Shown here one piece after another: positions 1 to 47,853 of a stretch of DNA of 47,853 nt; position 1 is the stretch's first letter; the number at the start of each line of letters is the position of its first letter. Under the pieces are notes generated by a model. It made no database searches and was not told the DNA's origin. It saw only the letters and a list, made by a program, of their open reading frames with translations. The translations under genes were made by a program, and so were the position numbers. Source of the stretch: Natronogracilivirga saccharolytica. GTDB lineage: Bacteria; Bacteroidota; Rhodothermia; Balneolales; Natronogracilivirgulaceae. The stretch covers positions 1 to 47,853 of the forward strand of contig NZ_JAFIDN010000016.1 in assembly GCF_017921895.1 (NCBI RefSeq), written 5' to 3'.

Positions 1-108
1 TTGTTAGTGCAGGTTATTGAGCTGGTAGGCAGGTTTTACCAGACTCATCCATGGTTACAAGCCTTTCCTAATGAACAGGAAGGGATTAGTATGAACTCCG
101 AAAGTTGA
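1..108 (+). CDS. C-terminal fragment of a repeated ORF, probably a transposase
   Basis: Frame 1 is open from the window edge to TGA at 106-108 and encodes the last 35 residues of a protein (starts LLVQVIELVG, ends ISMNSES). The same C-terminus is encoded on the minus strand at the right edge. I do not recognise the family. Its presence in two identical copies and the closeness of the stop codon to the repeat boundary suggest an insertion-sequence transposase. The 5' part lies outside the window. Confidence 0.5.
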   Translation: MLVQVIELVGRFYQTHPWLQAFPNEQEGISMNSES

Positions 109-111
109 GTA
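1..111 (+). repeat. Left copy of a 111-bp inverted repeat (end of a mobile element)
   Basis: Bases 1-111 are the exact reverse complement of 47726-47836 as read by eye. The copy carries the 3' end of an open reading frame (stop TGA at 106-108) and stops matching three bases after that stop codon. A coding repeat found twice with an abrupt end fits an insertion sequence terminus. The element runs off the window to the left. Confidence 0.8.
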
Positions 112-118
112 GTGAAGC

Positions 119-167
119 TTACATAAGAAAGTCGTCCGGGGCCAGACGACTTTCCAGTTCTATGTAA
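119..167 (-). terminator. Strong hairpin after the isomerase-like gene
   Basis: A perfect 10-bp stem (127-136 with 145-154, loop of 8) lies inside a second inverted repeat, TTACATA (119-125) with TATGTAA (161-167). It starts about 45 bases downstream of the minus-strand gene that stops at 213. No clear U-run follows, so it may be a terminator or an mRNA 3' stabiliser. Confidence 0.5.
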
Positions 168-212
168 AACATTATAGCAGATTTGATCTGCGTTTCATAA
201 TGACCTTGAGAA

Positions 213-1088
213 TCAGTATGTCAAGCTTGTTATATATTCATAGCTTTTAGGAACACTTGTTTTGACATCTTCAACTTCATCTTCAAGATAAAAGTATTCG
301 ATATTAGAATCCTGGGCTGCGACCAGAAGTGATTTAAAATCAACCTGTCCTTCTCCCAAGACAACCATGTGTTCACTTGGAGCACGTCCTGACAGGTCAC
401 CTTCTACACCTTCGGCCAAGTCTTTAAGATGCACTGTTTTGAAGCGGTCCGGGTACCGCTCTACTAATTCGACAGGATCATGACCCGGCCACACTACCCA
501 AAAAACATCCAGTTGAAAATTGACATATTCCGGATTTGTATTTTGAACAATGTAGTCGAAAAGTGTACCATCTTCATATTCTCTGAACTCATAGCCATGG
601 TTATGATATGAAAACAGCAAGTCCCGTTCCTTTAGTTGTCTTCCAAATTGATTGAAATCATTAACCGCACTTCTGGCATCCTCTATGTCAAAGGGGCTGT
701 CATGTGGTATTGTGGCAACTCTCACATGACGCGCACCTAATATGTGTGCCTCCTCGGCAACGCGATCAATATCCTCGAGCAGATCGTCATAACCAACACC
801 ATAGGAGGTGCATCTCATCCCTCTTTCATCGAGTAAATCACGAATTTCCTGTGCTGTTTTACCAAATAAATTTGAAAACTCAATATTGGTAACCCCCATC
901 TCCTTAATGAAGTCCAGCGTTCCAGTAAAGTCTTCTTCAAACTCATGGCGAAAAGTAAATGAGACAACACCAGGATCCGATAACAGTTGTTGCCCTTCTG
1001 TATTTTCTGTCTCACGTTCGGTATTGCAGGACAGTGTAAGGAATATTAGAAGAAAGAAAATTGCGAGTAGATTCAGTTGTATTTTCAT
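213..1088 (-). CDS. Sugar phosphate isomerase/epimerase-like TIM-barrel lipoprotein
   Basis: This 291-residue protein has a lipoprotein signal (hydrophobic residues 6-20, then Cys21 after LTLS), so it is probably anchored in an envelope membrane. The rest resembles the xylose-isomerase-like TIM barrel (AP endonuclease 2 family). Visible candidate metal or active-site positions are Glu70, the HNH at 162-164, Asp194, His220 in VHLKD, the GEG at 245-247 and Glu269. Exported members of this family occur in sugar-degrading Bacteroidota, usually without a known substrate. It is transcribed away from the operon-like blocks and sits next to a repeat copy. Isomerisation of a sugar or sugar acid in the periplasm is inferred from fold only. 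Confidence 0.7.
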   Translation of the reverse strand: MKIQLNLLAIFFLLIFLTLSCNTERETENTEGQQLLSDPGVVSFTFRHEFEEDFTGTLDFIKEMGVTNIEFSNLFGKTAQEIRDLLDERGMRCTSYGVGYDDLLEDIDRVAEEAHILGARHVRVATIPHDSPFDIEDARSAVNDFNQFGRQLKERDLLFSYHNHGYEFREYEDGTLFDYIVQNTNPEYVNFQLDVFWVVWPGHDPVELVERYPDRFKTVHLKDLAEGVEGDLSGRAPSEHMVVLGEGQVDFKSLLVAAQDSNIEYFYLEDEVEDVKTSVPKSYEYITSLTY

Positions 1089-1171
1089 AATAAGATGATT
1101 TGAGTGTAAGGTTGTTAAATTATTTTTTTGTGAAAAACTCTCGGTTTTAAAAACTGTGATTTTTCGGTTGG

Positions 1172-2410
1172 TTACTTGATTAGGGTCATGGTTTGAGATA
1201 ACGTAGTCCCATTAGACTTTATCCGATATACGTAGGTTCCACTTGAGAGACCCAGTTTATTCGAGTCGAAGAGAACAGAGTGGCTTCCGGCACTCTGAGC
1301 TTCATCAATCAACGTCGTTATCTTCTGACCGTATGTATCATAAACCGTGAGAGTCACGTGCCCGGCGGACTCCAAATCATACTTTATGTTGGTTTCCGGA
1401 TTAAAGGGGTTGGGAAAGTTATCATGAAGTGTAATGCTTTCGGGATTTGTGTGATTCTGATCAGAACTTGTTGTTGCCCTTTCTCTGTAATTAAGTTCAA
1501 TATTCTGCCCATGCCATGAATGACCTCGATCAAAAGCATCAGTTTCAAGTTCTATTTTATCTGAATAGAATCGAGCATGCATGATACCTGTAGGTTCATC
1601 AGATCCTGGATTCCCCCCGTTTGCCGGCTGATTGACAAGATGGACACCGTCCTCTTTTAAAAGATCCCATCTGTGTGAATGACCAAATATGTAAGATTTT
1701 ACATGGTCATAAGGCACTATTACATCATAAAATTTATCATAATCCATAAGGCCACGATCTATATTAGGCCATGGGTAATGGTGTCCTAAGATGTTGACCG
1801 GTTTATCATTATATTGTTTTAGAGCAGAATCGAGCCAGTGCAGTTGTACAGATCCAAGGATGCCAGATGTTTCATTTACCTGGTCGAGCGTGTCCAACAA
1901 AAAGAGATACACATAAGGAGTCTCCAGTACTTCTATATGACGATTTCGAACAGGTACTTCTTCCGGGATTTTTTCCGGGAAAACTTCGTAAAAGTTTGAT
2001 CTTTTGTCATGGTTTCCCATTGTGATATAAACTGATATTCCTGCATCTGACAAAGGTTTTAACACAGATACCAAATGCTCGTATGCCTCGATTCTTCCAG
2101 CGACGTTGGCTGCATCTCCATTGATAATTACTGCGGAAGGCTGAGGACCCTCTCTCTCCAAAATCCTTTTTACCATAGAGCTATTTATGTCCATCATTTT
2201 ATTCCCTTCACGATTTGATAAGTCCGGGTTCGCATCTATATGCGTATCGGCAATCAGAACAAAATAATTGGGATCAACTTCTCCTGCATCGTATTGGGAA
2301 AGTTCTTTTCCCGGCAATACGCCTGGAATTCCAAGAAGGAATCCGGTTGCAGCAGTTGTAGTTGAAGTCAAAAACTTGCGACGGCTCACGGATGGAATTT
2401 TGACAGGCAT
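1172..2410 (-). CDS. Secreted metallophosphoesterase with Tat-like signal and T9SS tail
   Basis: The 412-residue protein starts with a twin-arginine-like signal (SRRKF at 9-13, hydrophobic stretch to about 33). A calcineurin-like phosphoesterase domain follows, with DTHID (55-59), GD (98-99), GNHD (132-135), GHH (209-211) and GHSH (243-246), the full set of metal-binding motifs. From about residue 330 there is a T9SS type A sorting domain with FPNPFNP. It would act outside the cell or on the surface as a phosphohydrolase; the substrate is unknown. A LacI-type operator lies 85 bases upstream of the start, which ties it to the uronate regulon. The combination of a Tat-like signal with a T9SS tail is unusual. 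Confidence 0.85.
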   Translation of the reverse strand: MPVKIPSVSRRKFLTSTTTAATGFLLGIPGVLPGKELSQYDAGEVDPNYFVLIADTHIDANPDLSNREGNKMMDINSSMVKRILEREGPQPSAVIINGDAANVAGRIEAYEHLVSVLKPLSDAGISVYITMGNHDKRSNFYEVFPEKIPEEVPVRNRHIEVLETPYVYLFLLDTLDQVNETSGILGSVQLHWLDSALKQYNDKPVNILGHHYPWPNIDRGLMDYDKFYDVIVPYDHVKSYIFGHSHRWDLLKEDGVHLVNQPANGGNPGSDEPTGIMHARFYSDKIELETDAFDRGHSWHGQNIELNYRERATTSSDQNHTNPESITLHDNFPNPFNPETNIKYDLESAGHVTLTVYDTYGQKITTLIDEAQSAGSHSVLFDSNKLGLSSGTYVYRIKSNGTTLSQTMTLIK

Positions 2411-3018
2411 ATTTGCTTATTCGTTTTAAGCTTTTAGGGTTTAACGATTCTAAAAGACTTGATAGACACACAAAAAGGTTGCAATTCTCATAGTACTTAA
2501 ACGCTTAAGTAAACAACAATTTTTTTCAATGAATAACAAGAGCCGAATCTTGCTCTATTTTCAACTATCTGGCTCAAATAACTTTATCAATTTACATTAA
2601 TCACAGAGTTTGACTGTAAGGATTGCATTTGCACCAGAGATTAATAAATTCAACAAAAGTCACAAAATGAATCCAAGCTTAAAGTTTTAGCCTGGCGTTT
2701 TTGACCTGACTGATTTCACCAAAAAAACCGAAGCTCGATAGCTCGATGAAGATGCCAACAAAAATGTGCGCATAATTTTTACGGTAACTTTACCGATAAA
2801 GCTTGCGGTTCCAAAAAAAATTGATTAAATATATTCTAAGAGCTGAATTTTAATATTAGAATTCCTTTTTAAAAAAATGACTGAATTTTCTCCGGGGTTT
2901 AATAACTCATCTTCTAATGGTCATTTGACTGTCATCCGCAGAGGTGAGGTTACCGGTTTTGATTATTATACATTCGCAATTACACAAATCATATTGTCAT
3001 GCATAAGCTCATATTGTC
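2411..3018. other. Divergent intergenic region with operator and duplicated start site
   Basis: This 608-bp AT-rich gap separates the minus-strand phosphoesterase from the plus-strand TonB receptor. It holds the operator at 2495-2510 and the first copy of the 20-bp tandem repeat at 2990-3029. I see no convincing gene in it. Promoters for both flanking genes must lie here, but none is clear. Confidence 0.6.
2495..2510. promoter_or_regulatory. LacI-type operator upstream of the phosphoesterase
   Basis: The sequence is ACTTAAACGCTTAAGT: perfect 6-bp arms (ACTTAA/TTAAGT) around a central aCGc. It matches the sites at 30978, 38249 and 38555. A central CG step flanked by TTAA arms is typical for LacI/GalR-family repressors, and a member of that family is encoded at 46586. 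Confidence 0.7.
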
Positions 3019-3029
3019 ATGCATAAGCT
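2990..3029 (+). repeat. Perfect 20-bp tandem duplication over the TonB receptor start codon
   Basis: The 20-mer CATATTGTCATGCATAAGCT occurs twice without a gap (2990-3009 and 3010-3029). Each copy contains ATGCATAAGCT. The second ATG (3019) starts the receptor. The first (2999) opens a 10-codon reading frame in another frame that ends with TAG at 3029-3031, inside the receptor gene. Confidence 0.9.
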
Positions 3030-5952
3030 AGGTATAAAAGCTCTTCAAAAACTAAGATTACTTACGCTGTTAACCTCCTGTCTGCTGATTGCATTCGGGG
3101 CAAAAGCGACTTTTGCCGGCGAGGCCGGTCCATTTGCAGAAGCGACTTCCATGGAAGAAGAGCACGGATCGGTTACCGGCAGCGTTGTGGACGCTTCCAC
3201 TGACGAAACACTTCCCGGGGCCAATGTTGTACTGAAAAATACGTCAATAGGTGCCTCAACTGATGATGACGGCAATTTTACTCTTCGCAGACTTCCGGCA
3301 GGTGAGCAAACCCTGGAGATTCGTTACCTGGGATATGACAGAAAGGAAATTCAGGTTGAGGTTGTAGCTGATGAAACTATAGAACTGAACATCCAATTGA
3401 CCCCGGACCATGTTGAAGGCGAGGAAGTGATCATTCATACCCAGGCTCTGGGTCAGGCGCGGGCTATTCGCCAGCAACTCGGTTCTAATACGATAATGAA
3501 CGTAGTTTCTGAGACCCGGCTCCGTGAGTTGCCTGATGCCAATGCAGCCGAATCCATCGGCCGCTTGCCCGGGGTGTCGGTACTGCGGGATGCCGGTGAA
3601 GGGCAACGAATAGCTATTCGGGGTCTGGGCCCTGAATATAGTTCGATTACCATAGATGGCAATCAGATACCGGGAACACATGAGGACAGGTCCGTTGATT
3701 TGAGTATGATTTCGCCTGATATGCTGGCAGGTATTGAAGTGTATAAAACCATACGACCGGATATGGATGCTGATGCCATCGGAGGTTCTGTGAACTTCAG
3801 GATGGGCGGAGCTCCGGAAGAAACCCAATACCGCTTGAGTGCAGAGGGCGGGTACAATAACCATATTTCAGAAGTCAGCAACTACAAAATAAACTTTCGC
3901 GGAAATGACCGTTTTTTGGATAACCGTCTTGGCGTAATGGTTTCAGCTAATGTTCAGCAGGTAGATCGCAGCTCTCATGAACTTGCGGCAAACTATCAAG
4001 TGGAGCGGGATCGCCGGCCGGGAGAACCGCACGCACCTGTTAGTATTAATACACTGCGACTTCATGACAATAGTAACACCCGTCAGCGTTACAGCGGGGG
4101 GGTGTCACTGGACTGGGAGATGGAGAACAGCCACTTTTTCTTCAACAACACCTATAATTATCAGAACAGAGACGAAATAACCCAGCAGCGCCGATACAGT
4201 TTGGATAACAACAGACAGGAATGGTGGCCTCGTCATATTGAAAGAGAAATTGCCACGTTGAATTCCACTCTGGCCGGTCAGCATGACTGGAACGTGGTTC
4301 AGGTGGACTGGCGGCTGAACCGCAGTGTTACAACCAATGAAACACCATATGACAATCAGGCAAGGTTTTCAGAATCCAGCGCACTTGATCGGTCAGGGGT
4401 GAATTTACAGGAAATGCCCACAAAAGAACTGCCCGGCCTGGCTCATAACAGGATTGAACGGTCCAATCTTGAAGCACTGATACATCAGAATTCAGAGCGA
4501 AGACAGGAAAATCTTACCGCTTCTCTTGATTTGGAGTTTCCCGTTGTCGTTGGTAGACATATTTCCGGAAATTTTAAGTTTGGAGGTAAACACTATAACA
4601 ACTTCCGCGACCGCGAGACCACCGGTTATCAGGTGTTTCAATGGGAAATACCCGATCTTTACGGTATTGAAGGGATGCCCTTTGAGTGGGAGGTTGATGA
4701 TGCAGGAAGAGCGCTCATGGCTCCCTTTATTGAGGATCCTGATCACAGCTATACAATACTGGATGGTGACTATGAAATGGCTTTCATTCCCTCGATTAGT
4801 ACAGTTAATCAAATGTGGGATGATTATCGCGATGAGTACAGAACGATTCTGTATCCCCGCTTTAATGATTACGAGGCAAGAGAGCGAATTTCATCCGGTT
4901 ATGTGATGACGGAACTCAACATTGGCCCCCGTTTAATGATCCTGCCGGGTGTTCGCTACGAATATGAGCATTCCGATTATACCGCCATGGTGGGAACGTT
5001 TCAAAACAATCCGGAAGATATAGATGAGGAGCAGATGCAAGAAGATTTCAGAGATTCCACGGAATCGCGGAATATGGGCATGTGGTTTCCAATGGTCCAG
5101 GCACGATATCAAGTAACTTCCTGGATGGATATCAGGGCTGCCCGCACTGTAACAACCTCCCGTCCTTCATTCGGCAATGTTTCTCCACAGTTCAGGATTG
5201 ATTATGATGGCGGAAACGTCAACAGGGCTAACACGCAGATAAACCCATTGCGATCTACCAATTATGACCTGTTTCTGACCCTGCACCATAACCGATTCGG
5301 TTTGTTCACGGTTGGAGCATTTTATAAGGAAGTAGAAGATGTGATATACCAGCGCAACGCAAACATAATCGACCCCGAGGCCAAGGGGTTACCAGACAAC
5401 ACGCGACTTTTCAGGATCAGTGAACCGGTCAATAATGAAAATATGACCGAAGTCAGGGGTTTTGAGGTAGAATGGCAAAGTAACCTGACCCATTTGCCCT
5501 CACCATTCAATGGGCTGGTCGTCAATGCCAACTACTCACGTTTCCATTCCGAAGCGCACTATCATGGTTTTGAATTTGAACGAACTGCGGAAGGAATTGT
5601 AGGAGTAGATACCTTCCGGACGGCCCCGATGGTACACCAGGCTGACCATATCGCGAATGTTTCGCTGGGATATGACTATGGAGGCTTTTCTGCCCGTGTT
5701 TCCATGCAGTATCAGGGGGCTACGTTGCGGTCCATTGGAAGCCGGCCTGAAACGGATCAATATACTGATGAATATCTGCGATTTGATGCAAGCATTCGTC
5801 AGCGATTTTACAGTGATCAGCTTCACATTGTAGCCAACTTGCATAATATCACGAACCGGGAAGATCGTGCTTCTCAATTCACTTACGACAGACCCCGATC
5901 GATAGAATACTATGGAGCTGCGGTTGATTTAGGCGTAGAGTTCCGCTTTTAG
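3019..5952 (+). CDS. TonB-dependent outer-membrane receptor (no SusD partner)
   Basis: The protein has 977 residues. A signal peptide (1-33) is followed by a carboxypeptidase-regulatory-like beta-sandwich (about 50-127), a plug domain (about 150-265) and a 22-strand-type barrel ending in Phe (VDLGVEFRF). In the plug the blocks ITIDGN, SPDMLAGIEV and PDMDADAIGG are typical of the receptor class first described in Xanthomonas and Caulobacter that imports plant or algal oligosaccharides, rather than of classical SusC. No SusD follows. It probably carries the oligosaccharides made by the secreted proteins encoded next to it. The start at 3019 gives the full signal peptide but lies in the duplicated 20-mer and lacks a clear Shine-Dalgarno site. 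Confidence 0.92.
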   Translation: MHKLGIKALQKLRLLTLLTSCLLIAFGAKATFAGEAGPFAEATSMEEEHGSVTGSVVDASTDETLPGANVVLKNTSIGASTDDDGNFTLRRLPAGEQTLEIRYLGYDRKEIQVEVVADETIELNIQLTPDHVEGEEVIIHTQALGQARAIRQQLGSNTIMNVVSETRLRELPDANAAESIGRLPGVSVLRDAGEGQRIAIRGLGPEYSSITIDGNQIPGTHEDRSVDLSMISPDMLAGIEVYKTIRPDMDADAIGGSVNFRMGGAPEETQYRLSAEGGYNNHISEVSNYKINFRGNDRFLDNRLGVMVSANVQQVDRSSHELAANYQVERDRRPGEPHAPVSINTLRLHDNSNTRQRYSGGVSLDWEMENSHFFFNNTYNYQNRDEITQQRRYSLDNNRQEWWPRHIEREIATLNSTLAGQHDWNVVQVDWRLNRSVTTNETPYDNQARFSESSALDRSGVNLQEMPTKELPGLAHNRIERSNLEALIHQNSERRQENLTASLDLEFPVVVGRHISGNFKFGGKHYNNFRDRETTGYQVFQWEIPDLYGIEGMPFEWEVDDAGRALMAPFIEDPDHSYTILDGDYEMAFIPSISTVNQMWDDYRDEYRTILYPRFNDYEARERISSGYVMTELNIGPRLMILPGVRYEYEHSDYTAMVGTFQNNPEDIDEEQMQEDFRDSTESRNMGMWFPMVQARYQVTSWMDIRAARTVTTSRPSFGNVSPQFRIDYDGGNVNRANTQINPLRSTNYDLFLTLHHNRFGLFTVGAFYKEVEDVIYQRNANIIDPEAKGLPDNTRLFRISEPVNNENMTEVRGFEVEWQSNLTHLPSPFNGLVVNANYSRFHSEAHYHGFEFERTAEGIVGVDTFRTAPMVHQADHIANVSLGYDYGGFSARVSMQYQGATLRSIGSRPETDQYTDEYLRFDASIRQRFYSDQLHIVANLHNITNREDRASQFTYDRPRSIEYYGAAVDLGVEFRF

Positions 5953-6091
5953 TGGTATCTATTTACTGGCCGGTTAACTACAATGCAGATTCAGATAAAC
6001 CACTTCGAACAAACCATAACCAAAGTAAACAAGTAACTGTGTTGATACAGATTTATGCTACAGGTTTGCAATCTGTAACAAAACACATTTC

Positions 6092-6114
6092 ACATTGACG
6101 AAAAACGTCAATGT
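6092..6114 (+). terminator. Perfect hairpin between TonB receptor and beta-helix gene
   Basis: ACATTGACG (6092-6100) and CGTCAATGT (6106-6114) form a perfect 9-bp stem with an AAAAA loop, followed by TTTAT. It lies 140 bases after the receptor stop and 31 bases before the next start. It may be an intrinsic terminator or attenuator; as DNA it could also be a dyad binding site. Confidence 0.5.
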
Positions 6115-6144
6115 TTTATACCTGACAAATCAATCAATTGGAGT

Positions 6145-7980
6145 ATGAATATGATCTCTACAAATTCAAACTATCAACAGTTTGGTGGAAAATCTTCTGC
6201 TGTGCTGTTTTTCATTCTGATGTTTACAATTTTAATTGGAAGTCAGTCCCTGAAAGCAGAAGAACTGGAAAGAATTCATGTTGAACCGGACAACTTTCCA
6301 GCTGAGATTGATGCCTTGAATCTCGCCATTGAAGAGCATGGCGGTGATGTGGTTTATGTATTGGAAAACGGAGCAACTTATTTTATAGAAGCTTCATTGG
6401 CTTTTGATCATCCCCTTCGATTCGAAGCTGAAGAAGTGCCCAGTGACAATCCACCTATCATTAGAGCTGCTACAGACCTTGAGGGTTCGTCCAACAGAAT
6501 TGGTATGTACGAGGATGACTTGCATGCTCGAGGTATCTTTTTTTATGGCATAGATGATTTAGGGGGTAAAGAAACGAATCAAAGAACCACTGGTGAAGAC
6601 ATTCGTCTGGTGTACGAGCACTGTTATCTTATGGGTGGCAGTAACTACTTCTGGTGGCTTGGTGCTGAGGGTACCACCCTCATCATCGAAGATACGCAAC
6701 TCGCCAATGCAGGGCGGCACACAAGCGCCGGGAACCAGCGTTTTGTTGACTTGAGAGGAAATGATACCGATTCGGTAATTGTCAGAAATAGCAGTATTTA
6801 CAACCTGAGTTCGCATCTGCTTCGTTTGGGTGGTGCTATAGTTGATCATATCTATTTTGACCATGTAACAGTCACAAATTTCTATAATGTATTTGGTGGC
6901 GGTATAAACTTGAAACTGAGCCCGGATATTACCATCAAAAACAGCCTCTTTCAAAACGTACGGTTCGACGGAGCCTGGGAGTCCAAGGATCTCGTAGGTG
7001 ATGACGGGTATGAGTATGACGGTGAGCGATATGTCTCGCAATCAGGTATGTTCTGGACTCAGACATGGGAAGACTTTGAAGACGCGGATGATCCCGATCA
7101 GCCAACCGATGAGGATCGAAGTATTGTGATAAAGAATAACAATTTTGGCGGATTGCCCGATGAAGAAGTTTTGGCAGTGTGGGACGATATAAATGATGAA
7201 GAGAATTATGTTACCGATCCCCAATGGCTTTGGGATAATCCGGATATCGATCCAGAGCATCCGGCATGGGGAGCCAGGGATACCATAGAGGTTGTGCGTA
7301 CTAACTTGCCGGCTAAAGACAGTCTGCTTGTTGCCTGGCAAGAAGCAGAAAAACCTTGGGTGGATATCAGAAACAATATATACGAAAATGTAGATTTCGA
7401 GGATCCTCCTTCAAGTTTTGGGGAATCGGTCCGTGCCTGGTGGTTCGAAACATCACCTCCGCGGCACTATGACCGATGGGATGATATTGCGGACAACAGC
7501 GGACAACGCTTTTATCATCCTGCACCCGGCACTCCTGTTGACAGCGAGAATACAGCTGCATGGTTTAGGAACTTAGCCTATAACACGGATTCGCCTTCTT
7601 ATACACATGCTGAAAATAATTTCCCGGTAGGCAATCTGAACTTCTTCCCTGAGATGAGACAGCGTTGGGAAGAGGGGGATTATCCTACATCAGCTGATGA
7701 ACCTGAAAAGGTTGCAAAAGATTTTGAATTGGTGGGCAACTATCCTAATCCTTTCAATCCTACGACGAATATTGTGTTTGAACTTGGCGAAACAGCGGAT
7801 GTTCAGATGCAGGTATACAATGTGATTGGACAGCAAGTAGCTGCTATGGAATTAGGCAGAAAGAGTCAGGGCCGTCATGAAGTAACATTTGATGCCTCAG
7901 ATCTCAGTAGTGGTGTCTATTTGGTTAGAATGCATGCCAATGAACAGGTTCAAACGATACAGATGACATTGGTTAAGTAA
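6145..7980 (+). CDS. Secreted beta-helix protein with T9SS sorting domain
   Basis: This 611-residue protein has a signal peptide (hydrophobic 21-36) and a central region rich in beta-helix-like repeats (about 45-300: short strands with IIRAA, VIVRNSSI, IYFDHVTV, ITIKNSLF), as in pectate-lyase-like and chondroitinase-B-like right-handed helices. A long Asp/Glu/Trp-rich segment follows, then a T9SS tail (from about 525, YPNPFNP). I cannot assign a CAZy family or catalytic residues. Location next to the TonB receptor suggests polysaccharide binding or cleavage at the cell surface. GGAG at 6140-6143 has ideal spacing to the ATG at 6151, so the true start may be two codons later. Confidence 0.75.
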   Translation: MNMISTNSNYQQFGGKSSAVLFFILMFTILIGSQSLKAEELERIHVEPDNFPAEIDALNLAIEEHGGDVVYVLENGATYFIEASLAFDHPLRFEAEEVPSDNPPIIRAATDLEGSSNRIGMYEDDLHARGIFFYGIDDLGGKETNQRTTGEDIRLVYEHCYLMGGSNYFWWLGAEGTTLIIEDTQLANAGRHTSAGNQRFVDLRGNDTDSVIVRNSSIYNLSSHLLRLGGAIVDHIYFDHVTVTNFYNVFGGGINLKLSPDITIKNSLFQNVRFDGAWESKDLVGDDGYEYDGERYVSQSGMFWTQTWEDFEDADDPDQPTDEDRSIVIKNNNFGGLPDEEVLAVWDDINDEENYVTDPQWLWDNPDIDPEHPAWGARDTIEVVRTNLPAKDSLLVAWQEAEKPWVDIRNNIYENVDFEDPPSSFGESVRAWWFETSPPRHYDRWDDIADNSGQRFYHPAPGTPVDSENTAAWFRNLAYNTDSPSYTHAENNFPVGNLNFFPEMRQRWEEGDYPTSADEPEKVAKDFELVGNYPNPFNPTTNIVFELGETADVQMQVYNVIGQQVAAMELGRKSQGRHEVTFDASDLSSGVYLVRMHANEQVQTIQMTLVK

Positions 7981-7997
7981 CCAAATGATTTGATTAT

Positions 7998-8037
7998 AAG
8001 AATATCGCCAGCGGGTAATTTGGCTGGCGATGTTCTT
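7998..8037 (+). terminator. Intrinsic-terminator-like hairpin after the beta-helix gene
   Basis: AAGAATATCGCCAGC (7998-8012) pairs with GCTGGCGATGTTCTT (8023-8037): 15 pairs with one G-U, loop of 10. It begins 18 bases after the stop codon and is followed by AATTAATAA. This is a strong candidate terminator or mRNA-end structure. Confidence 0.65.
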
Positions 8038-8077
8038 AATTAATAATACATAACAGTCATTTTTAGTTAAGATCATT

Positions 8078-8662
8078 TTGAATTACATCATTTGGGTTCT
8101 GATAATTTCGCTCAATTTGCTTTTACATGCAGAGGGGAATAGTAATAAGCAGGACAAGGATTTGAAACAAGCGGTTTCTCCTGTTCTTGGTTTATTTAGC
8201 TCACTAGTCTCCAAGGAGCATAAACATGGCCATATCGACAACAATCTGGATAATGGTAATGATGCAAGATTTTCTCTGACAATATATTCAGAGCAAGACT
8301 CCACGGCTCTTTCAGGTTACTCGGAGTTTGGCAGAACGCCATCATCTTATTCAATTTATCTCAGATCTGATGATGGACGGTGTGCATTGCATTTTCTCAA
8401 TATGAAAACTCCGCTAAGACAGGATATATATCAAGTGGAGGAGAAAGAAGATGCGCGCACAGCCATGGTATGTGTGCTCAATGAAGCCGATCCGGTGGAA
8501 AGGATGGCCTCTATATCCGGAAAAGTTGAGATCACCAGAATTGAGAGAGAAATTATAGCCGGGAATTTTAGTATGATTTTGAAAGGTGGAGTAACAGAAA
8601 CCGAATATGAAATTTCCGGCCAATTCGAATCGCTGGATGATTTACAAAGTTTTGATTTATAA
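8078..8662 (+). CDS. Small exported protein of unknown function
   Basis: This frame of 194 codons begins at TTG (8078) with a signal-peptide-like stretch (NYIIWVLIISLNLLLHAEG); there is no ATG in the N-terminal half. The mature part is polar and predicted rich in beta strands, with an alternating pattern near the C-terminus (ISGKVEITRI, GNFSMILKGG, YEISGQF) like small secreted beta-sandwich or lipocalin-like proteins. I recognise no family. It lies between two T9SS cargo genes in the same direction, separated by hairpins on both sides. The weak start and low conservation signals leave some doubt, but the unbroken frame and signal peptide favour a real gene. Confidence 0.55.
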   Translation: MNYIIWVLIISLNLLLHAEGNSNKQDKDLKQAVSPVLGLFSSLVSKEHKHGHIDNNLDNGNDARFSLTIYSEQDSTALSGYSEFGRTPSSYSIYLRSDDGRCALHFLNMKTPLRQDIYQVEEKEDARTAMVCVLNEADPVERMASISGKVEITRIEREIIAGNFSMILKGGVTETEYEISGQFESLDDLQSFDL

Positions 8663-8683
8663 AAAAGACAAGCTGAGTTCTAT

Positions 8684-8699
8684 GTCTGGCAGCACAGAC
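8684..8699 (+). terminator. Weak terminator-like hairpin
   Basis: GTCTG (8684-8688) and CAGAC (8695-8699) flank a 6-base loop and are followed by TTTATTTTATG. The stem is only 5 bp, so this is a weak candidate. Confidence 0.25.
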
Positions 8700-8823
8700 T
8701 TTATTTTATGTAAGAGCTTATAGGTATAGGGCAAGGAGTTGCTATAAGCATGTCTTAAAAATTTGCAACAACCATGCAAAAAGCTAAATAAAACAAAAAC
8801 AAAAGCAATAAAGAGGTTTGATC

Positions 8824-10917
8824 ATGACGAAAAAAATACTAACAATAACTTTTTCAATCGCATTAATTACATCTCTTGCCTGTTATGCATCTGCACAGGG
8901 ATCATTGATTGCAGATGAGCATAACATGGAATTCGATGCACATGCTACCTGGCATTTCACGAATCCTTCCAGTGTACTGTCGGATCAAAGGCCAGATGAC
9001 TCCAGACAAAATAGCTGGTACCAGGAACGGTCTATTTTGGAAGCTGTCGATACACTATCGTATAGCGGTATCTATTCGGTTGCTTTTAAAGGCAACCCCG
9101 AAACCGAAACGGATAATGTCAGAATGTCCATAGACGATCCTTATGCCCAGGGTGTCAGACTGCAACATGATGTTCATGTACGGGTTTTCGTACCGGAGTC
9201 CGCAGTGGATAAGATGAATGCACTCGTAATTTATGACATGTACGATACGGGTACGGGATTTGACTATGCTCAAACCGGTTATAATCCCAATGACATCACA
9301 CCCGGTGAATGGAACACCATAACCCATCACATTGACAGAGATACTGAAAAGGATTACGAAAATATTGCGCGTTTGGGTGTGAGAATGAATTATGATGAGG
9401 AGCAATCCGATGATCCTCCCATGATTTTTGTGGATTTTATCACAACCGATCCTGATGCTGCTCTTCATCCTCATCTCAGTACGCCACAAAATGTAACCAC
9501 GCCATACGTTGGTGAACACTCAGTGGAGTTAAACTGGGAAGAACCGACCGGAAATGATGAAGTTGAAGAATATGTGATTTATCGCGGTGATTTCGAGGAC
9601 ATAGCTCTTGAAGATTATGACGAAATAGGACGTACTGACGATCTGCAATACACCGATGACGGATTGCGGCACAGTACCGATTATAATTATCGCATTGTGG
9701 CCTTAAGTACAGATTCATTATACACGGATCCCTCTGATATTGCCTGGGCACAGACGGAAGCTATTGAATTTGAATCATTTGCGACATGGCACTTCACAAA
9801 TCCTTCCAATGTACTTTCAGATCAGAGACCTGAAAACAGGGAGGAAAACACATGGTACCAAGAACGTGCCATACTGGAAGCGGTAGATACATTGTCATAT
9901 AGTGGCATCAACTCGGTAGCATTCAAAGGAAATCCCGAGACTCTAAGTGATGATAATAACTTCCGTATGTCTATTGACAATCCTTATGCACAGGGGGTCC
10001 AGCTTCAGCAGGATATTCATGCCTACGTTTATGTACCGGAATCAGAGGTTGAAAAAATTGATGCTGTAGTTATTTTTCATATGTATGATCACGGTGGAGG
10101 GTTTGACTACAGCCAAACTAGTTACAATTTTTCAGGTGATGACGGTATAACACCAGGGGAATGGAATAAAATAACTCACTGGATCGACGAAGACCGAACA
10201 ATGAGAGACGATGTGAATCTGGCTCGCATGGGACTTCGGATCAATTTTGATACCGATTATGCCGATGACCCTCCTATGATGTTTGCAGACTTTGTAAGCA
10301 CTGATCCGGATGCCCCGCTTCACCCGCATTTAACCCCGCCCAGAGACGTATCTGCAACTGATATTACCGATTCATCAGCTGTACTTTTATGGGAAGAGCC
10401 GGAAGGAGATGATAGTGTGGAAGAGTATATTGTCTATCGCGGTGGTTTTGATGATGTGGCTTTCGAAGACTTTGAAGAAATCGACCGCACCGATAATACT
10501 ACTTACACTGACTCTGGATTAGAACCGGAAACCGATTATCACTATCGTATCGTTGCGGTAAGTACTGAGGGGCTTGTAACCGATCCGACAGATATCACAT
10601 GGGTAGAAACCGAAGCTTTGCCAACCGGAGTTGATAATGAAGAAACCCCGGTTGCTTTTGAGCTCAAAGGCAATTACCCAAATCCGTTCAACCCGGTCAC
10701 AAATATTGTGTATCAAATTCCCGAACAAGCAGAGGTAACCCTGAAAGTCTACAACGTTACCGGCCAGCTTGTTGCAACCCTGGTAGATAACTCGGTTCAG
10801 AGTGCGGGGCAATATACGGTAGAATTTGATGCCATTGGACTTGCTTCCGGTGTATATCTGTATCGACTGGAGGCGGGCGACTTTGTTCAAACGCAGCAAA
10901 TGATGCTAGTCAAGTAA
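8824..10917 (+). CDS. Secreted duplicated jelly-roll-like/FN3 protein with T9SS tail
   Basis: The 697-residue protein starts at ATG 8824 (AGAGG at 8812-8816) rather than the TTG two codons upstream. After a signal peptide (to about 25) it repeats one unit twice: a beta-sandwich-like module of about 185 residues (36-218 and 315-505, each with [31 protein letters not shown] and DDPPM) followed by a fibronectin type III domain (about 221-312 and 508-600). The T9SS domain starts near 620 with YPNPFNP. Duplicated beta-sandwich plus FN3 with no catalytic module suggests a polysaccharide-binding surface protein. I do not recognise the module as a named carbohydrate-binding family. Confidence 0.8.
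8929..10620 (+). repeat. Internal tandem duplication within the FN3 protein gene
   Basis: The gene carries two successive units of about 0.84 kb (8929-9756 and 9766-10620). At protein level they align almost end to end; at DNA level long stretches are still recognisable but many third positions differ. The duplication is therefore old rather than recent. Confidence 0.8.
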
Positions 10918-10969
10918 GCTGCATTTAAGCTGATATGATTGGTTTGGATTTCTAAAACGACAGGGTAAT

Positions 10970-11002
10970 GGGACTGACTGTGCCTCAGGTACAGTCAGTC
11001 CC
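10970..11002 (+). terminator. Long GC-rich hairpin after the FN3 protein gene
   Basis: GGGACTGACTGT (10970-10981) and ACAGTCAGTCCC (10991-11002) form a perfect 12-bp stem with a 9-base loop, 53 bases after the stop. It is followed by CTGTTATATAC, not a strong U-run. It is probably a terminator or a 3' end protector that separates this gene from the tandem lyase-like pair. Confidence 0.6.
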
Positions 11003-11092
11003 CTGTTATATACGGAAAAATAAATCTTGCATAGTACCATTTGCTATTTTTACACATTACATCCCCCTCATCTTTTTTTATCAAAAATTTTT

Positions 11093-13669
11093 ATGAATTA
11101 TCCACCCTCGTTCCAGTTTAGCAATTGGCTGGAACTATCTTGTTTTAAAAAGTCTGCACTTTTTTTTGCCGCTTTAGTTTTACCTTCAATGGTCATGTCG
11201 GAGGATAGCAATATGCCATTCGACAATGATTCCGGAACTGCAAATTCCGGTACTTGGAATTCATCCATTATCTATCTTGGCGATGATGGTCACCTGATCT
11301 ATCACTCTGATGAAGATGGTAACCGTATACCTGACTTTAGTCACGCCGGGTATCATGGCGGAGGCGTGGATTTGCCGGACGTACAGGTAGAAATAACTCT
11401 GGATCCTTCAGATTCCGGAGATGATACCGAACAAATACAACAGGCGCTTGATGACGTTGGCCAAGTGGAAAAAGATGAGAACGGGCACAGGGGTGCTGTG
11501 CTGCTGAACCCTGGTACATACCATATTTCTGACCGAATCATAATCGGTGAGAGCGGAGTTGTATTACGCGGATCCGGTGACGGGGAAGATCCGTCTTCCA
11601 ATTCGGTTATCCATGCTTCCAAAGACATAGGCAATGTTTCCATTCAGGTCGGGACCGGCAACGTAAACTGGGGTGCCGCCTCAGGGTCACCGATGACTGA
11701 AATTGTTACAGATTTTGTCACGGTAGGTTCCAGAGTGTTTGAAGTAAATGACGCAGACAGATTTGATGTCGGTGATGACATAATTTTATTCCATAGTGCA
11801 ACTGATGAATGGGTAGAAGCGGTTGACTTTGGTGGGCGTCCCTTTACAGCTCCGAATCCCTGGCGGGCCGGAGAGAGTAATCTGCATATCTACATGAAGA
11901 GAAAAATTGTTGGCATGGAGGGTAACAATATTGCCATTGATGTGCCAGTGTATAATCACCTGGACCGGTCCCTCTCTGAGGTATTGATGTACAAGCCTGA
12001 TTTCAGTGATCTGGTAACCGAGTCGGGGGTAGAGGATTTTCGACTTGTTCTGGAAAGTGATGACCCGCAATCTGACGAACACGGGAACCATGCCATTTAT
12101 TTTGATGGTGTGGAACACAGCTGGGCCGATGGCGTAACGGCAATGCATTTCAGACATACCGGATTCGGAACCAGATACGCAAGTTTCGTCACCATACAAA
12201 ATACACGTGCATTGGAACCGCACTCCCCGATTGATGGTGCCAGACGGTACAATTATAATGCCAGTATCCGTTCAAATAATATTTTATTTACTGAAAACAA
12301 GGCAACCGAAGGGAGACACTGTTTTTTATCCAATGGTACGGCTTCTGTTTCCGGAGTAGTATTTCACGACAGTGAATCATTTGGTGCTCATAATACATCG
12401 GAAGGTCACCGGCGCTGGAGCCAGGGATTGTTATTTGACAATCTCGTCTTCCGGGAGACCAATGATAACCGAATTATTGGTGTGTATAATCGCGGAGACT
12501 GGGGTACCCGGCACGGATGGAGTGCGGCTCACTCTGTAGTCTGGAATTCTGATCCGGATCAGGGCAACCGGATCTTTGTTCAGCAACCTCCAACGGCACA
12601 AAACTACGGTATCGCAAATCGTGGAATTGTGACGGGGGATGGACCCTGGGAAGGGCCCGATGGACATATTGAAGGTACAGGTGAGACACCAGCTATTGCA
12701 TCATTGTATGAAGCCCAGCTCGAAGAGCGCCTTGCACATGGCACGCCTCCCGATGCTCCTGGTCCGCTAAAAGTGATACCGGATGATGAGAGTAAAAATC
12801 TGAAGCTGGAGTGGACATATACCGGATTGTCCGAAAAGGATATTGTAATAGAACGATCGGTAAATCAGGGTGACTTCGAGGTTTTGGAAATCGTAAGCTC
12901 TGATGAGTCTGCATATACTGATGAAGATACGGGTGAAAATGAATATCGGTATCGCGTTGCCGCCAGGGATCAGGGGCGAATGTCAGCCTGGTCAAACCTG
13001 AGCGGATTTAATCAGAAATTATCAGCTTTTATTTTGCGAAGCCCGGCAACCGGTTCGCATGTTACAGTTACTGACGATCCTGATAAGGATTTGAGTTTAT
13101 GGTGGAATGATTTCGAGAGTGACCATGAGATTTCTTATACTTGGTATTTGGATCATGCAGACGGAGATTTTTCTGATGCCCTATTGGAACGGGATGTTGA
13201 TACTCAGCTTATTGAAGTTCCACATAGTGTCATTTACCAAAAGCTGAGTGAAGAAGGTTTGGATATCGACTCGACTTTCCACGGGCAATGGACGGTGAAG
13301 GCTACTGTCGGACCATCGGAAATTTGGGCCGATGAACCTTTTGAAATTTTCATAGAACGTGACGGAACCGGTACCCAATCCGGGGACAAAGATAAAACCC
13401 ATCCGGAAAACGTTGAGCTTCATCAAAACTATCCCAACCCGTTTAATCCAACAACGGTTATCAGGTTTGAAGTACCTCATACCGAACATGTGCTCCTTGA
13501 AGTATTCGATGTGTCAGGCAGAAAGATATCGACGCTGGTAGATGAAACTGTATCAGCGGGAACGCATCAGGTTACTTTCGATGCCTCTGGTTTATCATCT
13601 GGTTTGTACCTGTACAGGATGCAAATCAATCATCTTTTGCAAAGCAGGCAAATGATGTTTATTAAATAA
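11093..13669 (+). CDS. Secreted pectate-lyase-like beta-helix protein, paralog 1
   Basis: I place the start at ATG 11093 (858 residues) because the upstream TTG only adds an implausible extension and the ATG leads directly into a signal peptide (hydrophobic 18-35). The layout is an N-terminal block with GDDGHLIYHSDEDGNRIPDF (62-81), a pectate-lyase-3-like right-handed beta-helix (about 95-530, with GAVLLNPGTYHI and GVVLRGSGDG), an FN3 domain (about 550-640), an Ig-like SusE-type module (about 645-755) and a T9SS tail (from about 775). It is a close paralog of the next gene. KduI, KduD and GH88 downstream act on unsaturated uronates made by lyases, so a lyase role is the best inference. The catalytic residues and CAZy family are not known to me. 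Confidence 0.82.
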   Translation: MNYPPSFQFSNWLELSCFKKSALFFAALVLPSMVMSEDSNMPFDNDSGTANSGTWNSSIIYLGDDGHLIYHSDEDGNRIPDFSHAGYHGGGVDLPDVQVEITLDPSDSGDDTEQIQQALDDVGQVEKDENGHRGAVLLNPGTYHISDRIIIGESGVVLRGSGDGEDPSSNSVIHASKDIGNVSIQVGTGNVNWGAASGSPMTEIVTDFVTVGSRVFEVNDADRFDVGDDIILFHSATDEWVEAVDFGGRPFTAPNPWRAGESNLHIYMKRKIVGMEGNNIAIDVPVYNHLDRSLSEVLMYKPDFSDLVTESGVEDFRLVLESDDPQSDEHGNHAIYFDGVEHSWADGVTAMHFRHTGFGTRYASFVTIQNTRALEPHSPIDGARRYNYNASIRSNNILFTENKATEGRHCFLSNGTASVSGVVFHDSESFGAHNTSEGHRRWSQGLLFDNLVFRETNDNRIIGVYNRGDWGTRHGWSAAHSVVWNSDPDQGNRIFVQQPPTAQNYGIANRGIVTGDGPWEGPDGHIEGTGETPAIASLYEAQLEERLAHGTPPDAPGPLKVIPDDESKNLKLEWTYTGLSEKDIVIERSVNQGDFEVLEIVSSDESAYTDEDTGENEYRYRVAARDQGRMSAWSNLSGFNQKLSAFILRSPATGSHVTVTDDPDKDLSLWWNDFESDHEISYTWYLDHADGDFSDALLERDVDTQLIEVPHSVIYQKLSEEGLDIDSTFHGQWTVKATVGPSEIWADEPFEIFIERDGTGTQSGDKDKTHPENVELHQNYPNPFNPTTVIRFEVPHTEHVLLEVFDVSGRKISTLVDETVSAGTHQVTFDASGLSSGLYLYRMQINHLLQSRQMMFIK

Positions 13670-13804
13670 AAGTCTGATACTTTACTCATGAACTTTTTTA
13701 AAAAGAGTTATTTAATCAAAAAAAGTACATGGCAGGCGTAATTAAATCTGCCTTTACAGATTCTGATCCTTTAAATACTCCTTTCAAATAAAACTGCACT
13801 AAAT

Positions 13805-16387
13805 ATGTATTTTAAAAACAATTTACCGGAAATGCCGGAGGGTTACATTCCTGTTTGTAATTACCTTGCAGTTTTATTAATACTTGCCTTTATATTTCCA
13901 ACTTTGCTATTTGCTGGTAATTCAGATATCTCCGTCAGCAGAGAAAGTATTTCACCTGCCAACGGCACATGGAATTCATCCATAATTTATCATGGTGATG
14001 ACGGCCATTTGATCTATCACTCCGATGAAGATGGTAACCGCATCCCTGATTTCAGTCATGCAGGGTATCGTGGTGGAGGCGTGGATTTGCCGGAAGTACA
14101 GGTAGTAAAAACATTGGATCCCTCAGATTCCGGAGATGACACCGAACAAATACAGCAAGCACTTGACGAAGTTGGTCAAATGGGAAAAGATGAAAATGGG
14201 CACAGGGGGGCTTTGTTGTTAAACCCTGGTACATACCACATTTCTGATCGAATAATAATTCGTGACAGCGGAGTGGTGTTACGTGGGTCCGGTGATGGTG
14301 ATGATCCTTCTTCCAACTCCATCGTCTATGCTGACAAAGACATAGGTAATATTTCCATTCAGATTGGAAGTGGTAATGTAGACTGGCTTATTGCACAAGG
14401 CTCACCTTTGACAGAAATAAGCACAGAGATGGTATTGGTTGGCTCAAGAACATTTGAAGTTGAAAATGCGGATGGCTTTAATGTTGGTGATGATATCATT
14501 ATTTGGCACCAGGCCACGAATGAATGGGTAGAGGCTGTTGACTATGGAGGCCTTCCGCTCTCAGAGCCGGACCCCTGGGAAGCAGGTCAAAATAGCCTTC
14601 ATATCCAAATGAAACGAGAAATCGTTGGCATGGAAAACAATGTCATTGCCGTCGATGTCCCCGTCTATAATCATCTTGATCGTAAACTCTCCCAAGTTCA
14701 GGTCTTCAAACCTGATTTCAGTGAACTGGTAACCGAGTCGGGGGTAGAGGATTTTCGACTTGTACTGGAGAGTGAGGGACCTGAATCCGATGATCATGGG
14801 TTACATGCTATTATTTTTGATGGTGTTGAGGACAGCTGGGCTGATGGCGTAACGGTGATGCAGTTCAGACTTTTCGGATTTTCAACAACCAATTCAAGTT
14901 TTGTTACCATACAGAATTCACGCGCACTGGATCCCCATTCACCTATCGCCGGCTCCAGGCGTTACAATTTTAATGTCAGTGCTCGTTCAAATAATATTTT
15001 CTTTTCAGGAAACAAGGCAACGGAAGGAAGGCATTGTTTTGTTTCCAACGGTACGGCTTCTGCTTCCGGTGCTGTCTTCCATAACAGTGTATCCTATGGA
15101 GCTAACGGGGCTTCTGAAGGCCACCGGCACTGGAGTCAGGGAATGCTGTTCGATAATCTTGAATTCAGAGAGACAAACAGAGAAAGAGTTGTTGGTTTAT
15201 ATAATCGTGGAAATTGGGGTACAAGACACGGCTGGAGTGCGGCTCACTCTGTCGTGTGGCATACAGATCCGGGAAATAACAACTACATGGTTGTTCAGCA
15301 ACCTCCCACAGCACAAAACTACGGCATCGCAAATCGTGGGTATGTGACGGGTGATGGACCCTGGGAAGGTCCCGATGGACATATTGAAGGTACAGGTGAG
15401 ACTCCTGAAATCATGTCATTGTATGAAGCCCAGCTCGAAGAGCGCCTTGCACATGGAACGCCTCCCGATACTCCCGGTCCGCTAAAAGTGACACCGGTTG
15501 ATGACAATGAAAACCTGAAGCTTGAGTGGTCCTTTCTCGGATTGACCGAAATGGACATTGTAATTGAACGATCAGTAAATCAGGGTGACTTCGAGGTATT
15601 GGAAGTCGTAAGCTCTGATGTGTCTGCCTATACCGATGAAGACACAGGAGAAAATGAGTATCGGTATCGTATTGCAGCAGAGGATCAGGGACGAATGTCA
15701 GCCTGGTCAAATCAAAGCGGCTTCAATATGAAACTGTCGGATTTTATACTGAGAGATCCGCAAAGCGGGTCGCATGAGACTGTTACTGACGACCCTGACA
15801 AAAAGTTGAGTTTGTGGTGGAATGAAGTTGAAAGCGATTTTGATATTACATATACCTGGTATTTGGATCGTGCAAATGGGGATTTTTCGGATGCCCTTTT
15901 GGAAAAAGAAATTGATATTCAACTTGTCGAAGTTCCCCATAGCGTCATTTACCAAAAGTTGAGTGAAAAAGGAGTGGATATCGACTCGACATTCCACGGA
16001 CAATGGACGGTAAAGGCCACTGGTGGGCCATTGGAAGTCTGGGCTGAGAAACCCTTTGAGATCTTTATTCAACGTGACGGAACTGATACCCAAAGTTCAG
16101 AGGAAAGGGATAAAGCCCATCCGGAAAGCGTTGAGCTTCATCAAAATTATCCCAACCCGTTTAATCCCACTACAATTATCAGGTTTGAATTACCTCATAC
16201 CGAGCAGGTTCGTCTTGAAGTATTCGACGTGTCAGGGAGGAAGATATCAACTCTTCTGGATGAAACTGTTTCAGCGGGAATGCATGAGGTTACTTTCGAC
16301 GCCTCTGGTTTATCATCTGGTATGTATCTGTACAAGATGCAAACCAATAATTTTTTGCAAACCAGACAAATGATGTTTATCAAATAA
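13805..16387 (+). CDS. Secreted pectate-lyase-like beta-helix protein, paralog 2
   Basis: The 860-residue protein has the same order of parts as paralog 1: signal peptide (about 17-38), DEDGNRIPDF block, beta-helix, FN3, Ig-like module and T9SS tail (from about 776, YPNPFNP). Most blocks align without gaps. Invariant stretches include TESGVEDFRLVLES, WGTRHGWSAAHSVVW, QQPPTAQNYGIANRG and GDGPWEGPDGHIEGTGETP. Differences gather in the signal peptide and around helix turns near residues 190-210 and 280-330, as expected if the two differ in substrate fit. It lies 135 bp after paralog 1 and 151 bp before kduI, so the pair directly precedes the unsaturated-uronate pathway. Conserved His, Arg and Trp in the WGTRHGWS region are candidates for catalysis. 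Confidence 0.82.
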   Translation: MYFKNNLPEMPEGYIPVCNYLAVLLILAFIFPTLLFAGNSDISVSRESISPANGTWNSSIIYHGDDGHLIYHSDEDGNRIPDFSHAGYRGGGVDLPEVQVVKTLDPSDSGDDTEQIQQALDEVGQMGKDENGHRGALLLNPGTYHISDRIIIRDSGVVLRGSGDGDDPSSNSIVYADKDIGNISIQIGSGNVDWLIAQGSPLTEISTEMVLVGSRTFEVENADGFNVGDDIIIWHQATNEWVEAVDYGGLPLSEPDPWEAGQNSLHIQMKREIVGMENNVIAVDVPVYNHLDRKLSQVQVFKPDFSELVTESGVEDFRLVLESEGPESDDHGLHAIIFDGVEDSWADGVTVMQFRLFGFSTTNSSFVTIQNSRALDPHSPIAGSRRYNFNVSARSNNIFFSGNKATEGRHCFVSNGTASASGAVFHNSVSYGANGASEGHRHWSQGMLFDNLEFRETNRERVVGLYNRGNWGTRHGWSAAHSVVWHTDPGNNNYMVVQQPPTAQNYGIANRGYVTGDGPWEGPDGHIEGTGETPEIMSLYEAQLEERLAHGTPPDTPGPLKVTPVDDNENLKLEWSFLGLTEMDIVIERSVNQGDFEVLEVVSSDVSAYTDEDTGENEYRYRIAAEDQGRMSAWSNQSGFNMKLSDFILRDPQSGSHETVTDDPDKKLSLWWNEVESDFDITYTWYLDRANGDFSDALLEKEIDIQLVEVPHSVIYQKLSEKGVDIDSTFHGQWTVKATGGPLEVWAEKPFEIFIQRDGTDTQSSEERDKAHPESVELHQNYPNPFNPTTIIRFELPHTEQVRLEVFDVSGRKISTLLDETVSAGMHEVTFDASGLSSGMYLYKMQTNNFLQTRQMMFIK

Positions 16388-16394
16388 AAAAAAG

Positions 16395-16426
16395 TTGACA
16401 AGTAATTTATATGGGTATTATTATAC
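16395..16426 (+). promoter_or_regulatory. Possible promoter for kduI
   Basis: TTGACA at 16395-16400 is followed after about 17 bases by the AT-rich stretch TTATTATAC (16418-16426). This resembles a housekeeping -35/-10 pair. It lies 113-144 bases upstream of the kduI start. No LacI-type operator is visible here. Confidence 0.3.
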
Positions 16427-16538
16427 AAAGCTAAAGTAACGTGTGTGTTAAGATTTATAGTTTAATATTATAAAGTAAAAGGCAAACAAAAGATAGGAAG
16501 TTCTATCTGTTTAATTAAAAAAACAAAAAGTATACAAT

Positions 16539-17369
16539 ATGGAAATCAGGCATTCTGTTGGAAAAAGAGAAGTAAAAAATATGAAATCGCAAGATCTTAG
16601 AGATCATTTTCTGGTCGAAGATCTAATGAAGGATAATAAGATTCAAATGGTTTATAGCCATTATGATCGAATAATAATTGGAGGAGCTGTTTCTGACGGT
16701 AAGGAGCTAGAGCTTGAAACATCAGATGAGTTGAAATCCGACTATTTTCTTGAAAGAAGGGAGTTGGGTATTATTCTCATATCAGGTGAAGGCCTGGTAA
16801 CAGTTGACGGTGAAAAGTATACATTGGAAGAAAAAGAGTGTCTGTATGTCGGCCGGGGAAAAAAATCTGTTGTTTTCAGCGGTAGAGGCAAGAACGAAAA
16901 AGCCAAATTCTACTTCACCTCAACTCCTGCCCACACCGAGTATCCTGTAGCAAAGATGGGTTTATCAGAAGCTGAGTCACAGTACATGGGATCCGCTGAG
17001 CGATCTAATGAACGAACAATTAATAAATACATACATCCGGATGGTATCAAAAGTTGCCAGCTCATGATGGGATTTACTGTGCTAAAAAAAGGAAGTATTT
17101 GGAATACCATGCCTCCACATCTCCATGAAAGAAGAATGGAAGCCTATTTTTACTGCGATCTTCCAGAAGATGACCGTATATGGCACTTTATGGGGGAATT
17201 CGAAGAAACAAGACATATGTTGGTCGCTAATAATCAGGCCATCATTTCCCCACCATGGTCAATACATTCCGGAGCTGGTACCAGTAACTATTGTTTTGTT
17301 TGGGCAATGGCAGGTGAAAATCAAAGTTTTTCGGATATGGACGCTGTGCCATTGGACAAACTGAAATAG
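16539..17369 (+). CDS. kduI: 5-dehydro-4-deoxy-D-glucuronate isomerase
   Basis: KduI converts 4-deoxy-L-threo-5-hexosulose uronate, the open form of the unsaturated uronate released by GH88 enzymes, to 3-deoxy-D-glycero-2,5-hexodiulosonate in the cytoplasm. The 276-residue length and cupin layout match the E. coli enzyme. The zinc ligands are all present: His194, His196 and Glu201 in PHLHERRMEAYFY, and His243 in SPPWSIHSGAG. The start at 16539 (MEIRHSV) aligns with the usual N-terminus, so the internal ATG at 16581 is not needed. kduD follows in the same direction after 180 bp, and the tandem lyase-like genes precede it. Confidence 0.95.
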   Translation: MEIRHSVGKREVKNMKSQDLRDHFLVEDLMKDNKIQMVYSHYDRIIIGGAVSDGKELELETSDELKSDYFLERRELGIILISGEGLVTVDGEKYTLEEKECLYVGRGKKSVVFSGRGKNEKAKFYFTSTPAHTEYPVAKMGLSEAESQYMGSAERSNERTINKYIHPDGIKSCQLMMGFTVLKKGSIWNTMPPHLHERRMEAYFYCDLPEDDRIWHFMGEFEETRHMLVANNQAIISPPWSIHSGAGTSNYCFVWAMAGENQSFSDMDAVPLDKLK

Positions 17370-17549
17370 AAAAGGAATTCTTGTGTTTTAAAATGTTCGA
17401 TTGATGTTGTCACGAGCAATGTCATGGCCATTTATAACGATATGATGTGCATATATGTCATTGCTATAGTTCTTCCATCGGACATTTTATGACACTTTTC
17501 ATGAATAATTTTATTCTTAATAAAACCTATATAGAAAAGCGTAAGTAAT

Positions 17550-18314
17550 ATGATTGAGAAATTGTTTTCACTCGAAGAAAAAACGGCATTAGTCACCGGA
17601 GCCAGCAGGGGGCTTGGGCAAGCCATGGCTATTGCTCTTGCAGATGCGGGAGCCAATGTAATTTGTGCGGGTTCACGTCCAGGTAGCGCTGATGAAACGG
17701 CCGGGATAATAGAAAAAAAAGGACGAAAAAGCTGGTCTGTATTTGGAGATCTGTCTTCTTCTTCAGAAGTAGAAAAATTGGCCGAAGATGCAAATTCATG
17801 TAGCAGGACTATCGATATTCTGGTAAATAATGCAGGCACCATTGAACGTTTCCCGGCAGCGGAATATCCAACGGAAGCCTGGGAGAGAGTCATACAGACA
17901 AACCTCAATTCTGTCTATTTTCTGAGCCGTTATTTTGGTGCAAAGATGATTGAAAGAAAGCAGGGAAAAATTGTCAATACAGCATCTTTACTCTCCTTTT
18001 CAGGTGGTATTACCGTACCTTCATATGCCGCATCAAAACATGCTGTCGCCGGACTTACCAAAGCACTTGCCAATGAATGGGCTGTTAAGAATATTCAGGT
18101 CAATGCGATTGCTCCTGGATATTTTAAAACCGATAACACTCAGGCGTTGCAGAATAACAAAGAACGATTTGCTGAAATTTCTGCCAGAATTCCGGCAAGC
18201 CGCTGGGGTATTCCGGAAGACTTAAGCGGAGCAGTTATATTCCTGAGCTCAAAGGCCTCTGATTACGTAAATGGCCATATCTTAACGGTAGATGGTGGGT
18301 GGATGGCGAGATAG
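17550..18314 (+). CDS. kduD: 2-dehydro-3-deoxy-D-gluconate 5-dehydrogenase
   Basis: KduD reduces the KduI product to 2-keto-3-deoxygluconate with NAD(P)H. It is a classical short-chain dehydrogenase of 254 residues with the cofactor motif TGASRGLG (16-23), NNAG (93-96), catalytic Ser146 and Tyr159-x3-Lys163. The length and the C-terminal VDGGWMAR fit KduD better than generic SDRs, and pairing with kduI makes the call strong. The 180-bp gap from kduI may contain its own promoter, although none is clear. The next step, KDG kinase, is not encoded in the window. Confidence 0.92.
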   Translation: MIEKLFSLEEKTALVTGASRGLGQAMAIALADAGANVICAGSRPGSADETAGIIEKKGRKSWSVFGDLSSSSEVEKLAEDANSCSRTIDILVNNAGTIERFPAAEYPTEAWERVIQTNLNSVYFLSRYFGAKMIERKQGKIVNTASLLSFSGGITVPSYAASKHAVAGLTKALANEWAVKNIQVNAIAPGYFKTDNTQALQNNKERFAEISARIPASRWGIPEDLSGAVIFLSSKASDYVNGHILTVDGGWMAR

Positions 18315-18469
18315 AGGTGCATTTTTTAAAGCATTGAATGCAAGTTCCGTGCTTTTTTAAATGATGGGCAAGCTGTAGGGAAAGATTATCAACTCTGATA
18401 AATCAACATTTAAATATTTTTTCAATACAGTGTTTATTGAGAAAAAAACATTCACTTAATATCAAAAAA

Positions 18470-19708
18470 ATGGCTTTTAAAATTAACTCAGTTAGTAAGT
18501 ATTTTCTTAGTAGTGCCTGCTGCTTTCTGACTGCCCTTGTATTTTTGAGCATTTCATGCTCACCCAATGAAGAAAATGAAAATCTGAGCAGCAGGATATT
18601 TGATTTTTCTGATCAACAGTTAAGGTACATGATAGAGGAGTTGAATGAGGCCATTCAAGAGGATCCGGAGGGGAAAAAAGTAAGTCCGAGATCTGTAAGA
18701 GATGGAGAAATGTTTGTAGTACCCTCGTCGGACTGGACCAGCGGTTTCTTGCCGGGTATGCTTTGGATGATGTATGAATATCACGGCGACGAATACTGGA
18801 TGGAAAAGGCTGTTGAACGAACAGCTCCGATAGAGCGTGAAAAGCTGAATGATGGAACACATGATATGGGCTTCAAGGTCTTCAATAGTTTCGGCCAGGG
18901 TTACAGACATACAAATGACGAAGAATATTACGATATCATCATTGAAGCTTCCAATACGTTGATCACACGTTACAATGAAACAGTTGGCGCCATTCGTTCC
19001 TGGGATTTTAACAGAGACCGGTGGGATTTTCCTGTTATTATAGACAATATGATGAATTTGGAAATGTTGTTTTGGGCTAGCGAAGTGACTGGTGATAAAA
19101 AGTACTTTGATATTGCAAAACAACACGCCTGGACTACCTATGAAGAGCACTTCAGAGATGATTACGGCTCTTACCATGTTGTTGACTTTGATACAACCAC
19201 TGGTGAGTCAAGAAAGAAAATCACTCATCAGGGAACTGCTGACGAATCAGCCTGGGCCCGGGGACAGGCCTGGGGATTGTACGGCTTCGTTATGACGTAC
19301 CGGTATACCGAAACTCCCGAGTTTCTCGAATTGGCTGAGGAGATAGCGGATTATATGTTATATCATCCCAATATGCCTGAGGATCTGGTGCCGTTTTGGG
19401 ATTATGATGCTCCGGGAATACCTGATGCTGCCAGGGATGCCTCTGCAGCTGCAATAATGGCATCAGCTCTTTATGAACTTAGTGAAAAAGTCCCGGAAAA
19501 ACAGGAATATTACCGGGAGACAGCCGATCAGGTTCTGGATAATCTGTACAGTAACTATCGTTCGCAACCCATAGGCAGTAATCACGGTTTTTTATTGGAC
19601 AGCAGTACAGGTCATCATCCACATGGATATGAAATAGATACACCACTTATTTATGCGGACTACTACTTGCTTGAAGCAGCATTGAGAAAAAAAAGCTTAA
19701 GGGAATAA
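18470..19708 (+). CDS. GH88 unsaturated glucuronyl hydrolase, lipoprotein (copy 1)
   Basis: I choose ATG 18470 (412 residues) over the upstream TTG at 18437. It gives a lipoprotein signal with the cysteine in SISCSPNE, so the enzyme is probably membrane-anchored in the periplasm. The (alpha/alpha)6 barrel of family 88 is recognised from DWTSGFLPGMLW, THDMGF and DNMMNLEMLFWAS. The two catalytic acids of the family correspond to Asp132 in HDMGF and Asp192 in IIDNMMN. It removes the 4,5-unsaturated uronate from the non-reducing end of lyase products by hydrating the double bond. The freed sugar feeds KduI/KduD encoded just upstream. A second GH88 lies at 26883 on the other strand. Confidence 0.92.
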   Translation: MAFKINSVSKYFLSSACCFLTALVFLSISCSPNEENENLSSRIFDFSDQQLRYMIEELNEAIQEDPEGKKVSPRSVRDGEMFVVPSSDWTSGFLPGMLWMMYEYHGDEYWMEKAVERTAPIEREKLNDGTHDMGFKVFNSFGQGYRHTNDEEYYDIIIEASNTLITRYNETVGAIRSWDFNRDRWDFPVIIDNMMNLEMLFWASEVTGDKKYFDIAKQHAWTTYEEHFRDDYGSYHVVDFDTTTGESRKKITHQGTADESAWARGQAWGLYGFVMTYRYTETPEFLELAEEIADYMLYHPNMPEDLVPFWDYDAPGIPDAARDASAAAIMASALYELSEKVPEKQEYYRETADQVLDNLYSNYRSQPIGSNHGFLLDSSTGHHPHGYEIDTPLIYADYYLLEAALRKKSLRE

Positions 19709-19802
19709 ATTCCATTTCAGGCAGAAATGACTTTAGACAGTTGTGACTACCCGGAAGAAAACCAATCAAATTTTTAAATTAGATTATAATTATGCAATGT
19801 TC

Positions 19803-19900
19803 ATGACCGGGCCGGCGTCCAGATGCACAGGCGTATGATTAAATACGGTCATGGCATTACATGTGACGATATACATCCAAACATTTAATCACATGAAATA
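19803..19900 (+). repeat. REP-like dispersed repeat, full copy, at the IS left flank
   Basis: This 98-bp stretch aligns with only one small gap to the minus-strand stretch 28183-28087, which leads into the second GH88 gene. Its first 44 bases also match 47686-47728. Shared blocks include ACCGGGCC, ACACAGG, GATTA-ATAC, TCATG, ATTACAT, CAAACATTTAA and ATGAAATA. It begins with a GC-rich imperfect palindrome. It is either a REP/MITE-like element or a conserved gene leader whose gene was cut off by the IS. Confidence 0.65.
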
Positions 19901-19903
19901 TTC

Positions 19904-21226
19904 ATGCCGGAAGTATCTTTCGACACACAGGGGTATGATTATAAAGCCGAAACCACCACTTCAGCCATTGCGACTATGGAAAACCAACAGCCCAGTATAG
20001 CCTTTGAGCAGGTCATTGAGCGTGGATGTGGCATCGATATCCACAAGGAAGTTTTGGTGGCCACGATACGTGGCCGTGGCATCAAAGAACAAACGCGTTC
20101 TTTTGATACGTTCACCGGATCTTTGGAGCGGTTGCGCGACTGGCTCAAGCAACATGGGATTACCCATATAGCCATGGAAAGTACCACTGTGTACTGGAAG
20201 CCGGTCTACAATATTCTGGAGGAGGACTTTGAGATCTTGCTGGTCAATGCCCGGCACATCAAAAACGTACCGGGCCAGAAGACCGACAAAAAGGACAGCC
20301 GGTGGATCACCAAGCTGTTGTTAAGCGGATTGTTGAAAGGCAGCTTTGTCCCGCCCGGGCATATCCGCCAGCTTCGGGATCTGACGCGCTACAAACGCAA
20401 GGTCATCGAACAGATCTCCTCGGAAAAGAACCGGGTGCACAAGGTGCTGGAGGATGCCAACATCAAACTCTCGAGTGTGGTGAGCAATCTCAGCGGGGTA
20501 ACGGCCGCCAAGATCATCGATGCGATGATGGACGGGCAGGAAGATGTGGCCGAGTTGGTCAAACTGCGTCACGGCAAGATGCACAGCAGTCCGCAGAAGC
20601 TGGCCGCCTCGCTGCAGGGCCGCCTTACCGATCACCACCGGTTTATGCTGCGGACCTACAAAGAGTCCATAGAAAGCAAGAAAGCGATCATAGCAAAGCT
20701 GGATGAACAAATAGACCGACAACTGGCGGAAAGTGAACTGGTGCTCGACGCGGAGTTACTGGCTACCATCCCGGGAGTAGGCAAAGAAGCCGCGGCCTAC
20801 ATCCTTGCCGAAATAGGCGATAATATGGAGCAGTTTCCCGATGAGCAGCATTTGAGCAGCTGGGCGGGGATGTCGCCGGGCAGCAATGAGTCGGCCGGTA
20901 AAAAAAAAAGCACACGAATAACCCATGGCGATAAATACCTGAAGATTCTGCTGGTCCAGTGCGCCTGGGCGGCAACGCGAACCAAAAACACGTATCTGCG
21001 AAGTAAATATGAGAGTCTGGTAGGAAGAAGAGGCAAAAAAAGAGCTTTGGTAGCCGTAGGACGCAAGATCCTGATTGCCGCCTACTTCATCCTCAAAGAC
21101 AAGCAGGCCTACAAGGAACTTGGACCCATGTACTTGCAGCAACGAAACAAAAACCGAAAAATAGACCGGCACCTCAAACAACTTGAGGAACTGGGTGTAC
21201 AAGTGGAAATCAAAGATGTTGCCTAA
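19904..21226 (+). CDS. IS110-family transposase (DEDD/serine type)
   Basis: This is a 440-residue transposase of the family that recombines through a guide (bridge) RNA. The N-terminal RuvC-like domain carries the DEDD set: Asp45 in GIDIHK, Glu92 in AMEST, and Asp128 and Asp131 in TDKKDSRW. After a coiled helical linker (about 160-280) the C-terminal Tnp domain has PGVGKEAAAYILAEIGD (290-306) and the likely catalytic Ser330 in NESAGK. The gene is intact. An internal ATG at 19976 (MENQQPS) matches the usual family N-terminus better than 19904, which would read through sequence shared with the repeat. It splits the uronate cluster between GH88 and glcG-like genes. Confidence 0.93.
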   Translation: MPEVSFDTQGYDYKAETTTSAIATMENQQPSIAFEQVIERGCGIDIHKEVLVATIRGRGIKEQTRSFDTFTGSLERLRDWLKQHGITHIAMESTTVYWKPVYNILEEDFEILLVNARHIKNVPGQKTDKKDSRWITKLLLSGLLKGSFVPPGHIRQLRDLTRYKRKVIEQISSEKNRVHKVLEDANIKLSSVVSNLSGVTAAKIIDAMMDGQEDVAELVKLRHGKMHSSPQKLAASLQGRLTDHHRFMLRTYKESIESKKAIIAKLDEQIDRQLAESELVLDAELLATIPGVGKEAAAYILAEIGDNMEQFPDEQHLSSWAGMSPGSNESAGKKKSTRITHGDKYLKILLVQCAWAATRTKNTYLRSKYESLVGRRGKKRALVAVGRKILIAAYFILKDKQAYKELGPMYLQQRNKNRKIDRHLKQLEELGVQVEIKDVA

Positions 21227-21345
21227 AGGTCGTTTTTTACTGGAGGTTGAAATATCCATGAGTAGTTTGCTCAAGGAAACCCCGTAGATGAAATTGACTT
21301 CAATGCCAAGGACACAGGACTATTGCCGCGAGCATGCACATGAAA
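21227..21345 (+). ncRNA. Possible bridge-RNA region of the IS (right end)
   Basis: In the IS1111 group the guide RNA is encoded in the noncoding end downstream of the transposase. The roughly 120 bases here are the only noncoding space of the element large enough for it, because the left flank looks like host repeat. I did not resolve its loops or guide pairs, so this is placement by analogy only. Confidence 0.25.
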
Positions 21346-21416
21346 ATTTACCTTCCTGGCATTCAGCAACAAAAACTAACAGATTGAAAGACAACTAATT
21401 GCATAATTATAAACAC

Positions 21417-21887
21417 ATGAAAAAAAAATGGTTACTGACATTGATAGTCTTTTTAATTGTCACAACCGGTATTCAGGCAGAATCTTATAATACCCGTTCA
21501 CTGACATTGGAAGAGGCCAGGGTAATTTTAAATGCTGCGGAAGAGCGGGCAGAACAGGATGAATGGACTGTAGCTATCGCCATTGTCGATGCCGGTGGAC
21601 ATTTGCTGAGTTTTAGCCGTTTGCCAGGTACACAAATTGCAAGTATTGATGTAGCAATCGAGAAAGCAGTAACCTCGGTATATTACGAAAGACCAACAAA
21701 GGCTTTTCAGAATGGAGTTGCAGATGGTAATATGTCATTACTGTCATTGCCTCATTTCAGTGCTTTTGAAGGCGGCGTTCCGATAATTGTCGATGATGAG
21801 ATTATTGGTGCGATAGGTGTGAGTGGGGTGACACCTGAACAGGATGGTATTATTGCAAATGCCGGGGCGGAGGCTTTGGATCGGTAA
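21417..21887 (+). CDS. Exported GlcG/HbpS-family protein
   Basis: I take ATG 21417 (156 residues) rather than TTG 21399; it gives a clean signal peptide ending near IQAES. The mature protein matches the GlcG/HbpS (heme-degrading, DUF336) fold: LTLEEARVILNAAEERA, VAIAIVDAGGHLLSFSR, AIEKAVTSV and the C-terminal IGAIGVSGVTPEQD. Family members bind heme or cofactors, or sit in glycolate, diol and sugar-acid operons with unproven roles. The exported location points to a binding role in the periplasm. It is the first gene after the IS, and the enolase-superfamily gene follows about 100 bp later. Confidence 0.85.
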   Translation: MKKKWLLTLIVFLIVTTGIQAESYNTRSLTLEEARVILNAAEERAEQDEWTVAIAIVDAGGHLLSFSRLPGTQIASIDVAIEKAVTSVYYERPTKAFQNGVADGNMSLLSLPHFSAFEGGVPIIVDDEIIGAIGVSGVTPEQDGIIANAGAEALDR

Positions 21888-21990
21888 TTGCTCCATCAGT
21901 TGCAAAAATCCGATTTCTGATGGCATGTATCAGGTCCGGATCTTGGTCAACCAAATTGTATATAATTACGCCGAAAACGTTTCCGCCCTG

Positions 21991-23280
21991 ATGTCAATAT
22001 CAATTACCGATACCTATTGCGAGTTTGAACGAGAGCCATTGGCCAACCCTTTCGGTTTTAAAGGAGGATATTTAAAAGAAATCTGGCAGACCGCAGTATT
22101 GCTGAAGTCCGATGATCAACTATCCGGCATAGGACTTGGGTGCCAGAGTGTGCTATGGTCTGATCGGAGAATCTTTGTTTCTGCATCTGAGAGCGGTGGC
22201 AACAGTCTCATGTTTGCGATAACGGATAAAGCACTTCAATTGGCAAAGGGCCGATCTTTTGACACTCCTATAGACCTTTTGAATCAGTTGTTCCCGGAAG
22301 TCTATGCCTACGCACAAGGTATAACCGGTTTGCCGGATCTCAACATGACGTTTGTTATGAATGCTCTTGTAGCAATAGATAATGCAGCATGGATTTTATA
22401 TGCCAAACATCACGGGATTAAAAATTTTGATGAATTGATCCCCGAGAAATATCGCCCGGCGCTTTCGTATCGTCATGATCAAGTGGCTTGTGTTCCTATT
22501 GCTTCATATGGCATGTCCATACACGATATTAAACAACTTGTGAACCGACAGGGGTATTTTGTACTTAAAATCAAGATCGGGTCACCAGGTGGTCAGCAAG
22601 AAATGCTTGAAAACGACAAAAAGCGATTTGAACAGATCCATCAGGCTATTGGAGAAACCAAATCACAATACACCAAAAACGGACTGATACCCTATTATTT
22701 GGATATCAACGGCAGGTACGAGAGCAAGGAGCTTCTGAAACAATTTCTGGATCATGCCGAAAAAATCGGGGCAATGAATCAGATCTTTTTGTTGGAAGAG
22801 CCGTTCCCGGAAGAGTACACAGCGCATGTAGATGACCTGGGTATTACCATCGTCGCCGATGAAAGCGCGCATACGGCTGATAATGTAAAAGAACGGATTG
22901 AAATGGGATATGGAGCCATGGCCCTGAAACCCATTGTCAAAACGTTGAGCATGACATTTGAAATGGCGAAAATCGCTTATGAGTACAATACTCCTTGTTT
23001 TTGTGCTGACCTTACCGTCAATCCGGTATTGGTGGATTGGAACAAAAATGTCGCTGCCCGACTAACAACAATCCCGGGAATCAATACCGGTCTTCTGGAA
23101 ACCAACGGTCATCAAAACTATAAATACTGGAAGGAAATGCTCGATTATCATCCTGACCCCGATGCATCATGGGTACAGTCCCGAAATGGAGTATTCAATC
23201 TTGACAAATCATTTTATAAAAAAAGTGGCGGAATTTTCGAGGATTTACCTCACTACCGATCCATTTTGATGCCCCAATAG
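21991..23280 (+). CDS. Enolase-superfamily sugar-acid dehydratase/racemase-like protein
   Basis: The frame is open from 21844, but family-like sequence begins at MSISITDTYCEFE, so I place the start at 21991 (429 residues); ATG 21925 is the alternative. The enzyme has the mandelate racemase/muconate lactonising layout: a capping domain, then a barrel with Lys193 and Lys195 in LKIKIG, metal ligands Asp238 (LDING), Glu269 (LLEEP) and Glu291 (ADES), and Lys313 (ALKP). Most such proteins abstract the proton next to a carboxylate and many dehydrate sugar acids. Substrate unknown. It converges on an Nramp/aldolase/SDR operon 30 bp away, and a shared pathway is plausible. Confidence 0.85.
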   Translation: MSISITDTYCEFEREPLANPFGFKGGYLKEIWQTAVLLKSDDQLSGIGLGCQSVLWSDRRIFVSASESGGNSLMFAITDKALQLAKGRSFDTPIDLLNQLFPEVYAYAQGITGLPDLNMTFVMNALVAIDNAAWILYAKHHGIKNFDELIPEKYRPALSYRHDQVACVPIASYGMSIHDIKQLVNRQGYFVLKIKIGSPGGQQEMLENDKKRFEQIHQAIGETKSQYTKNGLIPYYLDINGRYESKELLKQFLDHAEKIGAMNQIFLLEEPFPEEYTAHVDDLGITIVADESAHTADNVKERIEMGYGAMALKPIVKTLSMTFEMAKIAYEYNTPCFCADLTVNPVLVDWNKNVAARLTTIPGINTGLLETNGHQNYKYWKEMLDYHPDPDASWVQSRNGVFNLDKSFYKKSGGIFEDLPHYRSILMPQ

Positions 23281-23310
23281 TTGTGGACATGGAATAGAAT
23301 GCCGGATCAA

Positions 23311-24678
23311 TCATGTAAACAAGAGATTAAACATGATACTGACGGCAATTATTACCACAGCTACTGTCCCAATGTACAATACCAATTTCATCCAGAACGG
23401 TATAGCATAAGATCCGTTCAATTCTCTTCGTGTAACCAGATAGACCATGGCGAGGACAAGAACGGGTAATCCGAGCACCGTCAGTGCCTGGGCAAATGTA
23501 ATCACAATTTCCGGAGCTGTACCTCCTGAAACCAGGGCTATAGTCATCCCGAGAAGCAGTACACCAGCGGTAAACATACGCGTGGATTGCTGGTCTATTC
23601 GTCCCCCTTGCCCCAGTCCGTCCGCCAGCAAAGTGCCTCCGATCATCGCATTGATCATAAACGAAGAAAATGCACCTGCAAAAAGGCCGAGGCTGAACAG
23701 TATTACCGCAGTCGGACCAAAGAGCGGTTCAAGTTGACGTGCGATTTCTACTGCAGATCCGAAGGTCATTCGTTCCTCCGGGTTGTGCAGAACCACAGCA
23801 GCCGTGGTCATGATAATTGCAGATATAAGACCGAGGAGACCGATGCCCAATAGTGAATCGGTCATACCGCTTTTTACATCCCGAATGCTCCATCCCTTTT
23901 CCTTCACAAGATAGGATTGATAGAACACACCGGCCATGGAAACGGTGGTTCCCAAAAACCCGACTACAAGTGTCCAGTTCAGCGGAGGCTGCCCGGATGC
24001 AGCTGCCGGAATAGAGGGAATCAGTCCGCGGCCGATTTCCTGAAGAGCCGGTTGGGCGTATACCAGATTTGCGATAAACCCGACCAGCATAACCAAAACC
24101 AGAGCGATCATTAGTTTTTCCATAGGCGGGTACAGGCGCTTGAATCCAAACAAAACGGCCAGAATAAAGCCATTAAGGATCACTAATATCACCAGGCTTG
24201 TCCCACCACCGCGTATTTCATTCGCCGGCTGTCCGAAAATCATTTCAAGAATGGGATCGACGGCAAATAAAATGGCCGCGTTGTTTGCAGTTTGAAAACT
24301 GGTTGTAATCAGAAATACAATCAAACCCGTAAAAGCGGCTGCAGGCCTCCCAAGCCGGTGTGCTAGCTCTTCCAGGAGGGTGCGGTCATAAATGACCCCC
24401 AACCTGCCGGCCAATATAACCAGGCATATCATCAATACTGTGGTTAACAAAGGTACCCAAAGCAAGGCAAACCCGAACTCTACACCGATTGCAGATGACA
24501 GATAAATGCTTCCCGGCCCCAGGACAACAGACGCCACAATGATAGCGGGGCCCAGTGATCGGTACCATCCGAAAAAGCCGTTAATATTTTTTGTGGAAGC
24601 CGGTGTGGTCGGTGAAGTTCCGGTCCCGGGATCAATGGAGCTGGAACCGGAACGTGAAGGATCGTTTTTTTGGCTCAT
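23311..24678 (-). CDS. Nramp-fold transporter lacking canonical metal-binding motifs
   Basis: This 455-residue integral membrane protein has about 11 hydrophobic segments and an overall Nramp (SLC11) layout after a long Ser/Thr/Pro-rich N-terminal tail (1-33). The two metal-site signatures are changed. The usual DPGN of helix 1 is GPGS (54-57), and MPHN of helix 6 is MAGV (248-251). Metal coordination as in Mn/Fe transporters therefore looks impossible, so another substrate is likely. Its start overlaps the stop of the DHDPS-family gene (TAATG), a sign of translational coupling. Import of the organic or sugar acid used by the coupled enzymes is my inference. Confidence 0.82.
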   Translation of the reverse strand: MSQKNDPSRSGSSSIDPGTGTSPTTPASTKNINGFFGWYRSLGPAIIVASVVLGPGSIYLSSAIGVEFGFALLWVPLLTTVLMICLVILAGRLGVIYDRTLLEELAHRLGRPAAAFTGLIVFLITTSFQTANNAAILFAVDPILEMIFGQPANEIRGGGTSLVILVILNGFILAVLFGFKRLYPPMEKLMIALVLVMLVGFIANLVYAQPALQEIGRGLIPSIPAAASGQPPLNWTLVVGFLGTTVSMAGVFYQSYLVKEKGWSIRDVKSGMTDSLLGIGLLGLISAIIMTTAAVVLHNPEERMTFGSAVEIARQLEPLFGPTAVILFSLGLFAGAFSSFMINAMIGGTLLADGLGQGGRIDQQSTRMFTAGVLLLGMTIALVSGGTAPEIVITFAQALTVLGLPVLVLAMVYLVTRRELNGSYAIPFWMKLVLYIGTVAVVIIAVSIMFNLLFT

Positions 24679-25736
24679 TACCCAAGAAACTCATCAAGAT
24701 GTTTTCTGACAAAATCATCGTCCTGCATGTGCGGATAATTTCTGTATATTCGGTCAATTTCCTCCTTTTGCCCCGGTGACAACGTTTCACACGAATCCAG
24801 GCACCATATCCCTTCCAATAGCCCCTGCCTTCGTAAAACTTCGTGAATACCCGCAATACAGCCTTTGAAGTTATTTGCGACATCGAAAACCGCGGCATTG
24901 GCATCGGTGATTTCTGCAGCTAATGTGAGATATTCTGCCGGAATGTTATCATGGGGAATATTGCGAAGTTCTTCAAATAGTTGCGAAACTTTTGAAGTCC
25001 AGATCGCCCAGTGTCCTAAAAGTCCACCTGCAAACCGTTTTTCCACGATTCGACCGTCGATATTAAACCGGAAGGTAGTCAGCAGATCAACAAGAATGTT
25101 ATCGTCATTGCCTGTGTATAGTGCGATATCTTCATTTCTTTCCGATTCGGCAACGGCACGAATGACGTCCTGTGTCTGATAGCGATTAAACGGAGCAACT
25201 TTTATGGCATATACCCCCGGTATTTGTATAAATTCTTTCCAGAATGAGTAGCTGAGTACTCGACCGCCTACGGCCGGTTGCAGATAAAAGCCGAATACAG
25301 GAATGTTGAGCGCGACTTTTTTTGCCCTTTCAAGCAAGTCGGCTTCTGTGAAATGCTGCAGGCCGCCCATCGACAGCAATCCCATATGATAACCGTATTG
25401 GACAGCAAGTTCAGCTTCCCTGACAGCCTGGTCGGTTTCTCCGCATATTCCAGCTATTTTTAGTAAGAGACGGTCATTTACGGCATCCATTTCTTCCGCT
25501 GCCAGTCTCAGTACCGGTTCCAGCAGATTAACGTCCTTGTCCCGTATTTCGAATTGTGTTGTATGGACACCTACAGCCAATCCGCCGGCACCTGAAGCGA
25601 TGTAGTACCGCGTCAGTGCCCTCTGACGCCTCTCATTCAATGATCGATCCGGGTTTATTGCCAGCGGGTGGGCAGGAATTATCATTCCGCGGATCAGGTG
25701 CTGTTTAATTGTTTTTTCAAGTTCCGGATATTTCAT
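24678..25736 (-). CDS. DHDPS/N-acetylneuraminate lyase-family aldolase or dehydratase
   Basis: The 352-residue protein fits the class I TIM-barrel family of dihydrodipicolinate synthase and sugar-acid lyases. The likely Schiff-base lysine is Lys179 in YAIKVAPFNRYQ, and the partner tyrosine of the family may be Tyr151 in GFYLQP. It is longer than typical members (about 300), with an extra C-terminal helical part. Such enzymes cleave or dehydrate 2-keto-3-deoxy sugar acids. It is the middle gene of a tight operon, 8 bp after the SDR and overlapping the Nramp-like gene by one base. It is not a lysine-biosynthesis gene by context. Confidence 0.85.
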   Translation of the reverse strand: MKYPELEKTIKQHLIRGMIIPAHPLAINPDRSLNERRQRALTRYYIASGAGGLAVGVHTTQFEIRDKDVNLLEPVLRLAAEEMDAVNDRLLLKIAGICGETDQAVREAELAVQYGYHMGLLSMGGLQHFTEADLLERAKKVALNIPVFGFYLQPAVGGRVLSYSFWKEFIQIPGVYAIKVAPFNRYQTQDVIRAVAESERNEDIALYTGNDDNILVDLLTTFRFNIDGRIVEKRFAGGLLGHWAIWTSKVSQLFEELRNIPHDNIPAEYLTLAAEITDANAAVFDVANNFKGCIAGIHEVLRRQGLLEGIWCLDSCETLSPGQKEEIDRIYRNYPHMQDDDFVRKHLDEFLG

Positions 25737-25744
25737 AGCCAGAT

Positions 25745-26761
25745 TCAGAATTTGCCTTCTCTTTGTTGAAAATGTGTGGGTTTGTCGAGTGTATCCCGGT
25801 CATGTCGAACCCAATCGGTTGTCCATTCAATCATTTGCTGCAATGTTACCCCGGGGTATCCGAACATGCGGTGCGCTTTTGAGGCATTACTCAACAGCGC
25901 TGTGGGTTCCTCTTCATTCAGAAATTTTGGGGGGGTATCCATGAGCGCTCCAAACTGATGCGCCAGCCAGCGGATAGAAATGGTTTCGGGTCCGGTTACA
26001 TTCAGAACAGTTGGAGGCACATTGCAGTGTTTCAGGCACCGCAAGGCTATTTCGTTAGCATCACCCTGCCAGATAACATTTGCATACCCGGTTTTTAGAT
26101 CGATAGGCTCCTCATTGTAAACGGACCGGGCAACTTCAAGAAGAACCCCGTATCGAAGGTCTATGGCATAATTCAGACGGTACATCAATACAGGGGTGTT
26201 GCAGGTTTTGGAAAAATACTCAAAAACCCTTTCACGTCCCAGGCAGGACTGTGCATATTCACCTACAGGCCCGGTCGGACCTGTTTCCATAGAACCACCG
26301 GTGCTGACGTGAACCAGCGGATACACATTTCCGGTAGAAAAAACGACAATATTTGAGTTTCGATATTTTTCAGCTACCCGACCAGGCAGATAACTGTTCA
26401 TAACCCAGGCGTAATGCTCATTGCCGCTTGTTCCGAACTTGGTTCCGACCAGATAGATGACATATTTTACATCAGGCAATGCCTGGAGTTCTTTTTCTTT
26501 GAGGATGTCAGCCGTTATAGTCACTATACCCTGGCTTTCCAGTTCTTTTTTGTGCGACTTGTCTGAAAAACGGGAAACACCATACACTTTCTTATTGGAT
26601 CCGTTTTGCTGAAATGTGCGCTGAGCCAAAGCTGCCAGGCTGGGACCCATTTTACCTCCCACACCAAGTATCATCACATCTCCGTCAAGATCGGCAAGAT
26701 CCTGCAGCAGCCGGTCCGATGGTTCGGATAGTTTTTTATCTAATTCTTCGATCGTGTTCAT
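25745..26761 (-). CDS. Extended SDR (NAD-dependent epimerase/dehydratase family)
   Basis: The 338-residue protein has a Rossmann-type N-terminus (ILGVGGKMG, 31-39, a variant of the TGxxGxxG motif) and the extended-SDR layout. Ser142-Thr143 in VVFSTGNVYP and Tyr169 in GEYAQSC occupy the usual active-site region, but the lysine of YxxxK appears to be Cys173. It may use another residue, or the reaction may differ from a standard epimerase or dehydratase. It is the first gene of the SDR-aldolase-Nramp operon, so oxidation or epimerisation of a sugar acid before aldol cleavage is a fair guess. Confidence 0.8.
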   Translation of the reverse strand: MNTIEELDKKLSEPSDRLLQDLADLDGDVMILGVGGKMGPSLAALAQRTFQQNGSNKKVYGVSRFSDKSHKKELESQGIVTITADILKEKELQALPDVKYVIYLVGTKFGTSGNEHYAWVMNSYLPGRVAEKYRNSNIVVFSTGNVYPLVHVSTGGSMETGPTGPVGEYAQSCLGRERVFEYFSKTCNTPVLMYRLNYAIDLRYGVLLEVARSVYNEEPIDLKTGYANVIWQGDANEIALRCLKHCNVPPTVLNVTGPETISIRWLAHQFGALMDTPPKFLNEEEPTALLSNASKAHRMFGYPGVTLQQMIEWTTDWVRHDRDTLDKPTHFQQREGKF

Positions 26762-26882
26762 GAGTAAAGTAGTATCTCTTCAATTTAAATGTCTGGATTA
26801 ATATCGTCAGATGTAGTTTCATTATCCTTTACTTTCTTTTACTCATTTTTCCGATGCAACTATTTTCCAGGTAGGAAAATTA

Positions 26883-28094
26883 TCAACTGCAGAAATCCGG
26901 ATACTTCTTTTGCAAAGCCTCTTCACGAAGCAACGCTTCAACGAAGTAGTAATCTGCGTATATGATCGGTTGATCAACTTCTCCGCCTTCATCACGGTTT
27001 CTGTTACCAACCGAATGCCAGAGGATCGCCACATTGGATCCGTCAGACCGATAGTTGTTTACTAAAGAATTAAGTATGTTCACGGCTTTTTCACGATAAA
27101 ACTCTCTGTCGACAGGCTCCGTAACCAATTCTGAAAGTTCAAGCATTGCTGATGCGGCTATGGCAGCGGCTGAAGCATCCTTTTCTTCATCGGGTATGTT
27201 GGGTGCGTCAAAATCCCAATAGGGAACCAGGTCATCCGGCAGTTCCTTGATGAACTTGTCAGCAAGCATCCGGGCGGTGTCCTTGAATTCATCCATTCCG
27301 GTTTCCCGGTACGTCATGGTAAAACCATATATCCCCCAAGCCTGACCACGCGCCCACATGGATTCATCAAATGCACCCTGATGTGTGACAGCCTCCTCGA
27401 AATCTCCGGTTTCCTTATTGAACAGAGCAACATGGTAAGTGGATGAGTTGGAACGAATATTGTGTTCAGCAGTATGTCTCGCATGATTGATTGCCGCTTC
27501 GCGATAGGATGTATCTTCGGTGGTACTTGATGCCCAGAATAGATACTCCAAATTGATCATGTTGTCGACAATGGTGTTGTGCCTGCCATCGTAGCGTTCA
27601 ATTGCAAATGGCCAGCTTAAAATGGTTCCGACTGTTGGATTGTAAAGCGACATGAGTAGGCCAGCACCGTCAACCAGAATCGGATGATAATCTTCGTTAC
27701 CAGTCAGGCGCAAACCATTTCCAAAACTGTTATACATCATGAATCCCAGATCATGGTTTATGTTTTCCCAACGTCTGAGCGGTTCCAGTTTCATGTTCCA
27801 GTGATGTGCATGTTCCCTCCACTTTTCCTCTTCAGTGGATTCGTAAGCATACCATAACAGACCAGGCCAGAATCCGCTGGTCCATCCATGTATGCCGGTC
27901 GTATTCCAGCCCTTCTCACCGGGAGGAATATTTCTTGGAATCTGATCCTCGTCAGCATCCAGAAGATCAAGCGCCTGATCCATCTGTTCAACTGAAAAAT
28001 CAAGCCATTTCTCCGTGTCCAGACATGTTCTGTTTTCCGTCGTACAGGAGGTCAAAAAAAAAGTGGCTATAAGCAAAAAAATAGTGTATTTCAT
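26883..28094 (-). CDS. GH88 unsaturated glucuronyl hydrolase, lipoprotein (copy 2)
   Basis: The 403-residue protein has a short lipoprotein signal (ATFFLTSC, Cys17) and the GH88 barrel. The catalytic pair is Asp115 in NHDLGF and Asp177 in VDNMINLEYLFWAS. It shares the fold and both acids with copy 1 at 18470 but is clearly divergent, so the two probably prefer different linkages or oligomer lengths. Its ATGAAATA start is the end of a 97-bp sequence that is also found in front of the IS at 19803. It lies 219 bp downstream of uxuA and 121 bp upstream of the SDR operon, so it probably has its own leader. Confidence 0.92.
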   Translation of the reverse strand: MKYTIFLLIATFFLTSCTTENRTCLDTEKWLDFSVEQMDQALDLLDADEDQIPRNIPPGEKGWNTTGIHGWTSGFWPGLLWYAYESTEEEKWREHAHHWNMKLEPLRRWENINHDLGFMMYNSFGNGLRLTGNEDYHPILVDGAGLLMSLYNPTVGTILSWPFAIERYDGRHNTIVDNMINLEYLFWASSTTEDTSYREAAINHARHTAEHNIRSNSSTYHVALFNKETGDFEEAVTHQGAFDESMWARGQAWGIYGFTMTYRETGMDEFKDTARMLADKFIKELPDDLVPYWDFDAPNIPDEEKDASAAAIAASAMLELSELVTEPVDREFYREKAVNILNSLVNNYRSDGSNVAILWHSVGNRNRDEGGEVDQPIIYADYYFVEALLREEALQKKYPDFCS

Positions 28095-28183
28095 AGGCTT
28101 AAATGTTTGTACTTATGTCGAATATGTAATTTCATGAGCGTATGTAATCCTGTGCCTGTGTGTCCGGGTACTGGCCCGGTAAT
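28087..28183 (-). repeat. REP-like repeat/leader copy in front of GH88 copy 2
   Basis: Read on the minus strand, this copy runs from ATTACCGGGCC to ATGAAATA, the start codon region of GH88 copy 2. It aligns along its whole length with 19803-19900. The first part forms an inverted repeat CCGGG-ccagta-CCCGG. It may be a mobile REP-like unit that supplies the GH88 leader and start codon. Confidence 0.65.
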
Positions 28184-28313
28184 GGCCATAATGCTTCACG
28201 ACCTTCGGCTCATGTGTTTCAAATTATCGAGGTTAATTATCTACCCTAAGTTACATTGAGGAGTGTCGGATATGGTAACATAAGCAAACTATGTCGCTAT
28301 TCTCATCCGGCTT

Positions 28314-29507
28314 CTATTTATGCAAAGATATCGCAGTTCTGATTCCCATTTCAACACCACGTATTACAGCCAGTCCGCGCAGGCGTCCGAGATAGGAATA
28401 CCCCGGCGGAGAATCAATTTTCATATCATTCATAATGTTTTGTCCGTGATCGGGGCGAAAAGGTATTCGAATGTCCGTTCGTCCGGCAGATTTGCGTCGC
28501 TGCTGCTCCATGATAAGCTCATAGATGATGTGTTCCATTTGGATATCACCTTTAATATGAAGCGCCTCGTGGAAGGAGCGTCCTTTTTCTCTAGTCACAT
28601 TCCTCAGATGCAGAAAATGAAACCGGTGACCGAGTCGTTGAACCATGCCGGCCAGGTCATTTTCTGGCAGTACGCCATATGATCCTGTACAGAATGTAAG
28701 TCCATTAGATGGAGAGTTGACATTTTCCACCAAAGCTTTGGCATCGGCCTCTGTACTGACAACCCTTGGTAGCCCAAACAATGAGAAAGGGGGGTCGTCA
28801 GGGTGAATGGCCATTCGTACACCCGCTTCTTCTGCAACCGGTACAACTTCATTCAGGAAATCCCTGAGGTTGCTTCTCAGGTCGTCAGATGAAATATTGA
28901 GGTATGTCTCCAGAATGGCCTGAAACTCTTTTAACGTGTAACCCGCCTCTGATCCCGGAAGTCCAGCCAGGATATTTGAAGTTAATTTGGCAATGCCTTT
29001 TTTATCCAGCTTTTTGAAATAAGATTCAGCATCTTGAATGATTACATCAGTGTAATCCGATTCAGCATTCGAGCGTTTCAAAATAAACAGATCGAATGCA
29101 GCAAGGGCCGCCTCATCAAACCGAAGCGTAGTGTAACCGGCAGGGTATTGATGCTCCATATCCGTACGGGTCCAGTCAAGAACCGGCATAAAGTTATAGC
29201 ACAAAACAGGAATACCACATTCCCCCATATTGCGAATGGAAGCCTTAAAATTATCAATATAGGTTTTGTATTTTCCGGTTCTGCGCTTGATATCTTCATG
29301 AACCGGAATACTTTCAACTACCGACCAATGTAACCCTGATCTTTGTATAAGATCTTTGGTCTTTTTGATTTCCTCTATTGTCCATACAGCACCTGTAGGT
29401 AAATGGTGCAATGCAGTAACTATACCGCTGACATCAGCCTGCCGGATTGCATCCAGCGTGATGCTGTCATTGGGACCGAACCACCTCCAGGTTTTTTCAA
29501 ATTTCAT
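28314..29507 (-). CDS. uxuA: D-mannonate dehydratase
   Basis: UxuA dehydrates D-mannonate to 2-keto-3-deoxygluconate in the cytoplasm, the last step that joins the glucuronate branch to the KduI/KduD branch. The 397-residue length and the N-terminus MKFEKTWRWFGPND are typical. Recognisable metal and active-site blocks are IHPDDPPFSLFGLPR, FCTGSYGV, HFLHLRNV and PFRPDHG. It lies three bases after the stop of gnd copy 1, in the same transcription unit, under the operator at 30978. UxuB, the source of its substrate, is encoded at 43145 in the divergent half of the cluster. Confidence 0.96.
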   Translation of the reverse strand: MKFEKTWRWFGPNDSITLDAIRQADVSGIVTALHHLPTGAVWTIEEIKKTKDLIQRSGLHWSVVESIPVHEDIKRRTGKYKTYIDNFKASIRNMGECGIPVLCYNFMPVLDWTRTDMEHQYPAGYTTLRFDEAALAAFDLFILKRSNAESDYTDVIIQDAESYFKKLDKKGIAKLTSNILAGLPGSEAGYTLKEFQAILETYLNISSDDLRSNLRDFLNEVVPVAEEAGVRMAIHPDDPPFSLFGLPRVVSTEADAKALVENVNSPSNGLTFCTGSYGVLPENDLAGMVQRLGHRFHFLHLRNVTREKGRSFHEALHIKGDIQMEHIIYELIMEQQRRKSAGRTDIRIPFRPDHGQNIMNDMKIDSPPGYSYLGRLRGLAVIRGVEMGIRTAISLHK

Positions 29508-29510
29508 AGA

Positions 29511-30917
29511 TTATTCCCATTCCGTGTGAAACACACCATCCTTGTCTTTACGCTGGTAGGTATGTGCTCCAAAAAAGTCCCGTTGAGCCTGAATCAAATT
29601 GGCACCCAGCTGCTCCCGCCGATAGGAATCAAAAAAGCTCAGTGCTGAAGCGAGTCCGGGCACAGGTATGCCGGATTCCATTGCTTTAGTCAGGGTTTTC
29701 CTCCAGGCAGGTTGTGAATTCTCCAATGACTTTCTTAATTGCGGGTCAAGAAGAAGGTTATCCAAATCCGGGAGTGATTTAAAAGCATGCTGTATTTTGT
29801 CCAGCAACCGGGCGCGGATAATACATCCTCCTCTCCATATTCTGGCAATTTCAGCAGGATTCAAGTCCCATTCATATTCACGGCTTGCTTCGCGCATCAG
29901 GAAAAAGCCCTGGGCATAGGAACAAATTTTTGATGCACTGAGTGCATCCCTCACGTCATATTTAAAAGATTTTGAATTGCCGTTATGTTGCAGTGGTGGT
30001 CCTGTAAGTATACTGGATGCTTTTACCCGCTCTTCTTTGAATGATGAGATAATTCTTGCAAATACGGCCTCAGCTATGGTTGGGATCGGCACTCCCAGGT
30101 CAAGAGCTAATTGTACTGTCCACTTGCCGGTTCCTTTTTGGCCGGCCGCATCCAGTATCATGTCTATAAGTGGTTTTCCGGTATCGGGATCATTTTTTTT
30201 GAATATTTCAGCCGTGATCTCGATAAGATATGACTCCAGGTCACCTTTGTTCCACTCCGAGAAGGTTTTGTGAAGATCTGAAGCATCCATACCCAAAACT
30301 TGCTCCAGGATCATATATGCCTCCGTTATCAACTGCATGTCACTGTATTCGATGCCATTATGGACTGCCTTGACAAAATGTCCCGCACCGCCCGGACCGA
30401 TATACGTGCAGCAGGGCTCGCCATTTACATTAGCCGCAACGCCATTCAGTATCTGTTCCACTAACTTGTAACCCTCTCTGGAACCACCCGGCATGAGTGA
30501 CGGGCCATTCAGTGCTCCTTTCGCTCCGCCACTTACACCCATGCCGATATAATGAATACCATGTTTCTCAAGCTTCATTTCTCGTTTTTCGGTGTCCCGA
30601 AAATCCGAGTTTCCTCCATCGATGAGTACATCACCCTTGTCAAGATATGGCAAAAGTGCGTCAATCGTCTGATCCACCGGAGATCCGGCTTTGATCATCA
30701 TCCAGATTTTCCGCGGCCGTTTCAGCGTATTTACCAATTCCTCCAGAGAGTACGCAGGTACTATACTCTTGCCCTGTGCCTTGGAGTTTATGAAATCTTC
30801 GGTCATTTCCTTTTCCAGGTTGTAAACAGCAACCGAAAAGCCTCTGGACTCAATATTCAAACTTATATTTTCGCCCATTACAGCCAGGCCAATCACTCCA
30901 ATCTCTTTTTTTTCCAT
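29511..30917 (-). CDS. gnd: 6-phosphogluconate dehydrogenase, copy 1 (altered cofactor site)
   Basis: The 468-residue protein has the Gnd family layout with catalytic Lys183 and Glu190 (HFVKAVHNGIEY) and the C-terminal GVFHTEW. It oxidatively decarboxylates 6-phosphogluconate to ribulose 5-phosphate. The NADP-binding Asn-Arg-Thr of copy 2 is Asn33-Leu34-Glu35 here. Loss of the arginine and gain of an acid argue for NAD preference. The substrate loop also differs (GGAKGALNG instead of GGEEGALKG). It shares a unit with uxuA, so it is tied to uronate use. A related 6-phospho-sugar acid substrate is possible. Confidence 0.9.
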   Translation of the reverse strand: MEKKEIGVIGLAVMGENISLNIESRGFSVAVYNLEKEMTEDFINSKAQGKSIVPAYSLEELVNTLKRPRKIWMMIKAGSPVDQTIDALLPYLDKGDVLIDGGNSDFRDTEKREMKLEKHGIHYIGMGVSGGAKGALNGPSLMPGGSREGYKLVEQILNGVAANVNGEPCCTYIGPGGAGHFVKAVHNGIEYSDMQLITEAYMILEQVLGMDASDLHKTFSEWNKGDLESYLIEITAEIFKKNDPDTGKPLIDMILDAAGQKGTGKWTVQLALDLGVPIPTIAEAVFARIISSFKEERVKASSILTGPPLQHNGNSKSFKYDVRDALSASKICSYAQGFFLMREASREYEWDLNPAEIARIWRGGCIIRARLLDKIQHAFKSLPDLDNLLLDPQLRKSLENSQPAWRKTLTKAMESGIPVPGLASALSFFDSYRREQLGANLIQAQRDFFGAHTYQRKDKDGVFHTEWE

Positions 30918-30977
30918 AGCGTTATTATCTGTTCATGCAAATTAAACAATGGTTGTAACTAGATAAAAATTAATTGA

Positions 30978-30991
30978 ATTAACCGGTTAAT
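30978..30991. promoter_or_regulatory. LacI-type operator upstream of gnd-uxuA
   Basis: ATTAACCGGTTAAT is a perfect 14-bp palindrome with the TTAA-n-CG-n-TTAA pattern of the other sites. It lies 61 bp upstream of the gnd copy 1 start and directly downstream of the tkt terminator. Confidence 0.7.
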
Positions 30992-31003
30992 CAAACATTT
31001 TAA

Positions 31004-31040
31004 AATATATCGGAGCTCTTTTCCAAAGCTCCGATATATT
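31004..31040 (-). terminator. Intrinsic terminator of the tkt operon
   Basis: AATATATCGGAGCT (31004-31017) and AGCTCCGATATATT (31027-31040) form a perfect 14-bp stem with a 9-base loop. On the minus strand it starts 35 bases after the tkt stop and is followed by TTAAAATG. It separates the HAD-larA-gnd-pfk-tkt unit from gnd-uxuA. Confidence 0.75.
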
Positions 31041-31074
31041 ATTGTTGCTCAGTTTTAAGTAATAATGATCAGTC

Positions 31075-33084
31075 TTAACCTCCAGATTTCTGCAAATTAA
31101 GTGCTTTTTCTACTACCTTATCAGCGGTAAAGCCGAGCGCCTGCATAGCGTCATTTACTTTCGCTGACACACCAAATCGTTCCAGGGAAACATGAACTCC
31201 GTTAATTCCTGTATATTTCTGCCATCCGTAGGATACACCAGCCTCAACAGCAATGCGTCCGGTGATTTGGGGCGGCAGCACAGAATTACGGTACTCATCT
31301 GACTGGTTATCGAAAACTTCAAAACAGGCCATGTTAACCACACGGGCGGATATACCTTGCTCAAGAAGTTTTTCACGGGCCTCGAGCGCTAGCTGAACTT
31401 CCGAACCTGTTGCAATAATAATCATGTCGTCTTGTTCTCCTCCGGCGAGTACATATCCACCCTTGAGAACGCCGTCAGCAGGTGCATATTTATTACGGTC
31501 GATTATGGGCAATCCCTGACGTGTTAAAGCAAGTACTGTCGGACCATCGGTACGTTCCAGGGCCATCTGCCAGGCCAGGGCCGTTTCGTTGGCATCAGCC
31601 GGACGAATAACATGTATGTTCGGCATAGCCCGAAGTGAAGAAAGGTGTTCAACAGGCTGATGCGTGGGACCGTCTTCTCCCAGACCAATACTGTCATGAG
31701 TGAAAACATAAATAACCGGTGCTTTCATCATTGCTGCCAGCCGCAGACTTGCACGCATGTAATCGGAAAAGATCAGGAAGGTCCCGCCATATGGTCGAAG
31801 ATGTGACAATGCCATCCCGTTCATGATGGCTCCCATGCTGTGTTCACGCACACCATAACGGATGTATCGCCCAAGGCGATTTTTGGCTGAATGGTCTTCG
31901 TGATAGCTTACTCGTGTATTATTGGAAGGAGTGAGGTCAGCTGATCCGCCGATAATCTGAGGACTTTCTTTAACGATATGCTCAAGAGTCGTGCCGGATG
32001 CCTTGCGAGTCGCCATTTTCCCGTCATCGGGAGAAAACTTAGGCAAAACGGACTTCCAGTCAATATTCAGCTTGCCCTCTTCAAGTTCTTTGAACTCACT
32101 GTATAATTCGGGGTAACGGGTGGCATATTCACTGAGCAGCTCTTTCCATTCGTTTTCAAGCTGCGAGCCTACATCAATGGCCTGGCGGAAATGAGTCCGT
32201 GCTTCTTCCGGAATGAAAAAATCCTTGTCCGGATCAAAACCGTAGGCCTCTTTTGTTTTACGTACTTCATCTTCACCGAGGGCAGCTCCATGAGAGGCGG
32301 CCGTATCCTGCTTATTCGGACTGCCGTAACCAATGTTCGTTTTTGTTACGATGAGAGAAGGTCGGCCTTCGTTGTCTGTCCGGCATCGGGAAAGCGCAGA
32401 TTCTATGGATGCAAGATCATTTCCGTCAGCATGCACAACGTTCCATCCGTACGCTTCATAACGTTTGCCGACATCTTCGGAAAACGATAGGTCTGTCTCA
32501 CCATCAATGGAAATGCTGTTGTCGTCATAAAAATAAATGATGTTGTCAAGACGAAGATGTCCGGCCAGTGAGGCCGCTTCGCTTTGCACACCTTCCATGA
32601 TATCTCCGTCACTGACAATACCATATATGGTGTAGTCGATAACCGCAAATCCTTCCCGGTTGAAATATGCTGCAAGGTATTTCTGGGCAAGTGCCATTCC
32701 GACACCATTTCCGAAACCCTGGCCGAGCGGACCAGTTGTGGTTTCCACTCCCAGATCCGGTTCATATTCGGGATGACCGGGGGTCATGCTGTTCAGCTGC
32801 CGGAACTGCTTTATCTCTTCGAGCGGCAGGTTATAACCAGTCAAGTGCAGCAGAGAGTAGAGCAACATGGAACCGTGTCCGGCGGAAAGCACAAACCGGT
32901 CGCGATTGATCCACTGCGGATTTTCGGGACTATGTCTCAGGTGTTTGGTCCACAATTGATAAGCCAGGGGTGCCGTGCCCATGGGCATGCCCGGGTGTCC
33001 GGCTTTAGCCTTTTCAACAGCGTCTATGGACAGCGTTCGAATAGTATTAATGCAAAGGGTGTCAAGGTCTGTTTTTTTATTCAT
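31075..33084 (-). CDS. tkt: Transketolase
   Basis: The 669-residue protein carries all transketolase parts: N-terminal HPGMPMG, the thiamine diphosphate motif from [13 protein letters not shown] to DDNSIS, the middle Pyr domain with [13 protein letters not shown] and [17 protein letters not shown], and a C-terminal domain. It interconverts pentose, triose, tetrose and heptose phosphates. It lies 18 bp after the PPi-type PFK gene and is the last gene before a strong terminator. No transaldolase is encoded in the window. This pairing would suit the sedoheptulose-bisphosphate variant of the pentose phosphate pathway. Confidence 0.96.
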
Positions 33085-33102
33085 TCGCTATAAAATTCTG
33101 TT

Positions 33103-34401
33103 TTAGATTTTTGTCGTTTTATACTCCTGAGGGATATATTCCCGGCATTTCTTTTCCGCGAATATTGGCTTGATTCTTGCAAATCGCTGTACTCCATTCA
33201 CAAGAGGAATGCTTACCCAGTCTTCCCCGATCAATGGTTGCGCATACCGGATGAAGTCATCGGTAACATCACATCGGTTCTCCGTAATCCAGTTCCGCGG
33301 GAACTCTCGCTCCGAGTTGGCCACTTTTTCAAGCGGTACCTTGTCATAATAAACTGAATAAAGATCACCGGGTTTACGAAGTATGGTAGCCATGTATCCC
33401 GATCCGTCTTCTTTTGCAATCATTACGGCCTTTCGACCAACGCGCCAGGCTTCTTCAAGGTCAGTCACCGAAGCATAAATCATATTATGGCGCTGATCGG
33501 TGCCGGGAACATTCTGCCGGGCTGCACCACGTGCCTTGATTCCATTTTCATTCAGATGATTTACCAGTTTTTGTCCGACGGTAATTTTACTTGCAGAAAA
33601 TTGTGTATGTCCGAATGAGTCCTGTGTTTCACCAATATCGCCCAATGGAAAACCCTCGCTGATGGCCACGATTGACCGGCCATATTTAGCTACATTATCA
33701 TTAACAGCATCAGTGAGTTCTTCCACAGTCATATCCGATTCTTTCATGAATATCTGCAGCGGCATTTCGCGATTGGGATCAGCCAGGCGGGCTGCAGCCG
33801 GTATATAGCCGATTTTGCGCCCCATCATCTGAATGACCAGAACAGGATCAGCAGGTGACGATCCGGCATTTTCTTCGTTTGCATTCTGGATGTTCAGAGC
33901 CCAATACCGTGCTACACTTCCGTATCCGGGTGTGTGATCAATTAGCTGGAACTCCGAGTCGCCGACATCGTTGTCAATGGTTTTCGGAACACCTGTTCCA
34001 ATAAGGTCCAGTCCTCTCTCCCCGGCAATCTTTGCCACCTTGTTGGCGGTATCCATAGAGTCGTTTCCACCGATATAGAAAAAATAACCGATATTATGAG
34101 CTTTCAGAACTTCAATGACACGGTCAAAATCTTCTTCCTGATGCGGTTTAAGTTTATATCTGCACGTTCCGATAGAACCGGCTGCCGGAGTTGTTCGCAG
34201 AAGCCGGATTTCTTCATCGGATTGTGCGGACATGTCAATCAATTCTTCCTTTAATAAGCCCTCAATTCCATGGCGCCCTGCATAGATGGTGCCGAAAGTA
34301 TCAGGGTATTGCTTGCAGGTTTCAACAATGGCACGCAGTGAATTGTTAATAACCGCCGTTGGGCCGCCTGATTGGGCGACAAGTACATTTTTGGCTTTCA
34401 T
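33103..34401 (-). CDS. 6-phosphofructokinase, probably pyrophosphate-dependent
   Basis: The 432-residue enzyme belongs to the PFK-A superfamily. It has GGND at 111-114 with Asp114 where ATP enzymes have glycine, and PKTIDND (139-145) with Lys140 in place of the glycine of PGTIDND. Asp and Lys at these two positions are the signature of PPi-dependent enzymes. It would reversibly phosphorylate fructose 6-phosphate, and enzymes of this type can also act on sedoheptulose 7-phosphate. A hairpin sits in its 5' leader. It is cotranscribed with tkt and probably with gnd copy 2 upstream. Confidence 0.88.
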   Translation of the reverse strand: MKAKNVLVAQSGGPTAVINNSLRAIVETCKQYPDTFGTIYAGRHGIEGLLKEELIDMSAQSDEEIRLLRTTPAAGSIGTCRYKLKPHQEEDFDRVIEVLKAHNIGYFFYIGGNDSMDTANKVAKIAGERGLDLIGTGVPKTIDNDVGDSEFQLIDHTPGYGSVARYWALNIQNANEENAGSSPADPVLVIQMMGRKIGYIPAAARLADPNREMPLQIFMKESDMTVEELTDAVNDNVAKYGRSIVAISEGFPLGDIGETQDSFGHTQFSASKITVGQKLVNHLNENGIKARGAARQNVPGTDQRHNMIYASVTDLEEAWRVGRKAVMIAKEDGSGYMATILRKPGDLYSVYYDKVPLEKVANSEREFPRNWITENRCDVTDDFIRYAQPLIGEDWVSIPLVNGVQRFARIKPIFAEKKCREYIPQEYKTTKI

Positions 34402-34418
34402 AAGTTTTTATTTTTGCA

Positions 34419-34444
34419 CCGGGCATTCTGTACAGTATGCCCGG
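34419..34444 (-). promoter_or_regulatory. Intercistronic hairpin in the PFK leader
   Basis: CCGGGCAT (34419-34426) pairs with ATGCCCGG (34437-34444), a perfect 8-bp stem with a 10-base loop, ending 17 bases upstream of the PFK start codon on the minus strand. No U-run follows on that strand. It may set mRNA stability or translation between gnd copy 2 and PFK. Confidence 0.4.
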
Positions 34445-34513
34445 CAGTGTGAAAAAAATATATTTAAACAGTTTTCAAACCGGTTTTGCTGCTCATTAAA
34501 ACCTGCCGGGGTA

Positions 34514-35926
34514 CTATATATTCAGCCATTCGGTATGGAATACCCCTTCTTTGTCAAGGCGTTTGTATGTATGAGCACCGAAATAATCACGTTGCGCCTG
34601 CAGTAAGTTGGCCCCCAAGCGCTCATGCCGGTAGGAGTCGTAATAGCTCAGAGCCGAACTGAATGCAGGGATTGGTATGCCCAACCGTGAAGCGGCAGCA
34701 ACAACATCCCTCCAGGCATCCTGCGATTTATCTATAGAATCCTTGAAGTAGGGGTGGAGGAGCAGGTTTTCGAGGTTCGGATTTTCAGTATACGCATCCT
34801 TGATATGCTGGAGAAAATGGGCTCGTATGATACAGCCGCCCCTCCATATCATGGCAATTCCGCCGAAATCAAGATTCCAGTTGTATTCATCGCTGGCATC
34901 CTGCATGAGTCCGAATCCCTGGGCGTAGGAGCATATTTTGGAAGCGTACAGAGCATCGCGTATGGCGTTTTTAAAAGTTTCGCGGTCGCCGTCGAATGAC
35001 GCATCCGGACCGGTGAGTATCCTCGATGCCTTGACTCTTTGTTCTTTTAGTGAGGATATGATCCGGGCGAATACGGCTTCCGCAATTGTGGGTACCGAAG
35101 TTCCCAGGTCAAGTGCTGCCTGAACGGTCAACTTGCCGGTACCTTTTTGTCCGGCTGTATCGAGAATTACATCCACCATAGGCTTGCCGGTATCGGGATC
35201 AGTTTTACTCAGGATATCGGCCGTTATTTCGATAAGATAGGAATCCAGGTCTCCGGAGTTCCATTCCGAAAAGGTCTCATGGAGTTCCTGTGCATTCATT
35301 CCCAGAACATGTTTCAGCAGCATATAAGCTTCGGTAATAAGCTGCATGTCACCGTATTCGATACCGTTGTGTACCATTTTGACAAAGTGTCCGGCACCGC
35401 CTTCACCAATATGGGTAGAGCAGGGATCTCCATCTACCTGAGCAGAGATACGTGTAAAAATAGGTTCAACAAGCTTGTAAGCCTCCTTTTTCCCACCGGG
35501 CATAATCGACGGGCCCTTGAGAGCACCTTCTTCGCCGCCGCTTACACCGGTTCCGATATACAGCAGCCCCTTTTTTTCAAGCTCTTTTGAACGTCGTTCA
35601 GTATCACGATAATCGGAATTTCCTCCGTCAATGATCAGATCACCTTTGTCGAGCAACGGCAGCAAGCTTTCAATGGTCTTGTCCACCGGTGCGCCGGCTT
35701 TGACCATAAGCATGACTTTTCTCGGTCTTTCCAGTGCATTAATAAATTCCTCAAGCGAGTAGGCCGGGTAGATATTTTTATCTTTGCCCCGGTTTTCGGC
35801 AAATTTTCTGGTTTTTTCTTCCGTACGATTGTAAACAGCAACGGAGAATCCCTTTGATTCCATATTGAGGACAAGATTCTCACCCATTACTGCAAGACCG
35901 ATCAAACCAATATTGAATTTTTCCAT
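34514..35926 (-). CDS. gnd: 6-phosphogluconate dehydrogenase, copy 2 (NADP-type)
   Basis: The 470-residue Gnd has the standard cofactor triad Asn33-Arg34-Thr35, which binds the 2'-phosphate of NADP. Catalytic Lys183 and Glu190 lie in [16 protein letters not shown], the substrate loop is canonical ([19 protein letters not shown]) and the C-terminus ends in GVFHTEW. It is the conventional pentose phosphate enzyme and a clear paralog of copy 1 four kilobases away. It lies between larA-like and PFK genes in the minus-strand operon. Confidence 0.95.
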
Positions 35927-36012
35927 AATACTTCCTCAGATTTTAAAAATGATAACAGTTGTTTGTTTAATATTTAATACTTGTGAACCTGTTGGCTGAT
36001 ATGTATTGACAG

Positions 36013-37263
36013 TTATGAATCGCTTTTCAGCCGATACAGGATTTCCCCTGCTTTTTCCACAAGCAGAATGCCCTCATCTTCCCGGTTTTTCCATTGATCA
36101 ATATCGATGGTATCGGGATCCATGTAGCCAAGGTTGATCTGATCACATCGCTCCTTGCTGATGCCGGTCGCCAGAACGACCTCAACATTGGGCGTTTCAA
36201 CACCGTTTTCGAATGTACCGCTTCCTTTGACATGGGTGGAATGTGCAAGAATGCCGCGTGGGATATGCTGGAACCGGTCCATCTGCTTCATGAAATAGTC
36301 GCGGACATGATATCCGATTTCATCAATTAATTTTCCATGTGTGTAAGATACCTCGGTAATATGAGGAGCGTATATGATAAGACGTCCGCCTTTGGCAATT
36401 ACGGGCTCGAGTTTGTACATGCATTTGCCGGCAGTCCAGACGTCCTGATACATGGGCGGAGCCATAGAAAGAACATCCTTGAAGGGTTTGCCGACATACC
36501 GGATGTGCTCGTGTGACGACAGTTCGGCCGCTTTTTTGTAGGCATTCTCCGGAGTTCCCATGAAGATGCCTTTGATTCCCCGTCCCTTGATAACCATGCT
36601 GAAACATGTTCTGGGAAGATCGATCATGGCTGCTGCCTTGTCGACCACCGCCCGCACCGGTGTGTAACTCGTTCCGATGATATTGCGATTGGTAATAACA
36701 GCTCCGAGCCAGTGAAAGAAATTCAGGATTTTGGCACCGGATATCCCGGGGAAAAAGTATTTATTACCACCGGAGAATCCGACTACTTCGTGCGGAAATG
36801 TCGGTGCCAGCATCAGAACATGATCATAATCAAAAATCAATTTGTTTATTTCAACGGGCACATCTTCTCCAAACAATCCGCCGGAGATTTCTTCGATTTC
36901 TGATTTTTTGATCGTACCCAGTTGTACCAGTTGATCGGGATCATCCCAGCGGTGATTATGAACCTTGTAGTGGGGCACACCGTTTTGACCCCGCCCGAGC
37001 ATTTTGTTGATCGCCTCCTCGGACATAGGCTGATGAGTGCCCAGGGCGATAAGATACTCAAGGGTATTTACCCGTTGTCCGAGCTGCTCGTGCAGTAGTC
37101 GGTAAAGCGTGTCAAGCGGAGCGGTTCGCGTGCTGTCGGGTATGACGACCAAGACATTTTTGTTATCCAGAGGCAAGTCTGCAAGTGCCCTGGTAAAAAA
37201 TTCATCGAGTTGGTCTTCGGTCAGGTTATCTTCAGTACTGATCTTTTCTAATACCATAGTCAC
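36013..37263 (-). CDS. LarA-family nickel-pincer epimerase/racemase
   Basis: The 416-residue protein is a homolog of lactate racemase LarA, whose nickel-pincer cofactor epimerises 2-hydroxy acids by hydride transfer. The cofactor lysine is Lys168 in SGGNKYFFPGI. His158 and His184 are spaced 10 before and 16 after it, exactly as His174 and His200 are to Lys184 in the Lactobacillus enzyme. The N-terminal PDSTR (42-46) and GTHQP blocks are also family marks. Family members acting on gluconate at C2 are known. Between HAD and gnd genes in a uronate cluster, a sugar-acid C2 epimerase is likelier than a lactate racemase. The cofactor genes larB, larC and larE are not in the window. Confidence 0.82.
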   Translation of the reverse strand: MTMVLEKISTEDNLTEDQLDEFFTRALADLPLDNKNVLVVIPDSTRTAPLDTLYRLLHEQLGQRVNTLEYLIALGTHQPMSEEAINKMLGRGQNGVPHYKVHNHRWDDPDQLVQLGTIKKSEIEEISGGLFGEDVPVEINKLIFDYDHVLMLAPTFPHEVVGFSGGNKYFFPGISGAKILNFFHWLGAVITNRNIIGTSYTPVRAVVDKAAAMIDLPRTCFSMVIKGRGIKGIFMGTPENAYKKAAELSSHEHIRYVGKPFKDVLSMAPPMYQDVWTAGKCMYKLEPVIAKGGRLIIYAPHITEVSYTHGKLIDEIGYHVRDYFMKQMDRFQHIPRGILAHSTHVKGSGTFENGVETPNVEVVLATGISKERCDQINLGYMDPDTIDIDQWKNREDEGILLVEKAGEILYRLKSDS

Positions 37264-37340
37264 ACAGATTTAACGTATTGCATTTCTCAGAACATTATTG
37301 GCTTTGCAGTTTTCAGCTTACCGGCTGCATGCCAAGCTGC

Positions 37341-38237
37341 CTACCGTTTCCACGGCGGAGTATCAGGCAAAATGTCCAGAAACTCCTGGATAAGGTTCTC
37401 TTCATAAGATCCTGCATACTCACCCCGGATAAACCGGTCAGATGCTTCATCATAAAAACGCTGCCACGAGGCATCCTCATTCCCTGGCATAATGGGATAG
37501 AATAGTGCATTATTGGCTTTTGCCGCATTCATATCACCGGGTGCATCCCCGATCATGAGTATGTGTTCCGGTTTATATTTGCCGGTAGCCGCTAGTTGCA
37601 AATGCTGTTTTTTAGGCCCCATTTCCTGTCCGGCTATAAGGCGAACCTGATTGTCGATCTCATTTTCACTCCATTCTTTTTCCAAAGCATCGGTGGGAGT
37701 TGCCGAGACGACCATCATATCTGCGGTACCATTCATTTTTTCAAGACTTTCACGAACATACGGGAATGGCGGCATTCCGTATACCATGTCATCGACGGTT
37801 TGGTTGACCGCATTGCTCCATTCCAGTGCTGTTTTAAGCTCGTCGTTTGTTCCGACTTCCTCTATGTATTCTTTAAAAGAAGAATTGCTCAGAGGCCGAC
37901 CTGAATCGATGAATTTTCGTAATTCCGGAACCTCTGGTATGGAACGTCCCCTTTTTTTTACTTCATCCCATTCACGCAACAGGTCAAAACTCATCACAAG
38001 GGCGGGAAACCGGTTTATTCCTCTCCATTTGGAGTATAGATTGACAAATTCGGCTGCATCCCTTGCATATTTTGATACTGCCTGAAGATTCCAGTGTTTT
38101 ATAATATTGGGAATAAAACACTCTTTATGCTTTATTTCCATGGTGTCGAAAACACATCCGTCGGAATCGATACCAATAAAAAATTCATGTTGTATTTTCA
38201 GTTTTTTCAATACCTCTGTCGGTTTGTCTGAACTCAT
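37341..38237 (-). CDS. HAD-superfamily hydrolase (sugar-phosphate phosphatase-like)
   Basis: The 298-residue protein has the HAD nucleophile motif with Asp24 and Asp26 (GIDSDGCVFD), a motif II serine or threonine in VVSATPT, and the acidic motif GDAPGD. A helical cap lies between motifs I and II. It is probably a cytoplasmic phosphatase of the phosphoglycolate phosphatase type with an unknown sugar-phosphate substrate. It is the first gene of the minus-strand operon that continues to larA-like, gnd, PFK and tkt. The operator at 38249-38260 ends 12 bases before its start codon, so repression should be direct. Confidence 0.8.
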   Translation of the reverse strand: MSSDKPTEVLKKLKIQHEFFIGIDSDGCVFDTMEIKHKECFIPNIIKHWNLQAVSKYARDAAEFVNLYSKWRGINRFPALVMSFDLLREWDEVKKRGRSIPEVPELRKFIDSGRPLSNSSFKEYIEEVGTNDELKTALEWSNAVNQTVDDMVYGMPPFPYVRESLEKMNGTADMMVVSATPTDALEKEWSENEIDNQVRLIAGQEMGPKKQHLQLAATGKYKPEHILMIGDAPGDMNAAKANNALFYPIMPGNEDASWQRFYDEASDRFIRGEYAGSYEENLIQEFLDILPDTPPWKR

Positions 38238-38248
38238 TTTATTGAAGA

Positions 38249-38260
38249 TTAAACGGTTAA
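38249..38260. promoter_or_regulatory. LacI-type operator upstream of the HAD-larA operon
   Basis: TTAAACGGTTAA is identical to the site at 38555-38566. It lies 11 bp upstream of the minus-strand start codon at 38237, so bound repressor would block initiation or early elongation. Confidence 0.7.
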
Positions 38261-38525
38261 GTAAAATACTATATGGTTCTTATGTTTAGAGCAAAATTGT
38301 TTCATTTAATTAGCTTGGTGTAGGAAATTGTGTATTAAACAGAAAACGCTTAATAGGAATCGTAGGGTAGTGAGATCTGAAAAAAAAGTCAATTCTTACC
38401 TTGTCTTGCATTGAAATTTAAAATTATCACAAAAAAAAATACGGTGTGAACTTATGTCAGCCATTCTGCAGTGATGACAGTGTAGGGCAAGTATCAAAAA
38501 AAATGCAACAGTACTTGATATAGAT

Positions 38526-38554
38526 TTGACGATTTCATATTGTAAATATATTAA
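38526..38554 (+). promoter_or_regulatory. Probable promoter of the TRAP-uronate operon
   Basis: TTGACG (38526-38531) is followed by a 17-bp spacer and TATTAA (38549-38554). The operator begins at the next base, so the repressor would cover the transcription start, a classical LacI arrangement. Confidence 0.45.
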
Positions 38555-38566
38555 TTAAACGGTTAA
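38555..38566. promoter_or_regulatory. LacI-type operator upstream of dctP
   Basis: TTAAACGGTTAA, with the arms TTAA/TTAA around aCGg, lies 12 bp upstream of the dctP start and directly after a -10-like hexamer. It is the same 12-mer as at 38249. Confidence 0.75.
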
Positions 38567-38577
38567 GAAACCAGCTA

Positions 38578-39612
38578 ATGTCTGTTATTAATTTTTCAAG
38601 CATGGTTATAAGTGGAATAAAATCAAAGGCTGTATGCTTTACAGTATTATTTTTGACTTTTGCATCTTGCGGACCCATTGATGACACAGTGGTACTGCGT
38701 TTGGGGCATGGTCTTGATTCATCTCATCCGGTTCATAAAGGTATGGAGCGCATGGCCGAGTTGGTTTATGAAAAATCCGACGGAGAGATGCGAATTGATA
38801 TTTATCCAAACGAACAGCTGGGAACAGAGCGGGAAACTCTGGAGCTGCTGCAAATCGGAAGCGTGGATATCACCAAGGTTTCGGCTGCGGTGATGGAAGG
38901 TTTCACCAGGAAATTTTCGATTTTCAGCGTTCCTTTCATGTTTGTCAATGAAGAGCATATGCATGAGATGCTTGACGGCCCTATTGGGAAGCGGGTTCTG
39001 GATGCTGCAGAGCCTTATCGGCTCGTCGGATTATGCTATTATGATGCTGGCAGTCGAAGTTTTTACACCACTGACCGGCCTGTCCGTAAGCCGGAAGATC
39101 TCGAGGGATTGAGTATCAGGGTACAGGAGAGTGTCTCTGCCATCCGAATGGTGAATATTCTGGGAGGATCCGCAACTCCAATATCATGGGGTGAGCTGTA
39201 CACTGCTCTGCAGCAGGGGGTGGTGGATGGTGCCGAAAATAATCCCCCCAGCTTTTATCTCTCCAGACATTACGAAGTGTCAAAATATTATACTCTGAAT
39301 GAACATACGGCAGTTCCGGACGTACTGCTTATTTCCTCCAACACCTGGGAAAACATACTCAGTGAAGAGCAAAGGGAAATAGTTCAGGAAGCTGCACTTG
39401 AGTCGGTGCCTTATCAGCGTGAGGAGTGGGAAAAAGCCACTGAAGAAGCACTTGAAGCTGTGGAAAAAGCCGGTGTCGAAATAATCTATCCCGACCGGGA
39501 GCCATTCATGGAAGCCTCAGAGCCGTTTTATGAAAGGATGCGAGCGGAGCAGCCGGAACTTTATGAACTTTTTACAGAAATACAGGAGCTTGGCCGTGAA
39601 TTTACTGATTAA
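38578..39612 (+). CDS. dctP: TRAP transporter substrate-binding protein (lipoprotein)
   Basis: The 344-residue DctP-family protein captures the substrate in the periplasm and delivers it to DctQM. Lipoprotein processing is predicted at Cys31 (LTFASC). The ligand carboxylate is probably held by Arg181 in LSIRVQES, the conserved TRAP arginine, followed by the family block PISWGELYTALQQGVVDGAENN. It heads an operon for glucuronate and galacturonate breakdown, so uronates are the likely substrate. A lipid-anchored DctP is less common than a soluble one. The gene overlaps dctQ by 17 bases. Confidence 0.93.
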   Translation: MSVINFSSMVISGIKSKAVCFTVLFLTFASCGPIDDTVVLRLGHGLDSSHPVHKGMERMAELVYEKSDGEMRIDIYPNEQLGTERETLELLQIGSVDITKVSAAVMEGFTRKFSIFSVPFMFVNEEHMHEMLDGPIGKRVLDAAEPYRLVGLCYYDAGSRSFYTTDRPVRKPEDLEGLSIRVQESVSAIRMVNILGGSATPISWGELYTALQQGVVDGAENNPPSFYLSRHYEVSKYYTLNEHTAVPDVLLISSNTWENILSEEQREIVQEAALESVPYQREEWEKATEEALEAVEKAGVEIIYPDREPFMEASEPFYERMRAEQPELYELFTEIQELGREFTD

Positions 39613-40123
39613 AACTCTCGATTACTTTCTTTCCCGACTGTCGATCACATTAATGACCGTCCTTGTGCTAACAGTACTGTTACAGGTATTCATGCGCTAT
39701 ATCATTGGAAGTCCGGTAACATTTACCGAAGAACTTTCTCGTTTTCTTCTGATCTGGCTTGGATTAATGGCGGCGAGTTATGCCTACAGACAGAGGTCAC
39801 ACCTTGCGCTGGATTTATTGATTCTTAAAATGAGAGGTCGTCAAAAAGTAGTGCTGAACGTTATAATTCATGCACTTATAGGACTTTTCTCCATTTCGGT
39901 TCTTGTAATAGGTGGCATTCAGCTTGTATATGTGACCTATGCTCTTGAACAGTATTCTTCAGCACTGGGTATTTCTATGGGCATTGTATACATTGCAGTT
40001 CCACTAAGTGGTGTCGCTATTACCATATATGCCGTTGATTTTATTTTGCAGGAGCTGGGATTGAGGGAAAGTGATATGGTAACGGAAACCGCAACAAGCG
40101 AAGAAGATTTACATACGGGGTAA
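39596..40123 (+). CDS. dctQ: TRAP transporter small membrane subunit
   Basis: I place the start at GTG 39596, seven bases after AGGAG (39584-39588), because the longer open frame from 39530 runs deep inside dctP. The 175-residue protein has four hydrophobic helices and the DctQ motif FTEELSRFLLIWLGLMAASYAYR. It bridges DctP and DctM in the inner membrane. The polar C-terminal tail is short. It overlaps dctP and lies 12 bases before dctM, so translation is coupled. Confidence 0.9.
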   Translation: MNLLIKTLDYFLSRLSITLMTVLVLTVLLQVFMRYIIGSPVTFTEELSRFLLIWLGLMAASYAYRQRSHLALDLLILKMRGRQKVVLNVIIHALIGLFSISVLVIGGIQLVYVTYALEQYSSALGISMGIVYIAVPLSGVAITIYAVDFILQELGLRESDMVTETATSEEDLHTG

Positions 40124-40135
40124 CTGGAGATTTTT

Positions 40136-41434
40136 ATGGATATTATCGGAATTTTGGTTTTGGTCATTACTTTTGCACTGTTGCTGGCTATCGGTGTTCC
40201 TGTGGCATTCAGCATCGGAATTGCCACAATTCTGACGTTGCTTGTCAGCGTAGATTTTATTCCTGCCGTTACCACAGTAGCCCAGCGACTGGGTACCGGG
40301 CTTGACAGTTTTACTCTTCTTGCCATTCCTTTTTTTATTTTTGCCGGTCAAATTATGAACCGGGGAGGTATAGCCGAACGGCTGATCGATTTTGCCAAAG
40401 CGCTGGTGGGTATGTTGCCGGGTGGACTTGCTTATGTTAATACTCTTGCTGCCATGCTTTTCGGAGCGATATCCGGATCGGCCGTTGCTGCCGCCTCTGC
40501 AGTTGGTTCATTTATGACACCCCAAATGGAAAAACAGGGGTACGAGCGTGGCTACAGTGCATCGGTTAACATTACATCAGCAACCACGGGTCTGCTAATT
40601 CCGCCCAGCAACATTCTTATCGTCTACTCCCTGGCCAGCGGCGGTGTCTCCATTGCGGCTCTGTTTCTGGCCGGCTATTTGCCAGGTGCATTTACCGGGC
40701 TTATGATTATGTTTGTGGCCGGCTATTTTGCCTATCTGCGAAAATATCCCACATCTGAGCGTCTCCCGCTAAAAGAGGTGGTCATAAAGTTCGGACGCGC
40801 CATTCCAAGTTTGTTGATGATTGTAATTGTGATAGGTGGAATCATAGCCGGGATTTTTACCGCTACCGAAGCATCAGCCATTGCCGTGCTCTATGCTTTC
40901 GTACTTGCGTTTTTAATCAACAGGGAACTGAAACTATCTGAATTGAAGCATGTTGTTCTTGCCAGTTGCAATACTACGGCCATTGTTGCCTTGCTTATCG
41001 GAACATCACTTGGTATGTCATGGGTCATGTCCTATGAAAATATTCCCCAAATGGTTACATCGGGCTTGCTGACCCTTAGTGACAATCCGTTCCTGATTTT
41101 GGTTATTATCAATGTAACCTTGCTGGCCGTAGGAGTTTTTATGGATATGACACCAGCTGTACTGATTTTTACCCCGATTTTTCTGCCTGTTGTCATGGAG
41201 TTGGGCATGGACCCCGTCCATTTTGGAATTATGATGATTTTAAACCTGAGTGTCGGACTTTGCACTCCACCGGTAGGTACCGTTTTGTTTGTGGGATGTG
41301 CGGTGGCCAAACTTTCAATAACCCAGTTGATAAAGCCCTTATTGCCATTTTACGCCGCAATGATTTTCTCGCTTATCGTAGTCATATGGTTTGAGGAACT
41401 CAGCTTGTTTCTCCCGCGATTACTCGGGTTTTAA
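40136..41434 (+). CDS. dctM: TRAP transporter large permease subunit
   Basis: The 432-residue DctM has about 12 membrane helices. Family blocks include PFFIFAGQIMNRGGIAERL, MLFGAISGSAVAAASAVGSF, TGLLIPPSNILIVYS and the C-terminal GLCTPPVGTVLF. It forms the sodium-coupled elevator permease. GGAG lies 8 bases before the ATG. It is followed after 37 bases by uxaE, which supports uronate import. Confidence 0.95.
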   Translation: MDIIGILVLVITFALLLAIGVPVAFSIGIATILTLLVSVDFIPAVTTVAQRLGTGLDSFTLLAIPFFIFAGQIMNRGGIAERLIDFAKALVGMLPGGLAYVNTLAAMLFGAISGSAVAAASAVGSFMTPQMEKQGYERGYSASVNITSATTGLLIPPSNILIVYSLASGGVSIAALFLAGYLPGAFTGLMIMFVAGYFAYLRKYPTSERLPLKEVVIKFGRAIPSLLMIVIVIGGIIAGIFTATEASAIAVLYAFVLAFLINRELKLSELKHVVLASCNTTAIVALLIGTSLGMSWVMSYENIPQMVTSGLLTLSDNPFLILVIINVTLLAVGVFMDMTPAVLIFTPIFLPVVMELGMDPVHFGIMMILNLSVGLCTPPVGTVLFVGCAVAKLSITQLIKPLLPFYAAMIFSLIVVIWFEELSLFLPRLLGF

Positions 41435-41471
41435 AAATGATGTATAAAACTTCTAAGCTCCAGTTATTGTA

Positions 41472-43004
41472 ATGTCGATGGTGGACAACACGAGCCTGTT
41501 CAGCGAAGTTTTTCAAAACCGCTTTCCGGATTTTGAAATCATCGCCTCTTCAGTTACTGAGCAAAACAACATATTTTTCGCATCGGCCATAAAAGGATCA
41601 GAAAAGAAATTGATCCTGGCTGCCGGCGAATCCTCCGGGATACCTTCCGGATTCCGTGGTTCAAAAGTTGATGATGAAGAGTGCTCTTATCTTGTATGCA
41701 ATCAAAATCACGATAATGCCAGGGCAGTAAGATCTTTACTGTCATATACCAAACCGGTAATTCTGGGAAATGCCAATTCATTCGGCTTTGGGGATCGGCT
41801 GGGCAACGCAGGTCCGGCACATTTACGTGCTCTTGCAGACAGTGAACCGGTGTTCAAACCAGTTCTGGCACAACAGTCTATCCGGGAGCTCGATCGCACC
41901 GGGAGAAGTGCCCGGGAAGTCTTGGATGCCGCTACATGGGCGGTATTACAGGAGGGATACACTGCCGGATTCGGGGCGGATGCAGATCATCTGAAGACTC
42001 CGGAAGATATTGACCGTATGATAGGTGCCGGATTTACCATGTTCACCATAGATCCGAGTGATCACGTCAACAACCGAAGCCAGAGGATGAGCAAGCCGCA
42101 ACTGCTTGATGCTTTCAAACAGTTGCCATGGTATGGCTTGAATGATAGTCCCAACCAGTTTCTTAAACGGTACATGGGGAAAACATTCCGCTTGGCTAAT
42201 GAGTATGAACTTGAACTATCGGAAATTACCGTACTCAGAGCAGCAGTCAAATATGGCAATGTGCTGATGCATACACAGGAAATGTTCCGGTATCTTTCCG
42301 AATTCTATTCCGGGAATGATGTGGAGGTTGAACTTTCCGTCGATGAAACTACTCATCCAACAACGCCCGATGAACATTTAATCATCACCTCGGAGCTGCA
42401 GCGCATTGGTGTACATCTGGTAAGCCTTGCACCCCGGTTTTCCGGTGTTTTTGAAAAAGGAATTGATTTTCGTGGGGATCTGGATGTTTTTTGCAATGAG
42501 TATCTGCTGCATCAGGCAATTGCCGAAGAATATGGAGATTATAAACTGAGCATTCATACCGGAAGCGACAAGTTTCAGGTATATGAGTCTATCGGAGCGC
42601 TTGGAACAGGCAGGGTCCATATTAAAACTTCCGGAACAAGCTATCTTGAAGCACTCCGGGTGGTAGCTAATTCTGACGCCTCGTTATTCCGAGAAATCAT
42701 GGGGTTATCTTTGCAGCGTTTTGAAACAGATCGAAAAACCTATCACATATCTGCTGATGCCGGTCACTTGCGAGATCCGCTTGAGTACCAGGATGATGAT
42801 TTACCCAAACTGCTGGATGATGATAACGCACGGCAGGTTTTTCATGTTACTTTCGGATCGGTGTTGACTCATGTACCGCAAAATAATCCGGAACAGGGTT
42901 TTCGTAAACGTATCATGGAGGTGTTGCAATGCAATGAAAAGGTGTATGAAAAGTGTCTTTACAGACATTTTCGGCGGCATATTGCTCCGTTTGAAAAGAA
43001 ATGA
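41472..43004 (+). CDS. uxaE: Tagaturonate/fructuronate epimerase
   Basis: The 510-residue protein matches the UxaE (tagaturonate epimerase) family, known first from Thermotoga-type galacturonate pathways. It swaps D-tagaturonate and D-fructuronate so that galacturonate joins the mannonate branch. Supporting blocks are GNANSFGFGDRLGNAGPAHL, YTAGFGADADHLKTPEDI, FTIDPSDHVNN and SVDETTHPTTP, rich in His, Asp and Glu suitable for a metal site. It stands in for UxaA and UxaB, which are absent. The position between TRAP genes and uxuB agrees with this role. Confidence 0.88.
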   Translation: MSMVDNTSLFSEVFQNRFPDFEIIASSVTEQNNIFFASAIKGSEKKLILAAGESSGIPSGFRGSKVDDEECSYLVCNQNHDNARAVRSLLSYTKPVILGNANSFGFGDRLGNAGPAHLRALADSEPVFKPVLAQQSIRELDRTGRSAREVLDAATWAVLQEGYTAGFGADADHLKTPEDIDRMIGAGFTMFTIDPSDHVNNRSQRMSKPQLLDAFKQLPWYGLNDSPNQFLKRYMGKTFRLANEYELELSEITVLRAAVKYGNVLMHTQEMFRYLSEFYSGNDVEVELSVDETTHPTTPDEHLIITSELQRIGVHLVSLAPRFSGVFEKGIDFRGDLDVFCNEYLLHQAIAEEYGDYKLSIHTGSDKFQVYESIGALGTGRVHIKTSGTSYLEALRVVANSDASLFREIMGLSLQRFETDRKTYHISADAGHLRDPLEYQDDDLPKLLDDDNARQVFHVTFGSVLTHVPQNNPEQGFRKRIMEVLQCNEKVYEKCLYRHFRRHIAPFEKK

Positions 43005-43144
43005 CAACGAGTAACAGGTTGGAAGCTAACGTAAATAATATGCTTGCGTAAATAAAGCTTTAGTGCAGGTCATTCCGGCAGGCTGTCGGTTTGCTGGCCG
43101 GATTTTGATTTTTTAAAAAAACAATCGCAAATAATTGACAAAAT

Positions 43145-43969
43145 ATGAGTAAATCTGACTTATTTGATGTAAACGGCCAGGTCGCTGTTATCACCGGGGG
43201 AGCTGGTGTATTATGTGCTGAAATGGCATTGACACTGGGTCGGGCCGGTGCCAAGATAGCCTTGCTTGACATCGGCGAAGATGCCATGTCTGAAGTAAGC
43301 CATAATTTGGACAACGAAAGCATAGATAATATAGCCATCAAAACTGATGTGCTGGATAAATCCAGTATTGAAGAGGCTGCCCATAAAACGATAAGTCGTT
43401 TCGGGCGAGTTGATATCCTGATTAACGGAGCCGGAGGCAATAAACCCACTGCTACTACCAGTCCGGAGAAACCATTTTTTGATCTCCCGCAAGATGCTAT
43501 CAAATGGGTTTTCGATCTGAACTTTCTGGGTACATTTATGCCTTGCCAGGTATTTGGTAAATATTTCGCTGAACAGCAAAGTGGAAATATCATCAACGTT
43601 TCATCGATGAACGCCTTTACTCCTTTGACCAAAATTCCTGCCTATTCCGCGGCTAAAGCAGCGGTCAGTAATTTTACACAATGGCTGGCAGTCCATATGT
43701 CACAAAATTATTCAACGGATATTCGTGTCAATGGCATAGCTCCCGGATTTCTGCTGACCGATCAAAACCGGTTTTTACTTACAAATAAAGACGACGGCAG
43801 TCTCACTGATCGTGGGCAAACCATTGTTGATCATACCCCGGCTGCCCGGTTTGGTAATCCGGAAGACTTGGTTTCAACTGTAGTGTGGCTTGTCGCTCCT
43901 TCGTCTCAATTTGTAAACGGCATTGTTGTCCCGGTCGATGGTGGTTTTTCTGCATTCAGCGGTGTTTGA
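43145..43969 (+). CDS. uxuB: D-mannonate oxidoreductase, SDR type (UxuB-like)
   Basis: The 274-residue classical SDR reduces D-fructuronate to D-mannonate with NAD(P)H. Visible parts are TGGAGVLC (17-24) for the cofactor, NGAGGN (94-99), Ser154 and Tyr167-x3-Lys171. The block NGAGGNKPTATTSPEKPFFDLP is characteristic of the Bacillus YjmF-type mannonate oxidoreductases, which are not related to the long-chain UxuB of E. coli. It lies between uxaE and kdgA. The 140-bp gap before it has no clear promoter. Confidence 0.88.
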   Translation: MSKSDLFDVNGQVAVITGGAGVLCAEMALTLGRAGAKIALLDIGEDAMSEVSHNLDNESIDNIAIKTDVLDKSSIEEAAHKTISRFGRVDILINGAGGNKPTATTSPEKPFFDLPQDAIKWVFDLNFLGTFMPCQVFGKYFAEQQSGNIINVSSMNAFTPLTKIPAYSAAKAAVSNFTQWLAVHMSQNYSTDIRVNGIAPGFLLTDQNRFLLTNKDDGSLTDRGQTIVDHTPAARFGNPEDLVSTVVWLVAPSSQFVNGIVVPVDGGFSAFSGV

Positions 43970-44016
43970 ATCATCACAGGGTGAAAAATTGTTAAAACAA
44001 AAGACGTTTCTTTAGA

Positions 44017-44664
44017 ATGAATAGAAAGGAAGTAATAGAACAAATTGAGCAGGATAAACTGATTGCTGTGGTCAGGCTTGATGATCCGGCTGATTTGGAT
44101 TCAACCGTAGATTCTTTGTTAAAAGGAGGCGTTCGCATTATTGAGGCAACCATGACTATTCCCAAGTTGCTGGATTATGTTCCGTCGCTTGTCAATCGGG
44201 TTGGTGGTGATATGGTTTTCGGAATCGGATCTGTGCTGAACGAGGACATGGCTCGAAGTGTGATAGAGTCCGGTGCTTCATTTGTTGTCAGTCCGATCAT
44301 GCGAAAAGGTATTATAGAAGTTGCCCAGGATTATAACACGGCTGTATCGGTAGGGGCTTACACGCCAACGGAAATACAGACTGCATGGGAAGCCGGTAGC
44401 GATTTTGTCAAAGTTTTTCCGGCCGATACGCTGGGTCCGTCGTATATCAAAGGTGTACGTGCACCCATGCCGCATTTGAAGCTCTTGCCGACTGGTGGTG
44501 TAAATGTGGATAATGTTGACCAGTGGCTTGATGCCGGAGCAACGGCTCTTGGAGTAGGAAGTGCACTGGTGAATACCAAGGCGGTGCGAAACGGCCGGTT
44601 TGATGTGGTACGTGAAAATGCCCGAGCCTTTTCAAATGCAGTTAATAAATATATAGGAGGTTGA
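44017..44664 (+). CDS. kdgA: 2-keto-3-deoxy-6-phosphogluconate aldolase
   Basis: The 215-residue class I aldolase splits KDPG into pyruvate and glyceraldehyde 3-phosphate. The Schiff-base lysine is Lys132 in DFVKVFPAD and the general acid/base is Glu43 in IIEATM, both as in E. coli Eda. The phosphate site is LLPTGGVN. The kinase that makes KDPG is not in the window. Its 3' end contains AGGAGG, which serves as the ribosome site of uxaC three bases later. Confidence 0.95.
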   Translation: MNRKEVIEQIEQDKLIAVVRLDDPADLDSTVDSLLKGGVRIIEATMTIPKLLDYVPSLVNRVGGDMVFGIGSVLNEDMARSVIESGASFVVSPIMRKGIIEVAQDYNTAVSVGAYTPTEIQTAWEAGSDFVKVFPADTLGPSYIKGVRAPMPHLKLLPTGGVNVDNVDQWLDAGATALGVGSALVNTKAVRNGRFDVVRENARAFSNAVNKYIGG

Positions 44665-44667
44665 ATT

Positions 44668-46098
44668 ATGTCACCATTCATTCACGAAGATTTTCTGCTG
44701 CAAAGTGAACCTGCGAGGAAGCTGTACCATGACTATGCTTCGTCGCTTCCCATTGTAGATTATCATAACCATCTGGCACCAGATGAAATTCATCAGGACA
44801 AACGTTTTCGAAATCTGACAGAAATCTGGCTGAGGGGTGATCATTACAAATGGCGGGCCATGCGAACCGCCGGGGTGGATGAGCACTATATTACCGGGGA
44901 GGCTTCTTCTGATTTGGAAAAGTTTCTGGCCTGGGCCAAAACTGTCCCCCAAACGCTAAAAAATCCATTGTATCATTGGACGCACCTTGAGCTCAAACGA
45001 TATTTTGATATTGACCTTCCCCTGAATGAACAAACAGCCGGGGAAATCTGGGAACAAACAGAGGCATTGTTGCAAAAGTCTGCTTTTTCCACCCGTTCGT
45101 TACTTAAAAAAATGAATGTGCATGTGGTATGTACCACAGATGATGCTGTTGATACTCTGGAACACCATAAAGCTTATGCAGCTGAAAGCGAAGGTGAATT
45201 CGTGATGTACCCCACATTTCGTCCGGATAAAGCGATGAAAGTCGAAGAACCCGAGAGTTTTCGGCAGTATATAAAAAAGCTTGAAGAGGTTTCGGGTATT
45301 CAGATTGATCATTACACTTCGTTTCTTGAAGCACTGCGTCGAAGACATGATTATTTCGACTCCTTAGGATGCCGCGCATCGGACCATGGAATTGAAGAGC
45401 CTTTTGCTGAAGAGTATCAAGAATCAGAACTCAATCGTATTTTTGGCTCGGTTATGTCCGGTAGCAGATTATCGGAAGATGATATCCGCAAGTTTAAATC
45501 GGCTTTGATGCATGAGTTTGCCTTGATGGATCATGAGAAAGGCTGGGCGTTTCAAATGCATATCGGAGCGATGAGAAACAACAATACTCGGGCTTATCAA
45601 CAAGTGGGCCCAGATTCCGGCTTTGATTCGATTGGTGATTCTCAAATTGCCAAACCACTTGCCCTTTTTCTGGATCGATTGGAGGTTAATCGGCAGCTTC
45701 CAAAAACGGTTATTTACAATTTGAATCCTTCTGACAATGCAACATTAGCTACCATGATAGGAAACTTTATGGGTGATGGTATACCAGGAAAGATTCAACA
45801 TGGGCCGGCTTGGTGGTTCCATGATCAGAAAGAAGGTATGGAAGATCATCTGCAGACCCTGGCAAACATGAGTTTGCTGAGTCGGTTCGTGGGTATGGTT
45901 ACCGATTCACGCAGTATTCTGTCGCTTCCACGCCATGAGTATTACCGCCGGGTGCTCTGCAATATGTTGGGTAATGACATTGAACAGGGTATAATTCCGT
46001 CAGACTATGATATGATTGGCCAGTTGCTTGAACAAATATGTTACAGGAATGCTCTGGAATATTTTTCATATGTCGATTATCCAGGTCAGCAAAAATAA
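44668..46098 (+). CDS. uxaC: Uronate (glucuronate/galacturonate) isomerase
   Basis: The 476-residue amidohydrolase-fold enzyme converts D-glucuronate to D-fructuronate and D-galacturonate to D-tagaturonate. Markers are DYHNHLAPDEI at the first metal site, FQMHIGAMRNNNTR, VIYNLNPSDN and GPAWWFHDQKEGMEDHL near the C-terminus. It begins the cytoplasmic pathway for saturated uronates imported by TRAP and is the last enzyme of the operon. The start ATG 44668 follows the AGGAGG inside kdgA. Confidence 0.96.
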   Translation: MSPFIHEDFLLQSEPARKLYHDYASSLPIVDYHNHLAPDEIHQDKRFRNLTEIWLRGDHYKWRAMRTAGVDEHYITGEASSDLEKFLAWAKTVPQTLKNPLYHWTHLELKRYFDIDLPLNEQTAGEIWEQTEALLQKSAFSTRSLLKKMNVHVVCTTDDAVDTLEHHKAYAAESEGEFVMYPTFRPDKAMKVEEPESFRQYIKKLEEVSGIQIDHYTSFLEALRRRHDYFDSLGCRASDHGIEEPFAEEYQESELNRIFGSVMSGSRLSEDDIRKFKSALMHEFALMDHEKGWAFQMHIGAMRNNNTRAYQQVGPDSGFDSIGDSQIAKPLALFLDRLEVNRQLPKTVIYNLNPSDNATLATMIGNFMGDGIPGKIQHGPAWWFHDQKEGMEDHLQTLANMSLLSRFVGMVTDSRSILSLPRHEYYRRVLCNMLGNDIEQGIIPSDYDMIGQLLEQICYRNALEYFSYVDYPGQQK

Positions 46099-46166
46099 TT
46101 ACCGGGTTGATGATTACTATGGTTTTATCAAATCAAAAACTTCAGCTGATATACGTATTTCATTTT

Positions 46167-46317
46167 AAGCATGTTCACTCAGGTTTTCGTCCCTGTGGTC
46201 TGAGTGAATAAAAAATGCAAGAGAATCGGTGTTCGTTTCACACTCCACCAATCCCTTCACTGTATCTCTTGCAGTAATGCTTCAAAGCCTGATTTGCCGG
46301 AAAGGTAGACAGGCTTT
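46167..46317 (+). ncRNA. Candidate multi-branched structured RNA ending in a terminator
   Basis: An outer stem AAGCAT (46167-46172) with ATGCTT (46277-46282) encloses two perfect 9-bp stems: TTCACTCAG/CTGAGTGAA (46174-46182 with 46200-46208) and TGCAAGAGA/TCTCTTGCA (46216-46224 with 46265-46273). A terminator hairpin follows directly. The layout resembles a small RNA or a 3'-UTR-derived RNA. It matches no RNA family that I recognise. Confidence 0.5.
46284..46317 (+). terminator. Intrinsic terminator of the TRAP-uxaC operon/structured RNA
   Basis: AAAGCCTG (46284-46291) pairs with CAGGCTTT (46310-46317) and the stem runs into a TTTTTTT tract. This is a textbook rho-independent terminator on the plus strand. 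Confidence 0.8.
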
Positions 46318-46500
46318 TTTTGTTTACCGGTAACTAATATCTTATATTGTATAATACATAAGTATATGTCTTTTCGTAAATTTATATAAATAGTTTGGCA
46401 TTGTTGGAGATATCAAGCTGAAACTTTGAGAGTTGATTTAATTCAATGCCAGCCATTGGTATAAATTTTTTTTTAACAAGATATGATTTATAATTATCTG

Positions 46501-46529
46501 TTGACATAAAATGAAATCCAAATTAGATA
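46501..46529 (+). promoter_or_regulatory. Possible promoter of the LacI-family gene
   Basis: TTGACA (46501-46506), a 17-bp spacer and TAGATA (46524-46529) lie 57 bp upstream of the regulator start. The -35 is perfect and the -10 weak. Confidence 0.35.
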
Positions 46530-46585
46530 GCTTTGAAGAATAGTTTTCATTTCTATCATATTACAATTGAATAAAACAAAAAAAG

Positions 46586-47626
46586 ATGAAAAAAAAGACA
46601 ACGCTTAATGATATTGCAAAAACCCTGAAACTGACCAAAGTAAGTATCTCAAAAGCGTTGAGAGACCATCCTGATATTTCGGAGCAGACCAGGATTAAAG
46701 TGAAGCAACTTGCTCAGGAGATGGGATATAGGCCCAACCTTATTGCCCGATCTTTGACTTCGTCTAAAAGTAAAACAATCGGAGTGGTTGTCCCAAAAAT
46801 CGCTCACAATTTCTTTGCACACGTTGTTGGTGGTATTCAGAAAATTGCTGACAAATATGATTATGAGATTTTGTTGACGGTTTCCGATGAAAATGAGGAA
46901 CTGGAAAAACAACACATTGAGTCGTTGGTTGCAATGCAGGTTGATGGTCTGCTTGTTTCAGTATCCATGGAAACCAAGAATACGGAAATCTATCAGTGGA
47001 TTCGTGAAATGCAGATCCCTCTGGTATTCTTCGACCGCTACATTCCGGATCTTGGATTTAACAGTGTTATAATCAACGACAAAGAAGCTGCGCGCAACGG
47101 TGTAGAGGAGATGATCATGCGCGGTTCAAAAAAAATTGCACATTTAGCTGGTTATGAACATATCTCAATAGGTAAAGAACGAAGGCTGGGTTATAAGGAT
47201 GCACTTGAAAAACAAGGTATTGAATACGATCCGTCTCTGGTTGTTGAAGGTGGGTTCGGTGAGAACAGTGGTTATCATGGATTCAAGGAGCTTGCATCAC
47301 GAGGAGTGGAATTTGACAGCATATTTGCCGTTACCTTTCCGGTAGGCTTAGGGTCTTATATAGCAATGAGAGAAGTAGATGCCAACATGATAGACAACAT
47401 TGCCATGCTGGCTTTTGGTGACAGTGGAGTCAGAGGAATTCTCCCTTATCCGCGGTATTATGTTGATCAACCGGGTATGGATATCGGCAAAAAGGCGACG
47501 GAGTTATTGTTAAAGGAGATTAACGGAGTTGTTGAACCTGAAAACAAGTTGGTTTATATGGATACGCAATTTGTTGAAACCGGGAAAAATTTTCCTGTTT
47601 CTGAAAAGAATCTGTTAATGACATAA
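46586..47626 (+). CDS. LacI/GalR-family transcription regulator
   Basis: The 346-residue protein has an N-terminal helix-turn-helix (5-24, TLNDIAKTLKLTKVSISKAL), a hinge helix with NLIARSLTSSKSKTIGVV, and a periplasmic-binding-protein-like effector domain. The hinge leucine of this family inserts into a central CG step, which matches the TTAAnCGnTTAA operators found in the window. The effector is probably a uronate-pathway intermediate such as KDG or fructuronate; this is inference. The gene is the last of the cluster and has its own leader after a strong terminator. Confidence 0.93.
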   Translation: MKKKTTLNDIAKTLKLTKVSISKALRDHPDISEQTRIKVKQLAQEMGYRPNLIARSLTSSKSKTIGVVVPKIAHNFFAHVVGGIQKIADKYDYEILLTVSDENEELEKQHIESLVAMQVDGLLVSVSMETKNTEIYQWIREMQIPLVFFDRYIPDLGFNSVIINDKEAARNGVEEMIMRGSKKIAHLAGYEHISIGKERRLGYKDALEKQGIEYDPSLVVEGGFGENSGYHGFKELASRGVEFDSIFAVTFPVGLGSYIAMREVDANMIDNIAMLAFGDSGVRGILPYPRYYVDQPGMDIGKKATELLLKEINGVVEPENKLVYMDTQFVETGKNFPVSEKNLLMT

Positions 47627-47685
47627 GAGGAATGACTAATTGAATATCTATCCAGAGATTACGGACAGACTGAGATGAAATTTTT

Positions 47686-47728
47686 ATGACTGGACCGGTG
47701 CCCGGTACACAAGTACATGATTAAATAC
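47686..47728 (+). repeat. REP-like repeat, truncated copy at the mobile-element junction
   Basis: The 43 bases from ATGACTGGACCGG to ATTAAATAC match the first part of 19803-19900. The match stops where the inverted 111-bp repeat begins (47726), so the mobile element has probably inserted into this copy. It contains the inverted repeat ACCGG-tgc-CCGGT. Confidence 0.65.
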
Positions 47729-47836
47729 TCAACTTTCGGAGTTCATACTAATCCCTTCCTGTTCATTAGGAAAGGCTTGTAACCATGGATGAGTCTGGTA
47801 AAACCTGCCTACCAGCTCAATAACCTGCACTAACAA
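47726..47836 (-). repeat. Right copy of the 111-bp inverted repeat
   Basis: This is the reverse complement of bases 1-111 without a difference that I can see. It borders the REP-like copy on its left and continues as the same ORF to the window edge. Confidence 0.8.
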
Positions 47837-47853
47837 ATACCCTTGGCCTTGAC
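47729..47853 (-). CDS. C-terminal fragment of the repeated ORF, probably a transposase
   Basis: On the minus strand a frame enters from the window edge (QGQGYLLVQV), is identical to the left-edge fragment and stops at TGA (47731-47729). The family is not recognised. The stop codon lies three bases from the end of the repeated sequence, which suits a compact insertion sequence. The 5' part is outside the window. Confidence 0.5.
   Translation of the reverse strand, partial: QGQGYLLVQVIELVGRFYQTHPWLQAFPNEQEGISMNSES

Follow-up and report, generated by a model that had tools for sequence, protein, structure and literature searches.

A tandem pair of candidate polyuronate lyases from a divergent sister branch of PL29 in a uronate-degrading gene cluster of Natronogracilivirga saccharolytica

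Introduction

BT3328, which belongs to polysaccharide lyase family PL29, acts at the cell surface as an endolyase on chondroitin sulfate and hyaluronan (PMC6994673), and two genes assigned to PL29 by dbCAN belong to an operon that alginate induces in Verruconatronum alginivorum (PMC13274419). Here, we analysed two tandem genes of Natronogracilivirga saccharolytica that lie in a stretch of 47,853 nucleotides (the window), which is an entire contig (C16, NZ_JAFIDN010000016.1) of a 3.75-Mb genome. Their products resemble BT3328 by full-length domain homology with common N- and C-terminal signatures, by a predicted secreted or surface location and by neighbouring genes for GH88 and uronate catabolism. 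They differ from it in that its N-terminal region of ~300 aa is missing and a T9SS tail is present instead, in that their family sits on a separate long branch, far below the cut-off of the BT3328 equivalog model, and in that they are found in polyuronate rather than glycosaminoglycan surroundings.

Other proteins are also close to this pair. A group of 560-aa PL29-like proteins (L055-L063) and fusions of PL6-like and PL29-like parts (L053 and L054) belong to the same superfamily as the window domain, but in our tree PL29, rather than the window pair, is their closer relative; the 560-aa group co-occurs with the window family at one locus, in genome G345. The fusions (from genomes G313 and G352) are 986-aa proteins with an N-terminal part that is PL6-like by eye and a C-terminal PL29-like domain. 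DUF6298 proteins (PF19815) from Bacteroides, Rufibacter and other Bacteroidota have the window domain family as their N-terminal half, but differ by their long C-terminal DUF6298 region, by the lack of two histidines described below (SEGH and HGW) and by the absence of GH88 and PF05426 genes nearby. Finally, PL6 (PF14592) and PL5/PL17/PL38-type lyases (PF05426) are frequent direct neighbours in related loci: the window family showed no homology to PL6 in a profile comparison and no PF14592 match in a Pfam scan, and it was compared with PF05426 by the Pfam scan of the family alone.

Results

The window carries a uronate-degrading cluster, in which we distinguished the following features:

3019..5952, + strand: TonB-dependent receptor heading the cluster (TIGR01782 over its cut-off; 62% identical receptor in the syntenic locus of genome G384)
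6145..7980, + strand: 611-aa T9SS protein, possibly beta-helical, a rival lyase candidate (L001 and G384 keep it next to the domain; neither PL6 nor PL29)
8818..10917, + strand: 699-aa FN3-containing T9SS protein, a putative surface glycan-binding protein (PF00041 and PF18962; L001 neighbour 74% identical)
11093..13669, + strand: protein 1, 858 aa, predicted to be secreted, PL29-related, with a T9SS tail (open reading frame list)
11207..12769, + strand: PL29-related domain of protein 1
13430..13633, + strand: T9SS sorting domain of protein 1, residues 780-847 (PF18962, E 1.6e-8)
13805..16387, + strand: protein 2, 860 aa, paralogue of protein 1 (open reading frame list)
13922..15484, + strand: PL29-related domain of protein 2
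16148..16363, + strand: T9SS sorting domain of protein 2, residues 782-853 (PF18962, E 4e-10)
16539..17369, + strand: kduI, 5-dehydro-4-deoxy-D-glucuronate isomerase (NCBIfam PRK00924, 421.7 bits, cut-off 250)
17550..18314, + strand: kduD-type dehydrogenase of the SDR type (TIGR01832, 336.9 bits, just under the cut-off of 338.85)
18437..19708, + strand: GH88-type unsaturated uronyl hydrolase with a lipoprotein-like N-terminus (PF07470, E 1.8e-10, over cut-off)
26883..28094, - strand: second GH88-type protein (PF07470, E 1.1e-11)

UxuA, UxaC, UxaE and parts of a TRAP transporter are also encoded in the window. An IS110-type transposase gene (19904-21226, +) lies immediately 3' of the first GH88 gene, and two similar genes of one cluster (29511-30917 and 34514-35926, both -) look by eye like 6-phosphogluconate dehydrogenases. 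A LarA-like protein (36013-37263, -) most resembles a nickel-dependent putative hexonate epimerase, with 198.9 bits versus a cut-off of 500.

A sequence-only reading of this DNA had described two tandem paralogous proteins of about 860 residues, with T9SS tails, directly ahead of kduI, kduD and GH88 genes, and all of this was confirmed: the two genes and the three that follow (16539-19708) share one strand, and PF18962 exceeds its Pfam cut-off in both proteins. The frame of protein 1 is open from 11027 to 13669 (+), with an in-frame TTG at 11027 and the ATG at 11093 that gives 858 aa. The FN3 and Ig-like modules that had also been attributed to the pair were not recovered, as we obtained no fn3 match and a single sub-threshold SusE match (E 0.0037), in protein 1 only. 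The two domains, each ~520 aa long, are 76% identical, and dN was 0.14 for a dS of 0.91 between the tandem copies (820 aligned codons), so that purifying selection appears to act on both.

The gene order around the pair is also found elsewhere: a Balneolales MAG contig (L001) conserves the 6145-protein, the 8078-protein, the 8818-protein and the domain in that order, and genome G384 keeps the order receptor, 6145-protein, domain, domain. Of 395 phylum genomes, 36 hold homologues of the protein at 6145-7980, some of them matched by the tail only, and these homologues belong to no named family. This protein could itself cleave a glycan; when considered as a hidden PL6, profile comparison showed only the common T9SS tail.

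Among the window proteins scanned with Pfam and NCBIfam, no recognised lyase was detected, as had been stated before. Neither PF05426 nor PL6 was found in the genome, and searches for PF08787 (PL7/18) and PF02278 (PL8) gave no match there and none in control genomes either; one heparinase II/III-like gene is present on contig C15. Since this genome lacks PF05426 and PL6, the tandem pair is the most promising source of the missing lyase activity, and this part of the earlier reading is further strengthened by the PL29 homology and by the lyase, PL6 and GH88 neighbours of relatives described below.

When the two proteins were searched as single sequences against Pfam, NCBIfam, PHROGs and PDB, the T9SS tail was the sole match. 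We therefore turned to profiles, using a family alignment of 36 domain sequences and PL29 sequences drawn from genomes, one of which exceeds the BT3328 equivalog cut-off. Scans of viral contigs, made to deepen the alignment, yielded three relatives only. With hhalign, the family profile matched the PL29 profile with a probability of 99.9 over 438 columns, versus 0.1 for PL6, 3.3 for the 6145-type family and at most 0.8 for five column-shuffled profiles. HMMs built without the domain family gave similar indications: a model of PL29 plus the 560-aa relatives scored the domains of proteins 1 and 2 at 104.9 and 98.8 bits and a model of PL29 alone at 41.0 and 46.7 bits, while the maxima over 2000 shuffled sequences were 7.2 and 4.4 bits, respectively. 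NF058554 (BT_3328_fam, PL29 endolyase) matched 25 of the 36 relatives in a collinear manner (positions 396-632 and near 808-830 of 840); protein 2 scored 10.7 bits against a curated cut-off of 1100, and the domain of protein 1 gave no match. Family and PL29 have in common an N-terminal PDFSxAGY signature, a C-terminal SLYxAQLxxR and, in addition, GxE, SW and LFD.

In a phylogenetic tree, the 36 family rows form a branch of length 1.74 (support 100/100, with a long-branch warning), opposite PL29 and the 560-aa group, and the window domains do not group with PL29 proper. On these comparisons, the domain family is homologous to PL29 over its full length and is best called a divergent, uncharacterised sister branch of it, not PL29 proper. 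Calling the pair a new polysaccharide lyase family, as had been proposed, was thus too strong, because the domain branches beside an existing CAZy family.

The beta-helix assigned to the pair from its sequence has indirect support only. It is suggested by the homology to PL29, by a match to the profile of 7chu (a 'putative pectin lyase'; E 1.7e-8) that covers only the start of that profile (positions 69-144) and by PF12708 matches in 3 of the 36 relatives. An AlphaFold2 model of the domain, built on 6 sequences, reached a mean pLDDT of 38.6, too low for a fold search.

The domain was matched in 48 of 395 phylum genomes, a few of these matches being weak, partial and N-terminal, and plasmid records added Paenibacillus, Streptomyces, Rufibacter and Bacteroides, with the domain forming the N-terminal half of DUF6298 proteins in the latter two. 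We then compared the surroundings of 42 loci, with statistics that assume uniform gene placement and independent genomes, though several of these genomes are close relatives. Within 10 kb of the domain in group I (Balneolota/f25-type loci, a grade and not a clade), a PF05426 lyase was found at 9 of 17 loci (0.18 expected), GH88/105 at 6 of 17 (0.23 expected) and PL6 at 6 of 16 (0.09 expected). The DUF6298-linked group served as an internal control: PF05426, GH88 and heparinase-type genes were all absent within 10 kb of its 19 loci. One locus, in G345, is alginate-type and reads PL6, domain, PF05426 lyase, sugar kinase-like and aldolase-like genes (both named by eye from sequence), SDR, PL17-like lyase, 560-aa PL29-like protein, PL6; a PF05426 lyase is also close to the domain in G384. 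Among the DUF6298 loci (L041, L042 and others), those of Rufibacter adjoin GH140 and GH43, which suggests a pectin side-chain (RG-II-like) locus.

The family alignment also pointed to candidate catalytic residues:

12398..12409, + strand: SEGH motif of protein 1, residues 436-439, with a candidate catalytic or metal-binding His (aligned to FESH in PL29 and to LDQH in the 560-aa relatives)
12500..12544, + strand: WGTRHGWSAAHSVVW block of protein 1 (GxHGW in most of the family, absent from the DUF6298-linked group)
15113..15124, + strand: SEGH motif of protein 2, residues 437-440, with the same putative role (by alignment)
15215..15259, + strand: WGTRHGWSAAHSVVW block of protein 2 (by alignment)

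In PL29, the counterpart of the SEGH histidine (residue 439 of protein 1, 440 of protein 2) lies in FESH, and in most of the 560-aa group it lies in LDQH. The histidine of the HGW in the WGTRHGWSAAHSVVW block (residue 475 of protein 2) is retained only by group I and by the majority of the intermediate group, with a PL29 histidine a few residues from that position (PNHxxxLxIWN), and both it and the SEGH histidine are lost in the DUF6298-linked group. Since the HGW histidine is lost there and the SEGH histidine aligns with PL29, SEGH is the better candidate; the WGTRHGWSAAHSVVW block (WGTRHGW), earlier suggested to hold the catalytic site, is conserved in part of the family only. A GRH histidine likewise aligns, but five same-order relatives of Balneolaceae type (L013-L017; genomes G119, G108, G171, G203 and G336) have GRR instead. 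Their regions L072-L075 show housekeeping-type neighbours by eye, with GH88 and PF05426 absent nearby, so function may vary within the family. We take these histidines as leads, that of SEGH with a putative catalytic role.

Since known lyases lie beside many of the relatives, the domain could be accessory: a non-lytic surface glycan-binding module or a spent lyase fold, with another enzyme, for instance the 6145-7980 protein, doing the cutting. That protein's family does stay adjacent to the domain in L001 and G384, the latter with its nearby PF05426 lyase, and the loss of both histidines in the DUF6298-linked group makes inactive versions plausible. Yet both histidines are retained in group I, purifying selection is apparent on the two window copies and no homology to lyases can be recognised in the 6145 family, so that we consider an accessory role unlikely.

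Discussion

The PL29 homology, the T9SS tails, the gene order and the association of relatives with uronate-lyase loci, all observed here, are the basis on which we read the pair as lyases. Judging from these features, both proteins are probably polyuronate lyases, displayed on the cell surface or secreted, from a deep, uncharacterised branch that is sister to PL29. Both would be exported through Sec and the T9SS; they would then bind an acidic polysaccharide, with a glucuronan- or alginate-like polyuronate as the most likely one, along a right-handed beta-helical groove and cleave it by beta-elimination, presumably in endo mode and with the SEGH histidine as catalytic residue. The TonB receptor would then take up the unsaturated oligosaccharides, GH88 would strip their unsaturated terminal residue, and KduI and KduD would pass the resulting 4-deoxy-ketouronate to central metabolism. 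Fold, activity, substrate and mode of action are what we infer for the pair.

Could these proteins instead be ordinary PL29 enzymes acting on hyaluronan or chondroitin-like polymers? Their nearest characterised relative, BT3328, does so, and GH88 serves glycosaminoglycan pathways too. This is nevertheless improbable in our view, considering the long branch that sets the family apart from PL29, the PL6, PL17-like and PF05426 lyases that accompany its relatives, the fit of UxaC, UxuA, UxaE and the TRAP transporter in the window with plain uronates, and the dbCAN-assigned PL29 gene pair in the alginate-induced Verruconatronum operon. We give similarly little credence to a uronate C5-epimerase or beta-helix hydrolase that would alter or hydrolyse the polymer without elimination, since the PF12708 matches (a rhamnogalacturonase A/epimerase, pectate-lyase-like family) and weak, non-significant matches of a mannuronan 5-epimerase profile are set against PDB matches confined to the N-terminal cap region and a full-length homology that points to PL29.

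Beyond the polyuronate lyase activity that we propose for the pair, a bolder view is possible, although we hold it as doubtful: the 36-sequence branch, found in Bacteroidota, Bacillota and Actinomycetota, may be an unrecognised lyase family beside PL29 that acts specifically on plain polyuronates of the glucuronan or alginate kind and that serves here as the sole depolymerase, in place of the more usual PL5/PL38/PL6 enzymes.

Altogether, widespread, unannotated secreted proteins are now tied to a known lyase family, with a function that can be tested and a histidine proposed as catalytic. Should this function be confirmed, annotation could be extended to many polysaccharide-locus proteins now called 'hypothetical' or DUF6298-type, and the PL29 group would reach from animal glycosaminoglycans to plain polyuronates.
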